From positions 63,665 to 127,664 of IMG/VR virus record IMGVR_UViG_3300028840_004475: DNA of 64,000 nt; one strand, written 5' to 3'. Position numbers and translations under genes: made by a program. Positions within the stretch are counted from its first letter, which is position 1, and each line of letters opens with the position of its first letter. Shown here one piece after another: positions 1 through 64,000 of the stretch. The notes beneath the pieces are model-generated. The model had not been told where the DNA came from and ran no database searches. It saw only the letters and a list, made by a program, of their open reading frames with translations. The DNA comes from a virus.

Positions 1-1621
1 CTTGTCCGTCGATATATAATCTAGGACCTTGTGTAATATCTGGATCGTTACTCCCGCCATGAAACCAAGCGAATAAATTAATCCATTTACCTAACGGTAG
101 TAAATGCGAAATATCTCCAGACCTGGCAGTATGGAATTGATCCGGCGATGCATAGGGTCTCCCGCCACCCCAATACATCCTAGTTTCCCAAGCTCCTGTC
201 AGTTCGTTTTGCTCACGAGCCAGCCACCACGCGAACCCTTGATCTAAAGGTGTGCCTCCCCAATTACTAGTACGAGTTACCAAACCGTGTTCGCCGGCCG
301 TAACGCTGTTGATTCGAATCAGCATATTGATCGTGAACTGATTTATATCGAATGCGCTGAGATAGCTCATGGTTATGTAAGCACTTGTACCATTAAGTCT
401 ACGAGCACGTTTGAAGTCGAGTTTATCGTCTGACACAGCGATAATAGACGTATTCACCTCAGTTAAATCATGATTCGAACCATTAATCTGTTCTACGTTA
501 TAGACAGTGCCTAAGTTCGGGCTGTCCATGCGCCAGAGCCCCATAGTCTGTCTGATAATGCCAGGCTGGTACTGATGTATGAAACGCGCAAGTCTAGCCG
601 CAGTAGTGAACGACCACTCGTAGTCAGTGAGCCAGTTGCCACGATTATCGGCAACCGACAATCTGACGACTACAGATTTACTTGGTCCAATATCTTGCGT
701 CGTATCGAAGTTAAATCGAAAACCGTTTGTAATCGCAGACCGCAGTGAATTAGTACCAGTGTAGATACCCATAAAACTGTCGGTCGATCCGTCATATGCT
801 AGTTGTTCATAGCCATTAATTGAGACATATACAGTGCACGTAGAATAGTCGATGCCGACGCCAGTGGCGGCCGAAACGACGTCGAAATAAAATTCGGTAT
901 CTGGGTCCGCGCTAGGTTCTGGACTCGTTGCAGTTACTACTGGTTCTGGATCGTTAAACAACCGCATGACCTGATCCGGTGTCATGCTGTAGTCATAGTG
1001 CTGCACGAGATTCAGGCAGCCGTCTCCCAAGTATGCTGTCGTACCAGCAGGAACTTCAAGCATCCGTGGTGCACCACCCGGATTGTCTACGTCTGTGGAC
1101 GCTGGCAGTGTATTGTTCTCACCAACAAGGCAGCCATTGATATAGACGCTCAGGAGTGCATGATCTCGGACCATGACCATGTCTAGGAACCCCATACCCA
1201 CGCCCACCGAGCGGCTGCTACCGGCAACCACAGAATAAACAGTGCCGCCGATAACGACAAAACCGCCTGCGTAATCGCCAGTCGATGTAAAATACATTCC
1301 AAAAGCGTAGCCGAAGGGACTATATTCATATCTCCAGATATAGTAGTATGACGACCCACCAGAAGACGTGATCTTGTCACATCTCACCAATGCCCGCATG
1401 GTGAAGTTGAGACCCAGAGGGTCAAACTCCGAAGGGGCTGACGCGAGACTGGCACCTGATGTACCGTTGGCGGCCGACTTACCATCGGCGAAGATCCCAG
1501 GCTCGTTGTCCAGCGTTCCGTAAGAGGTGAGAGCTGGTTTGGATTGTGATGTGCCCAGGTCAGCAAAAGGACTGGAACCGTCAAAGGCCCACTCGTGAAC
1601 CGGTGGCGTTAGTTTGGCCAT
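1..1621 (-). CDS. LamG/concanavalin-like virion adhesin, C-terminus off the window
   Basis: The minus strand is open from an ATG at 1621 to the left edge, about 540 codons with no stop in the window. The start overlaps the stop of the upstream gene (TAATG), which supports translational coupling. The product has two beta-sandwich-like stretches typical of LamG/concanavalin A-like domains, for example residues near 20-200 and a second one after about 380 with the patterns 'LNGTSAYITMS' and 'GPRLYIDG'. Such domains bind glycans in tail fibres. It follows another protein of the same kind and lies downstream of the tape measure gene, where baseplate and fibre genes usually sit. The fold is inferred from sequence patterns only. 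Confidence 0.7.
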   Translation of the reverse strand, partial: MAKLTPPVHEWAFDGSSPFADLGTSQSKPALTSYGTLDNEPGIFADGKSAANGTSGASLASAPSEFDPLGLNFTMRALVRCDKITSSGGSSYYYIWRYEYSPFGYAFGMYFTSTGDYAGGFVVIGGTVYSVVAGSSRSVGVGMGFLDMVMVRDHALLSVYINGCLVGENNTLPASTDVDNPGGAPRMLEVPAGTTAYLGDGCLNLVQHYDYSMTPDQVMRLFNDPEPVVTATSPEPSADPDTEFYFDVVSAATGVGIDYSTCTVYVSINGYEQLAYDGSTDSFMGIYTGTNSLRSAITNGFRFNFDTTQDIGPSKSVVVRLSVADNRGNWLTDYEWSFTTAARLARFIHQYQPGIIRQTMGLWRMDSPNLGTVYNVEQINGSNHDLTEVNTSIIAVSDDKLDFKRARRLNGTSAYITMSYLSAFDINQFTINMLIRINSVTAGEHGLVTRTSNWGGTPLDQGFAWWLAREQNELTGAWETRMYWGGGRPYASPDQFHTARSGDISHLLPLGKWINLFAWFHGGSNDPDITQGPRLYIDGQ

Positions 1622-3753
1622 TACGCACGCACCTTCAGGTTCGCGGCCCTATAAAGGTTGAACACTTCGACGGGTTCTAACACTCTCGGGTACCAGGCCC
1701 ATGCCAACATGTCGGCATCGAGTGGATAAAGAGGTGTGTCGTAGGCAACGCCCTGCTGTACGGCTTTAGTATTATCGCCACCGGTATATGATCCGGTTTC
1801 TGATTCCGTGGTCACTACAGCCGGGTGGTCATCGAAAAAGAGCCGGATTTTTCCATCGGCCTGCGAAAACGTGACCGTGATCATGTACAGCCTATCGGCC
1901 ACAACCAGCTCGTTTGTAAGCGGTTTGCCGACGACAAGTAGGTAGTTGGAGCTGTCGGTACTGATTTTCATGGCCACGTCGCTTGAGCTTTGCAGCTGTA
2001 ACGAGGCTGTCGGGCCCGTTGTCAGATCCCCTTTCGAAATCAACGTTTGCAGAGTGCTGACGTCGTTGAACTGCACCCAGCTCACCCATGAAAAGTCCTG
2101 ATCGACACTGAAGTCGGCGTGATGGGAGATGGTGATGTAGTTTGACGTGCTGCCGTCGTGTGCTCGTCCCTTGTCCGAGATCGCAACGTTGACCAGGTCC
2201 ACGGTACCTGTCACCGCACCGTCATGATTGCCGACGCTGTCCTTGACCACCGACGCCGTTTCTCCGGTCTCGTTGTAGTTGTAGACGGCAACCGGATTGC
2301 CGAGCGTGGCCGTGGTCAACAATCCGGCAGCCGGGTTTTTGAAAGCCGTCCACAGCGACCACTGCTCCCAGCACGGTATGGGTTCGTCGGCGAGAAGAAA
2401 ATCGGCAACCGCACCGTCGAAGAATTCGGCCGATGATCTCGCCGCACGACCAAGAGTTACAGGCGTATCTGTTTGGTCGTAGTCCACCACCAGGGGAGTA
2501 GAATTCACGTCCCGCGCATCTGCCAAATGACCGTTTACGAATAGGCTGACTTTGTAGTCATTGCACGTAGCCATGATCAAAAATGGACCATGCTCCAACT
2601 CACCGGCAGCCGTGCCACCGCCGAGTAGATCGCATTCGCAGACAAGTTCCTGGTCCGTGTCCTCGACCACGACCCAATAGAGCGTGTTGTTCTCGATGTA
2701 GAGCTTGTAACCTTCGTTGGGGGAGTCGTCGTAGCGACTGACCAAGACCTGGTCGGTTGCACCAATGTCGTCGTCGTCAACAATCCACCATCCAATGACT
2801 GTAGGTCGCTGGATGTTTGCGCCCGTCGTCCCGTAGGAGACGTAGCTGCTGGAACCGTTGAACTCGCGCATGTAGGAGCCCGGAATATTTGATGGGGCCG
2901 CACGCGTGGTCATGGAGGTTGCCGACGGCGAACGCGAGGTTCTGTCGGGAGCGACATTTGTAATCGCGGTCCCATCCCCATCCATCCGCGATAGTATCAG
3001 CGCACCTCGGCCCGGAACCGCCTGCCTGTGTTGGTACTCATCCAGCTCCTTTGCGCGATCGGCCAGCTCCTGGACCTCGGCGGCGTCAAGAGGCTCGTCC
3101 CAGACCTCAAGCATCTCCAGCGCGCCGTAGGTCATGGCGTCGGTTGACGACCCGTCGCTGAAAATGTAGAAACTACCGCCCGAACCTAGCAGAGTGGCTG
3201 GTCCAGTAGACGTGTTGCCGGCAGAAACCCCGTCAATAAACCAGGTATAGTACGTAGTGGACCTACGCAGAACAAAGTAGTGCCACTCAAATCGATCAGT
3301 ATCAATCCAATCTGAGTCAATGACTGTAGTGGTGGTCGATCCGTTCCAGTATGCAAATCTAAGTTTGTATCGATTTGTCTCGCTGATTTTTTGTATTTTG
3401 TAGTGCCGCGCGGAAGACGTACTGGGATGCCACATCGCCATCACGTCTTCCGTAGCCGGTGCGCCATCTGTCATCGTTACGCGTAGATAAAAGCCGTAGG
3501 AAAAACTTTCGGTCGTAAAGCCCTGTAGAGAGCCACTACAACTCAACCAGACGCTCGCTCCATTTTTCGGACGCATGCCCTGGACCAGGGCACCAGGGCA
3601 GGCTCTGAGCATGGTTCCGGAACCAGTAGCCGGAGTCCCTTCATCCTGAGCGTCGGTAATGGTTTCGCGTGCGTAGTCGAACGTGCTGTCGCCGCCGCTA
3701 CGCCAAGTGCCATCATCAAGAGGCCAACGAAGTATTGGGGTTGGGATCGTCAT
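1621..3753 (-). CDS. LamG-repeat tail fibre or adhesin protein
   Basis: This 710-residue protein appears to hold three concanavalin A/LamG-like jelly-roll units, around residues 1-230, 245-460 and 475-705. Each has the usual pattern of a 'FNGSSSYV' or 'DGSTSNYI' strand, a 'VNGHLAD' or 'IDGVSAG' strand and a closing 'FDGAVADFLLAD'-type strand. It is expected to be a surface protein of the tail tip that contacts host glycans. Its start overlaps the tape measure stop by four bases. The next gene downstream has the same architecture, so the two probably arose by duplication. Exact function and receptor cannot be read from the sequence. Confidence 0.75.
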   Translation of the reverse strand: MTIPTPILRWPLDDGTWRSGGDSTFDYARETITDAQDEGTPATGSGTMLRACPGALVQGMRPKNGASVWLSCSGSLQGFTTESFSYGFYLRVTMTDGAPATEDVMAMWHPSTSSARHYKIQKISETNRYKLRFAYWNGSTTTTVIDSDWIDTDRFEWHYFVLRRSTTYYTWFIDGVSAGNTSTGPATLLGSGGSFYIFSDGSSTDAMTYGALEMLEVWDEPLDAAEVQELADRAKELDEYQHRQAVPGRGALILSRMDGDGTAITNVAPDRTSRSPSATSMTTRAAPSNIPGSYMREFNGSSSYVSYGTTGANIQRPTVIGWWIVDDDDIGATDQVLVSRYDDSPNEGYKLYIENNTLYWVVVEDTDQELVCECDLLGGGTAAGELEHGPFLIMATCNDYKVSLFVNGHLADARDVNSTPLVVDYDQTDTPVTLGRAARSSAEFFDGAVADFLLADEPIPCWEQWSLWTAFKNPAAGLLTTATLGNPVAVYNYNETGETASVVKDSVGNHDGAVTGTVDLVNVAISDKGRAHDGSTSNYITISHHADFSVDQDFSWVSWVQFNDVSTLQTLISKGDLTTGPTASLQLQSSSDVAMKISTDSSNYLLVVGKPLTNELVVADRLYMITVTFSQADGKIRLFFDDHPAVVTTESETGSYTGGDNTKAVQQGVAYDTPLYPLDADMLAWAWYPRVLEPVEVFNLYRAANLKVRA

Positions 3754-6700
3754 TTGCGTCTTATACCTGGGATATCCCCGTTCTTACCTTTTTTGGTTAT
3801 CTCGTTGTAGAAGTCACCGTCTTTGTCTCTCAGCTTCGTGACGATGTTCTCTTCCACTACCTCGGCAACGTCTTCACCATTGAAGCTACAGTTTTCGAAC
3901 TTCACTTCAATGTCAAAGTTCTCTTCGTTGGTTATGTTCTGATTGCCGACTTGCGTCACACCAGAAGAACCATAGTTGCCACCAGCCTCACCTTGCGGTG
4001 CGCCGAACAGATTGGCTCCTGAGTTCAGAGCGGCTATACCTGCCGGTCCGCCAGCTGCTGCAACGCCTTGCGCAGTCAGAACACCCTCGCCGTGCTGCAG
4101 TACGGCGATGCCTTCGTTGGCTCGCAGGTTCTGTATGCGACTCAGGTCATCGCTCTTCCCAAAGATGCCGCCATCGTGGAGGACGCCGCCGAATCCCAGA
4201 AGGCCGCTACCCTGACCACCGATGTTGGCAACGGTCGGAACATTGCCACCAGCTGCGTCTCCAGCTGCTTGGTTGACATTCTGAGCAGTCTCGACCGCGG
4301 CCTCACCGAAGCTGGACGTGGCTTCTGATACTTGTTCCAAGCCTGGGATGCTGTTCAGGAAGTCAGAGATGAGCTGGAACACGGCGGACAGAGCCGTGAC
4401 GAGTCCGGTCTGGAGAGTTGCGGCCAGCTCGTTCACGAAGCCAGTGACGGTTTCGATGACGGACCACAGGGCCTCGAGGGCTGGAATGAGGCTACCGCCC
4501 CACAGAGCGTGTTCGATCGCCTTGAGTACGATTTCCAAGTACCTCAATGGCAGAAGGAACTTTTCAACCGCATGCGTTGCAGTACTGAGAGCATCCTCGA
4601 TTATGCGGGCGCCCTCATGTATTTCTTGGCTGGCAAGATCCAACCATCTTGTCCACACCAACATGGCATCATTGATCACACCAAGGAACAGAGCCGCTTG
4701 TCCGATGATGTAGTTCACCGCTTCAAATATAACCACAAGTAAGAGTAGAGGTGCGAGCAACAATAGAATCACGCCGATCAGAGGAAGCAACCCGATAGTG
4801 ATCAGAATCTCTATGACCGGTGTAAGAGCCTCTAGTACTGGCAACATCAGGAGCAAAACGTCTGCAACGATTTGCAGGACTGGGACAAGAGCTTTCGCGA
4901 TAACGTCTATCACGCCTCCGAACACTCTGAAGAACGTAGACGCGAGCTTGGAAAACGACTTCACCACTAAGTTGATGATGGTAACCAGAATAGTGATGAT
5001 TCTGACGAACGGCTTCAACACTGCTTCGATGAGGACTGTGAAGAACGGTATTAGCTGCACCAGTATATTTATTATTGAGGTGAATACCGATATCAACGAA
5101 ACAGCAACCGTAGCAACGCCGCCGATAACGGTTATGGCAGCGCTGAGGATTTCAAAGACTACCCCTACAACTTCACTCAAGCTTCCGAAGATGGCGCTAG
5201 CCAGCACACTGACGAGTGGTGTCAGTTGTTTTATGGCGTTGACGAAAACACCCAGCACATCTTGTGCTGAACCACTGAACATGGACAAGACATCAACTAG
5301 CTCCGATATGAGGTCGAAGATGCCACCTTGCACGAGCGCGATGAACTCGGCAAACGGACCAGAGAACGCGTTCAGGAGACCACCGACCGCAGTAGCAACT
5401 TGACCCAACACTGCAACCATCGGCGTGAAAAGCGTCAGCAACTGGACGAAGGTATCGAACAGTGGCAACACGCTGTTCAACATCGGTATGAAAGCTACTG
5501 TCACGACCTCATCGAAGACGGTTATGAGAGAGCCTGATATTGACGCCATGCTGGTCATTAGGCCAACGACTACCGGCAGCACGCTGGAAATCGATTCCAG
5601 GGCACCGAACAGGACGCCGAACAAGTTCTCGATCCCTGGCACTTCAAGGTCGCCTCCGGCGAAGCCGCCGATGAAGTTCTTGAAGCTGTCCATGATGGCC
5701 GTACCGATTTCCTGCAGTACGGCTGGATCTGCCAGGGTTGAGGCCACGATGCTGATGATCTCGAAGCCGGCAGTAGCCAGCTCCGGGGCTGCCGCCAGGA
5801 TGGCCCCTACGAGGGCCGTGACGACGCCTGGAGCGGCTTCGGCGAATGCTGTGGCGAGCGGGATACCCACGTTGTTGAAGACGCTCAGAAGGGCGTCCAG
5901 GAGGCTGCTCACGATCGGCCCGATCTGGTCGATGAGGCCTGTCTGGAGGAGCGCCTGGAGGGTAGCCCCTATGGACTCGCCGATATCGTCAAAAAGTGCC
6001 GGTAACGTAGCTGCTGCTGCGACGATGAACTTGGCGAATTGCTCGACGAAGACCGGCCCCAGCGTGATGAGGGCATCTCCGATCGCTGGTACCGCCTCCT
6101 CGAATGCTCTGATGAAATCATCAACAATTCCAGGTAGTTCCTGTACCAGGAGAGCGGTCACGGTCTCGAGGTTGGAGGCGAAATTGTCGATGAAGCGCTG
6201 GATGGCAACCGGCAGCTCTTCCTGGATCGCAGTAGCCAGGGCCTCGATCTCATCCTGGCCCATCAGACCCAGCTGCACGATGACCGGGATGATGCTCAGT
6301 GCGGCCTGAATGATGGTGTTGACCACGGTGTTGAAGGCCTCGAAGATGGCCCCGGCGATTGGCACCAGGCTCTTCAGAGCCTCACCAACGACACCACCGA
6401 TGATGGCACCAGCGGCCACACCCACGACTGCACCGGCCGGTCCGCCGGCCACTCCACCTGCAGCTCCAGCGCCGAATGCACCAGCGGCTGCGCCGCCAAC
6501 GGCACCCCCACCGCCGACGAGGCCTCCGATGAGCTGGCCTGCAGCCCCACCGAGCTGTCCGAACAAGTCGAAGAAATTCAGAGCGAGCCCCTGCATGGAC
6601 TGCCCGACTTCACTCGTGAACTCGAAGAACTTATTCGTCAAGTCGCCCAGGACGTCAGTGAAACGCCCGAAGAAATCTTGGATGAAATCGCCGAGAACCT

Positions 6701-9700
6701 TGTCCATTTCTTCGGCGACGTTCTCTGTGCCTTCTGCAAGGCTGGCGTTCGTGTCAGCGTTGAGATCTTCCAGACGGTTGAAGTAGTCGAAGTAGGAGAT
6801 CTCATTTCTCTTGAGCTGCTCTACCAGGTCTCCTCTGCTCTTCAGATACGAATCGACTATCTTGTCTACGGCCTCATCGTTCTTCGAGACTATCTCACCA
6901 AGAGAAGTCAAGAAGTCGCCAACGAAGAAATCGAAGGCTGCTGGGATCGCAGATATGAAGGTCTCAGAGATGATGTCGCTGATCTTTTGGATCGCCCTAA
7001 CTAACCTGGCGCCGAACGCATTCAGGAGGTCCGAGGCAAACTTGTTCGTAGTAGAATTTGCCTGGCTCACGTGACGCTTGAAAGCGTTCATAGCCGCGCT
7101 CACATCACTGAGTGCGCTCTGTCCAGTGAGGCCAAACTTCTTCTGCAGTTCGATGGCCTTCTTCTGGTTTCTCTCTGCAGTCTCTTGCGCCTTCGCTCGC
7201 TCTTCTGAAGCTTTCGCTACTATGCTCTGTCCCTTGGACGTCTCTGCATTGAGCTGCTTCACGGAATCTGAAGTGGCTTCCGTGTTCTTGTCGGCCTCTA
7301 CCATAACGCTGGCAAAGTCTGCGCCGGTATCTGCTACGTCTACGAATGTATCAACCGTTTCAGGCTTGATTTCGATTTCAGCACTAGCTGGCCGCACATC
7401 GAGTATCTTGGTACCGATCTCGATGAGCTTCTCAAGGTTCCTGATTACACCGCTACGCAGTTCGAAGATGAGATCGTTTCTGAAGATGTCGATGGCTCTA
7501 ATCAAGTCGACTGCAGAACCAGAAGCGGCACCTCCGAATTGGTACCTGGCAACACCGCCAGAGCGATAGCCAACAGGTCCGCCGTGCTTGAAGCCACGTA
7601 CATTGGCTCTCACGTCGTCTGTCGCGTTGATGAAGTCGAAGAAGCCAAGTTCTCCGCGGTCGCGCTTCCTGTTCAACGAAGCCAGTTCTTGGATGAACTC
7701 TGGCTGCAAGAACTGATTGAAGAAGCCAGTGCCCAGCGCACCAACAACACCTCGAGGGATGACGAACTCACCGGGCTCGAGAAGCGCTGGGATGATGTCG
7801 CCAAGGCCTGACCCTGGGACTGTACCGCCAGCCTGGAAACCAGCAGCAGCGCCGGTTCCTCCAAGACCAACAAGTGCAGTTGATTCGATCTTGCTTATTT
7901 TGTCTATGAAAGCTGCAACAGAATCTTCATCTGCTTCTATCTCGACCTTTGTAGGAGACAGATTAGCCAGATCAGAACGAAGTTTTTCGTAGCCTTCCTC
8001 GTATGAGAACGTGATTCGGATGGTATCTTGCTGCAGAATTTCTTTAGATTCTTCAGCAATCTCTATTTTAGAAAGTTCTTTGAATGTCGCAGCAACATCC
8101 TCAAGTCTTTCAATTGACAGGCCGAGTAACTCTTCCCTTCTACCTGGTCCGATGTCTTCTTTCGGAATGGCTGCTACAATTTCTTCTTTTCTCTCTTTTT
8201 CAAATCCCTTTGCAATTCCTTCCAACAAATCAGTACTGAATTTCTCATATTGCTCACTAGTGGGACCACCTGCGGCAACGATTCTATCAACAAGAGCTTC
8301 TCTTTTCGATTCGTCTGCTTTTGTATGCGCAACTAGTTCTTCCATCGCTGTATTAAACTTAATAAGCTCATCGATTGACAGCTTAGAAAGTTCTTGTCGC
8401 TTTTCATCTGCTAAATCAACTTTGGATGCTATGGAAGCTAGTAGAGTATCTCTCTTTTTGTCCTCTTCAAATTGTTCTTTGGTGCGCGGATCTTGAGTCT
8501 CAATATAAGAACTTTCCTTCGCGAAGAATTCCAGCTGTTCAAATGCTTTAGCGACCTCGCTATTTTTTGTTATCAAGTCATCAAGACGTGCTTTGTCTTC
8601 TTGACTAAGTTTGAAATCTGGAGGTATTTCATTGCCACTCCAGACACGTAGTAATTCAGCCATTGCTTGCTCAATAAGACCAAGCTTTTCTACGTTAAGA
8701 TAGGTACCATTTTTCAAATCATCAAGAAGCGACGGTACCAACGACTCTCTCAATATGGCTTCACTAGTACCTGAAATTGCCAATCCACCAGTCTGGTAGC
8801 CAACAGGACCACCGTGCTTGTACCCAAGAATACCCTTGATGGCTTGTGCACGATGAATGGCGTCAGGGTTCCTGAAGTTCTCAAAGAACGAGACGCCGAA
8901 TGCTTCAACGGCAGAGCGCGGTATGACGAACTCGCCTGGCTCGAGAAGCGCTGGAATGATGTCGCCCTCGCCAACGCCAGGAACCATACCACCTGTCTGG
9001 TACTTCTTGATGACGGCAGGAACGATGCCGAGACCCTCAACCACTACTCTGATCTCAGTACCGTCAAGACCGTCCAGCTTGTTGGCGATGTCACGCAGCT
9101 CAGATGCTACGTCGCGCATTGGGTCTATGACCTCAAGCAGCGATTCGGACATACGCTCAATCTGGTCGTTGGTAGCAAGCGTGACCTTTTCAAGGTCAGC
9201 CATCTTCTCAACGGGTATGGCGGCTGCAGCTGTTTTCAAAGCAGTAGCGTAGTCGGTTTCTAGACCAACTATCCGCGACAACTTGTTCACGCTGTCTGTC
9301 AACTGATTGGCAAATTCGTCAGTGAACTGACCCTCAGCTAGAGCCCTACTGAACTCGTTGGTCTGTCGATTCAGTGAATTGATGATCTCCTGTACTTTGC
9401 TGAGCCGTTCGACACTTCTTGTGATCTCGTCTTTCGATGCACCGAAGTTCTCTTTGATGCCTTCTGCGATGACCTTGAGAGCTGCCAGTCGCCCGGACAC
9501 AACGCCCGGGTCAAGCGTCTGCTCGATCGGGTCAAGCTGCTCGACATTGTCTGCCATCTGCTTGTACAGCGTGTTGGCAAGTCCAAGATTTCCGGTGTCG
9601 ATTGCTGTAGAGATCAACTCCAGAGCATTGTCGAATCTAGCCGTCTTGATGTCGTTCTGAAGTTCGATCAAAGCCTTCTGCTGGTCGTTGTACTCCTTCA

Positions 9701-12700
9701 GCAAGCGAAGCGCATCGCCGAACGCACCACCTATGTTGTCGACATCTACTTCGCCTCTGCGGAGTTGAGCGAACAACTCTTTGGCGACACCTTGCGGACC
9801 AATGCGAGAGATCTCTGTCCAGGTCAGCTTCAGCTCATCGGAGAAGTAGAGCAGCGAACTGAACGGTCCAGTGTCGAACTGTTGTGTGACGAAACCAGAC
9901 AGTATGTCGTTCACCTCGCTAGCGTTTGTAGCGATGGCCTGGTACTGACGCTCGTAGATATCGAGTAGCTGCTGGTTGAGCTTGACTTCTTTTGTCAAGT
10001 TGTCTTTGAGATTCTTCTTCTCAACTTCGAAGATTGCAACTGCTAAACCATACTGGTCCTTTGCAGCAGCGGTCAGACGCAATTGCTGTTCGGTTGACAG
10101 CGCTTCTGAGTCCCTGCGCTGCGAATCTATCTCACGCTGAAGCGCCAGGAATCTCGTCAGGCCGGCGATGAACTTGAGTTGGACTCCAAGACGTCTGTTC
10201 TCTATTCCTTGTGTCGTCTTCTCAATGCCAAGGATCTTCAGCGCCTTGTCAGTGATGCCGGAGAAAGCAGCGGCTTCTGTAGCTATGGTGCGCAGGATAC
10301 CGAACCTGACATTCGACTCCTGGATGCTGAGTTCAAGCAGTTCTCTACGGTCATCGAGAAGTTCTGCTTCTGCGGCTGCTGCTTTGGCACGAACAGTGAA
10401 ACTTTGTGAATCAAGCCTGACGCCTTTTTCTTTGTCTTTTGCAATTCTCTGTTCGCGACTGCCGATTTCTTCGATGAGCCTTCTCTGCTTTTGCAGGTTT
10501 GCCGTGAGTTTGCTGTTGCCAGACTGAAGCAATTCAGTCTTGTCTATTGCGTCTCTGATGGCATTCGAACGACTGCGTGATGCCGCGATCAACTTCTCAG
10601 TAGCTTTGAGTATCGCTTCGTTGTTCTGAGCTTCCCTCAGAGAGAGGATTTCGATGTCTTCCAGGACAACGTGTAGTTCTGCAGCTCTACGCTTTCTTTC
10701 TTCAAAAGCGTTCACTGTGTCAACGGCGACACCAAGCTGAGCCCTTGCAGTGTTGAGACTCTTGTCACCAAGCTGACTCGAACGACGATTTATTCCCAGC
10801 GTCTGAATGGTTGCCTTGATGAGTTCTTGCTCTGCATTCAGATGGTCAATGCGTTGTTTGGCACCAGCCTTCAGTACGTTGTTTACCTGTTCCTGCTGGG
10901 TAACTGCTACCGCACGAGCCTTTTCGCTTGTGTCGCTAGAAGCGCTGATGTTCTTGAGGCTTTCCTTTTGGATATCAAGTTCATCTTTGATCAAATTCTT
11001 GCGTTGACTGGTGAGACTGATCTCTCTCTTGACGTTGCCCAAGCGACTGAGGCTAGCAACAGACGCAATTCTCTCGGACTTGTTCAGGGCACCAAGGAAT
11101 TTCGTGATGTCAAACAAAGCCTGCACACTTGCCAACTGTGTGAACAGCAATGTGTGGTTGAGTTCGTTGATATTACCGAACAGTTGCTCTACGCGTCCAA
11201 GCGCTGCCGCGTTTTCTCTCGTGATCTCATTGAGCCTTACCTGGTCAGTGATACCATTCGCACGTAGCTTCAGCTGTTGTCTGAGACGCTCAATGATCGT
11301 ACTTTGCAGCGTCGCGAGACCTGCAACGGCCTGGGCTCTTTGTTCTTCAGTGGCAGCAGTCTTTTCGACCAAACCAAGATCGTATTGCCTAATGAACGAC
11401 ACCCTGCGCGACAGTTCTATGGCTTCCTTCTGGTTGATGAATGATGAGCGCAAAATGTTGCGGTTCTTGTTGACGGCGGTCTGGATGTTGCTGACCAATG
11501 TGTTGGCGAAGATTGTGCCGGCTCTCTCGACTTCTTGCGGATTAACGATGAGGCTTGGCAAATCTTCTGCGAAAGTAGCTGTAGCTCCTGTGACTTTGTC
11601 GAGTGTGTCTTCAAAGTCGCCTTCGAGTCTGGCTATAGAATCACGAAGTGCTTGTAACTCAGTGTCATCGATGATGACGTCGAATTTGAATAGACTGAAA
11701 ATCTGCAGACTCTTAGCGGCGTCTGCCAACGATTGCATCGTGACTGTAATACCTGAAATCTCTTGCCCGAACCGTAGAGCCTTTACCTTCTCCATGGCAT
11801 TTACGGTTGTACTGAATGCATCTGCAGTTGTAAGAGCCTCTTCTTTGACAAGACCCAATGATGTGAATAACGATCTGGCTTGATTTGAAGCTTCAGAGAA
11901 TTTGATTGCAAGTCGTGGCGACTCTTTTATGAGCAGCTTCCACTGTTTAAATACTTCAGAAGATTCTTCTTTTGCATCTTTTAGAGCTGCTCTGGCTTCA
12001 TAACTTGCGGATCTAAGCGCCCTCAATTGCTGTACGTCTGTAGTAGCGCTGATCGATTTGTTGAATCTAGCAACCTCAGGACCAAATTTACGTATGTCCT
12101 TGTTTGCTTGCTGAATTGTAGACAAGACATCGTCAAGAGATTTCTTGAACTCGCTTTCTCTCTCTTGTTCGTCTTGTTTCTGAAGTTGTTCTAAGATACG
12201 AAGCTGCACACCAACTTTGTCATTAAAGACAGCCAGATCACCACCGGCTGCTATTGCTGCCTCAGCTAGATCTCCATACTTGCCAGCAACGTTTCCGATT
12301 GCGATAGCAGCTTCGTCAGTACTCAACGCACCGTTGTCAACTTGTTGTTGAAGAAGTTCAAGTTCTCTGCGTGTGTTTTTGATTGAGTCGATCTGTTTCT
12401 GCCGCTCGTTTATCTCAGTAGTCATCTCCTTGATGGCTTCGCGACTCGCTTCAACACTTTCAGCAACTGTTTTGCTGAAGATTAAGTACGCTGCAGTAGC
12501 TGCAGCAATAGCAGCAATAATAAGCCCTATGACCAGAAGATAAGGGTTCGTCAACCACAGAGCGTGCATCTGCAACTGCACTGCTACCAAAGCCAAACGC
12601 AAGCCGCCGAGTGCACCAGTCAACGTCAACGTGGTGCCGGTCATAGCAGTAATGCCGAGCGCTGCACCAGCAGTAGTGCCGGCGAGTAGACCGGTCACCA

Positions 12701-14618
12701 AGTTCACCGCCAGCATGACGACTTTCAAAGCCAAAAGTGCTGTCGCCAGTTTCAGCACGATGGCAAGAAAATCACCAATTGCATTATCCCTGAGTGCCTC
12801 CCGCATGGCTTGCATGATCTTGATGATGGCGCCAAGAAAGAGAGCAATCGGCTGAAGGGCTTCGCGAGCAACCTCTAGGAGGATGTTCTTGAAAATTGAG
12901 AACTGACGTGACAGCTCATCGACGCGCGTGTCTGCCATTGCTTCGGCAGCACCCTGCGACTCCTCTTGCAACTTCCTGATGGTCTCGTTCAAGTCGCCCG
13001 TCTTTTGCGTGAGGATCAAGAATGAGTTCGCACCACGCAGACCCAAGCGCTCGAACACTGTACCGACCTGGTTAGCCGTGAGCTGACCATTGCCGAGACG
13101 TATGTTGATTTGTCGGATCAGATCCAAGAAGTCGAGCGGCTTCTCAGGGTCGAAAGCGATACCAAAAGCACGCTGGAACTCGGCCTGCTGCGAAGTAATG
13201 CGAGCGAAGATGGAACGCATTGAACGGCCGGCTTCACCAGCACGGATGAAGTTGTTCTGCAGCGTAGCCAGGATACCGGTCGTCTCTTCCAGAGACAGGC
13301 CCAGCTGTTTAGCGACAGGGAGCGCGAACTTGAGACCTTGGTTCAGTTCGTTCAGCTCGACCTGATTGTTGCGATAGGTGGCCGCGAGGACGTCATTGAT
13401 CCTTGCGAATGCTTCCAGCTTTGTGCCGGTGCCAGCGACACTGCCGCCGAGGAGCCTGTACGTGGCTGCTACGGTCTTGGTCGTAGACGTGACGTCAGCA
13501 TCGGTTGCAATGATCAAGTTCAGCGTTGACTCGAGAGCGGCCAGTGACTCCTCTGCTTGGAGACCGGCGCTACCGAACTGGAACAGGATCTCACTGACGT
13601 CTTTGACGCTCTGGCCAGTCTGCGACGAGAAGTCTACGATGGCTTCTCGGAGACTATTGAAACGCTCTTCGAGGAGGATGACTTCGGAACGCGAGACCGC
13701 GAAGGCCTTAGCAGTCCGGTCCTGCAACTCGAGGAGTGATTCGAAGGCTCGCCTGATGTTGGTGATTGCACCGAAGACCAGGATAGACGAAGCAAAGAAA
13801 CGCAACTGCTGCTTGACGATGTTGTCGAAGCCAGCCGATAGAGATTTCGTGGCCACGGCGGCACGCTGCTGCTCTTGGGCCTGTTTCTTCTGGGCTGCGG
13901 CGTTCTTCTCAATAGCAGCCGCAGCAGTCCTTGCGCTCTGAGCTTCCTTGTCCAGACCGGCCGCTGCCTGATTGAACAGGCCGGCAGTCTTGGTGACGTT
14001 GACCCCAAGCTTCTCGTGCTCTTGGCTCAGCCGCTCAAGCTCTTTGACCGCAGCCACACCCTTGGCGCGGGCGCGTTCCAGCTCCGTAGCGTGTGCACGG
14101 AGCGCTTTTGCAGACGCTACGTCGGCTGACTCCGACCCCCTCGACGCCCGCGAACGAGCCAGCTCCGCTTGTACTAGCTCTCGTGCCTCATTGATCTTGA
14201 GGCGCATGGCATCGGCCGTCCTCTTGACGCGGCGTGCCTCGTTCTCTTCTTCAGTCGCTGCCCGGCCAGCTCCTACACGGCTCTTGATGGCGTTGACCTC
14301 ATCGATCAACTGCTTCATGAGCTGCATCTGCGCGTTCGTATCGCCTACTGTGCGACGGATCATCTCGAACTGTTTGACGGCCGGAGTAACGTCGATGTTC
14401 TTGACGTTGGCGATTGCGGTGAGGGTACCTTCAACGGCCTTCGTCAGGTTGTCAAAAGCTGCTTTCGACGCGTTGACGTTTTGTAGGCGATTGATCGATG
14501 AAGCAAAGCGACCAGCCGCATTCGCGAACTGGCGCATCTCGCCAACCAACTTCTGGAAGGTCGCGCCACCGACGCGCCTGATCTCGACATTGAACCGAAT
14601 CGTCCGCTCAGCAGGCAT
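3750..14618 (-). CDS. Giant tail tape measure protein
   Basis: This 3622-residue protein is the longest gene in the window. The N-terminal third is coiled coil followed by the conserved tape-measure core (about residues 330-560, with 'ILFQFGSAGLQAEESLAALE' and 'GRSMRSIFARITSQ'). Hydrophobic stretches follow at about 610-720, then long coiled coils to about 1850. Two copies of the tape-measure motif 'GDIIPALLEPGEFVIPR' lie near residues 1880 and 2270. Residues from about 2500 to 3450 are strongly hydrophobic and alpha-helical, and the C-terminus is Gly-rich. The protein sets tail length during assembly and is ejected with the DNA. At about 0.15 nm per residue, known from other siphophages, it predicts a tail near 540 nm. 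The tail chaperone genes lie directly upstream. Confidence 0.97.
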   Translation of the reverse strand: MPAERTIRFNVEIRRVGGATFQKLVGEMRQFANAAGRFASSINRLQNVNASKAAFDNLTKAVEGTLTAIANVKNIDVTPAVKQFEMIRRTVGDTNAQMQLMKQLIDEVNAIKSRVGAGRAATEEENEARRVKRTADAMRLKINEARELVQAELARSRASRGSESADVASAKALRAHATELERARAKGVAAVKELERLSQEHEKLGVNVTKTAGLFNQAAAGLDKEAQSARTAAAAIEKNAAAQKKQAQEQQRAAVATKSLSAGFDNIVKQQLRFFASSILVFGAITNIRRAFESLLELQDRTAKAFAVSRSEVILLEERFNSLREAIVDFSSQTGQSVKDVSEILFQFGSAGLQAEESLAALESTLNLIIATDADVTSTTKTVAATYRLLGGSVAGTGTKLEAFARINDVLAATYRNNQVELNELNQGLKFALPVAKQLGLSLEETTGILATLQNNFIRAGEAGRSMRSIFARITSQQAEFQRAFGIAFDPEKPLDFLDLIRQINIRLGNGQLTANQVGTVFERLGLRGANSFLILTQKTGDLNETIRKLQEESQGAAEAMADTRVDELSRQFSIFKNILLEVAREALQPIALFLGAIIKIMQAMREALRDNAIGDFLAIVLKLATALLALKVVMLAVNLVTGLLAGTTAGAALGITAMTGTTLTLTGALGGLRLALVAVQLQMHALWLTNPYLLVIGLIIAAIAAATAAYLIFSKTVAESVEASREAIKEMTTEINERQKQIDSIKNTRRELELLQQQVDNGALSTDEAAIAIGNVAGKYGDLAEAAIAAGGDLAVFNDKVGVQLRILEQLQKQDEQERESEFKKSLDDVLSTIQQANKDIRKFGPEVARFNKSISATTDVQQLRALRSASYEARAALKDAKEESSEVFKQWKLLIKESPRLAIKFSEASNQARSLFTSLGLVKEEALTTADAFSTTVNAMEKVKALRFGQEISGITVTMQSLADAAKSLQIFSLFKFDVIIDDTELQALRDSIARLEGDFEDTLDKVTGATATFAEDLPSLIVNPQEVERAGTIFANTLVSNIQTAVNKNRNILRSSFINQKEAIELSRRVSFIRQYDLGLVEKTAATEEQRAQAVAGLATLQSTIIERLRQQLKLRANGITDQVRLNEITRENAAALGRVEQLFGNINELNHTLLFTQLASVQALFDITKFLGALNKSERIASVASLSRLGNVKREISLTSQRKNLIKDELDIQKESLKNISASSDTSEKARAVAVTQQEQVNNVLKAGAKQRIDHLNAEQELIKATIQTLGINRRSSQLGDKSLNTARAQLGVAVDTVNAFEERKRRAAELHVVLEDIEILSLREAQNNEAILKATEKLIAASRSRSNAIRDAIDKTELLQSGNSKLTANLQKQRRLIEEIGSREQRIAKDKEKGVRLDSQSFTVRAKAAAAEAELLDDRRELLELSIQESNVRFGILRTIATEAAAFSGITDKALKILGIEKTTQGIENRRLGVQLKFIAGLTRFLALQREIDSQRRDSEALSTEQQLRLTAAAKDQYGLAVAIFEVEKKNLKDNLTKEVKLNQQLLDIYERQYQAIATNASEVNDILSGFVTQQFDTGPFSSLLYFSDELKLTWTEISRIGPQGVAKELFAQLRRGEVDVDNIGGAFGDALRLLKEYNDQQKALIELQNDIKTARFDNALELISTAIDTGNLGLANTLYKQMADNVEQLDPIEQTLDPGVVSGRLAALKVIAEGIKENFGASKDEITRSVERLSKVQEIINSLNRQTNEFSRALAEGQFTDEFANQLTDSVNKLSRIVGLETDYATALKTAAAAIPVEKMADLEKVTLATNDQIERMSESLLEVIDPMRDVASELRDIANKLDGLDGTEIRVVVEGLGIVPAVIKKYQTGGMVPGVGEGDIIPALLEPGEFVIPRSAVEAFGVSFFENFRNPDAIHRAQAIKGILGYKHGGPVGYQTGGLAISGTSEAILRESLVPSLLDDLKNGTYLNVEKLGLIEQAMAELLRVWSGNEIPPDFKLSQEDKARLDDLITKNSEVAKAFEQLEFFAKESSYIETQDPRTKEQFEEDKKRDTLLASIASKVDLADEKRQELSKLSIDELIKFNTAMEELVAHTKADESKREALVDRIVAAGGPTSEQYEKFSTDLLEGIAKGFEKERKEEIVAAIPKEDIGPGRREELLGLSIERLEDVAATFKELSKIEIAEESKEILQQDTIRITFSYEEGYEKLRSDLANLSPTKVEIEADEDSVAAFIDKISKIESTALVGLGGTGAAAGFQAGGTVPGSGLGDIIPALLEPGEFVIPRGVVGALGTGFFNQFLQPEFIQELASLNRKRDRGELGFFDFINATDDVRANVRGFKHGGPVGYRSGGVARYQFGGAASGSAVDLIRAIDIFRNDLIFELRSGVIRNLEKLIEIGTKILDVRPASAEIEIKPETVDTFVDVADTGADFASVMVEADKNTEATSDSVKQLNAETSKGQSIVAKASEERAKAQETAERNQKKAIELQKKFGLTGQSALSDVSAAMNAFKRHVSQANSTTNKFASDLLNAFGARLVRAIQKISDIISETFISAIPAAFDFFVGDFLTSLGEIVSKNDEAVDKIVDSYLKSRGDLVEQLKRNEISYFDYFNRLEDLNADTNASLAEGTENVAEEMDKVLGDFIQDFFGRFTDVLGDLTNKFFEFTSEVGQSMQGLALNFFDLFGQLGGAAGQLIGGLVGGGGAVGGAAAGAFGAGAAGGVAGGPAGAVVGVAAGAIIGGVVGEALKSLVPIAGAIFEAFNTVVNTIIQAALSIIPVIVQLGLMGQDEIEALATAIQEELPVAIQRFIDNFASNLETVTALLVQELPGIVDDFIRAFEEAVPAIGDALITLGPVFVEQFAKFIVAAAATLPALFDDIGESIGATLQALLQTGLIDQIGPIVSSLLDALLSVFNNVGIPLATAFAEAAPGVVTALVGAILAAAPELATAGFEIISIVASTLADPAVLQEIGTAIMDSFKNFIGGFAGGDLEVPGIENLFGVLFGALESISSVLPVVVGLMTSMASISGSLITVFDEVVTVAFIPMLNSVLPLFDTFVQLLTLFTPMVAVLGQVATAVGGLLNAFSGPFAEFIALVQGGIFDLISELVDVLSMFSGSAQDVLGVFVNAIKQLTPLVSVLASAIFGSLSEVVGVVFEILSAAITVIGGVATVAVSLISVFTSIINILVQLIPFFTVLIEAVLKPFVRIITILVTIINLVVKSFSKLASTFFRVFGGVIDVIAKALVPVLQIVADVLLLMLPVLEALTPVIEILITIGLLPLIGVILLLLAPLLLLVVIFEAVNYIIGQAALFLGVINDAMLVWTRWLDLASQEIHEGARIIEDALSTATHAVEKFLLPLRYLEIVLKAIEHALWGGSLIPALEALWSVIETVTGFVNELAATLQTGLVTALSAVFQLISDFLNSIPGLEQVSEATSSFGEAAVETAQNVNQAAGDAAGGNVPTVANIGGQGSGLLGFGGVLHDGGIFGKSDDLSRIQNLRANEGIAVLQHGEGVLTAQGVAAAGGPAGIAALNSGANLFGAPQGEAGGNYGSSGVTQVGNQNITNEENFDIEVKFENCSFNGEDVAEVVEENIVTKLRDKDGDFYNEITKKGKNGDIPGIRRK

Positions 14619-14624
14619 CTACTG

Positions 14625-15212
14625 TCACCTTCTGCGGCGGGGCGTTCGTTTTGGTGCGCGGGCGGGCTTGGAACCGGTTTTTATATTGCTGTTTTTATCT
14701 GTTTTCTGCTTGGCCCGTTCGTGCTCCTCCTTTTCGATCGAACGTTGTTCCCCTACAACGGCTTGCCTCAACTGGAAGTAGAACTTCGTGTGGTTGAGGA
14801 GCCCTCCGTCAATCAATGGTGCGCTCATGTCTTCTGACCACTGGATCAGGTCGACGAGCGTTACGAGTCCGCGTTCACTCAAGAATAGCGCAGTCGGACA
14901 GCTATAGAAAGAGTGCTTCCCGTCAACGAGGATCGGCTTTTCTTTCTCTTCCTCAACCGGCTCTTCTTTCTTAGGAGCTACCTTCTTATTTTTACTAAAC
15001 TGAATCTTGTATTTATTTGTACTGGATTTCTTGACCGACTCTTCGACATCGGTCAGCTCCTCAGGAGGCAAGAAGGGACACCTCCGCTCCAGCTGGAGCT
15101 TCGGCTGCTCCATGCAGTGCTCACACGACCAGCTCTTCTGGCGGTGCTCTGGGTCGTTACCGGACGCGAGGAAGTGGCGGAACCTTACAATGTCCCGCGC
15201 CCTCGTTATTCC
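14625..15212 (-). CDS. Tail assembly chaperone, -1 frameshift extension (T-like)
   Basis: This reading frame is open from the end of the upstream chaperone gene to a stop at 14625, about 195 codons. It has no well-placed start of its own; its first ATG is at 15113. The region upstream of that ATG reads as sensible protein (a Cys pair in 'SWSCEHC', 'RHFLASGNDPEH'), which implies entry by -1 frameshifting at the G-run 15211-15215. The C-terminal half is highly charged and ends in an Arg-rich tail. In lambda-like phages the G-T fusion chaperone recruits the tape measure protein, and the position just before the tape measure gene fits exactly. The fusion would have about 321 residues. Confidence 0.8.
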   Translation of the reverse strand, partial: GITRARDIVRFRHFLASGNDPEHRQKSWSCEHCMEQPKLQLERRCPFLPPEELTDVEESVKKSSTNKYKIQFSKNKKVAPKKEEPVEEEKEKPILVDGKHSFYSCPTALFLSERGLVTLVDLIQWSEDMSAPLIDGGLLNHTKFYFQLRQAVVGEQRSIEKEEHERAKQKTDKNSNIKTGSKPARAPKRTPRRRR

Positions 15213-15589
15213 CCCTCTTCGGCCTCAGACTCGCCCTTGATGTGCTGGGCGATCTCCTTGCGGACGGCAGGCGGGATCTTGTTGATGTTGGACATCTTGT
15301 CCTCATCCTTTTCGCCTGCGTTGAACTCGACGGGCTCGCTGTCCTCGCCCACAAAGTTCTCCCACCCCTTGAGGCATCGCTTGAGCACCTCGTTCTGCTG
15401 CGTGCCGCTCTTGATCGTCTCCTTGCGGCCGGTGCCCATGCCCTTGACCTGGTAGACGTCGTCGGAGAGCTTCGCCTCGAAGTAGGCGTCGATGTAGGTG
15501 ACCATGAACTTGGTCTGCTCCTCAGGCGGCAGCCCTTGGTCGCACTTTGGCACGAATGTGTGAGGTGTCTTGGTGTCGATTGCCTTCAT
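15206..15589 (-). CDS. Tail assembly chaperone (G-like), 127 residues
   Basis: I take the start at 15589 because AGGAG lies seven bases upstream, although the frame stays open to 15853. That extra 88-codon stretch would encode a hydrophobic segment and has no good ribosome binding site. The product is acidic, helical and of normal size for a G-type tail chaperone. It ends at 15206 in GAG GGG GAA TAA. A TGA in the -1 frame a few codons earlier restricts any productive slip to the last five codons, which contain the run of five G. The gene lies between major tail protein and tape measure, the standard place. Family membership is inferred from position, size and the frameshift layout. Confidence 0.78.
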   Translation of the reverse strand: MKAIDTKTPHTFVPKCDQGLPPEEQTKFMVTYIDAYFEAKLSDDVYQVKGMGTGRKETIKSGTQQNEVLKRCLKGWENFVGEDSEPVEFNAGEKDEDKMSNINKIPPAVRKEIAQHIKGESEAEEGE

Positions 15590-15875
15590 GATGATCTCCT
15601 GTTCTGTTTTGTTAGATGCGTACCGGAGGCCCTCCACCAGTACGTTGCGGCCGATTATATGAGCGTGTTTGCGGAGTTTCAACCCCAGCTTGTATATGTA
15701 TCCGCCCCCATGGCCCTGTAGGCGGCGGACAAGCCAAAAACAGCCTACCCACAACCTATCGTATACCCACATCCACGCCAAACTTGGCAAGAAAAATACG
15801 AAGGCCCCCAGGAGCTTGATGCCTGAGACTTCAATTCGGTCACGCTGGTGCATGTAGAAGGAGCAGCCCGACCCC

Positions 15876-15892
15876 GCCCCGAAAGACGGGGC
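15876..15892. other. Stem-loop between major tail gene and tail chaperone
   Basis: A six-base-pair GC stem (GCCCCG/CGGGGC) with a five-base loop lies 23 bases past the tail-tube stop. It lacks a T-run on the minus strand. It could act as an attenuator or as a 3' stabiliser for the abundant tail-tube mRNA. Confidence 0.45.
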
Positions 15893-15914
15893 CGGACCAA
15901 CTCAGGGGTGGGTT

Positions 15915-17855
15915 CTAGATGGTGGCAACCGTGTTCACGAGGATCACGACCACCTCGTTCATCGAATTCTCCTGATCGACAAGAGCCGTGAAGTTCATGT
16001 CGTGAGTGATCTGGTCCGGGCCGCCGATCTGAGGCGTGGTGCCCGTGAACTCGATGTTGGGGAAGAGGACGTGCTTCTGACGGTAGACGTCGTTGCCGGC
16101 GCCGTTGATCACCTCACCTTCGTCCACCGAACGGAACTCGAGGTAGGCCGAGGTCGCGTTGATGTACTTGTGGTACAGGATCTCATCGTCGAACTCGACG
16201 TTCAGGACGCCTTCGACAGTCCTCAACTGCTCGGGGAGGCCGGCGCGGAACCGGTCACCCAACTGGAACTTGTCCGCGAACAGGTTGTTGTTCAGGGTCC
16301 AGCTGCCAGACAGCACTTCCTGGGCCACGCCATCGAGGTAGACGGCTGCCTGGAAGGAGCTGAGCGGGTCGGTGGTCGGCGGGTCAGCTGGGTCGTCCCA
16401 GTGGCCCTGCACCGCGACGGGCTCACCGGCCGCATGGTCGGAGTCGCTCGCCCAGTTGGTGATGTTCTTGAGCTTGGCCGTACCAGCGGTGATCGAGACC
16501 TCAGTGCCGTCGTAGGCGATCTCGTTCTCACTGCCGACCTGCACTTCACCGACCTTGTTGAAGCCGATGATGCCGGGGCCGAGATACAGACGCTGGCCGA
16601 TGGGGCCTGTACCTGCCGTGTAGGCCGAGACACGTGCGCGGACCCAATAGGCAGCCTGCGCATTGACCGTGGTCGATGCCCAATCGCTCGGAAGGTCGAA
16701 ACTGTTGACGTAGGTGCCAGCAGCCTCGTCCAGGTCAACAGTCTCCTGGTTGTTGAACAGGAGAGTCGACCAGGCCGTACCATCCCAGTACTCCCAGGTG
16801 ATCGTCCAGTTGGCCGTCACCGCGGCAGTGCTGATGATGATCTCAATGGCCGGGAACACATCGTCTGCACCGAAGTAGTAGGCGTCATCGACCGCCGGGG
16901 TAACCGGAAGCAGTGTGACGTCGTCTGCGGTGTTGTTGTTGGCGGCGGTGGTCTCGTCTGTGAAGACGGCACCGTCGTCCGCGAACGCGTAGCCGATGTT
17001 CTGGCTCGCGCTGTAGTAGTCCAGGGTGTAGTTGGTGAGGTCCAACTCGGTCGTGGCCGACGTGGCCGCGCTGAGAAGGTCCGCACCGCTGTACTCCCCG
17101 CGACCGATCCAGCTGAAGGTCGCCTGGAGGATCTCCTGCGCGGTGTAGGTCTCCTCGAGGGTGTTGCACTTGCATCCGCCGTAGATGAAGTACGCCAGGT
17201 CGCGGCCGACCTCGAAGGTCATGCCGGTCGGCAGCGTGGGGCCGGACTCGATGTAGTGCGAGTAGACGCCGGTCCAGTCAGTCGCGTTCGACTGGATGAT
17301 CCAGGCGCCCTGGTTGATGGAGACTCCGGGGTCGCCACCGGTGAGGGTGAAGGTGGTTTCGCCAGCGGCGAAGGCTGCCGTGTAGGCCAGACCCGTCACT
17401 GCCTGCAGGTCATCGCTGGAGTCCTTGTAGACGACAGCGATGGTGTAGTTGGCGCCGCCGGTCTCGAAGACGCCCGTGACGTCCCCTGTGACCACCAGCT
17501 CGTGGGGACCAGCGCCTCCTGTCGTGTAGGCCGTGTTCACCTGAGCCCGGATACCACCGTCGGCCGCCGTGAGCGTCACATAGTCACCCAGGGCGTGCTT
17601 GTACCACGTCCCGTAGCCCTCTGTGTTTTGCTCGATGGCGACATCGCCGGTGATGTTCGAGGTGCCGGGCACGCGCTTGGACGTACCGCGGCTTGGGTTC
17701 AGGGCCTCGGACAGCAGGTTGCCGATCTCGTTGTTGAACGACTCCGTCTTGAAGTCGACACGAAAATTCGGGGGGATTGGCTGACCCCAGTCGCGTTCCT
17801 CGCCATAGGCGAAGACACCGCGGGCGCCAATCGCAATCTGTCCCGTGGTACCCAT
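15915..17855 (-). CDS. Major tail tube protein
   Basis: A 646-residue protein starting at ATG 17855, behind an AGAGGAGA ribosome binding site. The N-terminus ('GARGVFAYGEERDWGQP', then 'VPGTSNITGDVAIEQNTEGY') and 'GTWYKHALGD' are typical of siphovirus tail-tube proteins that polymerise as hexamer rings. The final 150 residues ('WTLNNNLFADKF', 'YLEFRSVDEGEVI') repeat features of the tube domain. A middle insert of about 200 residues looks like an Ig- or discoidin-type decoration domain. That makes it about twice the usual length, and the insert probably projects from the tail surface. The chaperone and tape measure genes follow directly. Confidence 0.85.
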   Translation of the reverse strand: MGTTGQIAIGARGVFAYGEERDWGQPIPPNFRVDFKTESFNNEIGNLLSEALNPSRGTSKRVPGTSNITGDVAIEQNTEGYGTWYKHALGDYVTLTAADGGIRAQVNTAYTTGGAGPHELVVTGDVTGVFETGGANYTIAVVYKDSSDDLQAVTGLAYTAAFAAGETTFTLTGGDPGVSINQGAWIIQSNATDWTGVYSHYIESGPTLPTGMTFEVGRDLAYFIYGGCKCNTLEETYTAQEILQATFSWIGRGEYSGADLLSAATSATTELDLTNYTLDYYSASQNIGYAFADDGAVFTDETTAANNNTADDVTLLPVTPAVDDAYYFGADDVFPAIEIIISTAAVTANWTITWEYWDGTAWSTLLFNNQETVDLDEAAGTYVNSFDLPSDWASTTVNAQAAYWVRARVSAYTAGTGPIGQRLYLGPGIIGFNKVGEVQVGSENEIAYDGTEVSITAGTAKLKNITNWASDSDHAAGEPVAVQGHWDDPADPPTTDPLSSFQAAVYLDGVAQEVLSGSWTLNNNLFADKFQLGDRFRAGLPEQLRTVEGVLNVEFDDEILYHKYINATSAYLEFRSVDEGEVINGAGNDVYRQKHVLFPNIEFTGTTPQIGGPDQITHDMNFTALVDQENSMNEVVVILVNTVATI

Positions 17856-17882
17856 GTATGCGTCTCCTCTGCTCGGGGGCGG

Positions 17883-18395
17883 TTAGTCGCCCCGTTGCTC
17901 TTGGATCAGAACGGGGACGTTGTAACGAACACGTCCCCCTGCGTAGACACCGTTCAATCGAGTGCGGTTAAGCACCTCACTCGACACGATCCTGGCGCCT
18001 TTCGAACTGAGCCCGTTCACGAACGAATTGCGCCGAAGAATCCTGCCAAGCTCCCAGAGAGCGCTTCTTATCTCTTTTTCTCGTAGCTCTTCATTGATTT
18101 GCTGGTGATAGTAGTAGATCTCAATGCCTATTTGCAACTCGTAGGTAACATTTTTCTTGCCTATCGTGTGGATCTCCTCTTCGTGGTCTACGAAGTCCAC
18201 ACAGATGCACGGAGTCTCAGGAACTATAAGCAAATCAGCAGGATAGACCTCGTGTACCCTCTTGATCCAGGTCAGATACTGACCAGGGTCGGTCACCTGC
18301 ATGCGCTTGATGATCTCGACGATGTTGGCGACAGCGTCATCGAAGTAGTCGCCCGTCTTGATTAGGTATTGTGTCGGTCTGTCCTGGATTGGCAT
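17883..18395 (-). CDS. Tail terminator-like neck protein
   Basis: A 170-residue protein just upstream of the tail tube gene, in the slot normally held by the tail terminator. The pattern fits the terminator/minor-tail fold: an N-terminal helix ('YFDDAVANIVEIIKRM'), a conserved-looking 'PCICVDFVDHEEEIHTIGKK' and alternating strands ('YELQIGIEIYYYHQ'). It would cap the tail tube and join it to the head. Assignment rests on position and predicted secondary structure, not on a clear family signature. Confidence 0.6.
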   Translation of the reverse strand: MPIQDRPTQYLIKTGDYFDDAVANIVEIIKRMQVTDPGQYLTWIKRVHEVYPADLLIVPETPCICVDFVDHEEEIHTIGKKNVTYELQIGIEIYYYHQQINEELREKEIRSALWELGRILRRNSFVNGLSSKGARIVSSEVLNRTRLNGVYAGGRVRYNVPVLIQEQRGD

Positions 18396-18398
18396 CGT

Positions 18399-19031
18399 CT
18401 ACTTGCCTTTGCTCTGCACCTTGGCAGCCGCTAGCACAAACAGCTCGTCAGCGATGTTCTCGAGCTTACCGAAAAGTGCCTTTTGTTGCCAAACGAATAT
18501 CCTCATGACGCCTATCGAACCGCCACTGCGCTCCATGAGCTTCTCATCGACGATGTTCGGATAGAGGTCGCGAAGCCCAGAAACGTCTGCATTGATGGAC
18601 AGGTCGGCATAGTCTTTGCCGCGTACGATGGTGTCGCTCTGGCCGCCATGGATGGCATCGAACAGGACCGATTCCATGGTCCCGGTTGCATACCAGTTGC
18701 TGTCGTTCACCACGCTGAACATCTGCTCTGAACCAGTGAGTCGAAACATCCATTCTCTACTGAAGCCGTTGGCCACGAGGATGTGTTCCATCTCTGCTTG
18801 GTCTGTGACGCCAAGAAGCTCAGACTTGACTCGAGACCAGTGTTCAGCGACCGGCACCTTCTCGAAGAAGCCCATCATGTGCTCGAGATAATCAGCAATC
18901 AGATTTCGATTCCTGGCCCAGAACAGCTTTGACAGGTCACCAACGACGTTGTTGCCGAATACCTCCAGCGTGTCAGCCATCTGGCTGACCTTGCGTACGA
19001 ATTCATTGAAGTTGGTGTCAACTTGGTACAT
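18399..19031 (-). CDS. Neck/head-tail joining protein (putative)
   Basis: A 210-residue protein located between the connector-like gene and the terminator-like gene. The N-terminal half is helical ('FNEFVRKVSQMADTLEVFGN') and includes the long 'AHWSRVKSELLG' stretch; the C-terminal half contains 'IGVMRIFVWQQKALFGKLEN'. Similar small proteins (HK97 gp10-like) occupy this spot in other siphophages. Its start overlaps the previous stop by one base, so it is translationally coupled. Function is inferred from position only. Confidence 0.5.
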   Translation of the reverse strand: MYQVDTNFNEFVRKVSQMADTLEVFGNNVVGDLSKLFWARNRNLIADYLEHMMGFFEKVPVAEHWSRVKSELLGVTDQAEMEHILVANGFSREWMFRLTGSEQMFSVVNDSNWYATGTMESVLFDAIHGGQSDTIVRGKDYADLSINADVSGLRDLYPNIVDEKLMERSGGSIGVMRIFVWQQKALFGKLENIADELFVLAAAKVQSKGK

Positions 19032-20221
19032 CAGGTGTCGTAGCTGTAGGCGCCTTCATTGAAGCGCAGCCAGTCGTAGTCCAGGAGACCATCGTAGTTC
19101 ATCTGGCTGCGGTCGTAGAACTGGTTGACGTCCGGGAGCCGGAGCCCAACACCAACACCGTAGACGCCAGCGGCATCGAAGATCGGTTTGACGCCACTCC
19201 AACGCGGTCCCCTCGAGAGGGCCTGTCCAGTCTCGGTGTCGTAGAACTCGTTCTGCTTCTTGATCCAGGCGTTCAGGTACCTGATGGCCTGCTTCGGCCA
19301 CGTGGAGAGGTCGTTGTCGCGCTTGAGGCCTGTGGTGATGTCGTTGATGTTGTTCGGCAGCCCTGGGATGGTCTGCTCATTGTGCACTGTCGTGTAGATG
19401 AAGAACGCCGCGAATCGTGCACACGCCTGCCGGACTGCCTTCGGCACCGTGTCCCGGTCGAACCTCAGCTCAGTGTCCTTCTGCTCGAGGTACCCGATGT
19501 TCTCCTCGATGATGATGTCGACCAGGACTTCAGCATCCTGAATGAACGCGATGGCGTCATCAGTCGACATGTGGCTCTCTGTCTGAAATCCAATCTTGTC
19601 GCCTGCAGCAGCCGTCCCGGACCAATCGTCACTGTTGATGTAGATACTGCTGTCAATGGCAGCGAAATCAGAAGAAACGGTTCCCGTTCCAACGGTTCTG
19701 TTCTCCTGGCTGTCCTTCTCCTGGACGGTGACTTCGAAGTCGGTGTCGCTGCTGAACTCGATGATGAAGCGCTCGATGCCGGCGTAGCTTGGACCGATTG
19801 AGACAGCAGCTAGAGCTGCATCGCCGGTGTTCGTCTGACCTCTAGGGACGCCCAGGTTCTTGTAGGAATCCGAGAAGCGGATCCTCTTGCTCTTGTCGCC
19901 GCGTCCGATGATGCGCTGAACGTGGTCGAGGGTGCAGTAGGTGGCGTTCGGCGTGTAGCCCTGGACAGGTGCAAAGAACTCGCTGAACAGAGTCTCTGCA
20001 CTGTTCGAGTAGCGCCACTTGTACCAATAGTGAACGGCTCCGCTGTTGTCGTCGAAGTCGTAGTTGTAGGTCGCCGTGACCAGAAGAGGCCTTGTCGCTC
20101 TCGTGCTGATCTTGGTGTAGGTGCCCCACTTTGTCTCTGCCCGCCACACTTCGATGTAGCAGAAGTCCTCCATGACCTCGTCTGGGTTCGAGACTGGAAT
20201 GGTGATTCTGACGAGTGCCAT
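19031..20221 (-). CDS. Head-tail connector with N-terminal Ig/Fn3-like domain (putative)
   Basis: A 396-residue protein. Residues 1-95 read like a fibronectin type III-like sandwich ('CYIEVWRAETKWGTYTKIST', 'YWYKWRYSNSAETLFSEF'). From about residue 95 ('TYCTLDHVQRIIGRGDKSKR') a helical module resembles connector proteins that sit below the portal. The region 'RQACARFAAFFIYTTVHNEQ' would be one of its helices. It precedes the neck and terminator genes. A decoration domain fused to a connector is unusual, and the assignment is tentative. Confidence 0.5.
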   Translation of the reverse strand: MALVRITIPVSNPDEVMEDFCYIEVWRAETKWGTYTKISTRATRPLLVTATYNYDFDDNSGAVHYWYKWRYSNSAETLFSEFFAPVQGYTPNATYCTLDHVQRIIGRGDKSKRIRFSDSYKNLGVPRGQTNTGDAALAAVSIGPSYAGIERFIIEFSSDTDFEVTVQEKDSQENRTVGTGTVSSDFAAIDSSIYINSDDWSGTAAAGDKIGFQTESHMSTDDAIAFIQDAEVLVDIIIEENIGYLEQKDTELRFDRDTVPKAVRQACARFAAFFIYTTVHNEQTIPGLPNNINDITTGLKRDNDLSTWPKQAIRYLNAWIKKQNEFYDTETGQALSRGPRWSGVKPIFDAAGVYGVGVGLRLPDVNQFYDRSQMNYDGLLDYDWLRFNEGAYSYDT

Positions 20222-20223
20222 GG

Positions 20224-21048
20224 CTACCTCCGCTCTCCGTTGCCAGGCTCAGGCGGCTCCCACGTCCAGCCGTTCTTGAGCTTCTTCTCGACTGCCTCGT
20301 ACCCGACCGTGTAGAGCCGGTTGACCATGCTCTTGTCAAGTTTCAGAAAGTCGAGGCCAGAGATCGGTGACTCGATGACGACGATCTTGGCCTTCTGCCA
20401 GATGGCCCTGCTGACGTGCGAGCGCTCACCGGCCCTCATCATGGCATCGACATGGTTCAAGGAGTACGAGCCCCACCACTTCCATGGCTTCGGGTCGTGC
20501 TTCTGTCCAAGGACACGGACACCAACTGCGTGAGACTTTGGCAGATCCACTGGGAAGTTGTGGACGATTCCGCCATCTGTCAGGCGTCTGCCGTCAATCT
20601 CCACATGGTGAAACATCCATGGAATTGACGTTGATGCCTGTGTGGCCGGTGCCAATTTGACGTCTGGGGTCTTCTGAGAGGAGAACTGGATTTCCTCCTC
20701 GGTGTCGGAATCTGTTGCGATGATGGTCAGTGGGGTCTCCGTATCGCCGAAGGTGAGTGCCACATTTGGCTGGAGAGCTTCCTGCATCTTGTCGAGGGTG
20801 AAGAGACCGGGGACGACAGGCCATACGAGGCTTGGCCTGATGATGTCGATCGGTAGGGTCTCCTTGGCGATCTTGAGCGCTTCCTTCGGCTCCCACCCAC
20901 TGGCGAGCATGGACATGTCCATGGCACTGCCAGACACGCCAGTCCAGCTGTCAAATACGGCACCTTCATCCATCATGCATTGGAACGCGCCTAGAATGAT
21001 AGGGTAATTGGCACCTGTCCCGCTGCCAACTCCGTTCAAGTTTTTCAT
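20224..21048 (-). CDS. Patatin-like phospholipase
   Basis: The start at 21048 (274 residues) is preferred because the frame further upstream overlaps the preceding gene. It shows all hallmarks of the patatin family. There is a Gly-rich oxyanion loop near the N-terminus ('GVGSGTGANYPIILGAF'), a nucleophile elbow G-V-S-G-S and a catalytic D-G-G ('RLTDGGIVHNF'). Patatins cleave acyl chains from phospholipids using a Ser-Asp dyad. The gene lies inside the virion operon, between membrane-anchored small proteins and the neck genes. The enzyme may therefore be carried in the particle or act on host membrane at entry or lysis. Catalytic residues are intact. Confidence 0.88.
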   Translation of the reverse strand: MKNLNGVGSGTGANYPIILGAFQCMMDEGAVFDSWTGVSGSAMDMSMLASGWEPKEALKIAKETLPIDIIRPSLVWPVVPGLFTLDKMQEALQPNVALTFGDTETPLTIIATDSDTEEEIQFSSQKTPDVKLAPATQASTSIPWMFHHVEIDGRRLTDGGIVHNFPVDLPKSHAVGVRVLGQKHDPKPWKWWGSYSLNHVDAMMRAGERSHVSRAIWQKAKIVVIESPISGLDFLKLDKSMVNRLYTVGYEAVEKKLKNGWTWEPPEPGNGERR

Positions 21049-21052
21049 CGTC

Positions 21053-21304
21053 CTAGTCTCCGTTGAGTTCCTCGCGCAGCCCGCGCAAGGTCTCAACACT
21101 CTCCTCCAATTCATCGTAGATACGCTTGTCCTGCATGTCCCTGCTGCGTATCTCCTGGACAGTCTCGTAGGGGAACAGCTTGGCGAACCTCTCGTTGTGG
21201 TCGTGTCTCAGCCACTCTGTTTCGCCGTTGCCATCACTCTCCCTGCGAAGACGGTCGATCTTCTTCCTACTTCTGAGGCCAAAAATGCTGGAGAGCAGAC
21301 CCAT
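21053..21304 (-). CDS. Small charged protein, unknown
   Basis: An 83-residue protein with a basic start ('FGLRSRKKIDRLRRESDG') and an acidic helical end ('LEESVETLRGLREELNGD'). It is separated from its neighbours by a few bases, within a block of small membrane-linked genes upstream of the patatin. No family recognised. Confidence 0.6.
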   Translation of the reverse strand: MGLLSSIFGLRSRKKIDRLRRESDGNGETEWLRHDHNERFAKLFPYETVQEIRSRDMQDKRIYDELEESVETLRGLREELNGD

Positions 21305-21562
21305 CTAACCATCTCCCGATTTGCGCTCATCCCGCGCATACAGTTTCTTGGTTAGGTCTTCGGCAAGAGTTTTCAACTCCATTGACAGTTCAACGTACTT
21401 ACTGATCTGCCTTTCTGATTTCAGTCTGTCCCTTTCGATGTATGTCATGAGTTGTTTGTACAACCGATGTATCACGAACAGGGAGAGCACGAAGAGTGCT
21501 GCTAACACAGCACATCCCGACGTCGATCCCTGTTTGAGTATCTCGATGAACAATCCTTCCAT
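21305..21562 (-). CDS. Small membrane protein with cytoplasmic coiled coil
   Basis: An 85-residue protein with one transmembrane segment at about residues 17-34 ('CAVLAALFVLSLFVIHRLYK'), followed by a charged helix. The arrangement resembles small phage inner-membrane proteins of lysis or injection modules. Its stop lies directly next to the following start. No specific function is visible. Confidence 0.65.
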   Translation of the reverse strand: MEGLFIEILKQGSTSGCAVLAALFVLSLFVIHRLYKQLMTYIERDRLKSERQISKYVELSMELKTLAEDLTKKLYARDERKSGDG

Positions 21563-21595
21563 CTCTCTTACCTACTCTCAGGAGTGGGGGCATAG

Positions 21596-22174
21596 TCATT
21601 TCGACGGCTGCTCCGCTGGCTTCACGTTGAACTTCGTCAGGAGTCTGGTCATGTTCTCATTTTGGATCTTCTGGTCCTCTTGAATCTCCTTGACGCTGTC
21701 CTTGATTTCTCCGACGTCCTCCTTGATGTGCTTCTCTTCCTTCTCCACTGCTTCTATTTTTGAACCCAGTTCCTGAGAGACCATCTGGGTCTTAGCTTCT
21801 GATTCGGCCTTCACTTCGACGATCTTGTTCTTCAGCTCAAGCTGCTTTAGAATCAGCTCGTCGTCGACTGACTTCTGTTCGAGTTGTGTCCTCTCGAAGT
21901 CATCTTCGTCAACGTACTTGAGCGAGAGGATGTACAGTGCTGCACCGAATAGAATGGCCAACACACTGAGGATTGCGCCAACACCCTTCCAGGTGTTGAA
22001 AAAGCTCTGCATACCATTTGGTGTGCGCGGCTCTGCAGCTGCAGGAGACTGGACCTCAGCTATCACTTCCTTCAGAGTCTGCGCGAACATCTCCTGAGTG
22101 ATGTGCTGCTGTTGCTGACGAGACCGATTGTTGCCTCTGCGTCTGCGTCTACGCCTATTTGAAGTCTGGCTCAT
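21596..22174 (-). CDS. Membrane-anchored coiled-coil protein
   Basis: A 192-residue protein. The N-terminus is extremely basic (a run of Arg, then Gln-rich). A transmembrane segment lies at about residues 66-87 ('AILSVLAILFGAALYILSL'), followed by a coiled coil of about 100 residues ('VKEIQEDQKIQNENMTRLL'). The topology is like that of inner-membrane spanins or anchoring proteins. The start overlaps the previous stop. It groups with the two other membrane-associated genes downstream. No family name can be given. Confidence 0.65.
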   Translation of the reverse strand: MSQTSNRRRRRRRGNNRSRQQQQHITQEMFAQTLKEVIAEVQSPAAAEPRTPNGMQSFFNTWKGVGAILSVLAILFGAALYILSLKYVDEDDFERTQLEQKSVDDELILKQLELKNKIVEVKAESEAKTQMVSQELGSKIEAVEKEEKHIKEDVGEIKDSVKEIQEDQKIQNENMTRLLTKFNVKPAEQPSK

Positions 22175-22341
22175 TTTCTTTTCAGCTTGCCTCTATGTTC
22201 TTCTGGAATATTCGCCGATTTACCACGACGAATTCTATCCCTGGAAGCCTCCATCATCTTGTTGATCTCGCCGACGTGAGCGTCGAGGTCCACCACGTTC
22301 TCATTCTTCTGCTTGCCGTTGACGTAGACTTTGCGCGGCAT
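22171..22341 (-). CDS. Small basic protein, unknown
   Basis: A 56-residue protein starting 'MPRKVYVNGKQ' at 22341. The longer upstream frame lies inside the preceding gene and is not credible. It has a short strand, a helix ('VGEINKMMEASRDRI') and a basic tail. It overlaps its upstream neighbour by a few bases and its downstream neighbour by four. Confidence 0.6.
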   Translation of the reverse strand: MPRKVYVNGKQKNENVVDLDAHVGEINKMMEASRDRIRRGKSANIPEEHRGKLKRK

Positions 22342-22342
22342 G

Positions 22343-22813
22343 TCAGTCCCTGTACAGCTTGTAGGCCGGATAGATGGTTGGCGCCTCTGTCGCGTGCGTC
22401 GACTCCCAGACCATGCGCAGGTACAAACCAGCAGGGATCTGGAAAGCACTATCGAAGAAGTAGCCAATGTCGCTGCGGCCCGTGGGAACGTAGACGGTCT
22501 CTCCGAACTTCTGGATCCGCAGGACATCGACACCCACGGTCAGACCGTAGAGCGCGAACAGGCCCAGGACGTCGTCCTTATCCACGACCGAGAACTCGCC
22601 GTAGTCACCGTCCTGGTTGTCGACGATGATGGCGTGTACTCCTTGCAGGGCCACGCTGAATGGCAAAAGCCAATCGAAGACGTTGGTCGAGTCGGCCACG
22701 CACTCGAAGCGATGGCCCTTGATCAGACCGCTCTGGTCGACGTACACGAAGCTGGGAGCGATGATCTCTTTGCCGTCTGGTGTCTTTGGGTGCTGCCTCA
22801 GATCAACGGTCAT
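22343..22813 (-). CDS. Virion-operon protein, unknown
   Basis: A 156-residue, mostly beta-strand protein ('GLYLRMVWESTHATEAP', 'FSVVDKDDVLGLFALYG'). It overlaps the upstream gene by four bases and sits in the run of structural proteins between capsid and neck. A role as a minor structural or decorating protein is inferred from context. Confidence 0.6.
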   Translation of the reverse strand: MTVDLRQHPKTPDGKEIIAPSFVYVDQSGLIKGHRFECVADSTNVFDWLLPFSVALQGVHAIIVDNQDGDYGEFSVVDKDDVLGLFALYGLTVGVDVLRIQKFGETVYVPTGRSDIGYFFDSAFQIPAGLYLRMVWESTHATEAPTIYPAYKLYRD

Positions 22814-23820
22814 GCCTCAACCTCCTCGACGCCGTAGTGGACGTAGGCCCTCATGTTCGAGAGGCTGGACAGGTCGTCGCGGACGATGAACTGCAGCACG
22901 TGGCGGTCGGTGACCTTGATGCTGGTGAGTCCGGGCTTGACCATGAAGCCCACGACCATGACGTCGTCGGCGAAAATGACGTCATCTTGGGGATGGAAGT
23001 AGCCGAAGAGGCCCATGTTGTCCTTGACCACGAACCTCCAGAGCATGTCCTCAGCGTCCTTGTCCCGGTGCCTGAGCACGAGTCCCTGGCCCAGGCCTCC
23101 GGAGATGCCGCCGAAGGCGTCCGAGGCCCAGCCGTCGGACGGGGCGCCGACGAGCAGGACGATCATGGACACGTGGTAGACGGTGTTGGCGTCGGGGGCC
23201 TCGAACTCGAAGCGGTAGGGACCACTACCGTCGGCGGCCACCAGTTCGATGTCGTCGAGCCAGTAGCGCTGGCCGGCGGTGTTGCGCGACTCCAGCCTCA
23301 GCTTCTGCACGTCGGCGTCGAGGTTGAAGTCGTCGATGGGGATGTTGATCTGCTGCCACTCATCCAGGTCCATGTTCTCGGCGTAGTCGTCCAGGCGCAG
23401 GGCGTCGCCGACGGCGTTGTTTCCCGAATCGAACCACTTGAGCTTGGGCCGCGAGCCGTTGGGGAAGGCCTTGGGTTGGACCCAGAACCTGATCTCGCTG
23501 TAGCCACCGGCGACGTCGACCTCGGAACCGTGGTCCCAGAACACGTCGTCGTTCTCGGCCATGACACCCGTGTCCCAGCCGTTGGTGCCCGAGTGCATCG
23601 AGCCGGCGGTCTCCGAGCCCGTGCCCGAAACCGTCCAGTCGCCGCCGCTGTCACCGGCACCCGTGCCGTTCCAGAACACCTCGGTGGTACCACTGGCGCG
23701 ACCGTCGATGTTCATCTGCTCGCTGGCGTTGTCATGGCGCTTGAAGGCGTCGCGGCCCAGGGTCCAGTCGCTGCCGCCGACGTAGGTGGTCCTGTCGTCA
23801 CTGAGTTTGGGCAGAGGCAT
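22810..23820 (-). CDS. Galactose-binding-like domain virion protein
   Basis: A 336-residue protein. Residues about 30-190 follow the pattern of a carbohydrate-binding jelly roll: 'YSEIRFWVQPKAF', 'LKWFDSGN', 'EWQQINIPIDDFN', 'LRLESRNTAGQRYWLDDIEL'. The last pattern is typical of galactose-binding-like domains in glycan-binding enzymes. The C-terminal third resembles the beta-rich head or tail decorating proteins encoded next to it. A glycan-binding surface role is inferred; no catalytic domain is visible. Confidence 0.6.
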   Translation of the reverse strand: MPLPKLSDDRTTYVGGSDWTLGRDAFKRHDNASEQMNIDGRASGTTEVFWNGTGAGDSGGDWTVSGTGSETAGSMHSGTNGWDTGVMAENDDVFWDHGSEVDVAGGYSEIRFWVQPKAFPNGSRPKLKWFDSGNNAVGDALRLDDYAENMDLDEWQQINIPIDDFNLDADVQKLRLESRNTAGQRYWLDDIELVAADGSGPYRFEFEAPDANTVYHVSMIVLLVGAPSDGWASDAFGGISGGLGQGLVLRHRDKDAEDMLWRFVVKDNMGLFGYFHPQDDVIFADDVMVVGFMVKPGLTSIKVTDRHVLQFIVRDDLSSLSNMRAYVHYGVEEVEA

Positions 23821-23823
23821 CGG

Positions 23824-24762
23824 TCACGCTCCCAGCAAGTTGCCCTTGACGAAGCACTTGAAGTAGACGCCGGCGGCGTCGATGTCGTCGCGCACGGTCA
23901 CGACGACCTTGTCGCCTGACTCCGCGTGCAACCTCAAGCCGCCGCCGATGACGTAGTTGGAGGCCAGCAGGTCCTTGGAGCTGACGATCCACTCGAAGCC
24001 GCCGGGGCTGGCGTAGTTGACGAAGCCCTCATTCGTTAGCACGTTGTAGACCTCGATGGTCACGCCGTTGGAGATCACCTCAACATACAGCCCATTGGTC
24101 AGGCCGCCGACGAGGGAGCCGAAGTATCCACTGCCAAAGGTGATCGAGTTGGCGACGAGCGTGAACTTGATCTCCTGCAACGAGATGTCGTAGGTCGCGT
24201 CGGCCAGGTACTCGAAGACGACGGGCGTGACGCCGCCGTCGACGAGCAGGTCGTCGTTGCCACCGCTCTTGACGAAGTCGTTCTTGATCGACGACGAGAC
24301 GCTGGGGAACGAGACCGGGTCGCCGTCGGGGCTGTAGAGGGTGGTCTGCAACCGTCCCGTGCTCGGCACCGTTTCCAGGGCCTCGACGTTCGTGCCGTCC
24401 CAACCACCACACCAGACGGGATTTCCGACGGGCGGACTGCCGTCTGGCGCCAGACCTTCGACCTGCTGGCTGTCGTTGGTACCAGTGCCGTAGTTGCGTG
24501 TGTCGATACCCTGGCGGTTGTCGTCGATGTGGCTGCTGGTGATGTCGGCGGCCGGTGTCGTGCCCTTGGCCCCGCCCCTGATGATGGCCTTCTGCGTGCC
24601 GTCGGTCTGCTGTGCTGCTGTGGCGCGCGTGGAAAGCGCCACATTCATGTTCGGCTGATTCTGGATCGCCACCTGTCCAGAAGCATTCGAACTTATTGGC
24701 TCGCCATTGGCCCCATAGAGAAGTACGTTCTTCCTCGGTTCTGTGTCTGCGAGTGCCATCAT
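23824..24762 (-). CDS. Virion structural protein, unknown
   Basis: A 312-residue protein starting at one of two adjacent ATG codons (24762 or 24759), with a stop-start overlap to the upstream gene. The N-terminus ('VLLYGANGEPISSNASGQV') is of a kind often seen in phage structural proteins. The rest is beta-rich, Gly- and Thr-rich. Its last 100 residues ('SGDKVVVTVRDDIDAAGVYF') resemble the C-terminal part of the next gene. Probably a capsid- or tail-decorating protein. Confidence 0.6.
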   Translation of the reverse strand: MMALADTEPRKNVLLYGANGEPISSNASGQVAIQNQPNMNVALSTRATAAQQTDGTQKAIIRGGAKGTTPAADITSSHIDDNRQGIDTRNYGTGTNDSQQVEGLAPDGSPPVGNPVWCGGWDGTNVEALETVPSTGRLQTTLYSPDGDPVSFPSVSSSIKNDFVKSGGNDDLLVDGGVTPVVFEYLADATYDISLQEIKFTLVANSITFGSGYFGSLVGGLTNGLYVEVISNGVTIEVYNVLTNEGFVNYASPGGFEWIVSSKDLLASNYVIGGGLRLHAESGDKVVVTVRDDIDAAGVYFKCFVKGNLLGA

Positions 24763-25334
24763 GCCACCGTGTAATACCAGGCCGTGTAGTTGATGTCCGC
24801 GTTTCCGATGCCCGAAGACCTCTCGGCCCGCAGAATCACATCGCCCACAGCCGGTGTGACGTCGGCGTCTGCCACGTTCTTTAGCGTACCGGATGTGTTC
24901 ACGTCAGAGGTCGTCTCCTTGTCGTTGCTAGCCACGTACTTCAGGTCACCAGACTCGACGTCGAAGGGGAAGACGACTGGAAATGCGTCGCCTCCGTTGA
25001 AGTCGATGAACTCATCATTGCGCAGCGTAGTCACACCCCCACCGGGAATCCAGGCGATGGTGGCCTCGGTGCCATCGATGGACAGAATCACACCCATCTG
25101 CACCAGCCACCTGGCGCTCGCGTTCTCCTTATTGATGAAGGCAGCGAAGCGCGCGGCGCGTATGGTACCGGTGAGCGTGTGCTTGTAGGCCGAGCCGGCG
25201 TTGTCCAAGTCGATGAGCAGAAAATACTCCTTGGCAGTGGTCACCGTCTGCTTCATGACCACAGCCACGTAGCCGACATCGGAGACGCCCTCTTCCAAAG
25301 AGTCTATCTGGACCGCTGCCGGTGACTCACTCAT
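24759..25334 (-). CDS. Virion structural protein, unknown
   Basis: A 191-residue beta-rich protein ('YKHTLTGTIRAARFAAFINK', 'FPVVFPFDVESGDLKYV'). It overlaps both neighbours by four bases (ATGA junctions), so it is co-translated with them. No family recognised. Confidence 0.6.
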   Translation of the reverse strand: MSESPAAVQIDSLEEGVSDVGYVAVVMKQTVTTAKEYFLLIDLDNAGSAYKHTLTGTIRAARFAAFINKENASARWLVQMGVILSIDGTEATIAWIPGGGVTTLRNDEFIDFNGGDAFPVVFPFDVESGDLKYVASNDKETTSDVNTSGTLKNVADADVTPAVGDVILRAERSSGIGNADINYTAWYYTVA

Positions 25335-25936
25335 GAAATCGTCCTCGTACGACCTGCCTCGTGGATGCCATCGTAGGTGACGGCGTCGCTCACCGTCTCA
25401 AGGACCGTGGTGCCGTCGGTGTCATAGAGCTTCCACACGATGGGCGTAGGCTTCAAGTTTGTTGCTCCACCGGCGCTGCGCTCGATAGTCTTTTCGATCA
25501 GCAACGTATCGTCTTGTCGCTTCCACTCCACCTTGGTCGGGAACAGGCCACCAGTCACCGTCTTCGTGGCCCCGGACACGTAACCAAAAGCCGGACCCTC
25601 ATCGATGAAGTGGATGAGCTGCGGTAGCACCCGATGCTGGGGGGCGGTGATGCCGCTGCTGCTAGCTAGAAGATCCGTGAGCGTGTAGCCTTCACTGTTC
25701 GTGCCAGGATTAGCTACGTCTCTGAACTTCAGGTCTCCGTTGTGAGTCCAAATTGCAACGATCTTGTTGCGGCGTCCACTTTCGACGATGAAAAGAGCCG
25801 GAACCTCAGGAGCATCCTCGAAAGCGGAGAGAGGCGTGTTCGGACTTGGATAGTCCGACCCCTCCCCGCCCCCGAGGCTCGACCACTCTTGTTTTATGAC
25901 CTGAACGATGTCGAGGTCATCTGGTTTGGTCGGCAC
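25331..25936 (-). CDS. Virion structural protein, unknown
   Basis: A 201-residue protein. The middle ('PALFIVESGRRNKIVAIW') and the end ('WKLYDTDGTTVLETVSDAVT') suggest a beta-sandwich of the type found in baseplate or decorating proteins. It is coupled to the next gene by a four-base overlap. No specific assignment. Confidence 0.6.
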   Translation of the reverse strand: MPTKPDDLDIVQVIKQEWSSLGGGEGSDYPSPNTPLSAFEDAPEVPALFIVESGRRNKIVAIWTHNGDLKFRDVANPGTNSEGYTLTDLLASSSGITAPQHRVLPQLIHFIDEGPAFGYVSGATKTVTGGLFPTKVEWKRQDDTLLIEKTIERSAGGATNLKPTPIVWKLYDTDGTTVLETVSDAVTYDGIHEAGRTRTIS

Positions 25937-25958
25937 GATACTCCTCTACCGCAGTAGC

Positions 25959-27542
25959 CTACGCGCCGCTACGACCGTAGTCGAAGATGCTGACGAACAG
26001 ATCGGTCGTGTTCATCGCCCACCCAAGACGGATGAGTGCGTTGTTCGCAGTTGGCATCGTGGTCGTGAGACCACCACCGACTGCGAGCCAGTACACGTCA
26101 CCAGGGGTTGCGCCAGTGAGGCACGAGCACGGGCCAAGAGACGTGATTGTCGCTTCCTGACCAACGGTACCCTGAGCAGTCTCAGCGACACCGAAGATCT
26201 GAGCCTTGGTTGGCCAGTCCGCCTTGGCGGCATCGCCCTTGAGCAGGCGGTCAGCAGTCGTCGACCAGTAGACCGGATCTGCGATGGCAATGGCCTCGCC
26301 AACCTCGTAGTCATCCTCGACGATACCTGCCTGAGCAGCCGAAGCCACCAGCTGACCGGAGGCGTTGATGGTGACGGTTGTGCCGTCGACCTTGACCTTC
26401 AGACCAGTGGCGTCTTGGTCGAGACCTCCAGCGGTCGTGCTGTACTTGACTCCCAGTTCGTTGGAGACGATGTCCAGGGTCGGGTTGGTTGCCTCGAGGT
26501 TGATCTCGAGACCTCCATTGGCCCCGTCGAACTCGATGGCGCCGTCTGTCTCGAGTTTGACTTCCACACCGGAGGAGGTGACCGTGACACCGGCGGCGGT
26601 ATTCGGAAGGACAGACACCAACTGGTTCGGGGTCGTCCCCGTGAGCTGCAGACCAGGTGTGGTCGCATGCAGCGCCAGTGTCACTGCATCGGCGTCGATC
26701 TTGACACCGTCCTTGACGTTGACGTCGAGCACGTTGAAGGTCTTGGTAAGACCGTCACCAGCAACGACCTGTCCAGGACCGTTGAACATGACCCACTCGC
26801 CAGGAGTGGAGTCCCAGACGTACCCCAGGTTCTCGTAGATGCTGTTGTCACCAGCAACGGTGCGACCTTCTCCGTTCGTGGGAACGGTGAACGTCCACGT
26901 GTTGGTGGTAGCGTTGTAGACCGCGACGTTGTCTTCCTTGGTCGCGAACGAACCGGCTGCGCTGGTGTCAGTGACGATGACGTACGTGCCATCTGGCGGC
27001 TCAGCACCAGAGTTGGCCAGGATCAGGTTCCACGCAGTCCCGCTCCACTCCACGATGTCGCCGATTGCGAACGTCGACCAGGCACCCCCAACGCCTGCGA
27101 CGACGTAGGCGTTGCCAGCGTCACCAGCGGTGAGAGTTGGAGCCGTGGTCAGCGCATCGTTCACCATCTTGAGGACTTGAACTGCGTGCTTCCACGCGAC
27201 ACCGGCCGCCACGCTGTCGAGCTGGTTCTTGTTGACGGCGTCTGTACCCGCGGAACCTGGCCCCAACCCCGTAATGGAATTGGTGTTCATCACCAGGTCG
27301 CTGGTCAGGTTCAAGCCGTCGAGGTCAGCACCGGTCTGACCATAAGCGAGGGCATCCTCGTCCGCGGTAGCGGACGCCAAACCGGTGATCTTGTACGGCG
27401 TACCGCCGCCGGTACCGTCCATGGCAACGGTACCGTTCATGGTGAGACCAGCAAGGGTGATGGCGTCGGCTGTTGGGTCTACGCCGCTGTAGCCACCGAG
27501 CTGCCCATCCTTGTCGAAGAAAACTGGAATACGTTCGGCCAC
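25959..27542 (-). CDS. Fibre-like virion protein
   Basis: A 527-residue protein with the classic phage-fibre opening. An N-terminal virion-binding segment is followed by 'ITGLASATADEDALAYGQ' and 'NSITGLGPGSAGTDAVNKNQ', repeats also seen in tail and head fibres. A chitobiase- or carbohydrate-binding-like segment lies at about 140-260 ('VEWSGTAWNLILANSGAEPPDG', 'YNATTNTWTFTVP'). Long stretches of short beta repeats follow ('GVKIDADAVTLALHATTPGL') and probably form a triple beta-helix. Its place in the head half of the operon leaves open a head fibre rather than a tail fibre. Confidence 0.7.
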   Translation of the reverse strand: MAERIPVFFDKDGQLGGYSGVDPTADAITLAGLTMNGTVAMDGTGGGTPYKITGLASATADEDALAYGQTGADLDGLNLTSDLVMNTNSITGLGPGSAGTDAVNKNQLDSVAAGVAWKHAVQVLKMVNDALTTAPTLTAGDAGNAYVVAGVGGAWSTFAIGDIVEWSGTAWNLILANSGAEPPDGTYVIVTDTSAAGSFATKEDNVAVYNATTNTWTFTVPTNGEGRTVAGDNSIYENLGYVWDSTPGEWVMFNGPGQVVAGDGLTKTFNVLDVNVKDGVKIDADAVTLALHATTPGLQLTGTTPNQLVSVLPNTAAGVTVTSSGVEVKLETDGAIEFDGANGGLEINLEATNPTLDIVSNELGVKYSTTAGGLDQDATGLKVKVDGTTVTINASGQLVASAAQAGIVEDDYEVGEAIAIADPVYWSTTADRLLKGDAAKADWPTKAQIFGVAETAQGTVGQEATITSLGPCSCLTGATPGDVYWLAVGGGLTTTMPTANNALIRLGWAMNTTDLFVSIFDYGRSGA

Positions 27543-27545
27543 GGC

Positions 27546-27929
27546 TTATCCTCCTGGTGGTATGGGAACCGGGACCTCCCGGATGGTTCCCTTTTCTTCA
27601 TCAATTGCGACGCGGTTTGGGTCATCGAACCCGTACTTCGCGGCGATCTCTTTCTTCACGGTGTTGTACTTCTGGTTGAGCTTTTCGACCTGATCTCTCT
27701 CGGCGAGCAGTTGGTCATCGAGGACACGTATATTGATCGAAGTCTGCAGGTCGAATACTTTGCGCTTCAGGATCTCGTTCTCCTTCTTGACGTTGAGACA
27801 CTCCATGGCCTGCAACCTGAATTTCATGTCTGAATCCGAAGCTGCGAACTTGTACGCATCGAGTTCATCAATTGGTGTCGTCGGTGAAGGAATTTGTTGT
27901 TTTCCGTTGTCTTTCTTGTTTTTAGTCAT
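27546..27929 (-). CDS. Coiled-coil protein, unknown
   Basis: A 127-residue, almost entirely helical protein ('LLAERDQVEKLNQKYNTVKK') with a basic N-terminus. It lies directly upstream of the fibre-like gene. A role as fibre chaperone or assembly factor is possible from position alone. Confidence 0.55.
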   Translation of the reverse strand: MTKNKKDNGKQQIPSPTTPIDELDAYKFAASDSDMKFRLQAMECLNVKKENEILKRKVFDLQTSINIRVLDDQLLAERDQVEKLNQKYNTVKKEIAAKYGFDDPNRVAIDEEKGTIREVPVPIPPGG

Positions 27930-27950
27930 TTCTGCTCCGTTTTTTATCTG

Positions 27951-28697
27951 TTAATACGGTAGCCAGCATGGCACCGGGTTGATGTGCAGGACTACATCAG
28001 TTGACGAGATGGCTTGGCCCATGGCCTGGAACCAATACGGCGTCACGAACTCGTCTGGTAACTGTGATGGGTGTGTCAGTACTCCGTTCAGGCCGATGAC
28101 CATCTGCGCGCCTGGTGTCAGCCCTGTGAAGACGCTCTGGATGAGCCCGAACATCTGAATCTTGCAGGTAGTGATGCTGGTCTTCTCAATGATGACACCA
28201 AGCGCCTCCATCTTCGACCTGTCAGTGATGTCGACGGTGGTAACGTTGTAGTAGCTGCCTGTCTTATCTGACGTGCAGTAGACAGCATTCCCGACGTTGT
28301 CACTGGCCAAACAGTTGGCAAGCTCGATGATGTTCGGGACCGTACCAGGAGTGAACGACTGCTCCAGCTGCAGCTTAATGAGACGCTCTTCTGTACTGAG
28401 GTCAACCTGCGGTTGTTCCGTCGACAACCCAACCAGGGTTTCTTCAGTGACGACGCGCGGACTGTAGTCGAGCGGTCTGATTTCGACCGCGTGTTGGCCG
28501 GCGGACGCCTCGATGGTGACTTCGGTCTCGTCGTTTGGGACCTGTTGCGCGGAGACTTGATGCTCAGCTGCAGTGATCTCGACGACGTTGGTGTCGGGAC
28601 GGATCTGGACAGTGGTAGTCTGCTTCGGAACAGTCGCGGACACCCCTCCAGACGTGATCTGGACAATGGGAGCATTCTTCTGGATCAAGGTGCTCAA
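27951..28697 (-). CDS. Virion protein, TTG start
   Basis: I place the start at a TTG (28697) that overlaps the upstream stop as TTGA, with AAGGAG nine bases before it. The longer ATG frame would run back inside the neighbouring gene. The 248-residue product begins with beta repeats ('TTTVQIRPDTNVVEITAAEH', 'NDETEVTIEASAGQHAVEIR'). It ends in a compact domain with 'IIEKTSITTCKIQMFGLIQS' and 'GLTPGAQMVIGLNG', similar to modules in phage baseplate and fibre proteins. Confidence 0.65.
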   Translation of the reverse strand: MSTLIQKNAPIVQITSGGVSATVPKQTTTVQIRPDTNVVEITAAEHQVSAQQVPNDETEVTIEASAGQHAVEIRPLDYSPRVVTEETLVGLSTEQPQVDLSTEERLIKLQLEQSFTPGTVPNIIELANCLASDNVGNAVYCTSDKTGSYYNVTTVDITDRSKMEALGVIIEKTSITTCKIQMFGLIQSVFTGLTPGAQMVIGLNGVLTHPSQLPDEFVTPYWFQAMGQAISSTDVVLHINPVPCWLPY

Positions 28698-29014
28698 GCA
28701 ATCTGCTCCTTGATTTTGATACCCATGTCCTGGATCGTCAGCTTCTGACCAGCCACATTGGTGATCTGCACTTCGATGTTCCACTTCCCGACTTCATCGA
28801 GGTCGGTGTCGCTGAAGATGAAGCGGAAGTAGCCGTTGGTCGGGTCGTAGAGGTCGCCGTTTACGGTCTTCGGCGTGTCGTACCCGATGTGCAGGTCGAT
28901 CGAGAACCCGGTGATGTCGATGGGATCGCCATCGGCGTCCAGGTACTGGAATACCAAAGCCGGAAGGTTGTCACCTTCGACATAGTCGAAGACTGTAGTT
29001 GCATCGCAGCTCAT
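28694..29014 (-). CDS. BppU-like N-terminal domain protein
   Basis: A 106-residue protein with the pattern of the upper-baseplate (BppU) N-terminal domain: 'EGDNLPALVFQYLDADGDPIDITG', then 'DLHIGYDTPKTVNG' and 'KWNIEVQITN'. These Ig-like modules attach receptor-binding proteins to the particle. It is immediately followed by the TTG-started gene, suggesting that the pair works together. Confidence 0.65.
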   Translation of the reverse strand: MSCDATTVFDYVEGDNLPALVFQYLDADGDPIDITGFSIDLHIGYDTPKTVNGDLYDPTNGYFRFIFSDTDLDEVGKWNIEVQITNVAGQKLTIQDMGIKIKEQIA

Positions 29015-29028
29015 GGCCCCTCCGGTCC

Positions 29029-29454
29029 CTAGTCGGCGACGAGGACACGCACTCCGACGTTGTCAGTCTTCGGCGAAACGGCAGCGAAGATGGCGCTGAA
29101 GGACAGTTTCATGTACTGACCTCCCATCGGCACCTCGAACAGCCAGGTGTCGTCGCCAGTGACTGCCTTCTTGAAGATCTGGTCGCTGAGTGTGACGTCG
29201 GGTGGGGAAGAGCCATCCTGCGCCTGCACCGGATAGACTTCCGTCGATGAGGGACCGAACGAAACCACGCACTGGATCTCTGTGGCATCGGAGTACGTGA
29301 AGTCGACTGCGATCCAGGCCTTTCCGTAGAAAGACCATCCTTTGCCGTCTTGTGTGCCGCCGATTTGGACGGTGGCTTCTGCTGGACCTGGGTCGAGGTG
29401 GCCGCTCACTGCAGCGATGACCTCGCCCTTGTCCTTGAAGCTGTTGTACGCCAT
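29029..29454 (-). CDS. Virion protein, unknown
   Basis: A 141-residue beta-rich protein ('TVQIGGTQDGKGWSFYGKAW', 'GQYMKLSFSAIFAAVSPKTD'). It is located between the lysis-like cluster and the BppU-like gene. Size and composition fit a small decorating or baseplate-associated protein. Confidence 0.55.
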   Translation of the reverse strand: MAYNSFKDKGEVIAAVSGHLDPGPAEATVQIGGTQDGKGWSFYGKAWIAVDFTYSDATEIQCVVSFGPSSTEVYPVQAQDGSSPPDVTLSDQIFKKAVTGDDTWLFEVPMGGQYMKLSFSAIFAAVSPKTDNVGVRVLVAD

Positions 29455-29464
29455 GGCCTGCCTC

Positions 29465-29878
29465 CTATCTGAGATTGTTGAGCAAAGCCGATGACCCGTA
29501 CATTATACATGCACCGACGATCGTACCGCCAAGGAACACCCCGACGGTGATGTACAAAGCGAGGTCATCGTCCTCGTCACGCTCTGCAAGTTGTTTCGAG
29601 GCAGACTCATACGCGACGCGCCATTTCTCGGCGATCTCGACGTCTACCTTGGATTTTTTCTCGGAGATCTCGATGAGGTCAGCTTGCAGCTCGACCTTCT
29701 TCTCGAGGTTTTCGATTTTGTGAAGCGCGGTCGGGTGGTCTACTTCAACAAGCTTCAGCAGCTTTTTCGCTTTGTCAGCCTCGAAAAAAGTGCCTTCCTT
29801 GCCTTCATGAACAATGTCTTCGGCAGCAAGGACAGGACTAGAAGCCGAGATCAGTAAAACGAGCAGCCACTTCTTCAT
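29465..29878 (-). CDS. Secreted coiled-coil protein with C-terminal membrane segment
   Basis: A 137-residue protein. Residues 1-18 form a clear signal peptide ending 'SPVLA', then comes a coiled coil ('KIENLEKKVELQADLIEISE') and a C-terminal transmembrane segment ('YITVGVFLGGTIVGACIMYG'). Its start lies 41 bases inside the upstream gene, as often happens in spanin pairs. There is no lipobox at the cleavage site, so it is not a standard o-spanin. Its neighbours are a holin-like gene and another membrane/coiled-coil gene, which makes a role in lysis or envelope attachment plausible. Confidence 0.6.
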   Translation of the reverse strand: MKKWLLVLLISASSPVLAAEDIVHEGKEGTFFEADKAKKLLKLVEVDHPTALHKIENLEKKVELQADLIEISEKKSKVDVEIAEKWRVAYESASKQLAERDEDDDLALYITVGVFLGGTIVGACIMYGSSALLNNLR

Positions 29879-30197
29879 TGCTGAGACCCTCGATGGCTGC
29901 CTTGGCTTTCACGGCCCGCTTCTCTTGCTCGCGGATCTCAGCATCAATTACCTTGATCTGTTCGCGCTTGCCCTCACCCTTCGCTTCGAGAACGGTCTTC
30001 TTGGCCTGTAGGTGCGCGACCTCATTCTTTGTCTGCGCGACCTGCAGTAGCGAGATCAGATGCGTGATCTTGTGCCCCCTGACCTTGAGCCAGAAGAACA
30101 GGATCGTGGCAATCAAAGCGATGATCAGCGCAAGCAGAAGTGCCAGCGACACCGCGTTCTTTTTCAGCCAGCTAGCTGCCAGAGTCAGAGTTGTCAC
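29838..30197 (-). CDS. Membrane-anchored coiled-coil protein, i-spanin-like (putative), GTG start
   Basis: The start is a GTG at 30197 overlapping the upstream stop (GTGA). The longer frame in the same phase runs inside the holin-like gene. The 119-residue product has one strong transmembrane segment at about residues 12-35 ('VSLALLLALIIALIATILFF') and then a long charged helix ('KKTVLEAKGEGKREQIKVID'). That is the topology of Rz-type i-spanins. Its 3' end overlaps the next gene by 41 bases in another frame, again like spanin pairs. Function is inferred. Confidence 0.6.
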   Translation of the reverse strand: MTTLTLAASWLKKNAVSLALLLALIIALIATILFFWLKVRGHKITHLISLLQVAQTKNEVAHLQAKKTVLEAKGEGKREQIKVIDAEIREQEKRAVKAKAAIEGLSNEEVAARFTDLGF

Positions 30198-30520
30198 ACG
30201 GCACCCTGCAGAACTTCGAACTTGCTCTTGAAGGCTTTCCAGACCTGGCCGACGAAGCCACCGAGGAGGATACCGACCACGATCTTGAGACCGATGGTCG
30301 GCTCCGGTGTGCCCTCTGGGACCTGTGCCAATATCACGCCAGGGATCCATGCAGCGACAGCGCACAGGACCATTGGCAGATACGGCAGCAGAATGTGCAC
30401 GGGCTTGGATGTCTTCTTGACGCCAACGGCGTCGAGCGTCTTCTTGATGATCTGCAAGAGAACCGCCACTGCGCCCATGAGGGCGAAGTGCTGCCAGATC
30501 AGCAGGGCGTCAAAGGACAT
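30194..30520 (-). CDS. Holin-like membrane protein
   Basis: A 108-residue protein with about three transmembrane segments, near residues 9-26, 45-65 ('LPYLPMVLCAVAAWIPGVIL') and 75-93 ('GLKIVVGILLGGFVGQVW'), and a positively charged C-terminus. Size and topology match class I holins, which time lysis by opening the inner membrane. It overlaps the spanin-like gene. The M15 endolysin lies about 10 kb away on the other strand, so the lysis genes would be split. No family signature can be confirmed by eye. Confidence 0.55.
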   Translation of the reverse strand: MSFDALLIWQHFALMGAVAVLLQIIKKTLDAVGVKKTSKPVHILLPYLPMVLCAVAAWIPGVILAQVPEGTPEPTIGLKIVVGILLGGFVGQVWKAFKSKFEVLQGAV

Positions 30521-30529
30521 GTCAGCCTC

Positions 30530-30871
30530 CTAGAAGTTGGCGATCAGGGAGTTGATGTTCCTGTACTCCTCGAGCACCATCTTCGCGTTGACGGTCCAGT
30601 TCTCTCTGTCGACGTTGTTGTAGTACTCGAAGATCGTGCGCCTGGTGACGTTCTCCCCGTCGAAGCAGAAAGCGACCACGGTCTTCCTCGAGTTGGCGAG
30701 CTGAACTCGCTCGAGGCCACGGAATCTGAATCCGCGCGCCTTGAGGAAGGCTGCGATGTGCTTGTCCTTGGTGCGGAAGAAGCCGGCGATTGCGGCTTCC
30801 TGATCGGCGGGTTCGATGTCTTCCAGGTGATACTCTCTATCGAGCACCTTTTCTGTTCTTATATGCTCCAT
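30530..30871 (-). CDS. Small protein, unknown
   Basis: A 113-residue protein. Patterns such as 'HIAAFLKARGFRFRGLERV' and 'VAFCFDGENVTRRTIFEYYN' recall the small DUF5659-like proteins common in phages and mobile elements, but I cannot confirm this. It is located between the capsid-side genes and the holin-like gene. Confidence 0.55.
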   Translation of the reverse strand: MEHIRTEKVLDREYHLEDIEPADQEAAIAGFFRTKDKHIAAFLKARGFRFRGLERVQLANSRKTVVAFCFDGENVTRRTIFEYYNNVDRENWTVNAKMVLEEYRNINSLIANF

Positions 30872-30883
30872 GTCGCATCCCGA

Positions 30884-31282
30884 TCAGTCTTGCGGACGCG
30901 GCTTGGGCTTGCGGGACGGCTTGCGGGACGGCTTGGGCTCGTCCTGCTCAACCGGTGGCTCGACAACTGGTGGCTTGGGCTTGTCCTGCTCAACCGGCGG
31001 CTCGACGGTCGGCGCCGAGGGCTTGGGTGCTGGTGCCGAAGCCGGCTCATCGCCAGCCTCCATAACCGCTTTGAGTTCCGCGAGCGAACCGCCCTTCAGG
31101 ATGCAGACTGGAGTCTTCGCGCCGTTGAGCACGAAGTCGTCACCGTCCTCGAGTGCCTGGACCATCCGTGGATGGATCCTGTCGCCCTCGAACTCCTGCC
31201 CCTGCGTACAGGTGACGTAGCCCTTGATGTACCAGCCGTGGAGATTCACCTTGACGGTGAAATCTGAAAGCTTCTTCGCCAT
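30884..31282 (-). CDS. Pro-rich-tailed structural protein, unknown
   Basis: A 132-residue protein. The first 75 residues are a compact mixed domain ('VKVNLHGWYIKGYVTCTQGQ'). The last 55 form a Pro/Lys-rich tail with two near-identical repeats ('PVEQDKPKPPVVEP', 'PVEQDEPKPSRKP'). It lies just downstream of the capsid gene behind a strong terminator-like hairpin. Such tails are common in proteins that line the head interior or bind DNA, but the function is open. Confidence 0.55.
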   Translation of the reverse strand: MAKKLSDFTVKVNLHGWYIKGYVTCTQGQEFEGDRIHPRMVQALEDGDDFVLNGAKTPVCILKGGSLAELKAVMEAGDEPASAPAPKPSAPTVEPPVEQDKPKPPVVEPPVEQDEPKPSRKPSRKPKPRPQD

Positions 31283-31323
31283 GACTCTCTCTCCTCTCGG
31301 GTTTTATAGTTTGATGAAGGAAA

Positions 31324-31349
31324 GCCCTGGGGGCCGAAGCCCCCAGGGC
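31324..31349 (-). terminator. Hairpin after the capsid gene
   Basis: A perfect ten-base-pair GC-rich stem (GCCCTGGGGG/CCCCCAGGGC) with a six-base loop lies 27 bases beyond the capsid stop on the minus strand. It is followed by TTTCCTTC. The T-run is weak, so it is more likely a partial terminator or mRNA-end stabiliser that raises capsid expression over downstream genes. Confidence 0.65.
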
Positions 31350-31375
31350 ACCCTTACATCACTGCCAGACGGCCG

Positions 31376-32632
31376 CTAGGTGATGGGCGTCGCCACCACG
31401 TTGGTCGTCGTGTGGTACAGAACCGGCAGACCCGAGACGCCAGCGATGATCGCGACGTGCGGCGGATCGTCGTCTTCCTTGTTGAGCACCTTGCTGAACA
31501 GACCCGGACGCGGAGCCATGATGCCACCCGGCCCGTAGACGTGCTGGGTGCTGATGAACTCTGCGAACTCGGGGCCACCGGTGGTGCCCTGAGGGATGCT
31601 CCCGCGGATGATGAACTTGTTGTCCGGCAGGAACTGCTTCTTGACCCGCACCTCGGAGCCGACCGGGAAGGTCGCGGTGCTGGTCAGGGCGGTCACCGTC
31701 AGCACGTTGCCGACGATGTTGGTGATGTCGGTGCGGTCGCGTCCGCTGAACTCACCGTTCTTGTGCACGAGCGTGATGAAGTCGCCGATCTCCATGCCGG
31801 AGGCGTCGTCGACCGTGATCGACGTGGCACCAGCAGTGACCTGGTTGAGCGTGCCAGCCACGAGCCAGTAGCCCTTGTCGTAGACGCGGGGTTCGAGGCC
31901 GGTGTAGGCGTTGAAGATCATGCGGATGTTGTCGCGGCTCAGCATGGCCGGGGTGCTCTGCCCGACGAACAGCGAGTCCCTGAGGTCCCGCATGGTGTCG
32001 TTCAGGAGGAGCACCTTCTCCATGTGACCGTTGTAGATCATGTAGGCCGGGTCCGGGCCCTCGTCACGGTACATCTCGAGCCAGTCGAGGATGTCGCTCA
32101 GGGGGTCGGTCGAGGCCTGGTCCCACCGGTTGACGCCGGTGAGGGTCGGCGTGAAGCGCGCCGGGATGTGGTAGTCGATGGTGTACTGGATGTCCTTCTG
32201 GTTGATCGCCAGAGAACCCATGACCATCTGCCACTTCGACCACTCCAGCCGGTTCTCAATGCGCATGCGGAGCTGACCGACGATGTCGTTCACGATCCGC
32301 TGTGCGTTCTCGAACTCGCCGATGGTGCCGATGCGGCGCAGCGCGACAGTGTCCTTCTCGCTGAGAAGAACCTTCTCACGCCAGTGCGCCGGCTCGAACA
32401 CCCACTGGTGCAGTCCGCGCTTCTCGATGATGGGCGACTCGGCGCCCTCTGCGGCGGCCATGGTCATGCCGCCCATGCGTTGACGGACGTCCACCCTGAC
32501 CTCGCGACCTTCCTGTGTCCTGAAAGGCACTTCGCTGGTCAGGTAAAAGGACTCCTGATCCGGGGTGATGTTGTCCAGAACCTTGCTGATGTACTTGGCC
32601 TGGAGCAACGGGTGGTTCGAAAGACCGTCCAT
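31376..32632 (-). CDS. Major capsid protein (lambda gpE family)
   Basis: A 418-residue protein. The sequence follows the gpE-type HK97-fold capsid family: 'FYLTSEVPFRTQEGREVRVDV', 'GLHQWVFEPAHWREKVLLSE', 'DILDWLEMYRDEGPDPAYMI' and 'EPRVYDKGYWLVAGTLNQ'. A small insert at about 275-330 ('ASGMEIGDFITLVHKN') may be an additional surface domain. It forms the icosahedral shell. The decoration and protease/scaffold genes lie directly upstream and a terminator-like hairpin follows. Confidence 0.9.
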   Translation of the reverse strand: MDGLSNHPLLQAKYISKVLDNITPDQESFYLTSEVPFRTQEGREVRVDVRQRMGGMTMAAAEGAESPIIEKRGLHQWVFEPAHWREKVLLSEKDTVALRRIGTIGEFENAQRIVNDIVGQLRMRIENRLEWSKWQMVMGSLAINQKDIQYTIDYHIPARFTPTLTGVNRWDQASTDPLSDILDWLEMYRDEGPDPAYMIYNGHMEKVLLLNDTMRDLRDSLFVGQSTPAMLSRDNIRMIFNAYTGLEPRVYDKGYWLVAGTLNQVTAGATSITVDDASGMEIGDFITLVHKNGEFSGRDRTDITNIVGNVLTVTALTSTATFPVGSEVRVKKQFLPDNKFIIRGSIPQGTTGGPEFAEFISTQHVYGPGGIMAPRPGLFSKVLNKEDDDPPHVAIIAGVSGLPVLYHTTTNVVATPIT

Positions 32633-32703
32633 TTCTTGACTCCTTCTTGATGGTGACTACGGAGCCACCAACTCGTTCATCGCGCGCCTTTTGCTCCAGG
32701 CTA

Positions 32704-33105
32704 CTATGGCGCGTTCTCCAGGATGCGAATGCGCTGGCAGTTCGCCGCCGTGAAGTGCGTCAGCGTCGTGCCGCTGTCATCGAACAGCACACCTTCCTTG
32801 AAGGTGCCCACGAAGTAGGCCTTGGCGACCTGGTTGCCGTCGTCGATGCCGAAGATGTTCTCGGCGAGGACCACGACTTCTGCGGAACCGGCCGCACCTG
32901 CGTCCAGCTCCGTGTAGCGTCCGCCGACACCGGCATCGGGAACCAGCATGAGGCCCCGGCGCAGGTCGGTCGTGGCGCCTGTGTGGGTTGTGTCAACGCA
33001 CGACGAATCGATGGTGATTGCGTGCTCTTCGAACTGATCGGATGCGAGGATCTCGTGGACGAAGCCAGTGCCTTCCTCGTCGACCTTGTAACCGTACAGA
33101 GCCAT
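32704..33105 (-). CDS. Head decoration protein (gpD-like, putative)
   Basis: A 133-residue beta-rich protein ('RGLMLVPDAGVGGRYTELDAG', 'VAKAYFVGTFKEGVLFDDSG'). It lies between protease/scaffold and capsid genes, where lambda-like phages encode the trimeric decoration protein that stabilises the expanded head. Assignment comes mainly from position and size. Confidence 0.7.
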   Translation of the reverse strand: MALYGYKVDEEGTGFVHEILASDQFEEHAITIDSSCVDTTHTGATTDLRRGLMLVPDAGVGGRYTELDAGAAGSAEVVVLAENIFGIDDGNQVAKAYFVGTFKEGVLFDDSGTTLTHFTAANCQRIRILENAP

Positions 33106-33174
33106 CCTTGTCCTCCTCTCGGTCGTTCTTTCAGCTCAGGCCCGGAGGCCCACTCTGTCTGTCGACCGTGGCTC

Positions 33175-33837
33175 CTACTGCTTGGTGTTGTAGCCGGCGC
33201 GCTTGGTGGCGTCGTTCACGGCCTCGTCCGACATGAAGTCGACCTCGGTACCGTCGTCCAGCTTCACCTTGCCGTTGTCGCCGTCCTTCTTGTCGTTGTC
33301 CGGCGGTGTGTCGTTACCCTCGCCGATCAGCTCCTCGCTGAGGTTGACGCGGGCGTCCTCGGGCATGCTGTCGAAGATGCGCTTGACAGCGTCCATCAGG
33401 CTGATGGAGACGTCCTTGTCATCCTCGGACAGGGTGATGGTGGTCCCGGTCTCGACGTCGGCCAGGAGGATCTTCTTCGCCTCCTCGACCACGGCCGGGT
33501 AGTGCTTATCGGCGACCAGCTTGTCGCAGAAGATCTGGACGTCCTGCACCTTCTTCTGGGTGCGGATCTCGGCCAGCTCCTTGGTCGCGGCCTCGGCCTG
33601 CTCGGCCAGGTTCTTGGCCCGCTCCTCGTTCTCCTGCGCCTTCTGCTCCTGCGCAGCGATGCGGTCCTCGAACTTCTTCTCGATCTCGCTGGTGCGCTCG
33701 TCGATGGCGGCCTGCATGGCCTCCTGCGCCTTCTCCAGCGTCGAAAGCTGCTCGCTGAGCATCTTCGACTGCTCGGAGTCGGCACCGATCTCGCTCAGCT
33801 GCTTGCGCAGATCTGCGATCTGGGCTTCGATGTCCAT
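33175..33837 (-). CDS. Nested in-frame scaffold protein
   Basis: An in-frame ATG at 33837, codon 429 of the protease-scaffold gene, has AAGGAG nine bases upstream. It begins exactly where the coiled-coil scaffold domain starts ('DIEAQIADLRKQLSEIGAD'). Independent translation would give a 220-residue scaffold. This is the lambda C/Nu3 arrangement, in which the scaffold is made in excess over the protease. Evidence is the ribosome site placed at the domain border. Confidence 0.75.
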   Translation of the reverse strand: MDIEAQIADLRKQLSEIGADSEQSKMLSEQLSTLEKAQEAMQAAIDERTSEIEKKFEDRIAAQEQKAQENEERAKNLAEQAEAATKELAEIRTQKKVQDVQIFCDKLVADKHYPAVVEEAKKILLADVETGTTITLSEDDKDVSISLMDAVKRIFDSMPEDARVNLSEELIGEGNDTPPDNDKKDGDNGKVKLDDGTEVDFMSDEAVNDATKRAGYNTKQ

Positions 33838-35121
33838 GTTGTTGACTCCTTGTTCGTCAGCGGCCACACGGTCACGCCGGCTCTCCAATAGAGCACGCGC
33901 GTGGGCCTCGAGATGTCGTCTTGCCCCCGCCAGTTCCTCTTGAGAGAAGCCCTCCACTTGATCCGCACGCGCCAGGGCGTTCCGAAGGCGACCCAGATCT
34001 ATTGAGTCGTTCTCGGTGGCACTTTTCACTTGCGGGCCATGGTGAGGCAACGACCGCTTGGCGGCGTCACCATCTGCGTTCTTCTTCACGAGAGCGAACG
34101 CGGCGTCGGGCAACTGGCTGTCGGGTGGTCTCTTCTGCTCCGCTTGGGCGAAGCTTTTATCTTCTGTTTTTATAACGTCAAGCTCCCTGATCAGCTCTGA
34201 CAACTCTGAGTCCTGAGTGTGTTCCTCCTCCGTTGCTGGTGTTTCTGGTTCGTCAACGTCGGCTTCGATGGCGGGCTTTCCATCTTGGTCGGCGTTTGCA
34301 ACTTCATCCTCGCTCATCAGAATGCTCTGCATCCCTGGGATGAACGGACGATTCGTCATGCCACCACCCATCACGGTGGGGCCGTAGGGCTGGTTGGTCT
34401 CTTTGTCGCGGAAGTTGTCCCGCACCTCGACGGAAAAGTACTTGAAGCGCTTGCCTTCCACCAGCTTGCGCCCCCAGTCTGTCAGCTCGACATCGCCGGT
34501 GAGAACAGGACGTCTCTTGCCGTCACGGAACTTGCGACTCGCCAGTCCCAGACGCTTCACCCAGGCAGTGGCACCCTCCTGAGGGGCATGCACTGAGTCG
34601 AAGGACAGCTCGCGCTCGATGACGTTGTTGATGAAGTTCTCGATGGCCTGTGTGAAGTACTTGCGGTCGAACTTGATGTCGCCGTACCGCGGATGCCTGA
34701 AGTTGCCAGCACGCAGCATCTCGATCGGAACCAGCTGCTCGGTGTACTCCTCGTCTTCTTCCTTCTTGTTGTGATGGGCCAGCTTGATCTTGCAGGGGCG
34801 GCTGAAGGAACCGTCTTCCGCTTCCTCGTCCTTGAAAAAGAGGCTGTAGGCGGCGTCTTCGTCCAGCTCGACAACATCGTCGTCGAACTGCATGCCGTCG
34901 ACTTCCTGCAGCCTGATGAAGCCGGCATCGTCCAGGAAGGTGTCAATGTCATCGGGAAGCGAGGTGATGGTACCGAGGAAGTCGACCTCGCTATCGCCCA
35001 TCTTCTGCGCTGCCTGGCAGATGGCGTAGGCAGAACTCTTGCGCTCCTTGGGATCTTGCCCTGGCCTGAAGGACTTCCTGGCCAACAAGGCCTCAACGCA
35101 TCTCTCGACTTTCGGTGGCAT
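33175..35121 (-). CDS. Prohead protease-scaffold fusion (Mu I-like)
   Basis: A 648-residue protein. Residues about 150-320 match the Mu-I-like protease pattern, with 'AGNFRHPRYGDIKFDRKYF', a His in 'FDSVHAPQEGATAWV', 'GRKLVEGKRFKYFSVEV' and the Gly-rich 'PTVMGGGMTNRPF'. Residues about 330-430 are an acidic linker. From residue 429 a long Glu/Gln-rich coiled coil ('QKAQENEERAKNLAEQAEAA') is the scaffold part. The N-terminus ('KVERCVEALLARKSF') looks like an added domain found in some phage proteases. It would cleave scaffold and capsid proteins during head maturation. Confidence 0.85.
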   Translation of the reverse strand: MPPKVERCVEALLARKSFRPGQDPKERKSSAYAICQAAQKMGDSEVDFLGTITSLPDDIDTFLDDAGFIRLQEVDGMQFDDDVVELDEDAAYSLFFKDEEAEDGSFSRPCKIKLAHHNKKEEDEEYTEQLVPIEMLRAGNFRHPRYGDIKFDRKYFTQAIENFINNVIERELSFDSVHAPQEGATAWVKRLGLASRKFRDGKRRPVLTGDVELTDWGRKLVEGKRFKYFSVEVRDNFRDKETNQPYGPTVMGGGMTNRPFIPGMQSILMSEDEVANADQDGKPAIEADVDEPETPATEEEHTQDSELSELIRELDVIKTEDKSFAQAEQKRPPDSQLPDAAFALVKKNADGDAAKRSLPHHGPQVKSATENDSIDLGRLRNALARADQVEGFSQEELAGARRHLEAHARALLESRRDRVAADEQGVNNMDIEAQIADLRKQLSEIGADSEQSKMLSEQLSTLEKAQEAMQAAIDERTSEIEKKFEDRIAAQEQKAQENEERAKNLAEQAEAATKELAEIRTQKKVQDVQIFCDKLVADKHYPAVVEEAKKILLADVETGTTITLSEDDKDVSISLMDAVKRIFDSMPEDARVNLSEELIGEGNDTPPDNDKKDGDNGKVKLDDGTEVDFMSDEAVNDATKRAGYNTKQ

Positions 35122-35129
35122 TTCTGCTC

Positions 35130-36803
35130 CTAGCGCTGGCGCTGACGACGGTCGCGCCTGGTCTCTTCTTTCCTGCGCGGTGAGTCTGCGTTGCGGTCTG
35201 TAACCTTGTCTTCACGCTCGTCATCGGTGTCGTCCGTTGCCTCATTGTCATCAGTAGGCGACGAATTTCCACCGTCGTTCCCGTCGTTTGTACCAGAATT
35301 AGCCGCGTTGGTCAAAATAGGCAAGAAGATTTTCTCGTACTCATCTCCAGGGATCTCGAGCAGCTCGGCCAGGTGCTTGATGGACGGCACCCAGTTGGGC
35401 GGCTGGCCCTCACGGACGTTCGTGCTCGAGAACATGAGCATCCTGATGAAGACGTCCTTCAACAGCGTGCGCTTGCTGAAGTTGAGGCGCTCGATTTTGA
35501 TCCGACAGGGAACCTGCTGGCTTTTCGGGAAGTTGAAGGTGACCAGATCCTTGATCAGACTCTCGTTCAGGTTGTCTTCAATCATCTGAATGAGTGCTTC
35601 CTCATTCAGAAGGTGAACGTCGAAGTGCGACTCCGCGGTCGCGTTGGTGGTGGAACCCTCGGCGATGCCGGTCTTGTCCGGCAGGTAGAGGGCCCTGGCC
35701 TTCATAGTGTTCAGGAACTGCAGCACGGACACGAACATTTCACCGCGCTGGCTGTCCTCGAGGATGTTGATATCCCACAGCTCTTTGCCTGAGGCCTTGT
35801 CGTACTGGCTGGGGATGACGACGTTGGAGTTGGACAGCAGCTGCTCCGTGCAGGAGAGCATGTAGTCCATGTTGTCGATCTTGGTCTCACCATCCGTCTT
35901 GACGGCCTGACCGAACGGGGCCTTCCCGACAGTGGCCGGCGCGCCCTTGCGCTCGAGGTAGCGTAGCAGGAACTGGATGATGATCTGGCTCCAGTACCAC
36001 GGCTGATAGGCCGCTTTGTACCTGGAATTGCCGAAGAAATTGCCGAACTCTGCCTCTGGTGCGAACCAGATGCACTTCTTGAATCTGACCGGGCGCCTGG
36101 GCGTACGAGTGGTGTTGATGTACTCGTCCGTCTGCTTGACGAACTTGATCAGCTCGCTCTTCGGGTCGCGAACGATCACGATGGAGGATGGGTGAGGGAA
36201 CTTGACCCTCGACACCACGTAGGCCTCACGATCGAAGACGACTCGACGCTTGCCACCTTCCTCGGTCTTGTCGATGCGCAGGTGCTGCAGCTCGTAGACC
36301 TTCTCGCCGACGGAGAAGCCATACTGGATCGCGCGCAGCATGCCCTTCACAGTGGGCCGGTAGATCTTGTTGATGGCCTCTTGGACGAAGGCGCCGATGG
36401 TCTCATCGGAGCAATCGATCCTGTAGTTCTGGGCCAGGATCTCCAGCTCGATGAAGGCAGTCGCCAGGGCGATCTGCGGATCAAGACGCATCTTCTCGTA
36501 GATGTGGAACGGAATGTGGTCCGGGTTGTACTCTTCTAGACCAGCTAAGCTCTGGGAAATCTGCATCAAATTCGGGTTGTCATACCCGAGCGATGCCTTT
36601 CCGAGCTTGCGAGGACCGACCATGGCATCGACGAAGACGCGGGCGGCCATCTTGTACTCAGAGCGCGGCATCCCACGCTCGAACATGTCCAGGACGCCTC
36701 TTGCCACCGGGGGAAGCTCGGCTAGCTCCTCAGACCTCGGCATTGGAATCCGATGCACCGCAGCTTGCTGTTGCATCCTGTTCTCCCGGGCTAGCCGTAC
36801 CAC
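35130..36803 (-). CDS. Portal protein (DUF935 / Mu gp29-like)
   Basis: A 557-residue protein with features of the Mu gp29 portal family: 'LGYDNPNLMQISQSLAGLEE' and 'QIALATAFIELEILAQNYRI' near the N-terminus, 'KGMLRAIQYGFSVGEKVYEL', 'RPVRFKKCIWFAPEAEFGN' and 'YKAAYQPWYWSQIIIQFLLR'. It forms the dodecameric ring through which DNA passes. The C-terminal 60 residues are acidic then basic and disordered. It lies between large terminase and protease, as expected. Confidence 0.88.
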   Translation of the reverse strand: MVRLARENRMQQQAAVHRIPMPRSEELAELPPVARGVLDMFERGMPRSEYKMAARVFVDAMVGPRKLGKASLGYDNPNLMQISQSLAGLEEYNPDHIPFHIYEKMRLDPQIALATAFIELEILAQNYRIDCSDETIGAFVQEAINKIYRPTVKGMLRAIQYGFSVGEKVYELQHLRIDKTEEGGKRRVVFDREAYVVSRVKFPHPSSIVIVRDPKSELIKFVKQTDEYINTTRTPRRPVRFKKCIWFAPEAEFGNFFGNSRYKAAYQPWYWSQIIIQFLLRYLERKGAPATVGKAPFGQAVKTDGETKIDNMDYMLSCTEQLLSNSNVVIPSQYDKASGKELWDINILEDSQRGEMFVSVLQFLNTMKARALYLPDKTGIAEGSTTNATAESHFDVHLLNEEALIQMIEDNLNESLIKDLVTFNFPKSQQVPCRIKIERLNFSKRTLLKDVFIRMLMFSSTNVREGQPPNWVPSIKHLAELLEIPGDEYEKIFLPILTNAANSGTNDGNDGGNSSPTDDNEATDDTDDEREDKVTDRNADSPRRKEETRRDRRQRQR

Positions 36804-38761
36804 TTGCTGTCGAAGAATACGTTACTCATCGCATTTTTGGCAACTTTGTTGGCAAATAACTTGCCTACTTTGCGTGGCGTGGCGATTGTAGGCACATACG
36901 GCGTGGACTTGACTGCCTTCTGGGCGTCGATCACACGACGTATATCTTTGGAATCAGTGAAAATTCTTTGGCCAGCAGCTCGCACGATCGATGCAGCAAG
37001 CGCCGTGCGATCGTACTGATCTCCGCAGCTCACGGCGAGGGCCTTTGCCCAGAACTTGTCGCCGTGGTGCTTCTTGGTACCTATCGACTGGAACCTGACC
37101 TGCGAGCCCTCGGTCACAGAGCGCTGAATGCTGTGGATCTGCTTGACCGATTCGGCGTCGTTCAGGATGGCGACGGTCCTGTCCTCGAGCCTCATCCTGA
37201 AGGTCTGTGCCAGCTCTTTCTTGTTCTCGATGTTGAAGTCGATCTCTTCAACGATGCTCGGGTCGTAGGCCTTCAAGTTCTCGGCGATGTTCATGCCGAT
37301 ACCGGTCGAGTCGACCCTGATCTTCTTGGGATGCAGTCTGTCGATCAAGTACTTGAGAACGGCTTCCTGCGTCTTGAACTTGATCGCATGCAGCTCAATC
37401 GACAGACGCTCAACAAGCAAGTTGATGCCGCGGATCTCAATCTGCTCGAAGATGGAGATCTCTGTGGAGTCACGAACACGGCCGATATCGACACCGACCA
37501 CCAGTTGACGACCGAAACCGCCGGCAGCCATGGCCACGTAGAGACCATCGATCATGTCGATGGCTGCAGCGTGAGCCTCATCATCACTGTGGCTCTCACT
37601 CGAGATCCTTTTCGGCCTGCAGTACCAGACGATCTTTTCTGACTCGTAGAACCTCATGATCGTTTCTGAACGAACCATGTGGCCGCTGTCGTCTTCGACG
37701 TCCTCCCAGGATGGAACGATCTCTTCTGGATCGATGTTGTCCTCGAGGAGGTGCATCGACTCGTCTTCGAAGACACAGCTGCGGATGAGGCTCAACGGGT
37801 AGTAGGAAACGCTCTCGTCTGCGTAGTAAAGTTCGTACTCCTGGCGGAACAGGTCGAAGTCCATGGCACCGAAGATCAATTCCAGCTTGTCGGTGCCGAA
37901 CTTCTTGATCCGCTCCTCTGTCTCCATTTCTGGAGCCAACTTCCTCGCAAGCTCGATGTTGTTGCAGAGGGCAGGGCAGTCCCACCAGAAGATCTGCATG
38001 CGGGAGAACATCCAGTACTTGGTGCGGTTGACACCAATGTCGTAGTGCATGCTCCCCTTGCCAAGGGGCGTTGACGCGACCGTCAGGACACCACTGCCTC
38101 GAGTCAGGACAGGAACCGCGGCCGTGTAGATGGCCTCGGGCCACGTCATGTGGGCGAACTCGTCGAGGTAGATGTCGGTGTTGTAGCCCTTACCACGAGG
38201 CTGTCTCTGCGCGAAGCTCAGGATACGAGAGAGCTTACCGTTGTGCTCGAACTCGAGTGACTGCTTGTTGTCAACGATGAGCTTCTTCTGGAACTCGGTC
38301 GGCATCGAGTCATAGAGAGCCCGCGCGAAGCGGATCTTCTCCATGGCCTCTTCGTGATTGTACGAGATGAAGATGGATGTCTGGACCGGTTTCAGATGTG
38401 TCTTGCTCAGGGACTCCAAGGCGAAGGTGTAGCTGATTCCGATCTGCCGTGCCTTGTCCCTGTGGCGCATCATGGCGTGATCGAGCATGTGCGCGATCTG
38501 GTAGTCGTAGATGATGGTGGGCTTGCCGTCGATGTCGTTGGTGACACCCTGGATGAAACCAGGGATCGTCGATGCCCACTTCTTCATGTCCTCGAGGTCA
38601 GGCTCCCTCTTGACGATGATGCGCGTGTTGGGCGGACGCGTCCCAAGAGGCTTGGGGTACCTCTTCATCGGCTCGTTATTGGGAGCCCCTTCGTAGGGCC
38701 CCTTCTCACTGACAGCCGTTTCGGCCTGGGCGACCTCCCCGGCGGCTGTCGATATGAACAT
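36791..38761 (-). CDS. terL: Terminase large subunit
   Basis: A 656-residue packaging motor. The ATPase half has the adenine and Walker A region 'MRHRDKARQIGISYTFA' (about residue 95) and Walker B 'DIYLDEFAHM' (about 195), then 'TVASTPLGKGSMHYDIGV' as coupling motif III. The nuclease half begins with 'LVVGVDIGRVRDSTEISIFE' and 'IRVDSTGIGMNIAENLK', which supply the metal-binding acids, and ends after 'SCGDQYDRTALAASIV'. It overlaps the portal gene start by 13 bases. A stretch of about 35 residues at the N-terminus looks disordered. Confidence 0.95.
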   Translation of the reverse strand: MFISTAAGEVAQAETAVSEKGPYEGAPNNEPMKRYPKPLGTRPPNTRIIVKREPDLEDMKKWASTIPGFIQGVTNDIDGKPTIIYDYQIAHMLDHAMMRHRDKARQIGISYTFALESLSKTHLKPVQTSIFISYNHEEAMEKIRFARALYDSMPTEFQKKLIVDNKQSLEFEHNGKLSRILSFAQRQPRGKGYNTDIYLDEFAHMTWPEAIYTAAVPVLTRGSGVLTVASTPLGKGSMHYDIGVNRTKYWMFSRMQIFWWDCPALCNNIELARKLAPEMETEERIKKFGTDKLELIFGAMDFDLFRQEYELYYADESVSYYPLSLIRSCVFEDESMHLLEDNIDPEEIVPSWEDVEDDSGHMVRSETIMRFYESEKIVWYCRPKRISSESHSDDEAHAAAIDMIDGLYVAMAAGGFGRQLVVGVDIGRVRDSTEISIFEQIEIRGINLLVERLSIELHAIKFKTQEAVLKYLIDRLHPKKIRVDSTGIGMNIAENLKAYDPSIVEEIDFNIENKKELAQTFRMRLEDRTVAILNDAESVKQIHSIQRSVTEGSQVRFQSIGTKKHHGDKFWAKALAVSCGDQYDRTALAASIVRAAGQRIFTDSKDIRRVIDAQKAVKSTPYVPTIATPRKVGKLFANKVAKNAMSNVFFDSKWYG

Positions 38762-38776
38762 GGTGGGTAGGGCCCG

Positions 38777-39097
38777 TTAGCGGGAGGTGAAGTACTTGCG
38801 CGCCCCCGGTTTCTTCTGACCCACGATGCTCTGGTGCTTTCGGTTCATGACCGGATTGCGCCGCAGTTCGGAGCCAGCCGACACACCCTTGGACACCGTG
38901 GGCTCGGCTGCCTTCTTGGCCGGTGCCGATTCCACGACCGGATCTGGTCGGGATTCCTCGAGAGGTGTCGACTCCTCCTCCATGGTCATGGCCTCGTCCT
39001 CGTCCTTCTCCGGCTTGTCGCGAGAGAGGAGCTTTGAGAACGCGCTCCGAGACTTCTCTTTCTTGGGGGCCGCTTCCTTGCTGGTCTCGTCAGGCAT
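38777..39097 (-). CDS. Small charged protein between terminase subunits
   Basis: A 106-residue low-complexity protein, Lys/Glu-rich at the start and basic at the end ('NRKHQSIVGQKKPGARKYF'). It overlaps the small-terminase stop by eight bases. It is probably disordered. Location suggests an accessory packaging or head protein; no family is recognised. Confidence 0.55.
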   Translation of the reverse strand: MPDETSKEAAPKKEKSRSAFSKLLSRDKPEKDEDEAMTMEEESTPLEESRPDPVVESAPAKKAAEPTVSKGVSAGSELRRNPVMNRKHQSIVGQKKPGARKYFTSR

Positions 39098-39596
39098 TTG
39101 CCTTCTCCTTCTTGATGGGTGCCTCGATGAGCTTCAGTTCTGGTCTGCCTTCGACTTCTTCTTTGGCTGGACCTGCTTCCTGCAACTGCGCGAAGCGTCC
39201 CATGAGGTCGTCTAGGACGTGCTTGTGTTCGGTCCTGTCAGTGGCTTGGCCATCATCCAGGCGGTTCTCGAAGTTCACATCGCGGACTGTACGTAGTAGG
39301 GCACCCAAGGACATATTCTCAACGTCCTTGCCGGCCACGAGACGCTTGAAGATCTCGTCGTACATGGTCTTGGCGATGAGCTTGTTGGCAAACTGTCGGT
39401 GCTTTTTGGCATCTTGGTCCTCGAGTCGCTCGTAGACCTCCTCGACCAATGCCCGGAATTTCGGGTGCTTCAACCACCGTTTGATGGTTCGCACACTGAC
39501 GCCTACATGCTTCGCAACGACAGCTTCATCCATCTGGCACGCAACCAGTAGGTAGATTGCTTTCCGCTGCTGCAGTTTTAGGTCTGTCTTATGCAT
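39090..39596 (-). CDS. terS: Terminase small subunit (putative)
   Basis: A 168-residue protein. An N-terminal helix-turn-helix ('MDEAVVAKHVGVSVRTIKRW', about residues 22-41) is followed by a helical middle and a charged end, as in terminase small subunits that recognise the packaging site. It is the first gene of the late operon. The initiation codon lies only nine bases after a sigma70-like -10 box and has no Shine-Dalgarno sequence, so the mRNA may be nearly leaderless. Confidence 0.75.
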   Translation of the reverse strand: MHKTDLKLQQRKAIYLLVACQMDEAVVAKHVGVSVRTIKRWLKHPKFRALVEEVYERLEDQDAKKHRQFANKLIAKTMYDEIFKRLVAGKDVENMSLGALLRTVRDVNFENRLDDGQATDRTEHKHVLDDLMGRFAQLQEAGPAKEEVEGRPELKLIEAPIKKEKANA

Positions 39597-39605
39597 AGCT
39601 TGCTA

Positions 39606-39634
39606 AGATTAGTCTAATTGAAGCACCTAGACAA
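39606..39634 (-). promoter_or_regulatory. Sigma70-like promoter for the late operon
   Basis: Read on the minus strand: TTGTCT, 17 bases, TAATCT. The -10 box ends ten bases before the small-terminase ATG. It is the only promoter-like sequence I find upstream of the nearly 40-kb virion operon. Confidence 0.6.
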
Positions 39635-39678
39635 GGCAAGTTCTCGCAGTGGTACATATGGTTGACAGGGAAACGACC

Positions 39679-40560
39679 ATGCCGACTGAACTGTTGATCG
39701 ATGCCAACTCTGCCGCGTACCGGATGCTGTTCGCGGGCGACATCATTGCCGTGCAGCACCGCGGCAACAAGATCCTCACCGGGATACCACATGGGGTCCT
39801 GGCGGCCGTCGCTTCGATGCGCAGCAGAAATAGGTTCGACCGCATCAGCATCTTTTGGGATGGTGGTATCTCAGAGAAGAAGAAGATCTATCCAGAGTAC
39901 AAAAAGAATAGGAAAAACGAGCACAAGGACTTCACGCGCGAGGACATCGTCAACTCCACGGGGATGACGATACGGATGGCCAGGTTCGCCGGCATCCCAC
40001 AGTACAGGGTGAAAGGGCAGGAAGCAGACGACATCATCGCCTCGTATGCAGCCGCTTGCGAATTGGACGTCATGATCCTGAGCAGCGATCACGACTTCTT
40101 TCAGCTCCTAGGGCCCGGCGTCAAAATGCTCAGACCAACCAGGAAAGGCCCTGAACTGTGGACGGCAGAGCGTTTCCAGAGCAAGTACGGCTACCACCCG
40201 CGCTACTATGCACACTATTTGGCATTGGTAGGCGACCCAGGCGATGGCATTCCAGGAGTCAAGGGAATCGGCAAGGTCACGGCCGACGCCATATTCTCCA
40301 AGCTGAAGAAACCAACTCTGAAAAAGATCTACAGCCAGATAGACCGACTCGGTTTGAAACCGAGAGCCGCCAGTAGTCTGCGTAATGGCAGGCCAGACGC
40401 AGCTACCTTCCTGAAGATCACGAAGTTGAGGAAAGACATAGAACTGCAACCTCTTTTTACGGATGTGAAAGACGAAAAGAAGTTGCTAGCTCTATTCAAG
40501 ATGTTGAAGATGAGGTCGTTTCAGAGCGACATAGCAATGGGTTACTTGTGCAACGGATAG
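39679..40560 (+). CDS. 5'-3' exonuclease (FEN/T5 D15-like)
   Basis: The start at 39679 ('MPTELLIDANSAAYRML') aligns with the family N-terminus; ten more codons are open upstream. The 293-residue protein has the metal-binding acids of this family: Asp in 'LIDANS', 'ISIFWDGG', 'GQEADDIIASYAA', 'LSSDHDFFQLL' and the helix-3-turn-helix 'GDPGDGIPGVKGIGKVTADA'. Such enzymes remove RNA primers and flaps in phage replication. It starts a plus-strand module that diverges from the late operon and overlaps the next gene. Confidence 0.92.
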   Translation: MPTELLIDANSAAYRMLFAGDIIAVQHRGNKILTGIPHGVLAAVASMRSRNRFDRISIFWDGGISEKKKIYPEYKKNRKNEHKDFTREDIVNSTGMTIRMARFAGIPQYRVKGQEADDIIASYAAACELDVMILSSDHDFFQLLGPGVKMLRPTRKGPELWTAERFQSKYGYHPRYYAHYLALVGDPGDGIPGVKGIGKVTADAIFSKLKKPTLKKIYSQIDRLGLKPRAASSLRNGRPDAATFLKITKLRKDIELQPLFTDVKDEKKLLALFKMLKMRSFQSDIAMGYLCNG

Positions 40561-40859
40561 CTGTGGCTGCAGTGTTGATCGTTCTATTCGTGTGGAACGT
40601 GAAGCAATGCAACAGAATAGAAGCACTCGAAAACAAGAGCGCCATAGTATGTGCTGACCGTCAGGAAGAAATGCTGACGATGTCAATTCAGATACACAAA
40701 TTGACCAACAACCAAGAACGCTTTGTGAACAAAATAGAGTACATGATCGATATGTACTACTCCGTGCAAACGATGCGCGAAGAAATGCTCAAGCTGCACG
40801 GGGCCATCATGGAAGCGCAGTACATGTGTGTTGACCACACCAAGAGGAGTACACCGTGA
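40548..40859 (+). CDS. Small membrane-anchored helical protein
   Basis: A 103-residue protein. An N-terminal transmembrane segment ('IAVAAVLIVLFVWNVKQ') is followed by a helix of about 60 residues ('IHKLTNNQERFVNKIEYMID'). It overlaps the exonuclease by 13 bases and the endolysin start by four. Sitting directly before an endolysin with i-spanin-like topology, it is a candidate lysis accessory protein. Confidence 0.65.
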   Translation: MQRIAVAAVLIVLFVWNVKQCNRIEALENKSAIVCADRQEEMLTMSIQIHKLTNNQERFVNKIEYMIDMYYSVQTMREEMLKLHGAIMEAQYMCVDHTKRSTP

Positions 40860-41335
40860 AGCTGTCGAAGAATTTCTCTCTCCACGAGATGGAGAAGTCA
40901 AGCACCGCGCTCAGACTCGGCATCGTCAACGATGTTCCGAACAAGAAGACCATTGAGAAGCTCAGGTTCCTGTGCATGAACGTGCTGCAGTTGGTACGTG
41001 AGCGTTTCAAGAAGCCGGTCAAGGTCAACAGCGGTTACAGGTGTCACGCCCTGAACAAAGCCATCGGTGGTAGCCGCACAAGCCAGCACCGAAAAGGCGA
41101 GGCCGCCGACATTGAGATCGCTGGCGTCTCCAATCTGAAGGTGGCTCAGTGGATCCGAAACAACCTGGTGTTCGACCAGCTCATTCTTGAGTATCACATC
41201 GACGGCGTACCAGAGAGCGGGTGGGTACATGTGAGCTACAAGCACGGCAAGAACCGCATGCAAGTGCTCTCCAAGATCAAGGGCGAGAAGGGGTACCGCA
41301 AGGGTCTGTGCATGGTTCAGAACGCCGGAGGGTAA
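40856..41335 (+). CDS. M15-family peptidase endolysin
   Basis: A 159-residue zinc peptidase of the M15/VanY type ('[16 protein letters not shown]' and '[11 protein letters not shown]'). The first pattern gives the His and Asp ligands, the second the last His ligand. The N-terminal '[18 protein letters not shown]' is common in phage M15 endolysins. It would cut the L-Ala-D-Glu or a cross-bridge bond of peptidoglycan. No signal peptide is present, so it needs a holin. Confidence 0.9.
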
Positions 41336-41336
41336 A

Positions 41337-41885
41337 ATGAACCCTACTCATATGTTTCTGACAAAAGGGAAGGGAGTCGCCAAAGAGAAGCTCACCAGCT
41401 TTGAGATGGCCCTCAGGAACGCAGGCATTGCACAACTCAACCTTGTGCGTGTCTCTAGCATCTTCCCGCCTCATTGCGAGATCGTGAAACGCGAGGACGG
41501 CCTCAAGTTCTTGCTGCCAGGTGACATCACGTTCGCTGTCATGTCTGACAATGCAACAGACGAGCCGAACCGTCTCGTTGCTGCATCAATCGGTCTAGCA
41601 CGCCCTGCAGATGCCGCCATGTGGGGCTACTTGTCTGAGCACCATGCGTACGGGCAAACCGCTAAGAAGGCAGGAGAGTACGCAGAAGACCTCGCGGCCA
41701 CAATGCTAGCCACCACCCTGGGCGTCGAGTTTGACTCCGACAAGGACTACGACGAGAGGAAAGAGATCTACAGGATGGACGGCCGCATCGTTCACAGCCG
41801 TGAGATCACACAGAGTGCTGAGGGCAATAAGGACGGTCTTTGGACTACAGTGGTGGCGGCAGCGATTCTGCTCACAAGACGTTGA
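41337..41885 (+). CDS. Pyruvoyl-dependent arginine decarboxylase
   Basis: A 182-residue protein that closely follows the PvlArgDC family: '[15 protein letters not shown]' contains the Ser40-Ser41 self-cleavage site that yields the pyruvoyl cofactor, and '[20 protein letters not shown]' is the family's second signature. The enzyme turns arginine into agmatine, the entry to polyamine synthesis. It begins two bases after the endolysin stop, so it is part of the same operon. Polyamines could help neutralise packaged DNA or shift host arginine metabolism (inference). Its 3' end overlaps the convergent gene by 14 bases. Confidence 0.9.
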
Positions 41886-42495
41886 TCGGTTCTTCTGGTA
41901 GGTCACTGCTCTTCAGAATCTTCTCCATCACGCAGTTGTAAACTACATCGCTATGATCTTTCGAATGTAGTTTCGCAACCTTCACTGCAGCTTCTCTGGC
42001 AGCTTTCTTCGAATCCGTGCTCTCAAGGTCGGCGCTGCCGTAATTGAAATGCTGGAATGAAGTGTCGTCCTCCATCCTGTAGATGCAGGTCGCGTGGGCG
42101 CCCCCACGGTACATCGTGGAGATCAAGTAGACCTCAGCTACTCCCTCCAATTCGCAGACCAGCTTGCCGAACATGAAGCCGTAGTCATCGCAGTCTCCGA
42201 GGAACGGCCCCTTCGGGTAACTGTCATAGTCGAACGTGTTGATCCTGTACTGCATCCACTCAGGGCTGTTGATGTAGTCCCACTTGCCCTTGAACGGGTC
42301 ACGTTTGTAGCGGCACTTGAGGATGACCTTCTCGACTTCGCCTGGAAGCTGGTAGTTCTCGAGCGGCATCTTCTCGGAGTCGTTCTCATGGACGGCGCGG
42401 CTCGCACGAACAGCGTTTCTCCTGAGGTCAAGCAGGAAGAACAGCCTAAACCAGACCTTGATCCAGATTGAGTAGAGTCGTTCCCAGAGTTTCAT
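41872..42495 (-). CDS. Transglutaminase-like cysteine protein
   Basis: A 207-residue protein. The pattern '[18 protein letters not shown]' followed by '[13 protein letters not shown]' gives the Cys-His arrangement of transglutaminase/BTLCP-like domains; the third acid would be in the following '[11 protein letters not shown]'. The N-terminus has an amphipathic or membrane-proximal helix ('[17 protein letters not shown]'). Targets are unknown. Phages use such folds as proteases or amidases, and this is the closest match I can give. Confidence 0.7.
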
Positions 42496-42578
42496 GGTGC
42501 CCTCTAAAAAGGCCGCCGCCGCCCTGGAAGGGGAGACAACCAGAACGACGACGGCCGACCGCAGACAATGATAGTACC

Positions 42579-42863
42579 CTACGGCTTTTCTTTGCTCAAG
42601 TTCTCAACGGCGCCTGCCAACCGGTTCATGATTCTCTCTCTGATGAGGTAGCTCTTCTCAGGTGCGATGATACTCAGCTCATGCTCCAGGACGAGCCTGA
42701 CGTCCCTGTAGAACTGTTTCTTCAGCCAAGCCGGTGGTTCACCGTCGCCTCTCGTAGCGTGGACTGGGTAGGCCTTCCAGAGCTTCCTGTACCACTTCTG
42801 CCACAGATGCTCGATCGTACCTACAGGGAAGCCGATGTGGCCGATGTCTTTCTTGGGTATCAA
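42579..42863 (-). CDS. Small protein, unknown, TTG start
   Basis: The start is taken as the TTG at 42863, overlapping the kinase stop (TTGA) to give 94 residues; the longer ATG frame runs inside the kinase gene. The protein is helical with several Trp ('TIEHLWQKWYRKLWKAYP'). It is translationally coupled to the kinase. Confidence 0.55.
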   Translation of the reverse strand: MIPKKDIGHIGFPVGTIEHLWQKWYRKLWKAYPVHATRGDGEPPAWLKKQFYRDVRLVLEHELSIIAPEKSYLIRERIMNRLAGAVENLSKEKP

Positions 42864-43504
42864 AGCCGGAACCTGTGCTGGATCATGTCGATGATGCCGT
42901 CCGGGCTTTGGTGATCCACATTCCACGGGACGCGCATCACTTCCATGCCACGGCTCCAGTGGTGCGTGCCAGACTCGATCTCAACCAACAGGTCGAGGTA
43001 GCCGCGACGCAGCCTGGTCAGGTACTCTATATCGACACCGACCTCTGCGTCGCGCGCCCTGGTCTTCACGCGCTCGAGAGAGACTTCAGGGTCAACGTCT
43101 AGGTACACCAGAAGGCTCGGAGGCGTGAGAGAGCACATCATGACGCTGAAGAGGTCATCGTAGGTGTGCCACTCGCGCTCGCTGATGTTGCCGTACTCGA
43201 CGTGCAGCCGACAGAAGACCCGGTCGCCTGGGAGGCCTCGGTCCAGGACTGAGCCCTTAAAGCCGCCAACGTGGCTGGCCTCGAAGGCAGCGATCTTCTG
43301 CATGGCGTAGCGGCTCTTGAGCAGCTCGATCTGCATGGGGAACGCCCACCTCTTCGGATCCTTGTAGAAGTCCTTGAGGTAGACGTTGGTGTCCACTGGC
43401 TCGAACAGCCCGCGCAGCTCGAGTCCCTTGCAGATTGCCGTGGTGAGAGTGGTCTTACCGGCCCCTATGGGGCCCTCGATCCAGAGGACGGGTCCGAATG
43501 GCAT
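42860..43504 (-). CDS. Deoxynucleoside / thymidylate kinase
   Basis: A 214-residue P-loop kinase: Walker A 'IEGPIGAGKTTLTTAIC' at residues 9-25, 'GSVLDRGLPGDRVFC' as the substrate-binding DR(x) region, 'PPSLLVYLDVDPEVSLERVK' and the following Arg-rich lid. This is the deoxynucleoside kinase family that phosphorylates deoxynucleosides with ATP to feed DNA synthesis. It is followed by a coupled small gene. Confidence 0.88.
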   Translation of the reverse strand: MPFGPVLWIEGPIGAGKTTLTTAICKGLELRGLFEPVDTNVYLKDFYKDPKRWAFPMQIELLKSRYAMQKIAAFEASHVGGFKGSVLDRGLPGDRVFCRLHVEYGNISEREWHTYDDLFSVMMCSLTPPSLLVYLDVDPEVSLERVKTRARDAEVGVDIEYLTRLRRGYLDLLVEIESGTHHWSRGMEVMRVPWNVDHQSPDGIIDMIQHRFRL

Positions 43505-43536
43505 GGCACCTTCCCATCTTGCGGTATTGCCTATAT

Positions 43537-43935
43537 CTACGCCGCACGACGGGTGATTTTGCCACTCTTCTTGGTCTTTTTACCAGCGCGTTTCTGACGG
43601 TACTTTTCGTAGTGCTCGTCGAACTTTTTTATGCCGATCAGCTCTAGGTCAAACTTCTCGGCATAGTCGGCAAGCATCCACGGGTGCCAGCTGCCGCCCT
43701 CGATCTTCCAGAGCCAGGATGGGTGGACACGCTTGGGACCGGTCCAGGCCTCGATGTCGGCGCCCTTCATGATCCACCGCAGCTGGTCGCGCCCCTTGGA
43801 GACGAAGAGAAAGACCTCGCCCTTCTTCAGCTCGCCTGGAAAGTTCTTGCTCCTCCTGAACTCGTCCATGTTGGTGACGGCATTCTTACGGAAGTCGACG
43901 TCGAACAGGACCATTTTGAGACGAACACGCATCAC
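43537..43935 (-). CDS. Small basic protein, unknown
   Basis: A 132-residue protein with a Lys/Arg-rich C-terminus and a compact middle ('GRDQLRWIMKGADIEAWTGP'). It overlaps the putative regulator upstream by four bases and so belongs to the same transcript. No family recognised. Confidence 0.6.
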   Translation of the reverse strand: MMRVRLKMVLFDVDFRKNAVTNMDEFRRSKNFPGELKKGEVFLFVSKGRDQLRWIMKGADIEAWTGPKRVHPSWLWKIEGGSWHPWMLADYAEKFDLELIGIKKFDEHYEKYRQKRAGKKTKKSGKITRRAA

Positions 43936-44525
43936 AACCGCACCTCCGTTGACAGCAAGTACTTGTAGGTAGCTGTGCGGTTCCTGACGTCGATTGTCAC
44001 TTCGACGATGTCCTTCTTGTCCAGGATCTTACACAGCGTACTGAGGATTTTACTATCCCCCTTGGTGATCTTGACGTCATCGTGACGTTTGGACACGGCA
44101 CGGGCAAACTGCAGATTGGAGTCGTTCAGATCGAATGGCTTACCGCCATCAGCAGAAGCAGCAGGAATCTTGACGTTGGGCTTCCCCTGTGTCTTCCTGA
44201 TCTTCCTGATCACGGCAGTCTCCATGCCGGAACCGTATTTCTCCGACATGTGGTCTTTGATCTCCTTGTTGGTCAGTCCGCGTTCGACCAAGACAGCGGC
44301 CTCGGCGCGCTTCTTCTTGGCGATCTCACGCGTGCTTGGGATACCGGCTCCCTTCCTGATGGCACAGATGGACTCTGGTAAGATCTTGACGTCATACTTC
44401 TTTTTCACGGCCGAAATAATCTCATCGTGGATCCAACCATCATTGATCATCTTGATGACGAACTTTTCGACCGTGGTGTTGATGGCGCTCGGAAGGTTCT
44501 TCTTCGACTTCTTCTTCTTGGCCAT
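43932..44525 (-). CDS. Putative HTH regulator with tandem promoters
   Basis: A 197-residue basic protein. Two similar helical units, about residues 20-60 ('MINDGWIHDEIISAVKKKYD') and 70-105 ('LVERGLTNKEIKDHMSEKYG'), look like helix-turn-helix repeats. The C-terminal part is mixed ('VEVTIDVRNRTATYKYLL'). It is preceded by two of the paired-CTAG promoters and a good ribosome site (AAGGGGAG). It could be a regulator and is a candidate for the factor acting at those promoters, but nothing proves this. Confidence 0.55.
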   Translation of the reverse strand: MAKKKKSKKNLPSAINTTVEKFVIKMINDGWIHDEIISAVKKKYDVKILPESICAIRKGAGIPSTREIAKKKRAEAAVLVERGLTNKEIKDHMSEKYGSGMETAVIRKIRKTQGKPNVKIPAASADGGKPFDLNDSNLQFARAVSKRHDDVKITKGDSKILSTLCKILDKKDIVEVTIDVRNRTATYKYLLSTEVRL

Positions 44526-44555
44526 GATTCTCCCCTTGGCTGTAGGTACAGCTAC

Positions 44556-44598
44556 ATCCTACATCGATGAATCGCTATTTTTTCTAGGAAATTACTAG
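44556..44598 (-). promoter_or_regulatory. Paired-CTAG promoter, copy 1
   Basis: On the minus strand: CTAG, seven bases, CTAG, 22 bases, TAGGAT. The extended boxes form a perfect inverted repeat (TTCTAG-N7-CTAGAA). It lies 31 bases upstream of the putative regulator start. Confidence 0.75.
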
Positions 44599-44674
44599 AA
44601 TGCCGCCCCACTCCATCCAGACCCGGTTGGGGGGGAGAACCAAATACTGGAGTGGAGTGGTAGCGGCAATCGTG

Positions 44675-44717
44675 ATGTTACCACGGCTGCACCGCTCGAC
44701 TACTAGAAAATCTCTAC
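44675..44717 (-). promoter_or_regulatory. Paired-CTAG promoter, copy 2
   Basis: On the minus strand: GTAG, seven bases, CTAG, 22 bases, TAACAT. It lies upstream of copy 1 in the same 188-base intergenic region, giving tandem promoters for the regulator-like gene. The leader between them can fold (CCACTCCA pairs with TGGAGTGG). Confidence 0.65.
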
Positions 44718-44971
44718 TTGATACTCTGCAGCAGACCCTTGAAATGGTCTACCAGAATGTCGCGCTCGCCCGTCCATTCCGCAGCTGAGTTGAGGTCAGA
44801 GTCTTCGACCCATAGGCAAGGATTGGCACTCTCTAGGTGAGCGACGATATCGTCAGCAGCCTCTTTCACCTCAGTCAGTTTGCGCCCGCACTTGTCAAGC
44901 TTCTGCTTGCCCTCGGAGCACATTCTTCTGAGGCTCGAGACCTCATCGTACAGTTCTTCAGGACCAGTCAT
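44714..44971 (-). CDS. Small acidic helical protein, unknown
   Basis: An 85-residue protein with a Cys-containing helix pair ('SLRRMCSEGKQKLDKCGRKL'). It overlaps the upstream gene by four bases (ATGA). No family recognised. Confidence 0.6.
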   Translation of the reverse strand: MTGPEELYDEVSSLRRMCSEGKQKLDKCGRKLTEVKEAADDIVAHLESANPCLWVEDSDLNSAAEWTGERDILVDHFKGLLQSIK

Positions 44972-45201
44972 ATCGTCAACGCTATCCCACAGCTTGTACA
45001 GATGTCAGCGGGTACGGCGTTCTTGCGGTACGGGAATGGCACGAAGTCTTCCCAGTCAATGATGGCTTCAATGGTACCGCCTTCGACACTGGCCTGCATC
45101 AGTTCAACCGCACTCCGATCTTCCCAGACCATGGCAGGCTGCCAGCTGTTGCAACCGCACGCCGGACACGGACCCTTGCTCTCTATGCCGCAGTCACACA
45201 T
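44968..45201 (-). CDS. Zinc-ribbon protein
   Basis: The start at 45201 gives 77 residues beginning 'MCDCGIESKGPCPACGC'. Four N-terminal cysteines and a C-terminal C-x-x-C ('ICTSCGIAL') form a likely zinc ribbon. Its start lies inside the end of the nuclease gene, so it is coupled to it. Function unknown. Confidence 0.6.
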   Translation of the reverse strand: MCDCGIESKGPCPACGCNSWQPAMVWEDRSAVELMQASVEGGTIEAIIDWEDFVPFPYRKNAVPADICTSCGIALTI

Positions 45202-45565
45202 CGAGAGCTGCCAGACCGGCATCGACAAGTGCTTGACCGAGATCGAAGTAGCTGCCGTCAGGGCCCTCTTCCTTCACCCAGACAGTGGCCAGGTAGCGTC
45301 CGTACTTGCCGGTCTTGTCCTTGACCGTGTTGATCCAGACTTCCTTGCCTTCGATCAAGTTCTTGGCGAACTCCGTTGCCTTCTTGCCGAGGGCGTATTC
45401 CTCCGAGTCCTTGCGAACACCGTAGGTCTCAGGAGCATTGATGCCATGGATGCGAATGCGCTCATGGACATGAACGTGCAGACCACAGTCAATGTCAAAA
45501 TCCGCCGTATCACCGTCCACTACCCTCGTGCACGTCGCCTTGTACCAGAACAGTTTGTCTTCCAC
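45194..45565 (-). CDS. Thermonuclease (SNase family)
   Basis: I prefer the GTG at 45565, with GAGG upstream, giving 123 residues; the alternative TTG at 45589 overlaps the previous gene. Family signatures are present: 'RVVDGDTADFDIDCG', 'ERIRIHGINAPETYG' (Arg and Glu of the active site) and 'KYGRYLATVWV' (second Arg). The enzyme cleaves DNA and RNA with Ca2+. No signal peptide is visible, so it would act inside the cell, perhaps in host nucleic acid breakdown. Confidence 0.88.
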   Translation of the reverse strand: MEDKLFWYKATCTRVVDGDTADFDIDCGLHVHVHERIRIHGINAPETYGVRKDSEEYALGKKATEFAKNLIEGKEVWINTVKDKTGKYGRYLATVWVKEEGPDGSYFDLGQALVDAGLAALDV

Positions 45566-45572
45566 CGGTGCC

Positions 45573-45851
45573 TCACTGAAGGCCGACAACGATGTCCGCT
45601 GCGCGCACGAAGTCAGCCAGAACGCGGTCGGTGCACCAGCTCTTCTCGAGTAGATGGGCCAACCAGTCGCAGAATTCCTTCGGGTTTTTCAGGTGCTCAA
45701 TCGGAACTTCGTACCTGCCGGCACCCCGCGCCATGCACGCGATGACGGTGCCCTGAACGCTCCAGACGTTACCCTCGCGCTCCAACTTCTGGGCTGGCGT
45801 CGCGCTGTAATGGGCCCTCATCGCCTCGATGATCTCTTGAGTGTCCGACAT
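45573..45851 (-). CDS. Small protein, unknown
   Basis: A 92-residue protein: 'IIEAMRAHYSATPAQKLER', then 'GTVIACMARGAGRYEVPIEH' and a helical end. It sits between a zinc-finger-like gene and the nuclease gene. No family recognised. Confidence 0.6.
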   Translation of the reverse strand: MSDTQEIIEAMRAHYSATPAQKLEREGNVWSVQGTVIACMARGAGRYEVPIEHLKNPKEFCDWLAHLLEKSWCTDRVLADFVRAADIVVGLQ

Positions 45852-45999
45852 CTACCTCACCTGTACCTGTTTTTATAACTGTTTCTATCTCGATGTTCAA
45901 CGTCTTGACGTTGCACACTTCTTCGTGAGCGTTTGCAACATCTGGTTTTTCGAATTCAGCGCCACAGTTGCTGCAATGCCATATAAGAATACCGTACAT
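45769..45999 (-). CDS. C2H2/C2HC-type zinc-finger-like small protein
   Basis: Starts at 45999 with 'MYGILIWHCSNCGAEFEKPD'. C-x-x-C plus a later H-x5-C pair ('AHEEVCNV') form one zinc finger. The frame overlaps the next gene by about 80 bases, so the last 25 residues may be non-essential. Nucleic-acid or protein binding is inferred. Confidence 0.5.
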   Translation of the reverse strand: MYGILIWHCSNCGAEFEKPDVANAHEEVCNVKTLNIEIETVIKTGTGEVDVGHSRDHRGDEGPLQRDASPEVGARG

Positions 46000-46010
46000 C
46001 TTGACCCCTC

Positions 46011-46370
46011 CTAATTGGAGGAAGCCAGACACTTCGACGCCAGCCTCTTGAGATCTGCATCCGTCAGCTGGGCAAATTGCTCGAAGGCCCAGATATCCGC
46101 TGGAAGCGTTGAGAATGCAAATTCGATCTCATTTTTTCTGAGGTCTATATTCACACACGTGGTACTGCTCTCCAACTGACGGAGACCCACGTGCAAACTT
46201 GGGTTTGTTTGGTAGAGACGTATACACAACTTGCTGACTGCGTCGATCGGGTCCGGGCAGTTCCTCACGTCGTCTAGCACGGCACGCACATCCTTCAACA
46301 CGAGCCTGAAATTGGGCTCTGGAAGGTTGATGTTCATGCCTTCAGTACCAATCTTGAACGTGATATTCAT
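46011..46370 (-). CDS. Small protein, unknown, possibly leaderless
   Basis: A 119-residue protein. The ATG at 46370 lies six bases after the -10 box of a paired-CTAG promoter, so that transcript would be leaderless. A second in-frame ATG at 46337 has GAAGG in front and is an alternative start. The sequence shows a strand-rich start and a helical end ('AFEQFAQLTDADLKRLASK'). No family recognised. Confidence 0.6.
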   Translation of the reverse strand: MNITFKIGTEGMNINLPEPNFRLVLKDVRAVLDDVRNCPDPIDAVSKLCIRLYQTNPSLHVGLRQLESSTTCVNIDLRKNEIEFAFSTLPADIWAFEQFAQLTDADLKRLASKCLASSN

Positions 46371-46376
46371 TGCCAG

Positions 46377-46419
46377 ACTATATCACCTACAGGTGCTAGA
46401 TTGGCTAGAGATTGGCTAG
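46377..46419 (-). promoter_or_regulatory. Paired-CTAG promoter, copy 3
   Basis: On the minus strand: CTAG, seven bases, CTAG, 22 bases, TATAGT. A third CTAG follows nine bases after the second. The spacing is identical to copies 1 and 2. It sits directly before the gene at 46370. Confidence 0.75.
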
Positions 46420-46640
46420 ATAAAACGAGGCGGCGTCTCGTTCCACTCTATACAGCCGTCAGTATTACACTTTGCCGATACGTGGCTAGTCCTGCCAACA
46501 TGCCACCGAATAGTGCCTTGGCAAATCGGACAAGGTAGTGTGCCGCCAGTGCTCCTGGCTTTTGAACCTACCATCCTGATGATGGACTTCCTGATCTGAG
46601 TCTTGGCCTTGATCTCTTCTTCTGAATAGTACTTGGTCAC
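46416..46640 (-). CDS. Zinc-ribbon protein, GTG start
   Basis: The likely start is GTG at 46640, just after the upstream stop, giving 74 residues. Two pairs of cysteines ('LPCPICQGTIRW' and 'AKCNTDGCIEW') form a zinc ribbon typical of small phage proteins. Function unknown. Confidence 0.55.
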   Translation of the reverse strand: MTKYYSEEEIKAKTQIRKSIIRMVGSKARSTGGTLPCPICQGTIRWHVGRTSHVSAKCNTDGCIEWNETPPRFI

Positions 46641-46648
46641 TTCTAGGC

Positions 46649-47149
46649 CTAGTCCGTGCCGCCGGAACAAGGTTCCTCACTGTAGAAGGGATTGAGCCCG
46701 CGGCAGCATGAGATCTTCGCGCCACAGCCAAGACACACGTCAAAAGCTGTGAGTGGTGCAGTGGCACCACAGATGATCTTCTGTTGCTCTTCGTTCATGT
46801 CGACTTGGTTCAGTTGAGTTGTAGTCTGTGAGATGTTGATCTTCTGTTGCTTCAGAGTACTGATGCTGAACTCAGGCGACACCACGAAGAACGGATGCTC
46901 TCCGATGACTCGTAGCCACCTGCGCCCATTACAGAAATTGCAGGTGTTCTTCGACAGACAGCTCATGATATCGGCAAGAGCGTCAGCTTGCTCAACCCAC
47001 CGAGCATACTCGCTGTGCGTAAGCCCGAGGTACTCGTGGAGCGGTCTAGTTTCATCGTCACCACTGTCGTGCCACTCCTCGACGTAGTTGTCGATCGCAT
47101 CCAGCGTGACGGCGCCGTGGGCATAGAGTTCAGCGAAGCTCTTAGGCAT
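46649..47149 (-). CDS. Cys-rich protein with DnaJ-like zinc motif, unknown
   Basis: The ATG at 47149 has GGAGG upstream and overlaps the previous stop; it gives 166 residues. Cys pairs occur in 'NTCNFCNGRRWLRVIG' (a C-x-x-C-x-G pattern as in DnaJ zinc modules), 'ICGAT' and 'FDVCLGCGAKISCCRG'. The N-terminus is helical ('KSFAELYAHGAVTLDAIDNY'). Probably a metal-binding protein. Confidence 0.55.
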   Translation of the reverse strand: MPKSFAELYAHGAVTLDAIDNYVEEWHDSGDDETRPLHEYLGLTHSEYARWVEQADALADIMSCLSKNTCNFCNGRRWLRVIGEHPFFVVSPEFSISTLKQQKINISQTTTQLNQVDMNEEQQKIICGATAPLTAFDVCLGCGAKISCCRGLNPFYSEEPCSGGTD

Positions 47150-47309
47150 CGTAATCCTCCGAGCCAATCAGAAAGCTCATCTGGACGAAGCACTGAGTAC
47201 GGAAGTCTTCGTCATCTGACCTCAACGCGAGTCGAACAATGGCCTCTATCTTGTCCGCCATCTTCAACGCGTCGGGCCAGTTTGGCGGTATCTTGTTCGG
47301 CGTCGTCAA
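47142..47309 (-). CDS. Small protein, unknown, TTG start
   Basis: The TTG at 47309 overlaps the upstream stop (TTGA), giving 55 residues; an alternative start is at 47327. The helix 'DALKMADKIEAIVRLALRSD' dominates. Operon position supports expression. Confidence 0.5.
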   Translation of the reverse strand: MTTPNKIPPNWPDALKMADKIEAIVRLALRSDDEDFRTQCFVQMSFLIGSEDYDA

Positions 47310-47620
47310 GCCATGACCCCTGGCCACATGGCCCTGTCAAGCCGTTCCTTGAGATGGTTACGCTCGCCGGAGAGCGCCTGGTTCTGTAACCTCAGACGCT
47401 TCACTTCGGCAATGAGCTTCGGCATGTTGGTGAGTGCCTGTACGATGTTGTCGGCATCGAAGTCGCGTGTCGGATCAACAACGCAGACAGGCCCACAGGT
47501 GTCAGACTCGACCACAAGCATCTCGCTCTCGCTTGGCCACGGCATGACCCGATACGGACCCTCAGTGGCTCTGGCGATTTTGACTTCCATGTCGAGCAAC
47601 TCTTTGTCGCTGAAGCACAT
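47306..47620 (-). CDS. Small protein, unknown
   Basis: Starts 'MCFSDKELLDMEVKIARATE' at 47620 (104 residues). The pattern 'GPYRVMPWPSESEMLVVESD' followed by 'ADNIVQALTNMPKLIAEVKR' is shared by many small phage proteins of unknown role. The C-terminus is a coiled coil. Confidence 0.65.
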   Translation of the reverse strand: MCFSDKELLDMEVKIARATEGPYRVMPWPSESEMLVVESDTCGPVCVVDPTRDFDADNIVQALTNMPKLIAEVKRLRLQNQALSGERNHLKERLDRAMWPGVMA

Positions 47621-47628
47621 AGCGTCCT

Positions 47629-47805
47629 CTACTCGCAGTAGTCCATGCAGATCATGAAGGCCTGGTCGCAATAAATATAGTCATGGTCTTCCAGGCAATC
47701 ATGCTCTTCTTCTCTGCACGTCCTCTCGCAATAATCGGTTTGTTGATGCACTGGTACTGTTGCGCAACCGATGAACAACAGCACACTAGCGAGACTTAAT
47801 CTCAT
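47629..47805 (-). CDS. Small Cys-rich lipoprotein
   Basis: Starts at 47805 (or 47820): 'MRLSLASVLLFIGCATVPV' is a lipoprotein signal with lipobox F-I-G-C. The mature part of about 45 residues holds seven cysteines ('YCERTCREEEHDC'). It could be an outer-membrane or periplasmic lipoprotein of o-spanin type, which would imply a diderm host; this is inference. It overlaps the upstream gene end. Confidence 0.6.
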   Translation of the reverse strand: MRLSLASVLLFIGCATVPVHQQTDYCERTCREEEHDCLEDHDYIYCDQAFMICMDYCE

Positions 47806-48865
47806 TTTTCTCGAGGTCATAACGGGTCGAACACCTTGGACATTTATGGCCACCGCCCCAATGGTCTCGGACCAGCAGCTCGATGCAGTAGACACAACGC
47901 GACTTGCTCCAGTGGCACTGAGGACAGTCATGCGTGCCGGCTTCGATCCTCTCTACCAGTTTCTTCGGTAGTCTTGCCTTGCATTGAGGGCATTCTCGTG
48001 CTGGCTTCCACATTTCTTCGTAGGCATTCTGCTCTGCACCGTAAGATAGTGCAAATTCCTTGGATGCTTTGTCAGCAAATACGTTGAATGCCTTGACAAG
48101 AGCCGTGAAGATCGGTTGCAGAGTCTTGTTCATCTGATCGGCCAAGTTGTTCAGAGACTTTGCCAAAGCATTGAGTGCACTCTGCGCTTCCTGGACGCCC
48201 TTGGAGAACTTTTCACTGTCGGCCGCGATGACGACCTCCAACGGCTCTTTGTTCTTTTTGTAGAGTTCGATCCTGACCTTCTTGGCGTCCTCCGCTGTGG
48301 GTACCATTGTTTTGTGTACCCTGCAGGCTGGGCAATCATCGTCACCAGTGCACTCGACGGTGAAGGAATTGGGGCCATTATTTGATGTGCTCTCATACGT
48401 CACGGGAATGAACCCGTGATCCTCTGCCCAGATGGACTCCAACGTGACAGCGATGTTGGCCGGCGTCAGAAGCGGTGTCATCGTCAATCCATCAAGCTTG
48501 TGCTCTACTTCCGTCAGCAAGCTGGCATCAGCCTTCCTCTTCACTTCGTCAATGAAGTTGCCCGCAGCGAGAAATGTCTGGTACGCAAGATCAGCTGTGC
48601 TGATGCTGCCATTGGTCTCTTCGAGAAGTGGGTGAATTCCACGACCACAAGTATCAGATAGACGGCGCATCAACGTCTCAGCACTGTAGTCGACACACTT
48701 GAACAGGAAGTCGGTGAAGGCTTTTTCGATGCACTGGGTCTCACCGTCGAGATTCATGTGGACGTCCCACCAAAAGTCTGGACGCGGTTTCAGCTCGATG
48801 ATGAAGATCATGCTGTCTTTGAACCGATGGTTGATCCGTGTCTTCAACGCGATGCGGTCGCCCAT
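47786..48865 (-). CDS. Zinc-ribbon protein, unknown
   Basis: The ATG at 48865 follows an AAGGAGG site and gives 359 residues. Cys pairs occur at about residues 185-190 ('DDDCPACRVHK'). A three-ribbon C-terminus follows ('ARECPQCKARLPKK', 'HDCPQCHWSKSRCVYC', 'HKCPRCSTRYDLE'). The middle is helical ('LNALAKSLNNLADQMNKTLQ'). Possibly a nucleic-acid-binding factor. A paired-CTAG promoter lies directly upstream. Confidence 0.65.
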   Translation of the reverse strand: MGDRIALKTRINHRFKDSMIFIIELKPRPDFWWDVHMNLDGETQCIEKAFTDFLFKCVDYSAETLMRRLSDTCGRGIHPLLEETNGSISTADLAYQTFLAAGNFIDEVKRKADASLLTEVEHKLDGLTMTPLLTPANIAVTLESIWAEDHGFIPVTYESTSNNGPNSFTVECTGDDDCPACRVHKTMVPTAEDAKKVRIELYKKNKEPLEVVIAADSEKFSKGVQEAQSALNALAKSLNNLADQMNKTLQPIFTALVKAFNVFADKASKEFALSYGAEQNAYEEMWKPARECPQCKARLPKKLVERIEAGTHDCPQCHWSKSRCVYCIELLVRDHWGGGHKCPRCSTRYDLEKNEIKSR

Positions 48866-48882
48866 GGATGCCTCCTTACTAT

Positions 48883-48925
48883 TTGATACAGCATGTGCGC
48901 CCAAATCAGACTAGAAAATGGCTAG
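48883..48925 (-). promoter_or_regulatory. Paired-CTAG promoter, copy 4
   Basis: On the minus strand: CTAG, seven bases, CTAG, 22 bases, TATCAA. It is followed by an AAGGAGG ribosome site and the gene at 48865. It lies in the divergent region before the plus-strand gene at 48956. Confidence 0.75.
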
Positions 48926-48955
48926 AATGTGGTAGACACGATCAGGAGGTGTTCC

Positions 48956-49378
48956 ATGAGCGACAGCAAACCATCGAAGACCAGCACGCATGTCCTTGGA
49001 AATCCACCGAACTTCGGTGAAGTGAGCGTCTCAGCCTATGCGATCGGGGACGAGAATCTCTCCACCCCCGTCTACATGGCGCCGTCTCTACCTTATAGGA
49101 CGACACCCCCGAACACCGATTTCCCCATCCCAGAGGGTCTTGAGTTCCGAGGGCCCAGAGGAGCCCTCACCAGGGAAGGGTTCGAGGCCATGGTCGACCT
49201 GATCACCGAAGAAAAAGTGAAGGTGATGCACAGGGACGCAGAGATCACCCAGTTGAAGAAGCTGATCCAGGAGATCTACAGCCTGGTCTGCCCTGGATGG
49301 GCCGGCGACTTCGGGAACCCGGATCAGCTCAAGGGTGCTATCTCACGCCGTCTGGCGGACCTCACCGAAAAAAAGTGA
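48956..49378 (+). CDS. Protein upstream of Ro60, unknown
   Basis: The ATG at 48956 has AGGAGGT upstream and gives 140 residues. The first half is Pro-rich ('TPVYMAPSLPYRTTPPNTDF'). The second half is helical ('EEKVKVMHRDAEITQLKKLI') and ends 'AISRRLADLTEKK'. It is divergent from the zinc-ribbon gene and 97 bases before the Ro60-like gene. No family recognised. Confidence 0.65.
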   Translation: MSDSKPSKTSTHVLGNPPNFGEVSVSAYAIGDENLSTPVYMAPSLPYRTTPPNTDFPIPEGLEFRGPRGALTREGFEAMVDLITEEKVKVMHRDAEITQLKKLIQEIYSLVCPGWAGDFGNPDQLKGAISRRLADLTEKK

Positions 49379-49398
49379 TCCGCCCCTGATTTTTCTGA

Positions 49399-49452
49399 TT
49401 GACAAGTACCCCACAAGTACCCTACTTCTGTACCCTACAAGTACGTTATAAA
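49399..49452 (+). promoter_or_regulatory. Promoter with phased GTAC repeats upstream of Ro60
   Basis: TTGACA begins at 49399. ACAAGTACC-type repeats have their GTAC cores at 49406, 49417, 49430 and 49441, that is 11, 13 and 11 bases apart. TTATAA follows at 49446. The repeats sit on about one face of the helix, as operator or activator sites do. Which -10 box is used is unclear. Confidence 0.6.
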
Positions 49453-49475
49453 ACATTCAGGTACGGAGCAGGATC

Positions 49476-51209
49476 ATGCAGACCTTCACCGAGGCAACGC
49501 GCTGGCGGAAGCCGACCAAGCGCAAGGGCAACGGCCGCAACTACGCCCAGCAGCGCCAGGTCATCCCAGGCAAGAGCCGGCTCATGACTTCGACCTCGAG
49601 CGGCACCAAGGCCTTCAAGGTGGACGACTGGGGTCGCCTCGCCCGCTTCCTGATCCTGGGAGCAGACAAGCCGACCTTCTACGCGACGAAGCGCCAGCTG
49701 GTGCGGGACAACGCGAGGGTGGTCGAGCGCTGCATCAAGGAAGACGGTATCCGTACCGTGGACCTGATCGCGGAAGTGTCGATTCAGGGCTCGGCGCCGA
49801 ACAACGACCCGGCCCTGTTTGCGCTGGCAATGTGCGCGACCCTGGGTGGCCTCCACACCCGCCAGTACGCCCTCGGGCGCCTGTCGGACGTGGCGCGGAT
49901 CGGAACGCACCTGTTCCACTTCGTGGCCTACTGCGAGGGTCTCGGTCACGGCTGGGGCCGGAACATGCGACGTGCGATCCGTGGGTGGTACAACGAGAAG
50001 GCGCCGGACAAGCTGGCGTATCAGATCCTGAAGTACAAGCAGCGTGACGGCTGGTCGCACAAGGATCTGCTCGCTCTGGCTCACCCGCGCACTTCGAACA
50101 AGGAACGTGATGCCATCTACCGGTACATCGTGGCCGGCATCGATGGTCTGGGCAAGCGTACTGTCCTGAAGCACAACGGCCGCCGGAAGGTCCGCAAGAC
50201 CTACCCGGACGTGTCACGTCACCTGCCGGCGCAGATCTTCGCCGCGCACGACGTGCACAAGGTCAGCAAGCGGAAGGCCAAGCAGCTCATCGAAGAGCAC
50301 CGCATGACCCATGAGATGGTGCCGAACGAGCTGAAGAACGACCCAGAGGTCTGGGAGATCATGCTCGAGACGATGCCCATCGGAGCGATGGTGCGGAACC
50401 TCGGCAAGATGACCAGCATCGGCCTCCTGGACCGGATGTCCAGGGCCTCGAAGCTGGTGATCGACCGGCTGGGCGACATGGAGCGGATCCGTCGGGCGCG
50501 TCTGCACCCGATCGAGTTCCTCAAGGCCAACCGTGTCTACGGTGCCGGCCGCGGGGACAAGGGATCGCTGTGCTGGGATCCGGTGCGCGGGATCGTCCGA
50601 GCACTGGACGACGGGTTCTACCTGGCCTTCGGCGCGATCGAGCCGAGCGGCGTGAACACTGGTCTGTTCATCGACGTCTCTGGTTCGATGGCATGGGACA
50701 CCTCACGCGTGAAGTCGATGGCGAACATGACCGCACGTGAGCTGTCAGGTGCCATGGCCCTGGTGACGGCGAACGTGGAGCCGTACTGGGAGATCATCGC
50801 CTTCTCCGGCGGCTACGACTCGCTCGAGGAGATCCCGATCGAGCCCGGCATGAAGCTGGACACGGTCGTGAACAGGATGGAGCGTATGCGAGCCGGCAGC
50901 ACGAACCTGTCGCTACCGTTCGAGTACGCACGTGGACGCGGTGTCCCGATCGAGACGTTTATCGTCTACACAGACAACGAGACGAATCACTTCGGCTCGC
51001 TGCATCCGTCGGAGGCACTGCGCAGGTACCGGAAAGAGACCGGCATCGACGCGAAGCTGATCGTGGTCGGCATGGTGGCGAACGACATCTCGATCGCTGA
51101 CCCGACCGATCACGGCATGTTGGATGTAGTTGGGTTCGACACGAACGCTCCGTCAGTGATGGCGGACTTCGCGAAGGGCGCCTACGAGATCGACGTCGAG
51201 CAGGGCTGA
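49476..51209 (+). CDS. rsr: Ro60-like protein (TROVE plus vWA domains)
   Basis: A 577-residue protein. Residues about 30-370 form the HEAT-like TROVE ring ('LILGADKPTFYATKRQLV', 'LAMCATLGGLHTRQYALGRL', 'DLLALAHPRTSNKERDAIYR', 'RNLGKMTSIGLLDR'). Residues about 385-560 are the von Willebrand A domain with an intact MIDAS: 'LFIDVSGSM' (DxSxS), Thr in 'MRAGSTNLSLPFEYA' and Asp in 'FIVYTDNETN'. Ro60 rings bind Y RNAs on their outer surface and misfolded RNA ends in the central hole. In Deinococcus, Rsr with YrlA RNA recruits PNPase. Seven Y-RNA-like genes follow immediately on the same strand. ATG 49476 has GGAG upstream. Confidence 0.95.
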   Translation: MQTFTEATRWRKPTKRKGNGRNYAQQRQVIPGKSRLMTSTSSGTKAFKVDDWGRLARFLILGADKPTFYATKRQLVRDNARVVERCIKEDGIRTVDLIAEVSIQGSAPNNDPALFALAMCATLGGLHTRQYALGRLSDVARIGTHLFHFVAYCEGLGHGWGRNMRRAIRGWYNEKAPDKLAYQILKYKQRDGWSHKDLLALAHPRTSNKERDAIYRYIVAGIDGLGKRTVLKHNGRRKVRKTYPDVSRHLPAQIFAAHDVHKVSKRKAKQLIEEHRMTHEMVPNELKNDPEVWEIMLETMPIGAMVRNLGKMTSIGLLDRMSRASKLVIDRLGDMERIRRARLHPIEFLKANRVYGAGRGDKGSLCWDPVRGIVRALDDGFYLAFGAIEPSGVNTGLFIDVSGSMAWDTSRVKSMANMTARELSGAMALVTANVEPYWEIIAFSGGYDSLEEIPIEPGMKLDTVVNRMERMRAGSTNLSLPFEYARGRGVPIETFIVYTDNETNHFGSLHPSEALRRYRKETGIDAKLIVVGMVANDISIADPTDHGMLDVVGFDTNAPSVMADFAKGAYEIDVEQG

Positions 51210-51215
51210 CACGAG

Positions 51216-51282
51216 TTTGAGGGCCGGACGGCTTGGGTTATCTTGCAACGATACCCCCCAGGCCAAACACTTTGCCCTCTTC
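51216..51282 (+). ncRNA. Y-RNA-like gene 1 (compact)
   Basis: Lower stem GAGGGC (51219-51224) pairs with GCCCTC (51274-51279). The Ro-site sequence GGGCCGGA follows on the 5' strand, facing AAACACTTT on the 3' strand. The second helix GGCTTGGG/CCCAGGCC is eight base pairs, closed by GTTATC and a short hairpin. The order matches animal Y RNAs, where a GGUCCGA stretch faces an ACUUGAC strand and is followed by GUUAUC. It lies seven bases after the Ro60 stop. There is no tRNA-like module. Confidence 0.9.
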
Positions 51283-51288
51283 AAGTTT

Positions 51289-51407
51289 GGCTGACGTAGC
51301 GATGTGGAAGGACACATGAGAGACGGCAGTAGCCCAAGGCTAGGTGTGTGCCGCCCCGTTTAGAGGAATCCTTGGGGAGCTGGTATCAAGGCCAGTCTGC
51401 GTCAGTC
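51289..51407 (+). ncRNA. Cloverleaf-like structured RNA candidate
   Basis: A closing stem of eight pairs (51289-51296 with 51400-51407) encloses three arms: ATGTG/CACAT with a six-base loop, CGGCA/TGCCG enclosing TAGCC/GGCTA, and CCTTG/CAAGG. It has neither a T-loop nor the Y-RNA Ro site, so it is neither a tRNA nor a copy of the adjacent Y RNAs. It sits between Y-RNA genes 1 and 2 and is presumably part of the same transcript. Confidence 0.5.
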
Positions 51408-51421
51408 GTTCTATGGAAGGA

Positions 51422-51538
51422 TTTGTGGGCCGAATGGATTGCAGGGTTATCGATGGTTCGAATCCACCTGGCGGGTCTAAACCACCCGCTATCGCCTAGC
51501 TGGTTAAGGCACCCCTGTACCAACAACTTGCCCACTTT
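51422..51538 (+). ncRNA. Y-RNA-like gene 2 with permuted tRNA-like module
   Basis: Lower stem GTGGGC (51425-51430)/GCCCAC (51530-51535); Ro-site sequence GGGCCGAA; inner helix around GCAGGG/CCCTGT; GTTATC. The loop then carries the 3' half of a tRNA first: T-arm with TTCGAAT and acceptor strand GGCGGGT (51470-51476). A seven-base loop follows, then the 5' half: acceptor ACCCGCT (51484-51490) and a D-arm with GCC/GGC. The acceptor strands pair over seven positions. The Y stem replaces the anticodon arm. Confidence 0.9.
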
Positions 51539-51550
51539 GAATTATGGGAG

Positions 51551-51682
51551 TTGCGGGCCGTAGACTGAACGTTATCTAAGCGCGCAATTTTGCGCTTATA
51601 GCTCAGTTGGTAGAGCGCCGGGGGTAGCCTCGGAGGTCGAGGGTTCGAATCCCTAACGACGTTCTTTCAGCTTTGTCCGCGC
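51551..51682 (+). ncRNA. Y-RNA-like gene 3 with differently permuted tRNA-like module
   Basis: Lower stem GCGGGC (51553-51558)/GTCCGC (51675-51680); GGGCCGTA; inner helix GAACG/CGTTC; GTTATC. The module begins with acceptor hairpin TAAGCGC (51577-51583)/GCGCTTA (51592-51598). A full D-arm (GCTC/GAGC), an anticodon-like arm with a six-base loop, a five-base AGGTC and a T-arm with TTCGAAT follow. Only the 3' acceptor strand has been moved to the front, so the Y stem enters between T-arm and acceptor and the anticodon-like arm is kept. Confidence 0.82.
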
Positions 51683-51699
51683 CCTACCTATTAGAGGAG

Positions 51700-51768
51700 T
51701 TTGAGGGCCGGAAGTCTTGGGTTATCACTTCGGATGATGCTTCCCAGGACACTAACTTTGCCCTCGTT
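51700..51768 (+). ncRNA. Y-RNA-like gene 4 (compact)
   Basis: Lower stem GAGGGC (51703-51708)/GCCCTC (51760-51765); GGGCCGGA faced by ACTAACTTT; second helix GTCTTGGG/CCCAGGAC of eight pairs; GTTATC and a small hairpin. Layout is the same as gene 1, with paired changes in the second helix. Confidence 0.88.
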
Positions 51769-51781
51769 TCTATACACTGAG

Positions 51782-51854
51782 TTTGTGGGCCGGAGGCAAC
51801 GGGTTACCTTTCATTTGGAGAAAACACACCCATCGCCAACAACTTGCCCACTTC
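51782..51854 (+). ncRNA. Y-RNA-like gene 5 (compact)
   Basis: Lower stem GTGGGC (51785-51790)/GCCCAC (51846-51851); GGGCCGGA faced by CAACAACTT; inner helix GGC/GCC and GGGT/ACCC; GTTACC. The apical part is AT-rich and folds weakly. No tRNA-like module. Confidence 0.83.
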
Positions 51855-51867
51855 GTTTTGAGAGGAG

Positions 51868-52004
51868 TTTGCGGGCCGTACGAAATAGGTTACCAATGCA
51901 AACTGTAGGTCGCGGGTTCGAGTCCCGTCATCGGCACCATGCCGATGTAGATCAGCTGGTAGATCAACAGTGGTTACACGCCTACTTCACTTTTTGCCCG
52001 CGTT
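51868..52004 (+). ncRNA. Y-RNA-like gene 6 with permuted, CCA-containing tRNA-like module
   Basis: Lower stem GCGGGC (51871-51876)/GCCCGC (51996-52001); GGGCCGTA; inner helix GAAATAGG/CCTACTTC; GTTACC. The module begins with anticodon-stem 3' strand ACTGT and variable AGGTC. T-arm GCGGG-TTCGAGT-CCCGT and acceptor CATCGGC follow, then ACCA plus one T. Acceptor GCCGATG, D-arm GATC/GATC and anticodon-stem 5' strand ACAGT come last. The seven acceptor pairs and five anticodon-stem pairs are perfect. The Y stem takes the place of the anticodon loop. The body resembles a tRNA-Thr-like sequence. Confidence 0.92.
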
Positions 52005-52020
52005 TCAAAGGACACTATGG

Positions 52021-52160
52021 TTTGAGGGCCGGACGCACGTTGGGTTATCCACTCATAATGGAGAGGTCGCAGGTTCGAATCCTGTCGTGGCTTTAGCGAG
52101 TCACGTAGCTCAGTTGGTCAGAGCGCTAAACCCCCAATGTCAACTATTTGCCCTCGTTTT
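52021..52160 (+). ncRNA. Y-RNA-like gene 7 with permuted tRNA-Met-like module
   Basis: Lower stem GAGGGC (52024-52029)/GCCCTC (52150-52155); GGGCCGGA faced by CAACTATTT; second helix ACGTTGGG/CCCAATGT; GTTATC. The module then has an anticodon-like arm TCCA-CTCATAA-TGGA with CAT in the loop, variable AGGTC and T-arm GCAGG-TTCGAAT-CCTGT. Acceptor CGTGGCT is joined by a six-base loop to acceptor AGTCACG, then D-arm GCTC/GAGC. D-arm, T-arm and the CTCATAA loop are close to bacterial elongator tRNA-Met. The permutation point is between D-arm and anticodon arm. Confidence 0.92.
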
Positions 52161-52172
52161 GAAGTAGAAGAG

Positions 52173-52463
52173 ATGAACACGAGAGAGACACGCATGTTGA
52201 CAGAAGCAATCAGAGCAAACACGCGCGCCCTCCTCGAGAACACGAAGCTCTTGAAACGCTTCACGTCGAAGCAGGACCGCAAGAGCGATCTCGATGAGAG
52301 ACGCAACCGACTACTGGCGAACATCCCGTACCTGAAGTCAGAGCTGAAGCAGTTCCGGCGTCAGGAGCTGGTGATGCTCGCTGCAGCCCTGGGGGTCAGG
52401 AACACATCAGTACCGAACACACGCCTCGTGGAAGTGATCTTCAGAGAACAGAAGCGAGCGTGA
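52173..52463 (+). CDS. Helical protein downstream of Y RNAs, unknown
   Basis: The ATG at 52173 is chosen because the earlier in-frame ATG lies inside Y-RNA gene 7. It has 96 residues: a helix-rich N-terminus ('MLTEAIRANTRALLENTKLL') and 'ELKQFRRQELVMLAAALGVR', which reads like a short SAP-type or HeH nucleic-acid-binding helix pair. It overlaps the next gene by four bases. Confidence 0.65.
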   Translation: MNTRETRMLTEAIRANTRALLENTKLLKRFTSKQDRKSDLDERRNRLLANIPYLKSELKQFRRQELVMLAAALGVRNTSVPNTRLVEVIFREQKRA

Positions 52464-52660
52464 AGAAGCTGTACATCTGGTTCTGCGACAAGTGCAACTC
52501 GTTCGTACCAGCGACGTGTTGTCTGGCAACGAGCAAGAAGGCAGCATGGGACGGCGGTCAAGAACACCTGGTGAAGACGCACGACTTGACTCACCACGCT
52601 ACCGACATGGAGTTGTTCAAGGGCCGCGTCGTCATCTTGGAAGAGAAGACGAAAAAATAG
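52460..52660 (+). CDS. Small protein with zinc-finger-like start, unknown
   Basis: 66 residues: 'YIWFCDKCNSFVPATCCLA' gives C-x-x-C and C-C; the rest ends in a strand pair. Coupled to the upstream gene (ATGA overlap). Confidence 0.6.
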   Translation: MKKLYIWFCDKCNSFVPATCCLATSKKAAWDGGQEHLVKTHDLTHHATDMELFKGRVVILEEKTKK

Positions 52661-52661
52661 C

Positions 52662-52697
52662 TTGACAGATCGATAACCGATGCATCACGATGAAAAC
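52662..52697 (+). promoter_or_regulatory. tRNA-operon promoter P1
   Basis: TTGACA at 52662 followed by GATCGATAACCGAT and TCACGATGAA. The same 36-base layout, with about 25 identical positions, recurs at 54573. The spacer holds an imperfect GATCG-N5-CGAT inverted repeat. The -10 region is poor by sigma70 standards. Confidence 0.55.
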
Positions 52698-52713
52698 TTC
52701 GTCGGAGGATGCT

Positions 52714-52827
52714 ATGCACCGCGCAATTCAGATCACCACCATTCCCATCAAGCGCGACGGACGATTGTCCTTCCTCTGTTCCCTTTCGTCCCTATTTCTC
52801 TATTCCAATTCCGGCTGGCGACTGTAG
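52714..52827 (+). CDS. Short leader ORF 1
   Basis: A 37-codon ORF, ATG 52714, with GGAGG five bases upstream. It lies between promoter P1 and the first tRNA gene. The peptide ('MHRAIQITTIPIKRDGRLSF', then Ser/Leu-rich) has no recognisable family. Two other tRNA blocks also start with a 38- to 40-codon ORF. Confidence 0.45.
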   Translation: MHRAIQITTIPIKRDGRLSFLCSLSSLFLYSNSGWRL

Positions 52828-52839
52828 ACGCATCTTTGC

Positions 52840-52923
52840 GGATCGGTAGCTGAGCTGGTTTAGCAGCGGGCTGTTAACCCGTGCCCTCGGGCTACGTGGG
52901 TTCGAGTCCCACCCGATCCGCCA
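52840..52923 (+). tRNA. tRNA-Asn(GTT) with class II variable arm
   Basis: Acceptor GGATCGG/CCGATCC, discriminator G, CCA encoded. Anticodon loop CTGTTAA. The variable region is 13 bases with a GCCC/GGGC stem, which is unusual for Asn, a class I tRNA elsewhere. The D stem has three pairs, as in Ser and Leu tRNAs. Confidence 0.88.
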
Positions 52924-52926
52924 TGT

Positions 52927-52995
52927 GGGCGCCAGGCTATGGCAGCCAAGCGGGCTCCAACCCCGCAGGACAGGGTTCGATTCCTTGGGCGCTCG
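52927..52995 (+). tRNA. tRNA-Trp(CCA) with very short D-loop
   Basis: Acceptor GGGCGCC/GGCGCTC (one G-T), anticodon stem GCGGG/CCCGC with loop CTCCAAC, T-loop TTCGATT. The D-loop has only about five bases (ATGGC). CCA is not encoded. Confidence 0.85.
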
Positions 52996-53010
52996 TAGAA
53001 AGAAAAATGT

Positions 53011-53086
53011 GGACTCGTCGCTGAGTTGGTTCAGGCGCCTGGTTGAAGCCCAGGAGACGTTGGTTCGATTCCAACCGAGTCCACCA
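53011..53086 (+). tRNA. tRNA-Phe(GAA)
   Basis: Acceptor GGACTCG/CGAGTCC, anticodon stem CCTGG/CCAGG with loop TTGAAGC, T-loop TTCGATT, discriminator A and CCA encoded. Confidence 0.95.
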
Positions 53087-53089
53087 AAC

Positions 53090-53165
53090 GCGGGCATAGC
53101 CCAACTGGTAGGAGGCGACGGTTTTAAGGTCCGTTCAGTGGTGGGTTCGAATCCCCCTGCCCGTA
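53090..53165 (+). tRNA. tRNA-Leu(TAA), short variable loop
   Basis: Acceptor GCGGGCA/TGCCCGT, anticodon loop TTTAAGG, T-loop TTCGAAT. The variable region is about six bases, not the long arm expected for Leu. One T-stem mismatch; no CCA encoded. Confidence 0.85.
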
Positions 53166-53234
53166 TTCAAGGAAACGAACGAAAACTGAAATAAGGAGGT
53201 CGCCTCGAGCCCATGTTTCAAAAGATCAGCACAT

Positions 53235-53317
53235 GTCAGAGTGGCGGAATTGGTAGACGCGCAGGCCCGAGGAGCCTGTACTTCGGTGTGAGGGTTCGAC
53301 TCCCTCCTCTGACACCA
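53235..53317 (+). tRNA. tRNA-Leu(GAG)
   Basis: Acceptor GTCAGAG/CTCTGAC, stem CAGGC/GCCTG with loop CCGAGGA (C instead of T at position 33), an 11-base variable region, T-loop TTCGACT, discriminator A and CCA encoded. Confidence 0.9.
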
Positions 53318-53320
53318 TGT

Positions 53321-53411
53321 GTAGCGGTGGCTGAGCGGTTGAAAGCACCAGACTGTAGATCTGGAGATCCGAAAGGGTCCAACGGTGGTTCGAATCCATC
53401 CCGCTACACCA
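53321..53411 (+). tRNA. tRNA-Tyr(GTA)
   Basis: Acceptor GTAGCGG/CCGCTAC, stem CCAGA/TCTGG with loop CTGTAGA, long variable arm (GATCC-GAAA-GGGTC), T-loop TTCGAAT, ACCA encoded. Confidence 0.95.
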
Positions 53412-53414
53412 TAT

Positions 53415-53490
53415 GCCCGTCTACCCCAATCTGGTACGAGGGGCTCGGCTCAGACCCGAGATGTTCCCGGTTCGAATCCGGGGGCGGGCA
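53415..53490 (+). tRNA. tRNA-Leu(CAG), short variable loop
   Basis: Acceptor GCCCGTC/GGCGGGC, stem CTCGG/CCGAG with loop CTCAGAC, five-base variable loop (class I, unlike normal Leu), T-arm CCCGG/CCGGG. CCA not encoded. Confidence 0.88.
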
Positions 53491-53499
53491 AAATGAAAA

Positions 53500-53524
53500 G
53501 CCCCTGGCCACAGTGACCAGGGGC
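53500..53524. terminator. Terminator-like hairpin inside the tRNA array
   Basis: Perfect eight-base-pair stem GCCCCTGG/CCAGGGGC with a nine-base loop. A T-rich tail follows only on the minus strand, so it would terminate leftward transcription, or act as an RNA processing signal for the plus-strand tRNA transcript. Confidence 0.55.
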
Positions 53525-53595
53525 ACCCTCGCTCCTCGGGGGAAGGACAACGAAGGTGAGCTGATCGTAGCAGGAGGCGAACATAGTTCAAGTGT

Positions 53596-53678
53596 GCCGG
53601 GGTGGCGGAATTGGAATACGCGCTGGCCTCAAGCACCAGTGCTTCGGCATGAGGGTTCGACTCCCTCTCCCGGCACCA
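53596..53678 (+). tRNA. tRNA-Leu(CAA)
   Basis: Acceptor GCCGGGG/TCCCGGC, stem CTGG/CCAG with loop CTCAAGC, class II variable arm (GTGCTTCGGCAT), T-loop TTCGACT, ACCA encoded. Confidence 0.93.
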
Positions 53679-53679
53679 T

Positions 53680-53771
53680 GGAAGGTTGGCCGATGTTGGG
53701 ATGGCGCCTGCTTGGAAAGCAGAGACCGGCCCGAGAGGGTCGCAGAGGTTCGATTCCTCTACCTTCCGCCA
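53680..53771 (+). tRNA. tRNA-Ser(GGA)
   Basis: Acceptor GGAAGGT/ACCTTCC, loop TTGGAAA, long variable arm, T-loop TTCGATT, discriminator G and CCA encoded. Confidence 0.94.
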
Positions 53772-53772
53772 T

Positions 53773-53844
53773 GGGCAGTGGGTCTGTCGGGATGGATGCT
53801 GGATTGCAACCCCAGAGAAACTGGTTCGACTCCAGTACTGCCCT
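53773..53844 (+). tRNA. tRNA-Cys(GCA)
   Basis: Acceptor GGGCAGT/ACTGCCC, stem CTGG/CCAG with loop TTGCAAC, T-loop TTCGACT, discriminator T as usual for Cys. CCA not encoded. Followed at once by a terminator. Confidence 0.93.
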
Positions 53845-53850
53845 CCAAAA

Positions 53851-53878
53851 AAAGAGGGGCCCTCGAGGGCCCCTCTTT
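53851..53878. terminator. Bidirectional terminator
   Basis: A perfect 28-base palindrome: AAAGAGGGGCCC, TCGA, then its complement ending CTCTTT. Extra A residues precede it and T residues follow, so it can end the plus-strand tRNA transcript and the convergent minus-strand gene. Confidence 0.85.
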
Positions 53879-53896
53879 AGCAGTCACCTCAGTTGA

Positions 53897-54421
53897 CTAG
53901 GCGGCTTCGAGCAGCACGAAGTAGATGTCGCCGCGGAACTCGACCCAGTCGCCGACGGAACCGGCCGTGTACGAGACGCTGACGGCGGTTCCGTTGCACA
54001 CGTGTCCCTCAGGAACCAGCACGCCACCACCGCTCTCGTCGACTGCCAGGAGTGCGCCGAGGGTCTGACCAGTGTTCAGGAGAGTCGGCTTCTGGATGCC
54101 GACGGCGCTGCAGTCGATGCCGACACCGAAGCCATCAGCGTCACCACCAACCTCGGTGGAGAGCAGACCAATGTCCATGGTCTTGGTGGCACCGGTGACC
54201 TCGGCGGCCGTCACGTCCACGTAGTATCCAAGGACGACACTCTTCAGCGGAAGGTCGACGCCGCTGTCCTGCTCGGTTCCATCGGGAGCCGCAGTGATCG
54301 GAACCCGGAGGGTCTTCGTGACTGCACCGCTCGCACTGAGATCACATTGTTCGTTGATCTCTGTGGCGGTGGCAGTGATCGACTCCATCCACCTCTTGAT
54401 AGGACGAACGATAAACCACAT
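53897..54421 (-). CDS. Beta-rich putative virion protein inside tRNA array
   Basis: The ATG at 54421 has GAGGAGG upstream and gives 174 residues. 'ATATEINEQCDLSASGAVTK' and 'DLPLKSVVLGYYVDVTAAEV' are patterns of phage capsid-associated or decorating proteins. It is the only minus-strand gene within the tRNA array and is isolated from the late operon. It ends at the bidirectional terminator, so it is a single-gene unit, possibly a late acquisition. Confidence 0.65.
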   Translation of the reverse strand: MWFIVRPIKRWMESITATATEINEQCDLSASGAVTKTLRVPITAAPDGTEQDSGVDLPLKSVVLGYYVDVTAAEVTGATKTMDIGLLSTEVGGDADGFGVGIDCSAVGIQKPTLLNTGQTLGALLAVDESGGGVLVPEGHVCNGTAVSVSYTAGSVGDWVEFRGDIYFVLLEAA

Positions 54422-54572
54422 ATTCAGCCTCCTCGTACCTAGCCAGGGCACGGTCTCCCACTGAACCATTCAATGGGGTTACACCCTCGTTGGGGATTGG
54501 CTGTGCATATACTGCTACACATTGGCATTTATGTGCAACACAACTTTCTGGGAGATCAACCGAGAATTATCT

Positions 54573-54608
54573 TGACTGATCGAATAGCGATCTCTTACGG
54601 TGAAGATC
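54573..54608 (+). promoter_or_regulatory. tRNA-operon promoter P2
   Basis: TTGACT at 54573, then GATCGAATAGCGATC, which contains a perfect GATCG-N5-CGATC inverted repeat, and TTACGGTGAA. It aligns without gaps to promoter P1. It lies 253 bases before the second tRNA block. Confidence 0.55.
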
Positions 54609-54610
54609 TC

Positions 54611-54733
54611 ATGTTGTACTCGTTGACCAGGAAAGCCAGACCATCCGTCGCCACAGCAGTGGCGAAGCGGACGGGCATGTGCCTGGTTATCGAGGGACAG
54701 ACCCGCCATTTTCGAGATCCCAGCGCGGCGTAA
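54611..54733 (+). CDS. Short leader ORF 2
   Basis: A 40-codon ORF directly after promoter P2, with GAAG upstream of ATG 54611. The basic peptide starts 'MLYSLTRKARPSVATAVAKR'. No family. It mirrors the ORFs at 52714 and 58087. Confidence 0.4.
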   Translation: MLYSLTRKARPSVATAVAKRTGMCLVIEGQTRHFRDPSAA

Positions 54734-54826
54734 ACTGTCCTTCAGCACTGGGAACCCGAAATCGGACAGACTCGAAAGTAACCAGGCTGGACGACAGCTG
54801 CGTCGCATCTGCTGATGCACGCCTGT

Positions 54827-54904
54827 GGGGGTGTGGCCTAGTCTGGTCTAGGGCGCCTGACTGTCGATCAGGAGACTTCGCCGGTTCGAATCCGGTCGCC
54901 CCCG
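54827..54904 (+). tRNA. tRNA-Asp(GTC)
   Basis: Acceptor GGGGGTG/CGCCCCC, stem CCTGA/TCAGG with loop CTGTCGA, T-loop TTCGAAT, discriminator G; CCA not encoded. Confidence 0.95.
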
Positions 54905-54915
54905 CTCTTTTTTGT

Positions 54916-54993
54916 GCGTCCGTAGCTGAATTGGATCAGCGCAGGTCTACGAAGCCTGGTCGTATGAGAGTTCGAGTCTCTCCGGGCGCGCCA
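54916..54993 (+). tRNA. tRNA-Arg(ACG)
   Basis: Acceptor GCGTCCG/CGGGCGC, stem CAGGT/GCCTG with loop CTACGAA, T-loop TTCGAGT, GCCA encoded. The A34 would need deamination to inosine by a TadA enzyme. Confidence 0.93.
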
Positions 54994-55006
54994 GGAGACG
55001 AAGTGT

Positions 55007-55082
55007 TGCGGTGTAGCTCAGCTGGTAGAGCGTCTGACTCTGGATCAGAAGGTCGTCGGTTCGAGACCGGCCGCCGCTGCCA
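55007..55082 (+). tRNA. tRNA-Gln(CTG)
   Basis: Acceptor TGCGGTG/CGCCGCT with a T1-T72 mismatch; stem TCTGA/TCAGA with loop CTCTGGA; T-loop TTCGAGA; GCCA encoded. A weak first pair is normal for bacterial Gln tRNA. Confidence 0.93.
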
Positions 55083-55090
55083 TGTTTTGA

Positions 55091-55168
55091 TGCGACGTAG
55101 AGCAGTCTGGTTAGCTCAGGTGGCTCATAACCACCAGGTCGTGGGTTCAAATCCCACCGTCGCTACCA
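55091..55168 (+). tRNA. Initiator tRNA-fMet(CAT)
   Basis: D-arm GAGC/GCTC, stem GGTGG/CCACC with loop CTCATAA, T-loop TTCAAAT, ACCA encoded. The unpaired 1-72 position (T-T) and the D-arm/T-loop sequence are close to Escherichia coli initiator tRNA. The third anticodon-stem G-C pair of the canonical GGG/CCC is replaced. Confidence 0.88.
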
Positions 55169-55181
55169 CTTTTGAGGGCGG

Positions 55182-55210
55182 TGTGTCCTGGGCATTCCGC
55201 CCAGGAGACA
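55182..55210. other. Spacer hairpin between tRNA-fMet and tRNA-Ile
   Basis: TGTCCTGGGC pairs with GCCCAGGAGACA (one bulge) around a five-base loop. It has no T-run; a processing signal or structured spacer is likely. Confidence 0.45.
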
Positions 55211-55213
55211 TTC

Positions 55214-55290
55214 GCTCCCGTAGCTCAGTTGGTCAGAGCGCTGGTCTGATAAACCAGAGATCGTTGGTTCAAGTCCAACCGGGAGTACCA
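55214..55290 (+). tRNA. tRNA-Ile(GAT)
   Basis: Acceptor GCTCCCG/CGGGAGT, stem CTGGT/ACCAG with loop CTGATAA, T-loop TTCAAGT, ACCA encoded. Confidence 0.95.
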
Positions 55291-55294
55291 TTTT

Positions 55295-55370
55295 GCCGGG
55301 GTAGTTCAGTTGGTAGAACGCCGGTGTCACATACCGGAGGTCGCTGGTTCGAACCCAGCTCCCGGTACCA
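55295..55370 (+). tRNA. tRNA-Val(CAC)
   Basis: Acceptor GCCGGGG/TCCCGGT, stem CCGGT/ACCGG with loop GTCACAT, T-arm GCTGG/CCAGC, ACCA encoded. Confidence 0.94.
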
Positions 55371-55383
55371 GATAGGTGGTTGA

Positions 55384-55458
55384 CCCCGTGTCGTCTAACT
55401 GGAAGGACGCCAGGTTTCCAACCTGGAGGTCTCGGTTCGGTTCCGAGTACGGGGTCCA
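55384..55458 (+). tRNA. tRNA-Gly(TCC)
   Basis: Acceptor CCCCGTG/TACGGGG, stem CCAGG/CCTGG with loop TTTCCAA, T-loop TTCGGTT, discriminator T as expected for Gly, CCA encoded. Confidence 0.93.
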
Positions 55459-55496
55459 ATTCTTGGGGTTGAAAGGGTAAGTAGAGATGAACAACT

Positions 55497-55568
55497 GGAT
55501 CCGTAGCTCAGCGGTTGAGCAGCTCCCTCATAAGGAGAAGGGCGTTGGTTCAAATCCAACCGGGTCCA
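55497..55568 (+). tRNA. tRNA-Met or tRNA-Ile2 (CAT)
   Basis: Acceptor GGATCCG/CGGGTCC, stem CTCC/GGAG with loop CTCATAA, T-loop TTCAAAT, discriminator A. CCA not encoded. Elongator Met and lysidine-type Ile cannot be told apart by eye. Confidence 0.9.
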
Positions 55569-55599
55569 TCAGACGAAGGCGGCGGCGGTAGCAATATGT

Positions 55600-55676
55600 G
55601 CCCACGTAGCCTAATTGGAGAGGCAACTGATTTCTACTCAGTTAATATGCGGGTTCGAGTCCTGCCGTGGGCGCCA
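55600..55676 (+). tRNA. tRNA-Arg(TCT)
   Basis: Acceptor GCCCACG/CGTGGGC, stem ACTGA/TCAGT with loop TTTCTAC, T-loop TTCGAGT, GCCA encoded. Confidence 0.94.
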
Positions 55677-55679
55677 TGT

Positions 55680-55751
55680 GCGCTCGTAGCCTAGCGGAGA
55701 GGCACTGGCCTCCGAAGCCAGACCACGTAGGTTCGAATCCTGCCGAGCGCG
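55680..55751 (+). tRNA. tRNA-Arg(CCG)
   Basis: Acceptor GCGCTCG/CGAGCGC, stem CTGGC/GCCAG with loop CTCCGAA, T-loop TTCGAAT, discriminator G. CCA not encoded. Confidence 0.94.
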
Positions 55752-55762
55752 CAAAGGAGGTT

Positions 55763-55791
55763 GACATCGCGAACCATCTCGTTTAATTTCA
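55763..55791 (+). promoter_or_regulatory. Sigma70-like promoter of the HNH gene
   Basis: TTGACA, 17 bases, TAATTT, located directly after tRNA-Arg(CCG) and before the endonuclease start. Confidence 0.5.
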
Positions 55792-55808
55792 AATGAGGAG
55801 GTCCGCAA

Positions 55809-56417
55809 ATGGCCAAGAAAGAAGAACGCAAACAAGCTAGAACTATGCGCAGGGGTGGAAAGTCGATAGTACAAATTGCGAAATTACTTGGTGTATCAAA
55901 ATCAAGTGTATATTTATGGACAAAGGATTTACCTCAACCAAGAAAATTCACGAAAGAATATCGACGTAAACGAAAAGAAAAAGCTCTAGCACGTTTGAAG
56001 AAAGAAAGAGAGAAACGAGAGAAAGAAAAAGCGAATCGCAAACTATTGAGTTGCGGAGATAGATGGATCATACGAGTGCCACCTGGGTACAAAGGCAAAA
56101 CATATATCGGAGGAAGATACGTTCTTCAAAGTAGATATTTGATGGAACAAAAACTTGGAAGATACCTAAAATATAACGAGTGTGTTCACCATAAAAACGG
56201 GGATAAACTGGACGATAGAATTGAGAATTTGGAATTACATACTAGGAAATTACATGGAGAGATACATGCAATTAGAAAAAGGACTAAACTCAAATGTCCA
56301 ATATGTGATGTAGAATTTGAACGCAAAAACAGTTATGTGAAAAGTCACATAAAACAAGGATACAAAGGTTTTTATTGTAGCAAAAGGTGTGCGGCCAAGA
56401 AACAAAAGGGAGTATAG
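55809..56417 (+). CDS. HNH endonuclease (free-standing, homing-like)
   Basis: 202 residues; ATG 55809 with GAGGAGG upstream. Residues 12-40 form a helix-turn-helix ('GKSIVQIAKLLGVSKSSVYL'), followed by a highly basic helix. The HNH core is 'YNECVHHKNGDKLDDRIENL' at about 120-140. A C-terminal zinc motif (C-x-x-C ... C) follows. It is strongly AT-rich with codon use unlike its neighbours, a sign of recent transfer. Its stop codon is TAG formed by bases 8-10 of the next tRNA gene (tRNA-Lys), overlapping it by ten bases. Confidence 0.92.
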   Translation: MAKKEERKQARTMRRGGKSIVQIAKLLGVSKSSVYLWTKDLPQPRKFTKEYRRKRKEKALARLKKEREKREKEKANRKLLSCGDRWIIRVPPGYKGKTYIGGRYVLQSRYLMEQKLGRYLKYNECVHHKNGDKLDDRIENLELHTRKLHGEIHAIRKRTKLKCPICDVEFERKNSYVKSHIKQGYKGFYCSKRCAAKKQKGV

Positions 56418-56484
56418 CTCAGCTGTTAGCAGCATTCGGCTTTTAACCGAAAGGTCGTGGGTTGGAACCCCACTGCTCCCACCA
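56408..56484 (+). tRNA. tRNA-Lys(TTT)
   Basis: Acceptor GGGAGTA/TGCTCCC, stem TTCGG/CCGAA with loop CTTTTAA, ACCA encoded. The T-loop is TTGGAAC, a deviation from TTC. The first ten bases also encode the end of the HNH protein. Confidence 0.92.
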
Positions 56485-56485
56485 T

Positions 56486-56562
56486 GGGTTCGTAGCTCAA
56501 GTAGGCAGAGCATCCGGTTCTTACCCGGAAGGTTGGGGGATCGTGGCCCTCCGAGCCCACCA
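56486..56562 (+). tRNA. tRNA-Lys(CTT), aberrant T-loop
   Basis: Acceptor GGGTTCG/CGAGCCC, stem TCCGG/CCGGA with loop TTCTTAC, ACCA encoded. The T-loop reads ATCGTGG instead of TTCRANN, so the tertiary fold may be altered. Confidence 0.88.
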
Positions 56563-56573
56563 AAGGAAAGACG

Positions 56574-56732
56574 ATGTGCCCGAAGCGAGACGAAGACATG
56601 GAATTCATGAGGCGTTCACTCGAGCGCCCGTGCGAACCATTTTTCTGGCCGAAGGATCCGGATGACCAACCGGCCTACGGCTACGAGGAAGAGGACAGGA
56701 TCGAATACGATCCACCACAAAGGAGAAAGTGA
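56574..56732 (+). CDS. Small acidic protein, unknown
   Basis: 52 residues, ATG 56574, AGGAAAG upstream: 'MCPKRDEDMEFMRRSLERPC', then 'EPFFWPKDPDDQPAYGYEEE'. Its stop overlaps the next start (TGATG). No family. Confidence 0.6.
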   Translation: MCPKRDEDMEFMRRSLERPCEPFFWPKDPDDQPAYGYEEEDRIEYDPPQRRK

Positions 56733-57079
56733 TGTTGGTCGAGGTAGGCACAGTGAAGTACGTCGTGAACTGGAAGCACGAGCGTGAGTTCGACAGGTAC
56801 GCGCTCGTCCAGGACGCACAAGTGTCCGGCGATGCAAAGTTGCTACGAGCGCTGGAGCTGTCCACAGGGCGTACCATCTGTCGCATCGAGAAGCTTGGTG
56901 GTACGTCAGAGGTCGAAGCAACGGTGTACTGCTCGAAGAAGGACATCTTCGAGAAGGACGAGGGTCGGAAGAGATCCCTCAAGAGGGCACTCGCGTTGCG
57001 TGGCTTCATGAAGCAGGAGAGAACGCTCTTCTGGGACGAGTACCACAACCGGAAGCCTCAGACGGCAGAGGCTGCGTAG
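56732..57079 (+). CDS. Small protein inside tRNA array, unknown
   Basis: The ATG at 56732 follows AGGAG and overlaps the previous stop; it gives 115 residues. Mixed alpha/beta ('VKYVVNWKHEREFDRYALVQ', 'EVEATVYCSKKDIFEKDEGR'). GC content matches the phage, unlike the HNH gene. No family recognised. Confidence 0.65.
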   Translation: MLVEVGTVKYVVNWKHEREFDRYALVQDAQVSGDAKLLRALELSTGRTICRIEKLGGTSEVEATVYCSKKDIFEKDEGRKRSLKRALALRGFMKQERTLFWDEYHNRKPQTAEAA

Positions 57080-57091
57080 GAGTGAGCACGA

Positions 57092-57167
57092 CCGCGTATA
57101 GTTCAGTTGGTAGAATGCAACCTTGCCAAGGTTGATGTCGTGGGTTCGAACCCCACTACGCGGTCCA
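57092..57167 (+). tRNA. tRNA-Gly(GCC)
   Basis: Acceptor CCGCGTA/TACGCGG, stem CAACC/GGTTG with loop TTGCCAA, T-arm GTGGG/CCCAC, discriminator T, CCA encoded. Confidence 0.94.
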
Positions 57168-57174
57168 ATTTCGT

Positions 57175-57249
57175 GCCCGAATAGTTCAGTGGTAGAACGC
57201 TTGCTCGACACGCAAGAGGTCGTTGGTTCGATACCAACTTCGGGCACCA
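57175..57249 (+). tRNA. tRNA-Val(GAC)
   Basis: Acceptor GCCCGAA/TTCGGGC, stem CTTGC/GCAAG with loop TCGACAC, T-loop TTCGATA, ACCA encoded. Confidence 0.94.
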
Positions 57250-57304
57250 GGCCGGCTGTGGCCAAACCATTACGGTGGTTCCGGGAGCACCCGGGCAGCC
57301 GGCC
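57250..57304 (+). ncRNA. Three-way-junction spacer RNA
   Basis: Directly after the CCA of tRNA-Val, GGCCGGCTG pairs with CAGCCGGCC (nine pairs). They enclose two small hairpins, AACCA/TGGTT and CCGGG/CCCGG. It is too structured to be an ordinary linker. Role unknown. Confidence 0.5.
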
Positions 57305-57309
57305 CCCAT

Positions 57310-57385
57310 GCTGGGGTAGTTCAGATGGTGGAACGCGTCCTTGGTAAGGACGAGGTCGCGGGTTCGAGCCCCGCCCCTAGCTCCA
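57310..57385 (+). tRNA. tRNA-Thr(GGT)
   Basis: Acceptor GCTGGGG/CCCTAGC, stem GTCC/GGAC with loop TTGGTAA, T-loop TTCGAGC, discriminator T, CCA encoded. Confidence 0.94.
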
Positions 57386-57387
57386 AC

Positions 57388-57463
57388 GCTGGCGTAGTTC
57401 AGGAGGTAGAACAGGTCACTCGTAATGATCAGGTCGCTGGTTCAATTCCAGCCGTCAGCTCCA
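57388..57463 (+). tRNA. tRNA-Thr(CGT)
   Basis: Acceptor GCTGGCG/CGTCAGC, stem GGTCA/TGATC with loop CTCGTAA, T-loop TTCAATT, discriminator T, CCA encoded. Confidence 0.94.
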
Positions 57464-57464
57464 T

Positions 57465-57540
57465 GCTGGGTTAGCTCAGTTGGTAGAGCAGCTGATTTGT
57501 AATCAGCAGGTCGCAGGTTCGAGCCCTGTCCCCAGCTCCA
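57465..57540 (+). tRNA. tRNA-Thr(TGT)
   Basis: Acceptor GCTGGGT/CCCCAGC (last pair mismatched), stem GCTGA/TCAGC with loop TTTGTAA, T-loop TTCGAGC, discriminator T, CCA encoded. Confidence 0.93.
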
Positions 57541-57546
57541 GGAAGA

Positions 57547-57654
57547 ATGATGTTGGACAAAATAGACAAGTTCGTTCGTGACTACCTGCTATTGCCGGCG
57601 ACATTCGTGTACGCGGCACTGCAGATTTGGAGGCTGTTTATTGTGGGGTCATAG
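57547..57654 (+). CDS. Short hydrophobic ORF ending inside tRNA-Ala
   Basis: 35 codons from ATG 57547 (a second ATG follows), GGAAG close upstream. The peptide has a hydrophobic centre ('DYLLLPATFVYAALQIWRLF') that could span a membrane. Its TAG stop is formed by bases 8-10 of tRNA-Ala, exactly as for the HNH gene and tRNA-Lys. Confidence 0.4.
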   Translation: MMLDKIDKFVRDYLLLPATFVYAALQIWRLFIVGS

Positions 57655-57721
57655 CTCAGTTGGGAGTAGCGCCTGCCTTGCAAGCAGGAGGTCGTCGGTT
57701 CGATCCCGTCTGACTCCACCA
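57645..57721 (+). tRNA. tRNA-Ala(TGC)
   Basis: Acceptor GGGGTCA/TGACTCC, stem CCTGC/GCAGG with loop CTTGCAA, T-loop TTCGATC, ACCA encoded. The expected G3-T70 Ala identity pair is present. Confidence 0.95.
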
Positions 57722-57738
57722 GCCGACCCGCGGTGAAA

Positions 57739-57786
57739 TGTCATTGGTGTGGCCCCGTGTCAATGACAGAAGGCAGCCTACGGGGC
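57739..57786 (+). ncRNA. H-type pseudoknot spacer
   Basis: Stem 1: TGTCATTG (57739-57746) with CAATGACA (57761-57768). The loop contains GCCCCGT (57752-57758), which pairs with ACGGGGC (57780-57786). Eight plus seven perfect pairs in pseudoknot order, in the spacer between tRNA-Ala and tRNA-Glu. Role unknown. Confidence 0.5.
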
Positions 57787-57802
57787 ATTTGTAGGAGGTT
57801 CT

Positions 57803-57878
57803 GTTCCCGTCGTCTAGCGGTCTAGGATCTCGGCCTCTCACGCCGAGGACGCGGGTTCGAGTCCCGCCGGGAACACCA
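57803..57878 (+). tRNA. tRNA-Glu(CTC)
   Basis: Acceptor GTTCCCG/CGGGAAC, stem TCGGC/GCCGA with loop CTCTCAC, T-loop TTCGAGT, ACCA encoded. Confidence 0.94.
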
Positions 57879-57883
57879 GGCCG

Positions 57884-57943
57884 AACCACAGGGCCGAGGC
57901 AATCGTTTGATGTGGTGACAGCCCGGAGAGACGGGCACTGTGG
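57884..57943 (+). other. Structured spacer before tRNA-His
   Basis: CCACAG pairs with CTGTGG; inside, GCCCG pairs with CGGGC around a six-base loop. An alternative pairing is ACCACA with TGTGGT. This is a third structured spacer in the array. Confidence 0.4.
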
Positions 57944-57954
57944 GCGTGTGCTGT

Positions 57955-58027
57955 GGCGTGTGTAGCTCAGTGGTAGAGCGTACGGCTGTGGCCCGTACTG
58001 TCGCGGGTTCGATTCCCGTCATACGCC
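57955..58027 (+). tRNA. tRNA-His(GTG)
   Basis: Acceptor GCGTGTG/CATACGC with the extra G-1 opposite C73 that marks His tRNA. Stem TACGG/CCGTA with loop CTGTGGC, T-loop TTCGATT. CCA not encoded. A T-run follows. Confidence 0.94.
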
Positions 58028-58038
58028 CACCTTTTTTG

Positions 58039-58066
58039 TTGACGACCTGCAAAAGATCTCGATAAT
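58039..58066 (+). promoter_or_regulatory. tRNA-operon promoter P3
   Basis: TTGACG, 16 bases, GATAAT. An inverted repeat GATCT-N7-AGATC overlaps the -10 box, an operator-like arrangement. Confidence 0.65.
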
Positions 58067-58086
58067 AGATCATGCAGGAGGAAGTT

Positions 58087-58203
58087 ATGTTCCGCTACAC
58101 GATGGCAGCCATTTTCTTCATCGACCATTTCAACGCCGGTCATCTGCCGTCGCCATCCTCACCCTCGCCATCAGAACGACCCTCGAGTCCGCCGCAACGC
58201 TAA
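58087..58203 (+). CDS. Short leader ORF 3
   Basis: 38 codons from ATG 58087 with a strong AGGAGG site and promoter P3 just upstream. Hydrophobic start ('MFRYTMAAIFFIDHFNAGHL') and a Pro/Ser-rich tail. tRNA-Ser(GCT) begins nine bases after its stop. Confidence 0.55.
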   Translation: MFRYTMAAIFFIDHFNAGHLPSPSSPSPSERPSSPPQR

Positions 58204-58211
58204 CACGCTTT

Positions 58212-58301
58212 GGTGCGATGGCCTAACTGGTAGGGAAGCGGTTTGCTAAACCGTCCGGGCGTTCACGCGTTCTGAAGGTTCGAGTCCTTCTCGCACCGCC
58301 A
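58212..58301 (+). tRNA. tRNA-Ser(GCT)
   Basis: Acceptor GGTGCGA/TCGCACC, stem GCGGT/ACCGT with loop TTGCTAA, long variable arm, T-loop TTCGAGT, GCCA encoded. Confidence 0.94.
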
Positions 58302-58304
58302 TAT

Positions 58305-58380
58305 CGGAGAGTGGGGTATACGGTAGCCCACCTGTTTCGGGGACAGGATGATGTCGGTTCGAGTCCGGCCTCTCCGACCA
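58305..58380 (+). tRNA. tRNA-Pro(CGG)
   Basis: Acceptor CGGAGAG/CTCTCCG, stem CCTGT/ACAGG with loop TTCGGGG, T-loop TTCGAGT, ACCA encoded. C1-G72 is the Pro identity pair. Confidence 0.94.
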
Positions 58381-58458
58381 CGGGGTATAGCTCAGTTTGC
58401 GTAGAGCGTTTGGTTTGGGACCAAAAAGCCGGGGGTTCGAATCCCTCTACCCCGACCA
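58381..58458 (+). tRNA. tRNA-Pro(TGG)
   Basis: Acceptor CGGGGTA/TACCCCG, stem TTTGG/CCAAA with loop TTTGGGA, T-loop TTCGAAT, ACCA encoded; starts one base after the previous tRNA. Confidence 0.94.
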
Positions 58459-58459
58459 T

Positions 58460-58552
58460 GGATGGACAAGCCGATGGTTGGCGACGGCACCTGCCTCGAA
58501 AGCAGGCGAACCCGAAAGGGCCTTGGGGGTTCGATCCCCTCTCCATCCGCCA
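58460..58552 (+). tRNA. tRNA-Ser(CGA)
   Basis: Acceptor GGATGGA/TCCATCC, stem CCTGC/GCAGG with loop CTCGAAA, long variable arm, T-loop TTCGATC, GCCA encoded. Confidence 0.94.
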
Positions 58553-58555
58553 TTT

Positions 58556-58632
58556 GGGACGTGACTCTGTCAGACACGCAGGCAGAGGGGTAGAGAAGTC
58601 GTGCTCTCCCGGTTCGAGTCCGGCGCGTCCCC
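58556..58632 (+). tRNA. Degenerate tRNA-like gene, no readable anticodon
   Basis: Acceptor GGGACGT/GCGTCCC and a T-arm with TTCGAGT are intact and the length (77) is normal. The middle does not fold into a D-arm and anticodon arm: only CTCTG/CAGAG and AGAG/CTCT pair. It is either a decayed tRNA or a tRNA-like RNA retaining the acceptor/T-arm half. Confidence 0.6.
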
Positions 58633-58634
58633 AC

Positions 58635-58725
58635 GGAAGGCTGGCAGAATGGCTATTGCACCTGATTTGAAATCAGAGGTCGGCCTGAGAGGGTCGTGCG
58701 GGTTCGAGTCCTGCGCCTTCCGCCA
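58635..58725 (+). tRNA. tRNA-Ser(TGA)
   Basis: Acceptor GGAAGGC/GCCTTCC, loop TTTGAAA, long variable arm, T-arm GCGGG/CCTGC, GCCA encoded. Confidence 0.94.
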
Positions 58726-58816
58726 ATTTTTAATGCAAAAATAGTCGCTGTACAACGTAGCTATTTATGATATCAAAAAAGATCTGTACGCCAACACCAA
58801 ACAAACGAGGAAACAG

Positions 58817-59092
58817 ATGACTGGCATCCAGATCGACGTCAACTACAAGACCAGAGGCCGCAACAAGGCCGCCACCTTCACTGCGGCATACCGCAACAGA
58901 GTCGTGCCGGCTGACGTCACTGTCCCAATCCGTAGGGGACGACCGACCTACACCCTGACGATTCCGACGCCGGTCAACATCGGCAATGGTGACACACTTT
59001 CGTTCACCATGAAGAATCTGGACGCCGCACTGGCTGCTCTAGCAGACTATGCGAAGAAGTGGCCGGCGCTCAACAAGGCCGGTATGGCCTAG
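58817..59092 (+). CDS. Small protein, unknown
   Basis: 91 residues, AGGAAAC upstream of ATG 58817. A beta-rich N-terminus ('RNKAATFTAAYRNRVVPADV', 'RPTYTLTIPTPVNIGNGDTL') is followed by a helix. It is co-transcribed with the HU-like gene 18 bases downstream. No family. Confidence 0.7.
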   Translation: MTGIQIDVNYKTRGRNKAATFTAAYRNRVVPADVTVPIRRGRPTYTLTIPTPVNIGNGDTLSFTMKNLDAALAALADYAKKWPALNKAGMA

Positions 59093-59110
59093 AACAGAAG
59101 AGGAGATAAG

Positions 59111-59392
59111 ATGGCTGCGAAGGCAATGACGAAGACAGAGATCTGCAAGAAGCTGGCAGAAGCCAACGACATGAAACCGAAGGAGGCAAAGCTCTTCCTC
59201 GAATCGCTGGCACAGCTGGCCTACAAGGAGGCGAAGAACGGCTTCACCATCCCTGGCATCGGCAAGCTCGTCAAGCAGCGCCGTAAGGCGCGTGACGGTC
59301 GCAACCCGGCCACCGGTGAGAAGATCCGCATCAAGGCCAAGACCGTCCTGAAGTTCAGGGTCTCGAAGGTCGCGAAGGACGCGATTCTGTAG
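59111..59392 (+). CDS. HU/IHF-like DNA-binding protein
   Basis: 93 residues, AGAGGAG upstream. It has the family helix pair ('KTEICKKLAEANDMKPKEAK'), 'GFTIPGIGKLVKQRRKARDG' and the DNA-binding arm 'GRNPATGEKIRIKAKTVLKF'. It bends or coats DNA as a dimer. tRNA-Glu starts eight bases after its stop, so the gene is embedded in the array. Confidence 0.92.
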   Translation: MAAKAMTKTEICKKLAEANDMKPKEAKLFLESLAQLAYKEAKNGFTIPGIGKLVKQRRKARDGRNPATGEKIRIKAKTVLKFRVSKVAKDAIL

Positions 59393-59399
59393 CAATACA

Positions 59400-59473
59400 G
59401 CTCCTGTCGTTCAATGGTAGGACGCCGGGTTTTCAACCCGGTAACCGGGGATCAATACCCCGCAGGAGCACCA
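59400..59473 (+). tRNA. tRNA-Glu(TTC), aberrant T-loop
   Basis: Acceptor GCTCCTG/CAGGAGC, stem CCGGG/CCCGG with loop TTTTCAA, ACCA encoded. T-arm CGGGG/CCCCG carries the loop ATCAATA instead of TTC. Confidence 0.9.
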
Positions 59474-59477
59474 ACCT

Positions 59478-59498
59478 TGCCGCCTTCGGGCGGCTTTT
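59478..59498 (+). terminator. Rho-independent terminator-like hairpin
   Basis: GCCGCC-TTCG-GGCGGC followed by TTTT, between tRNA-Glu and tRNA-Gln. The UUCG tetraloop makes it very stable. It may also be a processing barrier, since a tRNA gene follows one base later. Confidence 0.6.
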
Positions 59499-59573
59499 GG
59501 GGGCATCGTCCAATGGCTAGGACATCGGCCTTTGGAGCCGGCGATGAGGGTTCGAGTCCCTCTGCCCCTTCCA
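59499..59573 (+). tRNA. tRNA-Gln(TTG)
   Basis: Acceptor GGGGGCA/TGCCCCT, D-arm GTCC/GGAC, stem TCGGC/GCCGG with loop CTTTGGA, T-loop TTCGAGT, discriminator T, CCA encoded. Confidence 0.93.
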
Positions 59574-59632
59574 CAGCACCGCGTCATGAGACAACTATAT
59601 GTGTCTCGAGCGAATTCGGTATCAAACGAGGA

Positions 59633-59827
59633 ATGTGGGTCAAGATCGATTATGACTGGTCACCGACCTTCAAGTTCCTCGGTCACGAATTCAAGTTCCA
59701 ATGGCCAGTACAGTTTAAGCCATTCAGGTTCGCTCCGTACTTGCTAATCAGACGTATCAGCAAGTATCGTGGTCTCTTCCAAGTGGCTTCGGTGATAGAC
59801 AGTACCACAGTCACTTTGTCGGAGTAA
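59633..59827 (+). CDS. Small beta-rich protein, unknown
   Basis: 64 residues from ATG 59633 with GAGG upstream: 'MWVKIDYDWSPTFKFLGHEF' and a basic middle. Upstream in-frame sequence runs back through tRNA-Gln and is not coding. Followed two bases later by the next gene. Confidence 0.5.
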   Translation: MWVKIDYDWSPTFKFLGHEFKFQWPVQFKPFRFAPYLLIRRISKYRGLFQVASVIDSTTVTLSE

Positions 59828-59829
59828 TC

Positions 59830-60108
59830 ATGTCAGACACCTGGTACGTGCTTCAAAATCTTGAGCAACTCAACTTGGATGACGTGAAGGAACCACCGTG
59901 CGGCAAGTGCTACTGGTGGGATCCTGCATTCGAGTATGGGGCGGATGGTCGGACTGGCGTTGCGTTCTGCAGAGCTGACGAGATGGAATGCGACTTCAGC
60001 TGTTTCCGTCCTCGGAGGTCTCCAAAGGGTGTTCCTTCAGCAAGAGACGCGTCTGCTCGAGGAGCCGAGGGCGACTCTGACCAAAACCCTGAGCAACTGA
60101 CAGATTGA
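59830..60108 (+). CDS. Cys-rich small protein, unknown
   Basis: 92 residues. 'PPCGKCYWWDPAFEYG' with later 'FCRADEMECDFSCFRP' provides five Cys and a likely zinc site. The last 35 residues are low-complexity and overlap, antiparallel, the gene on the other strand by 113 bases. Confidence 0.6.
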   Translation: MSDTWYVLQNLEQLNLDDVKEPPCGKCYWWDPAFEYGADGRTGVAFCRADEMECDFSCFRPRRSPKGVPSARDASARGAEGDSDQNPEQLTD

Positions 60109-60319
60109 GCCACCCACGAAGCAAACCGAGACAACGAGCTTCACGACCTTCTGCTTTGATTCTCGCATCGCGCTCTGCTTCCCAGTTGCTGTGCGGAACA
60201 AAGTTTCCGCTGTCCGTTGGTTCCATTTCAGATCGCATTGAGTAGCGTGGCACAGGACTGCAGAACCCACTACCAACAGATGCATCGTCGCTCACTGTGA
60301 CCTCGAAGTGCTGCTGCAC
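59996..60319 (-). CDS. Small protein, unknown, GTG start
   Basis: 107 residues. 'HSNWEAERDARIKAEGREAR' followed by 'CLGLLRGWLNLSVAQGF' is helical. The GTG start at 60319 has a G-rich upstream region. It is driven by a paired-CTAG promoter at 60379-60421. Its end overlaps the convergent Cys-rich gene. Confidence 0.55.
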   Translation of the reverse strand: MQQHFEVTVSDDASVGSGFCSPVPRYSMRSEMEPTDSGNFVPHSNWEAERDARIKAEGREARCLGLLRGWLNLSVAQGFGQSRPRLLEQTRLLLKEHPLETSEDGNS

Positions 60320-60378
60320 CCCCCGAGACCTTTCCTACGCCCTGGTCGGATCTCGAGGGGCCAGCAGCATGAACCCTG

Positions 60379-60421
60379 GTTATAACACAACCTTGATTCT
60401 GGGTGGCTAGAAAATTACTAC
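60379..60421 (-). promoter_or_regulatory. Paired-CTAG promoter, copy 5
   Basis: On the minus strand: GTAG, seven bases (TAATTTT), CTAG, 22 bases, TATAAC. It overlaps the stop codon of the upstream gene at 60418. Confidence 0.75.
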
Positions 60422-61095
60422 GCGGCTAAGCGACGCTCGTACTCAGCACGGTTGAAGCCAGGGGCACGATGGTGAACGTTGGCCAGCTTGAGGAAGTGCT
60501 CCTCGTTGTACTGGAGAGCCAACATCTGCGAAAGAGCACAGTCCGCCTCGGGCACATGCTGCACTGGGTGGCAGCAGTAGCGCTCGAGGACTTCACCCTT
60601 CCGGTCAACCAGCTCTACGTTCCCGGCGCGCCCTCGCTTGATCCTGTAGCGCTTCTTGCCCGAGTAGAGATAGAACCTCCCGCCCTTGACCCAGTCCTTG
60701 CGCTGTTTGCGGTCCAGGAAGCCGAGTAGCAGCTTCTCAGCGCGCTCGTGGGCTTCTTCGCGGATCTTCCTCTCTTCCTCGAGCCTCAGCCGACGTTCCT
60801 CGGTTCTGCGCTCCCGTTCAGCCCGTTCCTCCTCGGTCTCTTCGCGCCGTACAGCGCGCCAGCTGTTGGTAGCCGGTGGCGCATTATTGGTGCTGACGCT
60901 GTTCCACGTCGACCAAGTAGTTCCGGTGGTTGTGCTGGTACTTGTTGTGGAGTCGTCGGTGACCCAACTGACCCACGCGTTGTTGCTCGACGTAGTAGTC
61001 GTGCTGTTGGTACAACTCGAAGTACACCAAACCGTCCATGCGCCGGTAGTGCCCGAGTCGTAGTAGTTGGTGGAGGTGCTGGTGTAGCCGACCAT
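60418..61095 (-). CDS. Thr/Ser-rich protein with conserved C-terminal domain, unknown
   Basis: 225 residues. Residues 1-80 are a Ser/Thr/Trp-rich low-complexity stretch ('STTSTSTTTGTTWSTWNSVS'). Residues 83-130 are a charged coiled coil. Residues 135-225 form a compact domain ('KRYRIKRGRAGNVELVDRKG', 'ERYCCHPVQHVPEADCALSQ') whose C-x-H-P pattern I have seen in phage proteins of unknown function. Overlaps the upstream stop by one base. Confidence 0.65.
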   Translation of the reverse strand: MVGYTSTSTNYYDSGTTGAWTVWCTSSCTNSTTTTSSNNAWVSWVTDDSTTSTSTTTGTTWSTWNSVSTNNAPPATNSWRAVRREETEEERAERERRTEERRLRLEEERKIREEAHERAEKLLLGFLDRKQRKDWVKGGRFYLYSGKKRYRIKRGRAGNVELVDRKGEVLERYCCHPVQHVPEADCALSQMLALQYNEEHFLKLANVHHRAPGFNRAEYERRLAA

Positions 61096-61406
61096 CAGCC
61101 GCCCATGAGCGGAGGCGACATGATCAGCTTCTCCGCATCGGGATCGAACTCGTGGATGATCTCGCCCTTGGAGCCATCGCCCTCGACCTTGTAGGCGATG
61201 TAGCCCTTCTTCTTCAGGCGCTCGAAGGTCGCACGAGCCTCGTCGACCAGGTCGCGGTCGTCTCGGTCCCAGATGACCTTGTAGTCCCCGGCTGCGGCGT
61301 CCATGACCTGCAGGGAGCCCTGGCGCACGGGGTCGAAGTCATCTGGGAAGTCGAGGACAACCGGCAGGGTGGTCTCCTGCTTCAGGCGTTCCAATATGTC
61401 GCTCAT
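61095..61406 (-). CDS. Small acidic protein, unknown
   Basis: 103 residues, ATG 61406 with GAGGAGG upstream. 'GDYKVIWDRDDRDLVDEARA' and 'GYIAYKVEGDGSKGEIIHEF' suggest a small alpha/beta fold; 'FDPDAEKLIMSPPLMGG' ends it. It is the first gene of a two-gene unit with the Thr/Ser-rich protein, and a paired-CTAG promoter precedes it. Confidence 0.7.
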   Translation of the reverse strand: MSDILERLKQETTLPVVLDFPDDFDPVRQGSLQVMDAAAGDYKVIWDRDDRDLVDEARATFERLKKKGYIAYKVEGDGSKGEIIHEFDPDAEKLIMSPPLMGG

Positions 61407-61438
61407 TTTATGGCCTCCTCTGTTGTGGTAGATGCCGG

Positions 61439-61482
61439 ATCTTACAATGGAAAGTACCGCTAGAACGCTAGGAAATTGCTAG
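61439..61482 (-). promoter_or_regulatory. Paired-CTAG promoter, copy 6
   Basis: On the minus strand: CTAG, seven bases (CAATTTC), CTAG, 23 bases, TAAGAT. An extra CTAG lies eight bases after the second. Confidence 0.72.
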
Positions 61483-61503
61483 AAAGCGTTCGCCAATTTG
61501 TGC

Positions 61504-62037
61504 CTATTCATGCACAAAATTGTCAAGCCAGTCCAAGACCATGTCGTAGTGGGCCTCTCGAGCCAAGTTGTAGACCGGGATCCCGTTCTCTGAAGCAACA
61601 CTGATCGCTGTCCCTGTGCCCCCGGTCTCTTTCTTGCGGTCGCCGTGATAGATGCAGCCGTCCCAGGTCCAGCAGAGGACGAAAAGGCTAGGAGTCCGCA
61701 GGTTTCGGCCGAGCACCTGGAACACGTTCCGGCCATGCAGCTTGCGGGCGTGCTCGTTGCAGAGGTGCCAGGCGCCGTGGTAGCGACCGGCGATCTTGAT
61801 GGCCTCTGGAGTGGCGTCCCTGGGGCGCCAGATGCGCTTCTCACCGCCGCCGGCATCGGCCCCCTCCTCGAATGCCTTGTCAGAGCCGTCAGCGCCTCCT
61901 GAGCGCAGGATGTAGCCCAGACCGGCCAGAACCTCGGCCACCAGCTTCATCACGCCGTAGATGTCTTCAGGGACGCGTCTGCCGCCGACCCCCGTGTAGT
62001 AGGCCGGGACCTCAGGTCTGGTGATGGGGATGGTCAT
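61504..62037 (-). CDS. SLOG/DprA-like Rossmann protein
   Basis: The start at 62037 overlaps the previous stop (ATGA), giving 177 residues. 'YTGVGGRRVPEDIYGVMKLV' and 'LGYILRSGGADGSDKAFEEG' are the nucleotide-binding loop patterns of the SLOG superfamily (DprA, LOG, TIR-associated sensors). 'TGGTGTAISVASENGIPVYN' closes the fold. Phage members are often annotated as DprA-like. Ligand unknown. Confidence 0.8.
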   Translation of the reverse strand: MTIPITRPEVPAYYTGVGGRRVPEDIYGVMKLVAEVLAGLGYILRSGGADGSDKAFEEGADAGGGEKRIWRPRDATPEAIKIAGRYHGAWHLCNEHARKLHGRNVFQVLGRNLRTPSLFVLCWTWDGCIYHGDRKKETGGTGTAISVASENGIPVYNLAREAHYDMVLDWLDNFVHE

Positions 62038-62243
62038 CGTGGTCTCAGCTGCAAGACTGGGGTCTTCCCGGCTGCCATAACGTAGTCCATGGCTGCGTTC
62101 AAGGTATTGAACGGGCCGTAACACGCCTCCACACTACCACTTACTCTGTAGGCAAAGACCATACCCTGACGGACCCGAAGCACGGTCCAGCCGCGCCAGT
62201 TGTAGTACCCGGGCTGTGGCGCCTTCTTCCAACCGGATCTCAT
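62034..62243 (-). CDS. Small protein, unknown
   Basis: 69 residues: 'MRSGWKKAPQPGYYNWRGWT', then 'VEACYGPFNTLNAAMDYVMA'. The second pattern is a helix that follows two strands, as in several small phage proteins. Coupled to the SLOG gene. Confidence 0.6.
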   Translation of the reverse strand: MRSGWKKAPQPGYYNWRGWTVLRVRQGMVFAYRVSGSVEACYGPFNTLNAAMDYVMAAGKTPVLQLRPR

Positions 62244-62539
62244 GGCTTCTCTCCGTCCAGTTCCTGCATCCTCATGAGGGCACTTTTCTGGTAAGCATCT
62301 GAAATAGCATTCTTCCTGTATATTTCGAGTGCCTCTTCATGACTACAACAACGGGTGTGCATGATGTGGTCGATTTCAGATGCAGACGGTAGCTTCATCA
62401 ACGGATGTCTGCGTCGCTCGAGTTCCTGCAAGAGTGGCAGCACGTCTTCGACCTTGAAGAACTCGCCATCATTTTTGATGTAGGGGTGGCACAATCTACC
62501 TTCTGAGTCGTACGTGTACCAACGTTTGATGGTCTTCAT
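62240..62539 (-). CDS. Small protein, unknown
   Basis: 99 residues from ATG 62539 (GAGAGG upstream, directly after the previous stop). 'EFFKVEDVLPLLQELERRRH' is typical of small phage proteins that end in a helix-rich tail; 'ASEIDHIMHTRCCSHEEALE' follows. No function known. Confidence 0.65.
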   Translation of the reverse strand: MKTIKRWYTYDSEGRLCHPYIKNDGEFFKVEDVLPLLQELERRRHPLMKLPSASEIDHIMHTRCCSHEEALEIYRKNAISDAYQKSALMRMQELDGEKP

Positions 62540-62541
62540 CG

Positions 62542-62952
62542 CTACCTCTCGTTGGTCACGGTAATCACCGCCTTCGGTGAGGACAAGTGCCACTCATCGG
62601 CAACTGCCAGAGACTTGCAGAACAGGATGGCCATCTGCCACCCCATGTCCGTAGGCACGAAGCGGGCGATGGGCGACTTCTCCGGTGCCTTGTGAGAGAA
62701 GTGCGGGTCCATCAGCTTCCACTTGCGGACGTGCCCCCACCGGCCGTTGAACACGAGGATCTTGCGGCCTTCGTAGTTGGTGCAGCCGAAGTACTCGACC
62801 TCCACTACCACGAAGTTGTCGCCGATCTGTTCGTGCCTGAGGATCCTGAACTTGTCGGGCTCAGGATTCGGGAGTCTGCGTCGCTTCTTCGGCGGTGGCT
62901 TCCTGGGTGTGTCGTAGCAGCTATCCGAGGTCTTGAATATGCTGATACCCAT
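62542..62952 (-). CDS. Small protein, unknown
   Basis: 136 residues. A basic, Pro-rich N-terminus is followed by a beta-rich part ('NFVVVEVEYFGCTNYEGRKI') and a helix. It lies between the radical SAM gene and a run of small genes. No family. Confidence 0.6.
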   Translation of the reverse strand: MGISIFKTSDSCYDTPRKPPPKKRRRLPNPEPDKFRILRHEQIGDNFVVVEVEYFGCTNYEGRKILVFNGRWGHVRKWKLMDPHFSHKAPEKSPIARFVPTDMGWQMAILFCKSLAVADEWHLSSPKAVITVTNER

Positions 62953-62954
62953 GG

Positions 62955-63611
62955 CTACCTCTGGTACTTGGGATCGTACTCGTGAACGGCTCCTGGCTCA
63001 CCCATGTACTGCTCGAAGGAATTGGAAAGTGTCAAGTCTGGCATGATCATCTTCGTGCCGTCGTTGATGCAAGAGCCGCGACGGTTCAGACGAATTGAAA
63101 AGCGCTCTGTAGCACACCCTGCCAGAACATTGGCATCGAAGCTGTGACCGCCCCAGTGGTTCTCATTGATAGTGAGGCCAGCGAAGCCTAACTGGAACAA
63201 GTGCTGTGCGAGGCCATCCTTGTACTGGTGATCCATGATGGAGGCATAGACCACAGTGCCAGCCTCCACCCAAACTCGATGATGCTTGAATGACCTCAGG
63301 TCGTGTGCGCTGAAGGTGATGGCCTTGATCATGCGCTGACGAGCGTGTTGGCGGTCGATCCATGTGATGTCGGCTGTTGTGAGGTAGACCTCGTCGAAGA
63401 TGGCATAGGCCATGGCCAGGATGGACGTGAAACCTTCAGCTATCGTCGGCTCACCGCCTGTCAGCATGATGGCCTTGTGACCCTCTCTGTACATGCTGAC
63501 GTACAGCTCTTTCAGCTTCTTCATGTGGACTACTTGGCTGAGGATCACATTCCTGGCGATGCAGTAGTCGCAAGCCCTGGGACAACGATAGGTGAGGATG
63601 TGCTTCAGCAT
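62955..63611 (-). CDS. Radical SAM enzyme (short)
   Basis: 218 residues. 'TYRCPRACDYCIARNVIL' carries the C-x3-C-x2-C cluster motif and 'IMLTGGEPTIAEGF' the SAM-binding GGEP motif, so a 4Fe-4S cluster is expected. Compared with QueE and activating enzymes it is short, and the C-terminus has two further cysteines. The substrate cannot be predicted. It overlaps the upstream gene by one base. Confidence 0.88.
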   Translation of the reverse strand: MLKHILTYRCPRACDYCIARNVILSQVVHMKKLKELYVSMYREGHKAIMLTGGEPTIAEGFTSILAMAYAIFDEVYLTTADITWIDRQHARQRMIKAITFSAHDLRSFKHHRVWVEAGTVVYASIMDHQYKDGLAQHLFQLGFAGLTINENHWGGHSFDANVLAGCATERFSIRLNRRGSCINDGTKMIMPDLTLSNSFEQYMGEPGAVHEYDPKYQR

Positions 63612-63934
63612 CAGACGTCCGTTGTGACAGTGGTGCCGTGCTTCTTGATGATGTCTTTCGGTGGCAGTATTTCTGTGTAGGTCACCGGCCCAAGCCTCTC
63701 GACGATCACGAAGAAACCGGCGTCGCGCACTGCACGGATGAAATCTTCCGGTCGAGGTTCGTCATTGATGACTTCGAGGCGGATCGTAGCTTCAGTGCCC
63801 TTGGCAGCAGAGGCCAGTACTTCGACATTCGTGATGCCGTTTACTTCTTCGCCTTTGAAGGTGGGCAAGCACTCGTGCCCAGTCCTTTCCAGCTTCAACT
63901 CGAAGTCGCCGGCCTTGATGAGTATGTCAATCAT
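63611..63934 (-). CDS. Small protein upstream of radical SAM gene, unknown
   Basis: 107 residues: 'TEATIRLEVINDEPRPEDFI' and 'DAGFFVIVERLGPVTYTEIL' suggest a compact alpha/beta fold. Starts overlap neighbours at both ends, so it is co-translated with the radical SAM gene. No family. Confidence 0.6.
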   Translation of the reverse strand: MIDILIKAGDFELKLERTGHECLPTFKGEEVNGITNVEVLASAAKGTEATIRLEVINDEPRPEDFIRAVRDAGFFVIVERLGPVTYTEILPPKDIIKKHGTTVTTDV

Positions 63935-64000
63935 TCGAAGTCCTCAGGTATGGGTCCGACTGCCATCGCAGCGTACAGACAGATGGCTACTGGAACTCTA
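63931..64000 (-). CDS. C-terminal fragment of a gene off the window
   Basis: The minus strand is open from the right edge to a TGA that overlaps the next start (ATGA). The last residues read 'YAAMAVGPIPEDFE'. Too short for assignment. Confidence 0.45.
   Translation of the reverse strand, partial: RVPVAICLYAAMAVGPIPEDFE

What the first reader, a model, noticed from the sequence alone, without database searches (positions are those of the whole stretch)
3750..14618. 3622-residue tape measure predicts a tail of about half a micrometre
Seen: uninterrupted frame of 10.9 kb. Using about 0.15 nm per residue known from siphophages, the tail would be near 540 nm, among the longest. The doubled 'GDIIPALLEPGEFVIPR' motif suggests internal duplication.
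Basis: partly seen in the sequence, partly recalled or inferred. Interest (0 to 1): 0.6.

Follow-up and report, generated by a model that had tools for sequence, protein, structure and literature searches.

The report
Giant tape-measure gene, probable half-micrometre tail
An uncultivated virus of bacteria carries an intact, unusually long gene for the protein that sets tail length, so it probably has a flexible tail of about half a micrometre, one of a small group of very long-tailed phages that includes several relatives found here.

Summary
One uninterrupted minus-strand frame at 3750-14618 encodes 3622 residues. A second assembled contig carries it letter for letter, and homologues of similar size (3752 and 3517 aa) exist in relatives. 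It is a phage tail tape measure protein (PF10145, E = 8e-24; PHROG tape measure, E = 1e-41). It lies in a textbook siphophage order: tail tube gene, chaperone pair with a conserved apparent -1 frameshift site, tape measure. No contractile-tail gene was found.

Published calibrants (0.126-0.165 nm per residue) predict roughly 510-570 nm, with a broad interval of about 470-675 nm. The 540 nm estimate is therefore sound as a prediction, and no virion has been seen. It is not a record: Gordonia Montyvirus phages measure about 540 nm and Thermus P23-45/P74-26 over 800 nm.

The doubled motif is real, but it is not duplication of the ruler itself: it is two copies of a module of about 75-105 residues, widespread in unrelated tape measure proteins.

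New here is a lineage of uncultivated phages that keeps rulers of at least 3500 residues. One contig-truncated relative has an extra ~1050-residue N-terminal segment and may reach 4600-5000 residues. The finding is a new member of a known kind.

The parts
3750..14618 (-). tail tape measure protein, 3622 aa
   Evidence: ORF; PF10145 E=8.2e-24; PHROG 1272 E=1.4e-41 and further tape-measure PHROGs; identical ORF in a second contig
13149..13646 (-). PhageMin_Tail (TP901-family tape measure) core, aa 325-490
   Evidence: surrounding aa 264-560 is 58-66% identical in relatives
12462..12785 (-). first hydrophobic region, two transmembrane-like segments, aa 612-719
   Evidence: hydropathy; similar position after the core in relatives
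8784..9002 (-). GEFVI module copy 1, aa 1873-1945, containing GDIIPALLEPGEFVIPR at 8916-8966
7518..7838 (-). GEFVI module copy 2, aa 2261-2367, containing GDIIPALLEPGEFVIPR at 7752-7802
4674..6455 (-). C-terminal hydrophobic region, 12 transmembrane-like segments, aa 2722-3315
   Evidence: hydropathy; also hydrophobic in L020 and L041
4014..4178 (-). conserved C-terminal segment GGIFxxSDD...EGxAxLQxGEGxLTxxGVxAxGG, aa 3481-3535
   Evidence: conserved in L020; seen twice in the L041 sequence
15206..15853 (-). tail assembly chaperone (lambda gpG-like position), 215 aa
   Evidence: homologous and in the same position in L041, L042, L020
14625..15224 (-). -1 frame extension (lambda T-like), inferred to be fused to the chaperone by frameshifting
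   Evidence: -1 frame open in all four phages, extension 185-201 aa
15206..15217 (-). inferred frameshift site GAG GGG GAA TAA
   Evidence: GGGGGAA present in all four phages; in L020 the -1 frame only opens at this site
15915..17855 (-). tail tube protein, 646 aa, with an inserted domain in the middle
   Evidence: PF18906 Phage_tube_2 E=4.7e-23, PHROG 290; 46-68% identical in relatives
17883..20221 (-). three conserved head-tail genes (170, 210, 396 aa), function unassigned
   Evidence: 170- and 210-aa genes found in L041, L042 and L020, the 396-aa gene in L041; the L042 and L020 loci begin too close to show more
31376..32632 (-). major head protein
   Evidence: PHROG 29 E=8e-30; 47% identical in the L020 genome
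35130..36803 (-). portal protein
   Evidence: PHROG 113 E=2.9e-29
36791..38761 (-). terminase large subunit
   Evidence: PHROG 5909 E=1e-21; 55% identical in the L020 genome

Best explanation
This is the tape measure protein of a dsDNA phage with a long non-contractile tail (siphovirus). A few copies of the largely alpha-helical protein are coated by the frameshifted chaperone pair; tail tube subunits then polymerise around them, and the extended length of the protein sets a tail of roughly 510-570 nm. On infection the protein leaves the tube, and its hydrophobic segments probably help form the channel for DNA. Shown by sequence: the intact ORF, family membership, gene order, the conserved frameshift arrangement, lack of a recognisable sheath, and conservation of the large size among relatives. 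Inferred: helical extension, copy number, tail length, and channel formation, all from characterised siphophages.
For: PF10145 and eleven tape-measure PHROGs. Order tail tube, chaperone with -1 extension, tape measure, conserved in four phages. No Phage_sheath_1, sheath C-terminal or Baseplate_J family in the 147,747-base record, while controls rang. Homologues of 3752 and 3517 aa. Tail calibration from papers: TP901-1 0.145 nm per residue (PMC5099701); phiCbK 1964 aa/300 nm and Colossus 2155 aa/336 nm (PMC3556154); Tsamsa 3123 aa/440 nm (PMC3903500); Katyusha 9084 bp/500 nm (PMC4919401); Monty/Hotorobo 9984 bp/540 nm (PMC4982279); regression.
Against: No virion, proteome or host is known. Calibrants scatter from 0.126 to 0.165 nm per residue (0.176 with a lambda value whose residue count is from memory). 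Tsamsa's tape measure was found in two bands, 280 and 100 kDa (PMC3903500), so large rulers may be cut. The P23-45 tape measure carries an RNA polymerase (PMC10770324), which shows that not every residue need be ruler. The Gly/Pro-richer modules and the ~600-residue hydrophobic region may not be straight helix. Sheath absence rests on known families only.
Confidence: 0.85

Rival explanations
1. It is the tape measure protein, but a large part of it (the modules, or the C-terminal hydrophobic region) is globular, folded back or cleaved, so the tail is well below 450 nm.
For: Two bands for the Tsamsa ruler (PMC3903500). Non-ruler domain in the P23-45 ruler (PMC10770324). Gly/Pro-richer stretches at aa 1850-2400 and 2700-3100.
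Against: Other giant rulers with extra domains still give 0.16-0.165 nm per residue (Gordonia phages; the Katyusha ruler includes putative lytic transglycosylase domains). No enzymatic Pfam domain in this protein.
Confidence: 0.12
2. The tail is contractile (myovirus) with a sheath too diverged to detect; the ORF is still the ruler.
For: Some cyanophage records of 167-205 kb carry the same GEFVI module in hypothetical proteins, and the tail tube is large and unusual.
Against: Tail tube matches Phage_tube_2. No sheath or Baseplate_J family found. The gene after the tube is the chaperone in all four phages, with no sheath gene between.
Confidence: 0.04
3. The ORF is an assembly chimera or a fusion of neighbouring genes.
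For: GC content at third codon positions varies along the gene from 0.30 to 0.74.
Against: Identical ORF in a second contig. Homologues from other samples align over most of their length and have similar sizes.
Confidence: 0.02

Closest known systems
Gordonia phages Monty, Hotorobo, Chelms (Montyvirus) and Katyusha
   Same: Giant tape measure protein (3027-3349 aa), tails of 500-540 nm where measured; Chelms has a frameshifted chaperone just upstream and the same GEFVI module.
   Different: Chelms, the one compared by sequence, shows no similarity along the ruler except the module and one weak stretch; 74-77 kb genomes; putative lytic transglycosylase domains reported for the Katyusha ruler.
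Thermus phages P23-45 / P74-26 (Oshimavirus)
   Same: Major head protein shows weak similarity (25%); giant ruler and extremely long tail.
   Different: The 5002-aa P23-45 ruler shows no significant similarity to this one (best E = 0.16), lacks the module, and begins with an RNA polymerase (PMC10770324).
Bacillus phage Tsamsa
   Same: Siphovirus with a 3123-aa ruler and a 440-nm tail (PMC3903500).
   Different: Temperate phage of a Gram-positive host; no sequence comparison with this ruler was made.
IMG/VR contigs 3300022552_000002, 3300028840_005764, 3300033146_003904, 3300033143_007022
   Same: True relatives: core 58-66% identical; same gene order where seen (three of the four checked); rulers 3752, 3517, >=3227 and >=2492 aa.
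   Different: Lengths differ mainly before the PhageMin_Tail core and in the C-terminal region; 3300033146 has about 1050 extra N-terminal residues.

Membership tests
Phage tail tape measure protein (TP901 / PhageMin_Tail type) | PF10145 core above the curated cut-off | tested here: met
   85 bits against a cut-off of 33.2
Phage tail tape measure protein (TP901 / PhageMin_Tail type) | gene lies after tail tube and a frameshifted chaperone pair | tested here: met
   the frameshift itself is inferred from open frames, not shown
Phage tail tape measure protein (TP901 / PhageMin_Tail type) | hydrophobic segments within a long helix-rich chain | tested here: met
   14 transmembrane-like segments, proline-poor aa 100-1800; helicity itself not measured
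Phage tail tape measure protein (TP901 / PhageMin_Tail type) | protein length sets tail length | not testable with these tools
   needs microscopy of wild type and deletions
Siphovirus (long non-contractile tail) | tail tube present, no sheath | tested here: met
   PF18906; PF04984, PF17482 and PF04865 absent
Oshimavirus-type RNA-polymerase-fused tape measure | N-terminal RNA polymerase (DxDGD catalytic motif) in the tape measure | tested here: not met
   only a chance DKDGD at the C-terminus, not in L020 or L041; no match to the P23-45 ruler better than E = 0.16
Montyvirus (Gordonia giant-tail phages) | overall homology of the tape measure | tested here: not met
   against Chelms only the GEFVI module (39% over 79 aa) and a weak stretch (25%, E = 8e-5) match

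The most novel reading that the evidence does not exclude
The window belongs to an uncultivated phage lineage that maintains rulers of at least 3500 residues across deep divergence (47% identity in the major head protein) and varies ruler length chiefly in the coiled-coil-like part before the PhageMin_Tail core. Its truncated member L042 would have a ruler of about 4600-5000 residues and a tail near 0.7 micrometre, rivalling Thermus phage P23-45 without an RNA polymerase domain.
Probability: 0.5. Interest if true: 0.45.

Novelty: new member of a known kind. Interest (0 to 1): 0.32.

Why it matters
Very long phage tails are known from few lineages. This adds another, found only in metagenomes, in which ruler length differs between relatives sharing the same tail tube and chaperones. 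That is a natural series for asking which parts of a tape measure protein actually count as ruler, and why a phage would pay for half a micrometre of tail. It also shows that the doubled motif is a widespread module of such proteins whose role is unknown.

Tried and rejected
AlphaFold model of the module from 21 sequences: pLDDT 60, no defined fold, only short helices after an extended stretch; not interpreted. AlphaFold model of the tail tube from 4 sequences: pLDDT 35, useless, so no fold search was run. Search of the Protein Data Bank with the ruler and with the L042 N-terminal segment: no match. Virion RNA polymerase in the ruler: rejected. Homology of the C-terminal GEGVLT segment with the GEFVI module: not significant against shuffles. 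Completing the L042 ruler from another contig: none found. Host from genomes: one major-head-protein relative lies in a bin called Candidatus Fermentibacteria, on a 20,043-base contig of exactly the same length as a viral contig in IMG/VR; too weak to name a host.

Full report
Observation. The frame at 3750-14618 is on the minus strand, begins with ATG, and runs 3622 codons without a stop. It lies at positions 67414-78282 of a 147,747-base virus record, computed from the window offset. The first and last 112 bases of that record agree, but they begin with a 20-base tandem repeat, so circular closure is not certain. A second contig, 52,785 bases, holds the same ORF letter for letter. The gene overlaps the next one (1621-3753) by four bases and starts six bases after the T frame ends, which is typical of tightly packed late phage genes.

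Identity. PF10145 matches aa 325-490 (E = 8e-24). Eleven or more PHROG tape-measure families match, the best covering aa 82-736 (E = 1e-41). Upstream lie a tail tube protein (PF18906) and a chaperone ORF whose -1 frame continues for about 190 codons. The same arrangement occurs in three relatives, and GGGGGAA sits in the overlap in all four. In L020 the overlap is only 13 bases, which places the shift at that site. The heptamer is not the canonical XXXYYYZ, so the exact slip is inferred. Major head protein, head protease, portal and terminase lie further upstream in the expected order. Families for sheath and baseplate J are absent, so a siphovirus tail is the best reading.

Anatomy of the ruler. 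Aa 1-260 are charged, proline-poor and coiled-coil-like. Aa 264-560 are the conserved core. Aa 612-719 are hydrophobic. Aa 720-1850 are again proline-poor. Aa 1873-1945 and 2261-2367 are the two modules. Aa 2722-3315 hold twelve transmembrane-like segments, and the last 140 residues hold a conserved C-terminal segment.

The doubled motif. The repeat extends to about 75-105 residues (E = 3e-20), with nothing else duplicated around it. Searching phages with each copy gives 224 and 124 records. Most listed hits are annotated as tape measure proteins (Gordonia, Mycobacterium, Achromobacter, Nitrincola, Clavibacter and others), with some hypothetical proteins of cyanophages. Counts per ruler vary from one to four. 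Two copies also occur in much shorter rulers: Athena 1909 aa and Zirinka 2146 aa. Copy number is therefore not a simple function of length. The module is a shared, repeatedly gained unit of unknown role, not a sign that this ruler doubled.

Relatives. Searching viral contigs with the core gives rulers of 3752 aa (L020) and 3517 aa (L041 and L045, from two metagenomes), plus two cut by contig ends (L042, at least 3227; L044, at least 2492). The L020 genome also shares the major head protein (47%) and terminase (55%), so this is a real lineage. In L042 the part matching aa 13-637 starts only at residue 1069, so about 1050 residues are added before it. Its end aligns with a position near the first module, leaving 1400-1750 residues still to come if it resembles its relatives. 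That projection of 4600-5000 residues is inference.

Tail length. Published pairs: TP901-1 937 aa/118 nm, with a slope of 0.145 nm per residue after 127 non-ruler residues (PMC5099701); phiCbK 1964 aa/300 nm and Colossus 2155 aa/336 nm (PMC3556154); Tsamsa 3123 aa/440 nm (PMC3903500); Katyusha 3027 aa/500 nm (PMC4919401); Monty 3327 aa/540 nm (PMC4982279). For 3622 residues these give 507 nm by the TP901-1 rule, 543 nm at 0.15 nm, and 573 nm by regression with a 95% prediction interval of about +-102 nm. With lambda added (its length in residues from memory) the regression gives 567 +- 93 nm. It would equal or slightly exceed the Gordonia giants and remain well below P23-45/P74-26 (over 800 nm, PMC9022992).

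Limits. No particle, host or proteome is known. Processing of the ruler and helical extension are untested. The absence of a sheath rests on known families. The two structure predictions were uninformative.

Verdict. A well-supported giant tape measure protein, and a reasonable but unverified prediction of a half-micrometre tail. It is unusual in size and ordinary in kind, with an added interest in the newly seen lineage.

Noticed in passing
52840-59573: 37 tRNA genes on the plus strand covering nearly all amino acids, interspersed with small ORFs.
   Followed up: no
20224-21114: Patatin-like phospholipase gene inside the head-tail gene block (PF01734 E = 1e-19), kept at the same place in relative L041 (30% identity, PF01734 E = 8e-32). 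A virion or entry role is possible.
   Followed up: partly
49476-51209: Ro60-like protein with TROVE and vWA domains (PF25045 E = 2e-50, PF05731 E = 3e-41), shortly before the tRNA block in a phage rich in tRNA genes.
   Followed up: no
15915-17855: Tail tube protein is 646 aa with a middle insertion (about aa 260-440) that matches other phage contigs at 42-52% and is replaced or shorter in L020: apparently an exchangeable surface domain.
   Followed up: partly
L004:10693-14460: Class II ribonucleotide reductase of 1255 aa interrupted by a LAGLIDADG domain, probably an intein.
   Followed up: no
2894-2897: One-base difference in a run of G between the two assemblies inside the 710-aa lectin-domain gene (1621-3753), which would shift its frame.
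   Followed up: no
L031: A ruler of 3856 aa with four GEFVI-type modules in a 106.6-kb contig that shows no match to this phage's head protein or terminase.
   Followed up: partly
L020 (ruler residues about 2110-2240): Short tandem peptide repeats between the two modules (for example three copies of VDIDLEKAIAALPMGD-like units) that the window's ruler lacks.
   Followed up: no
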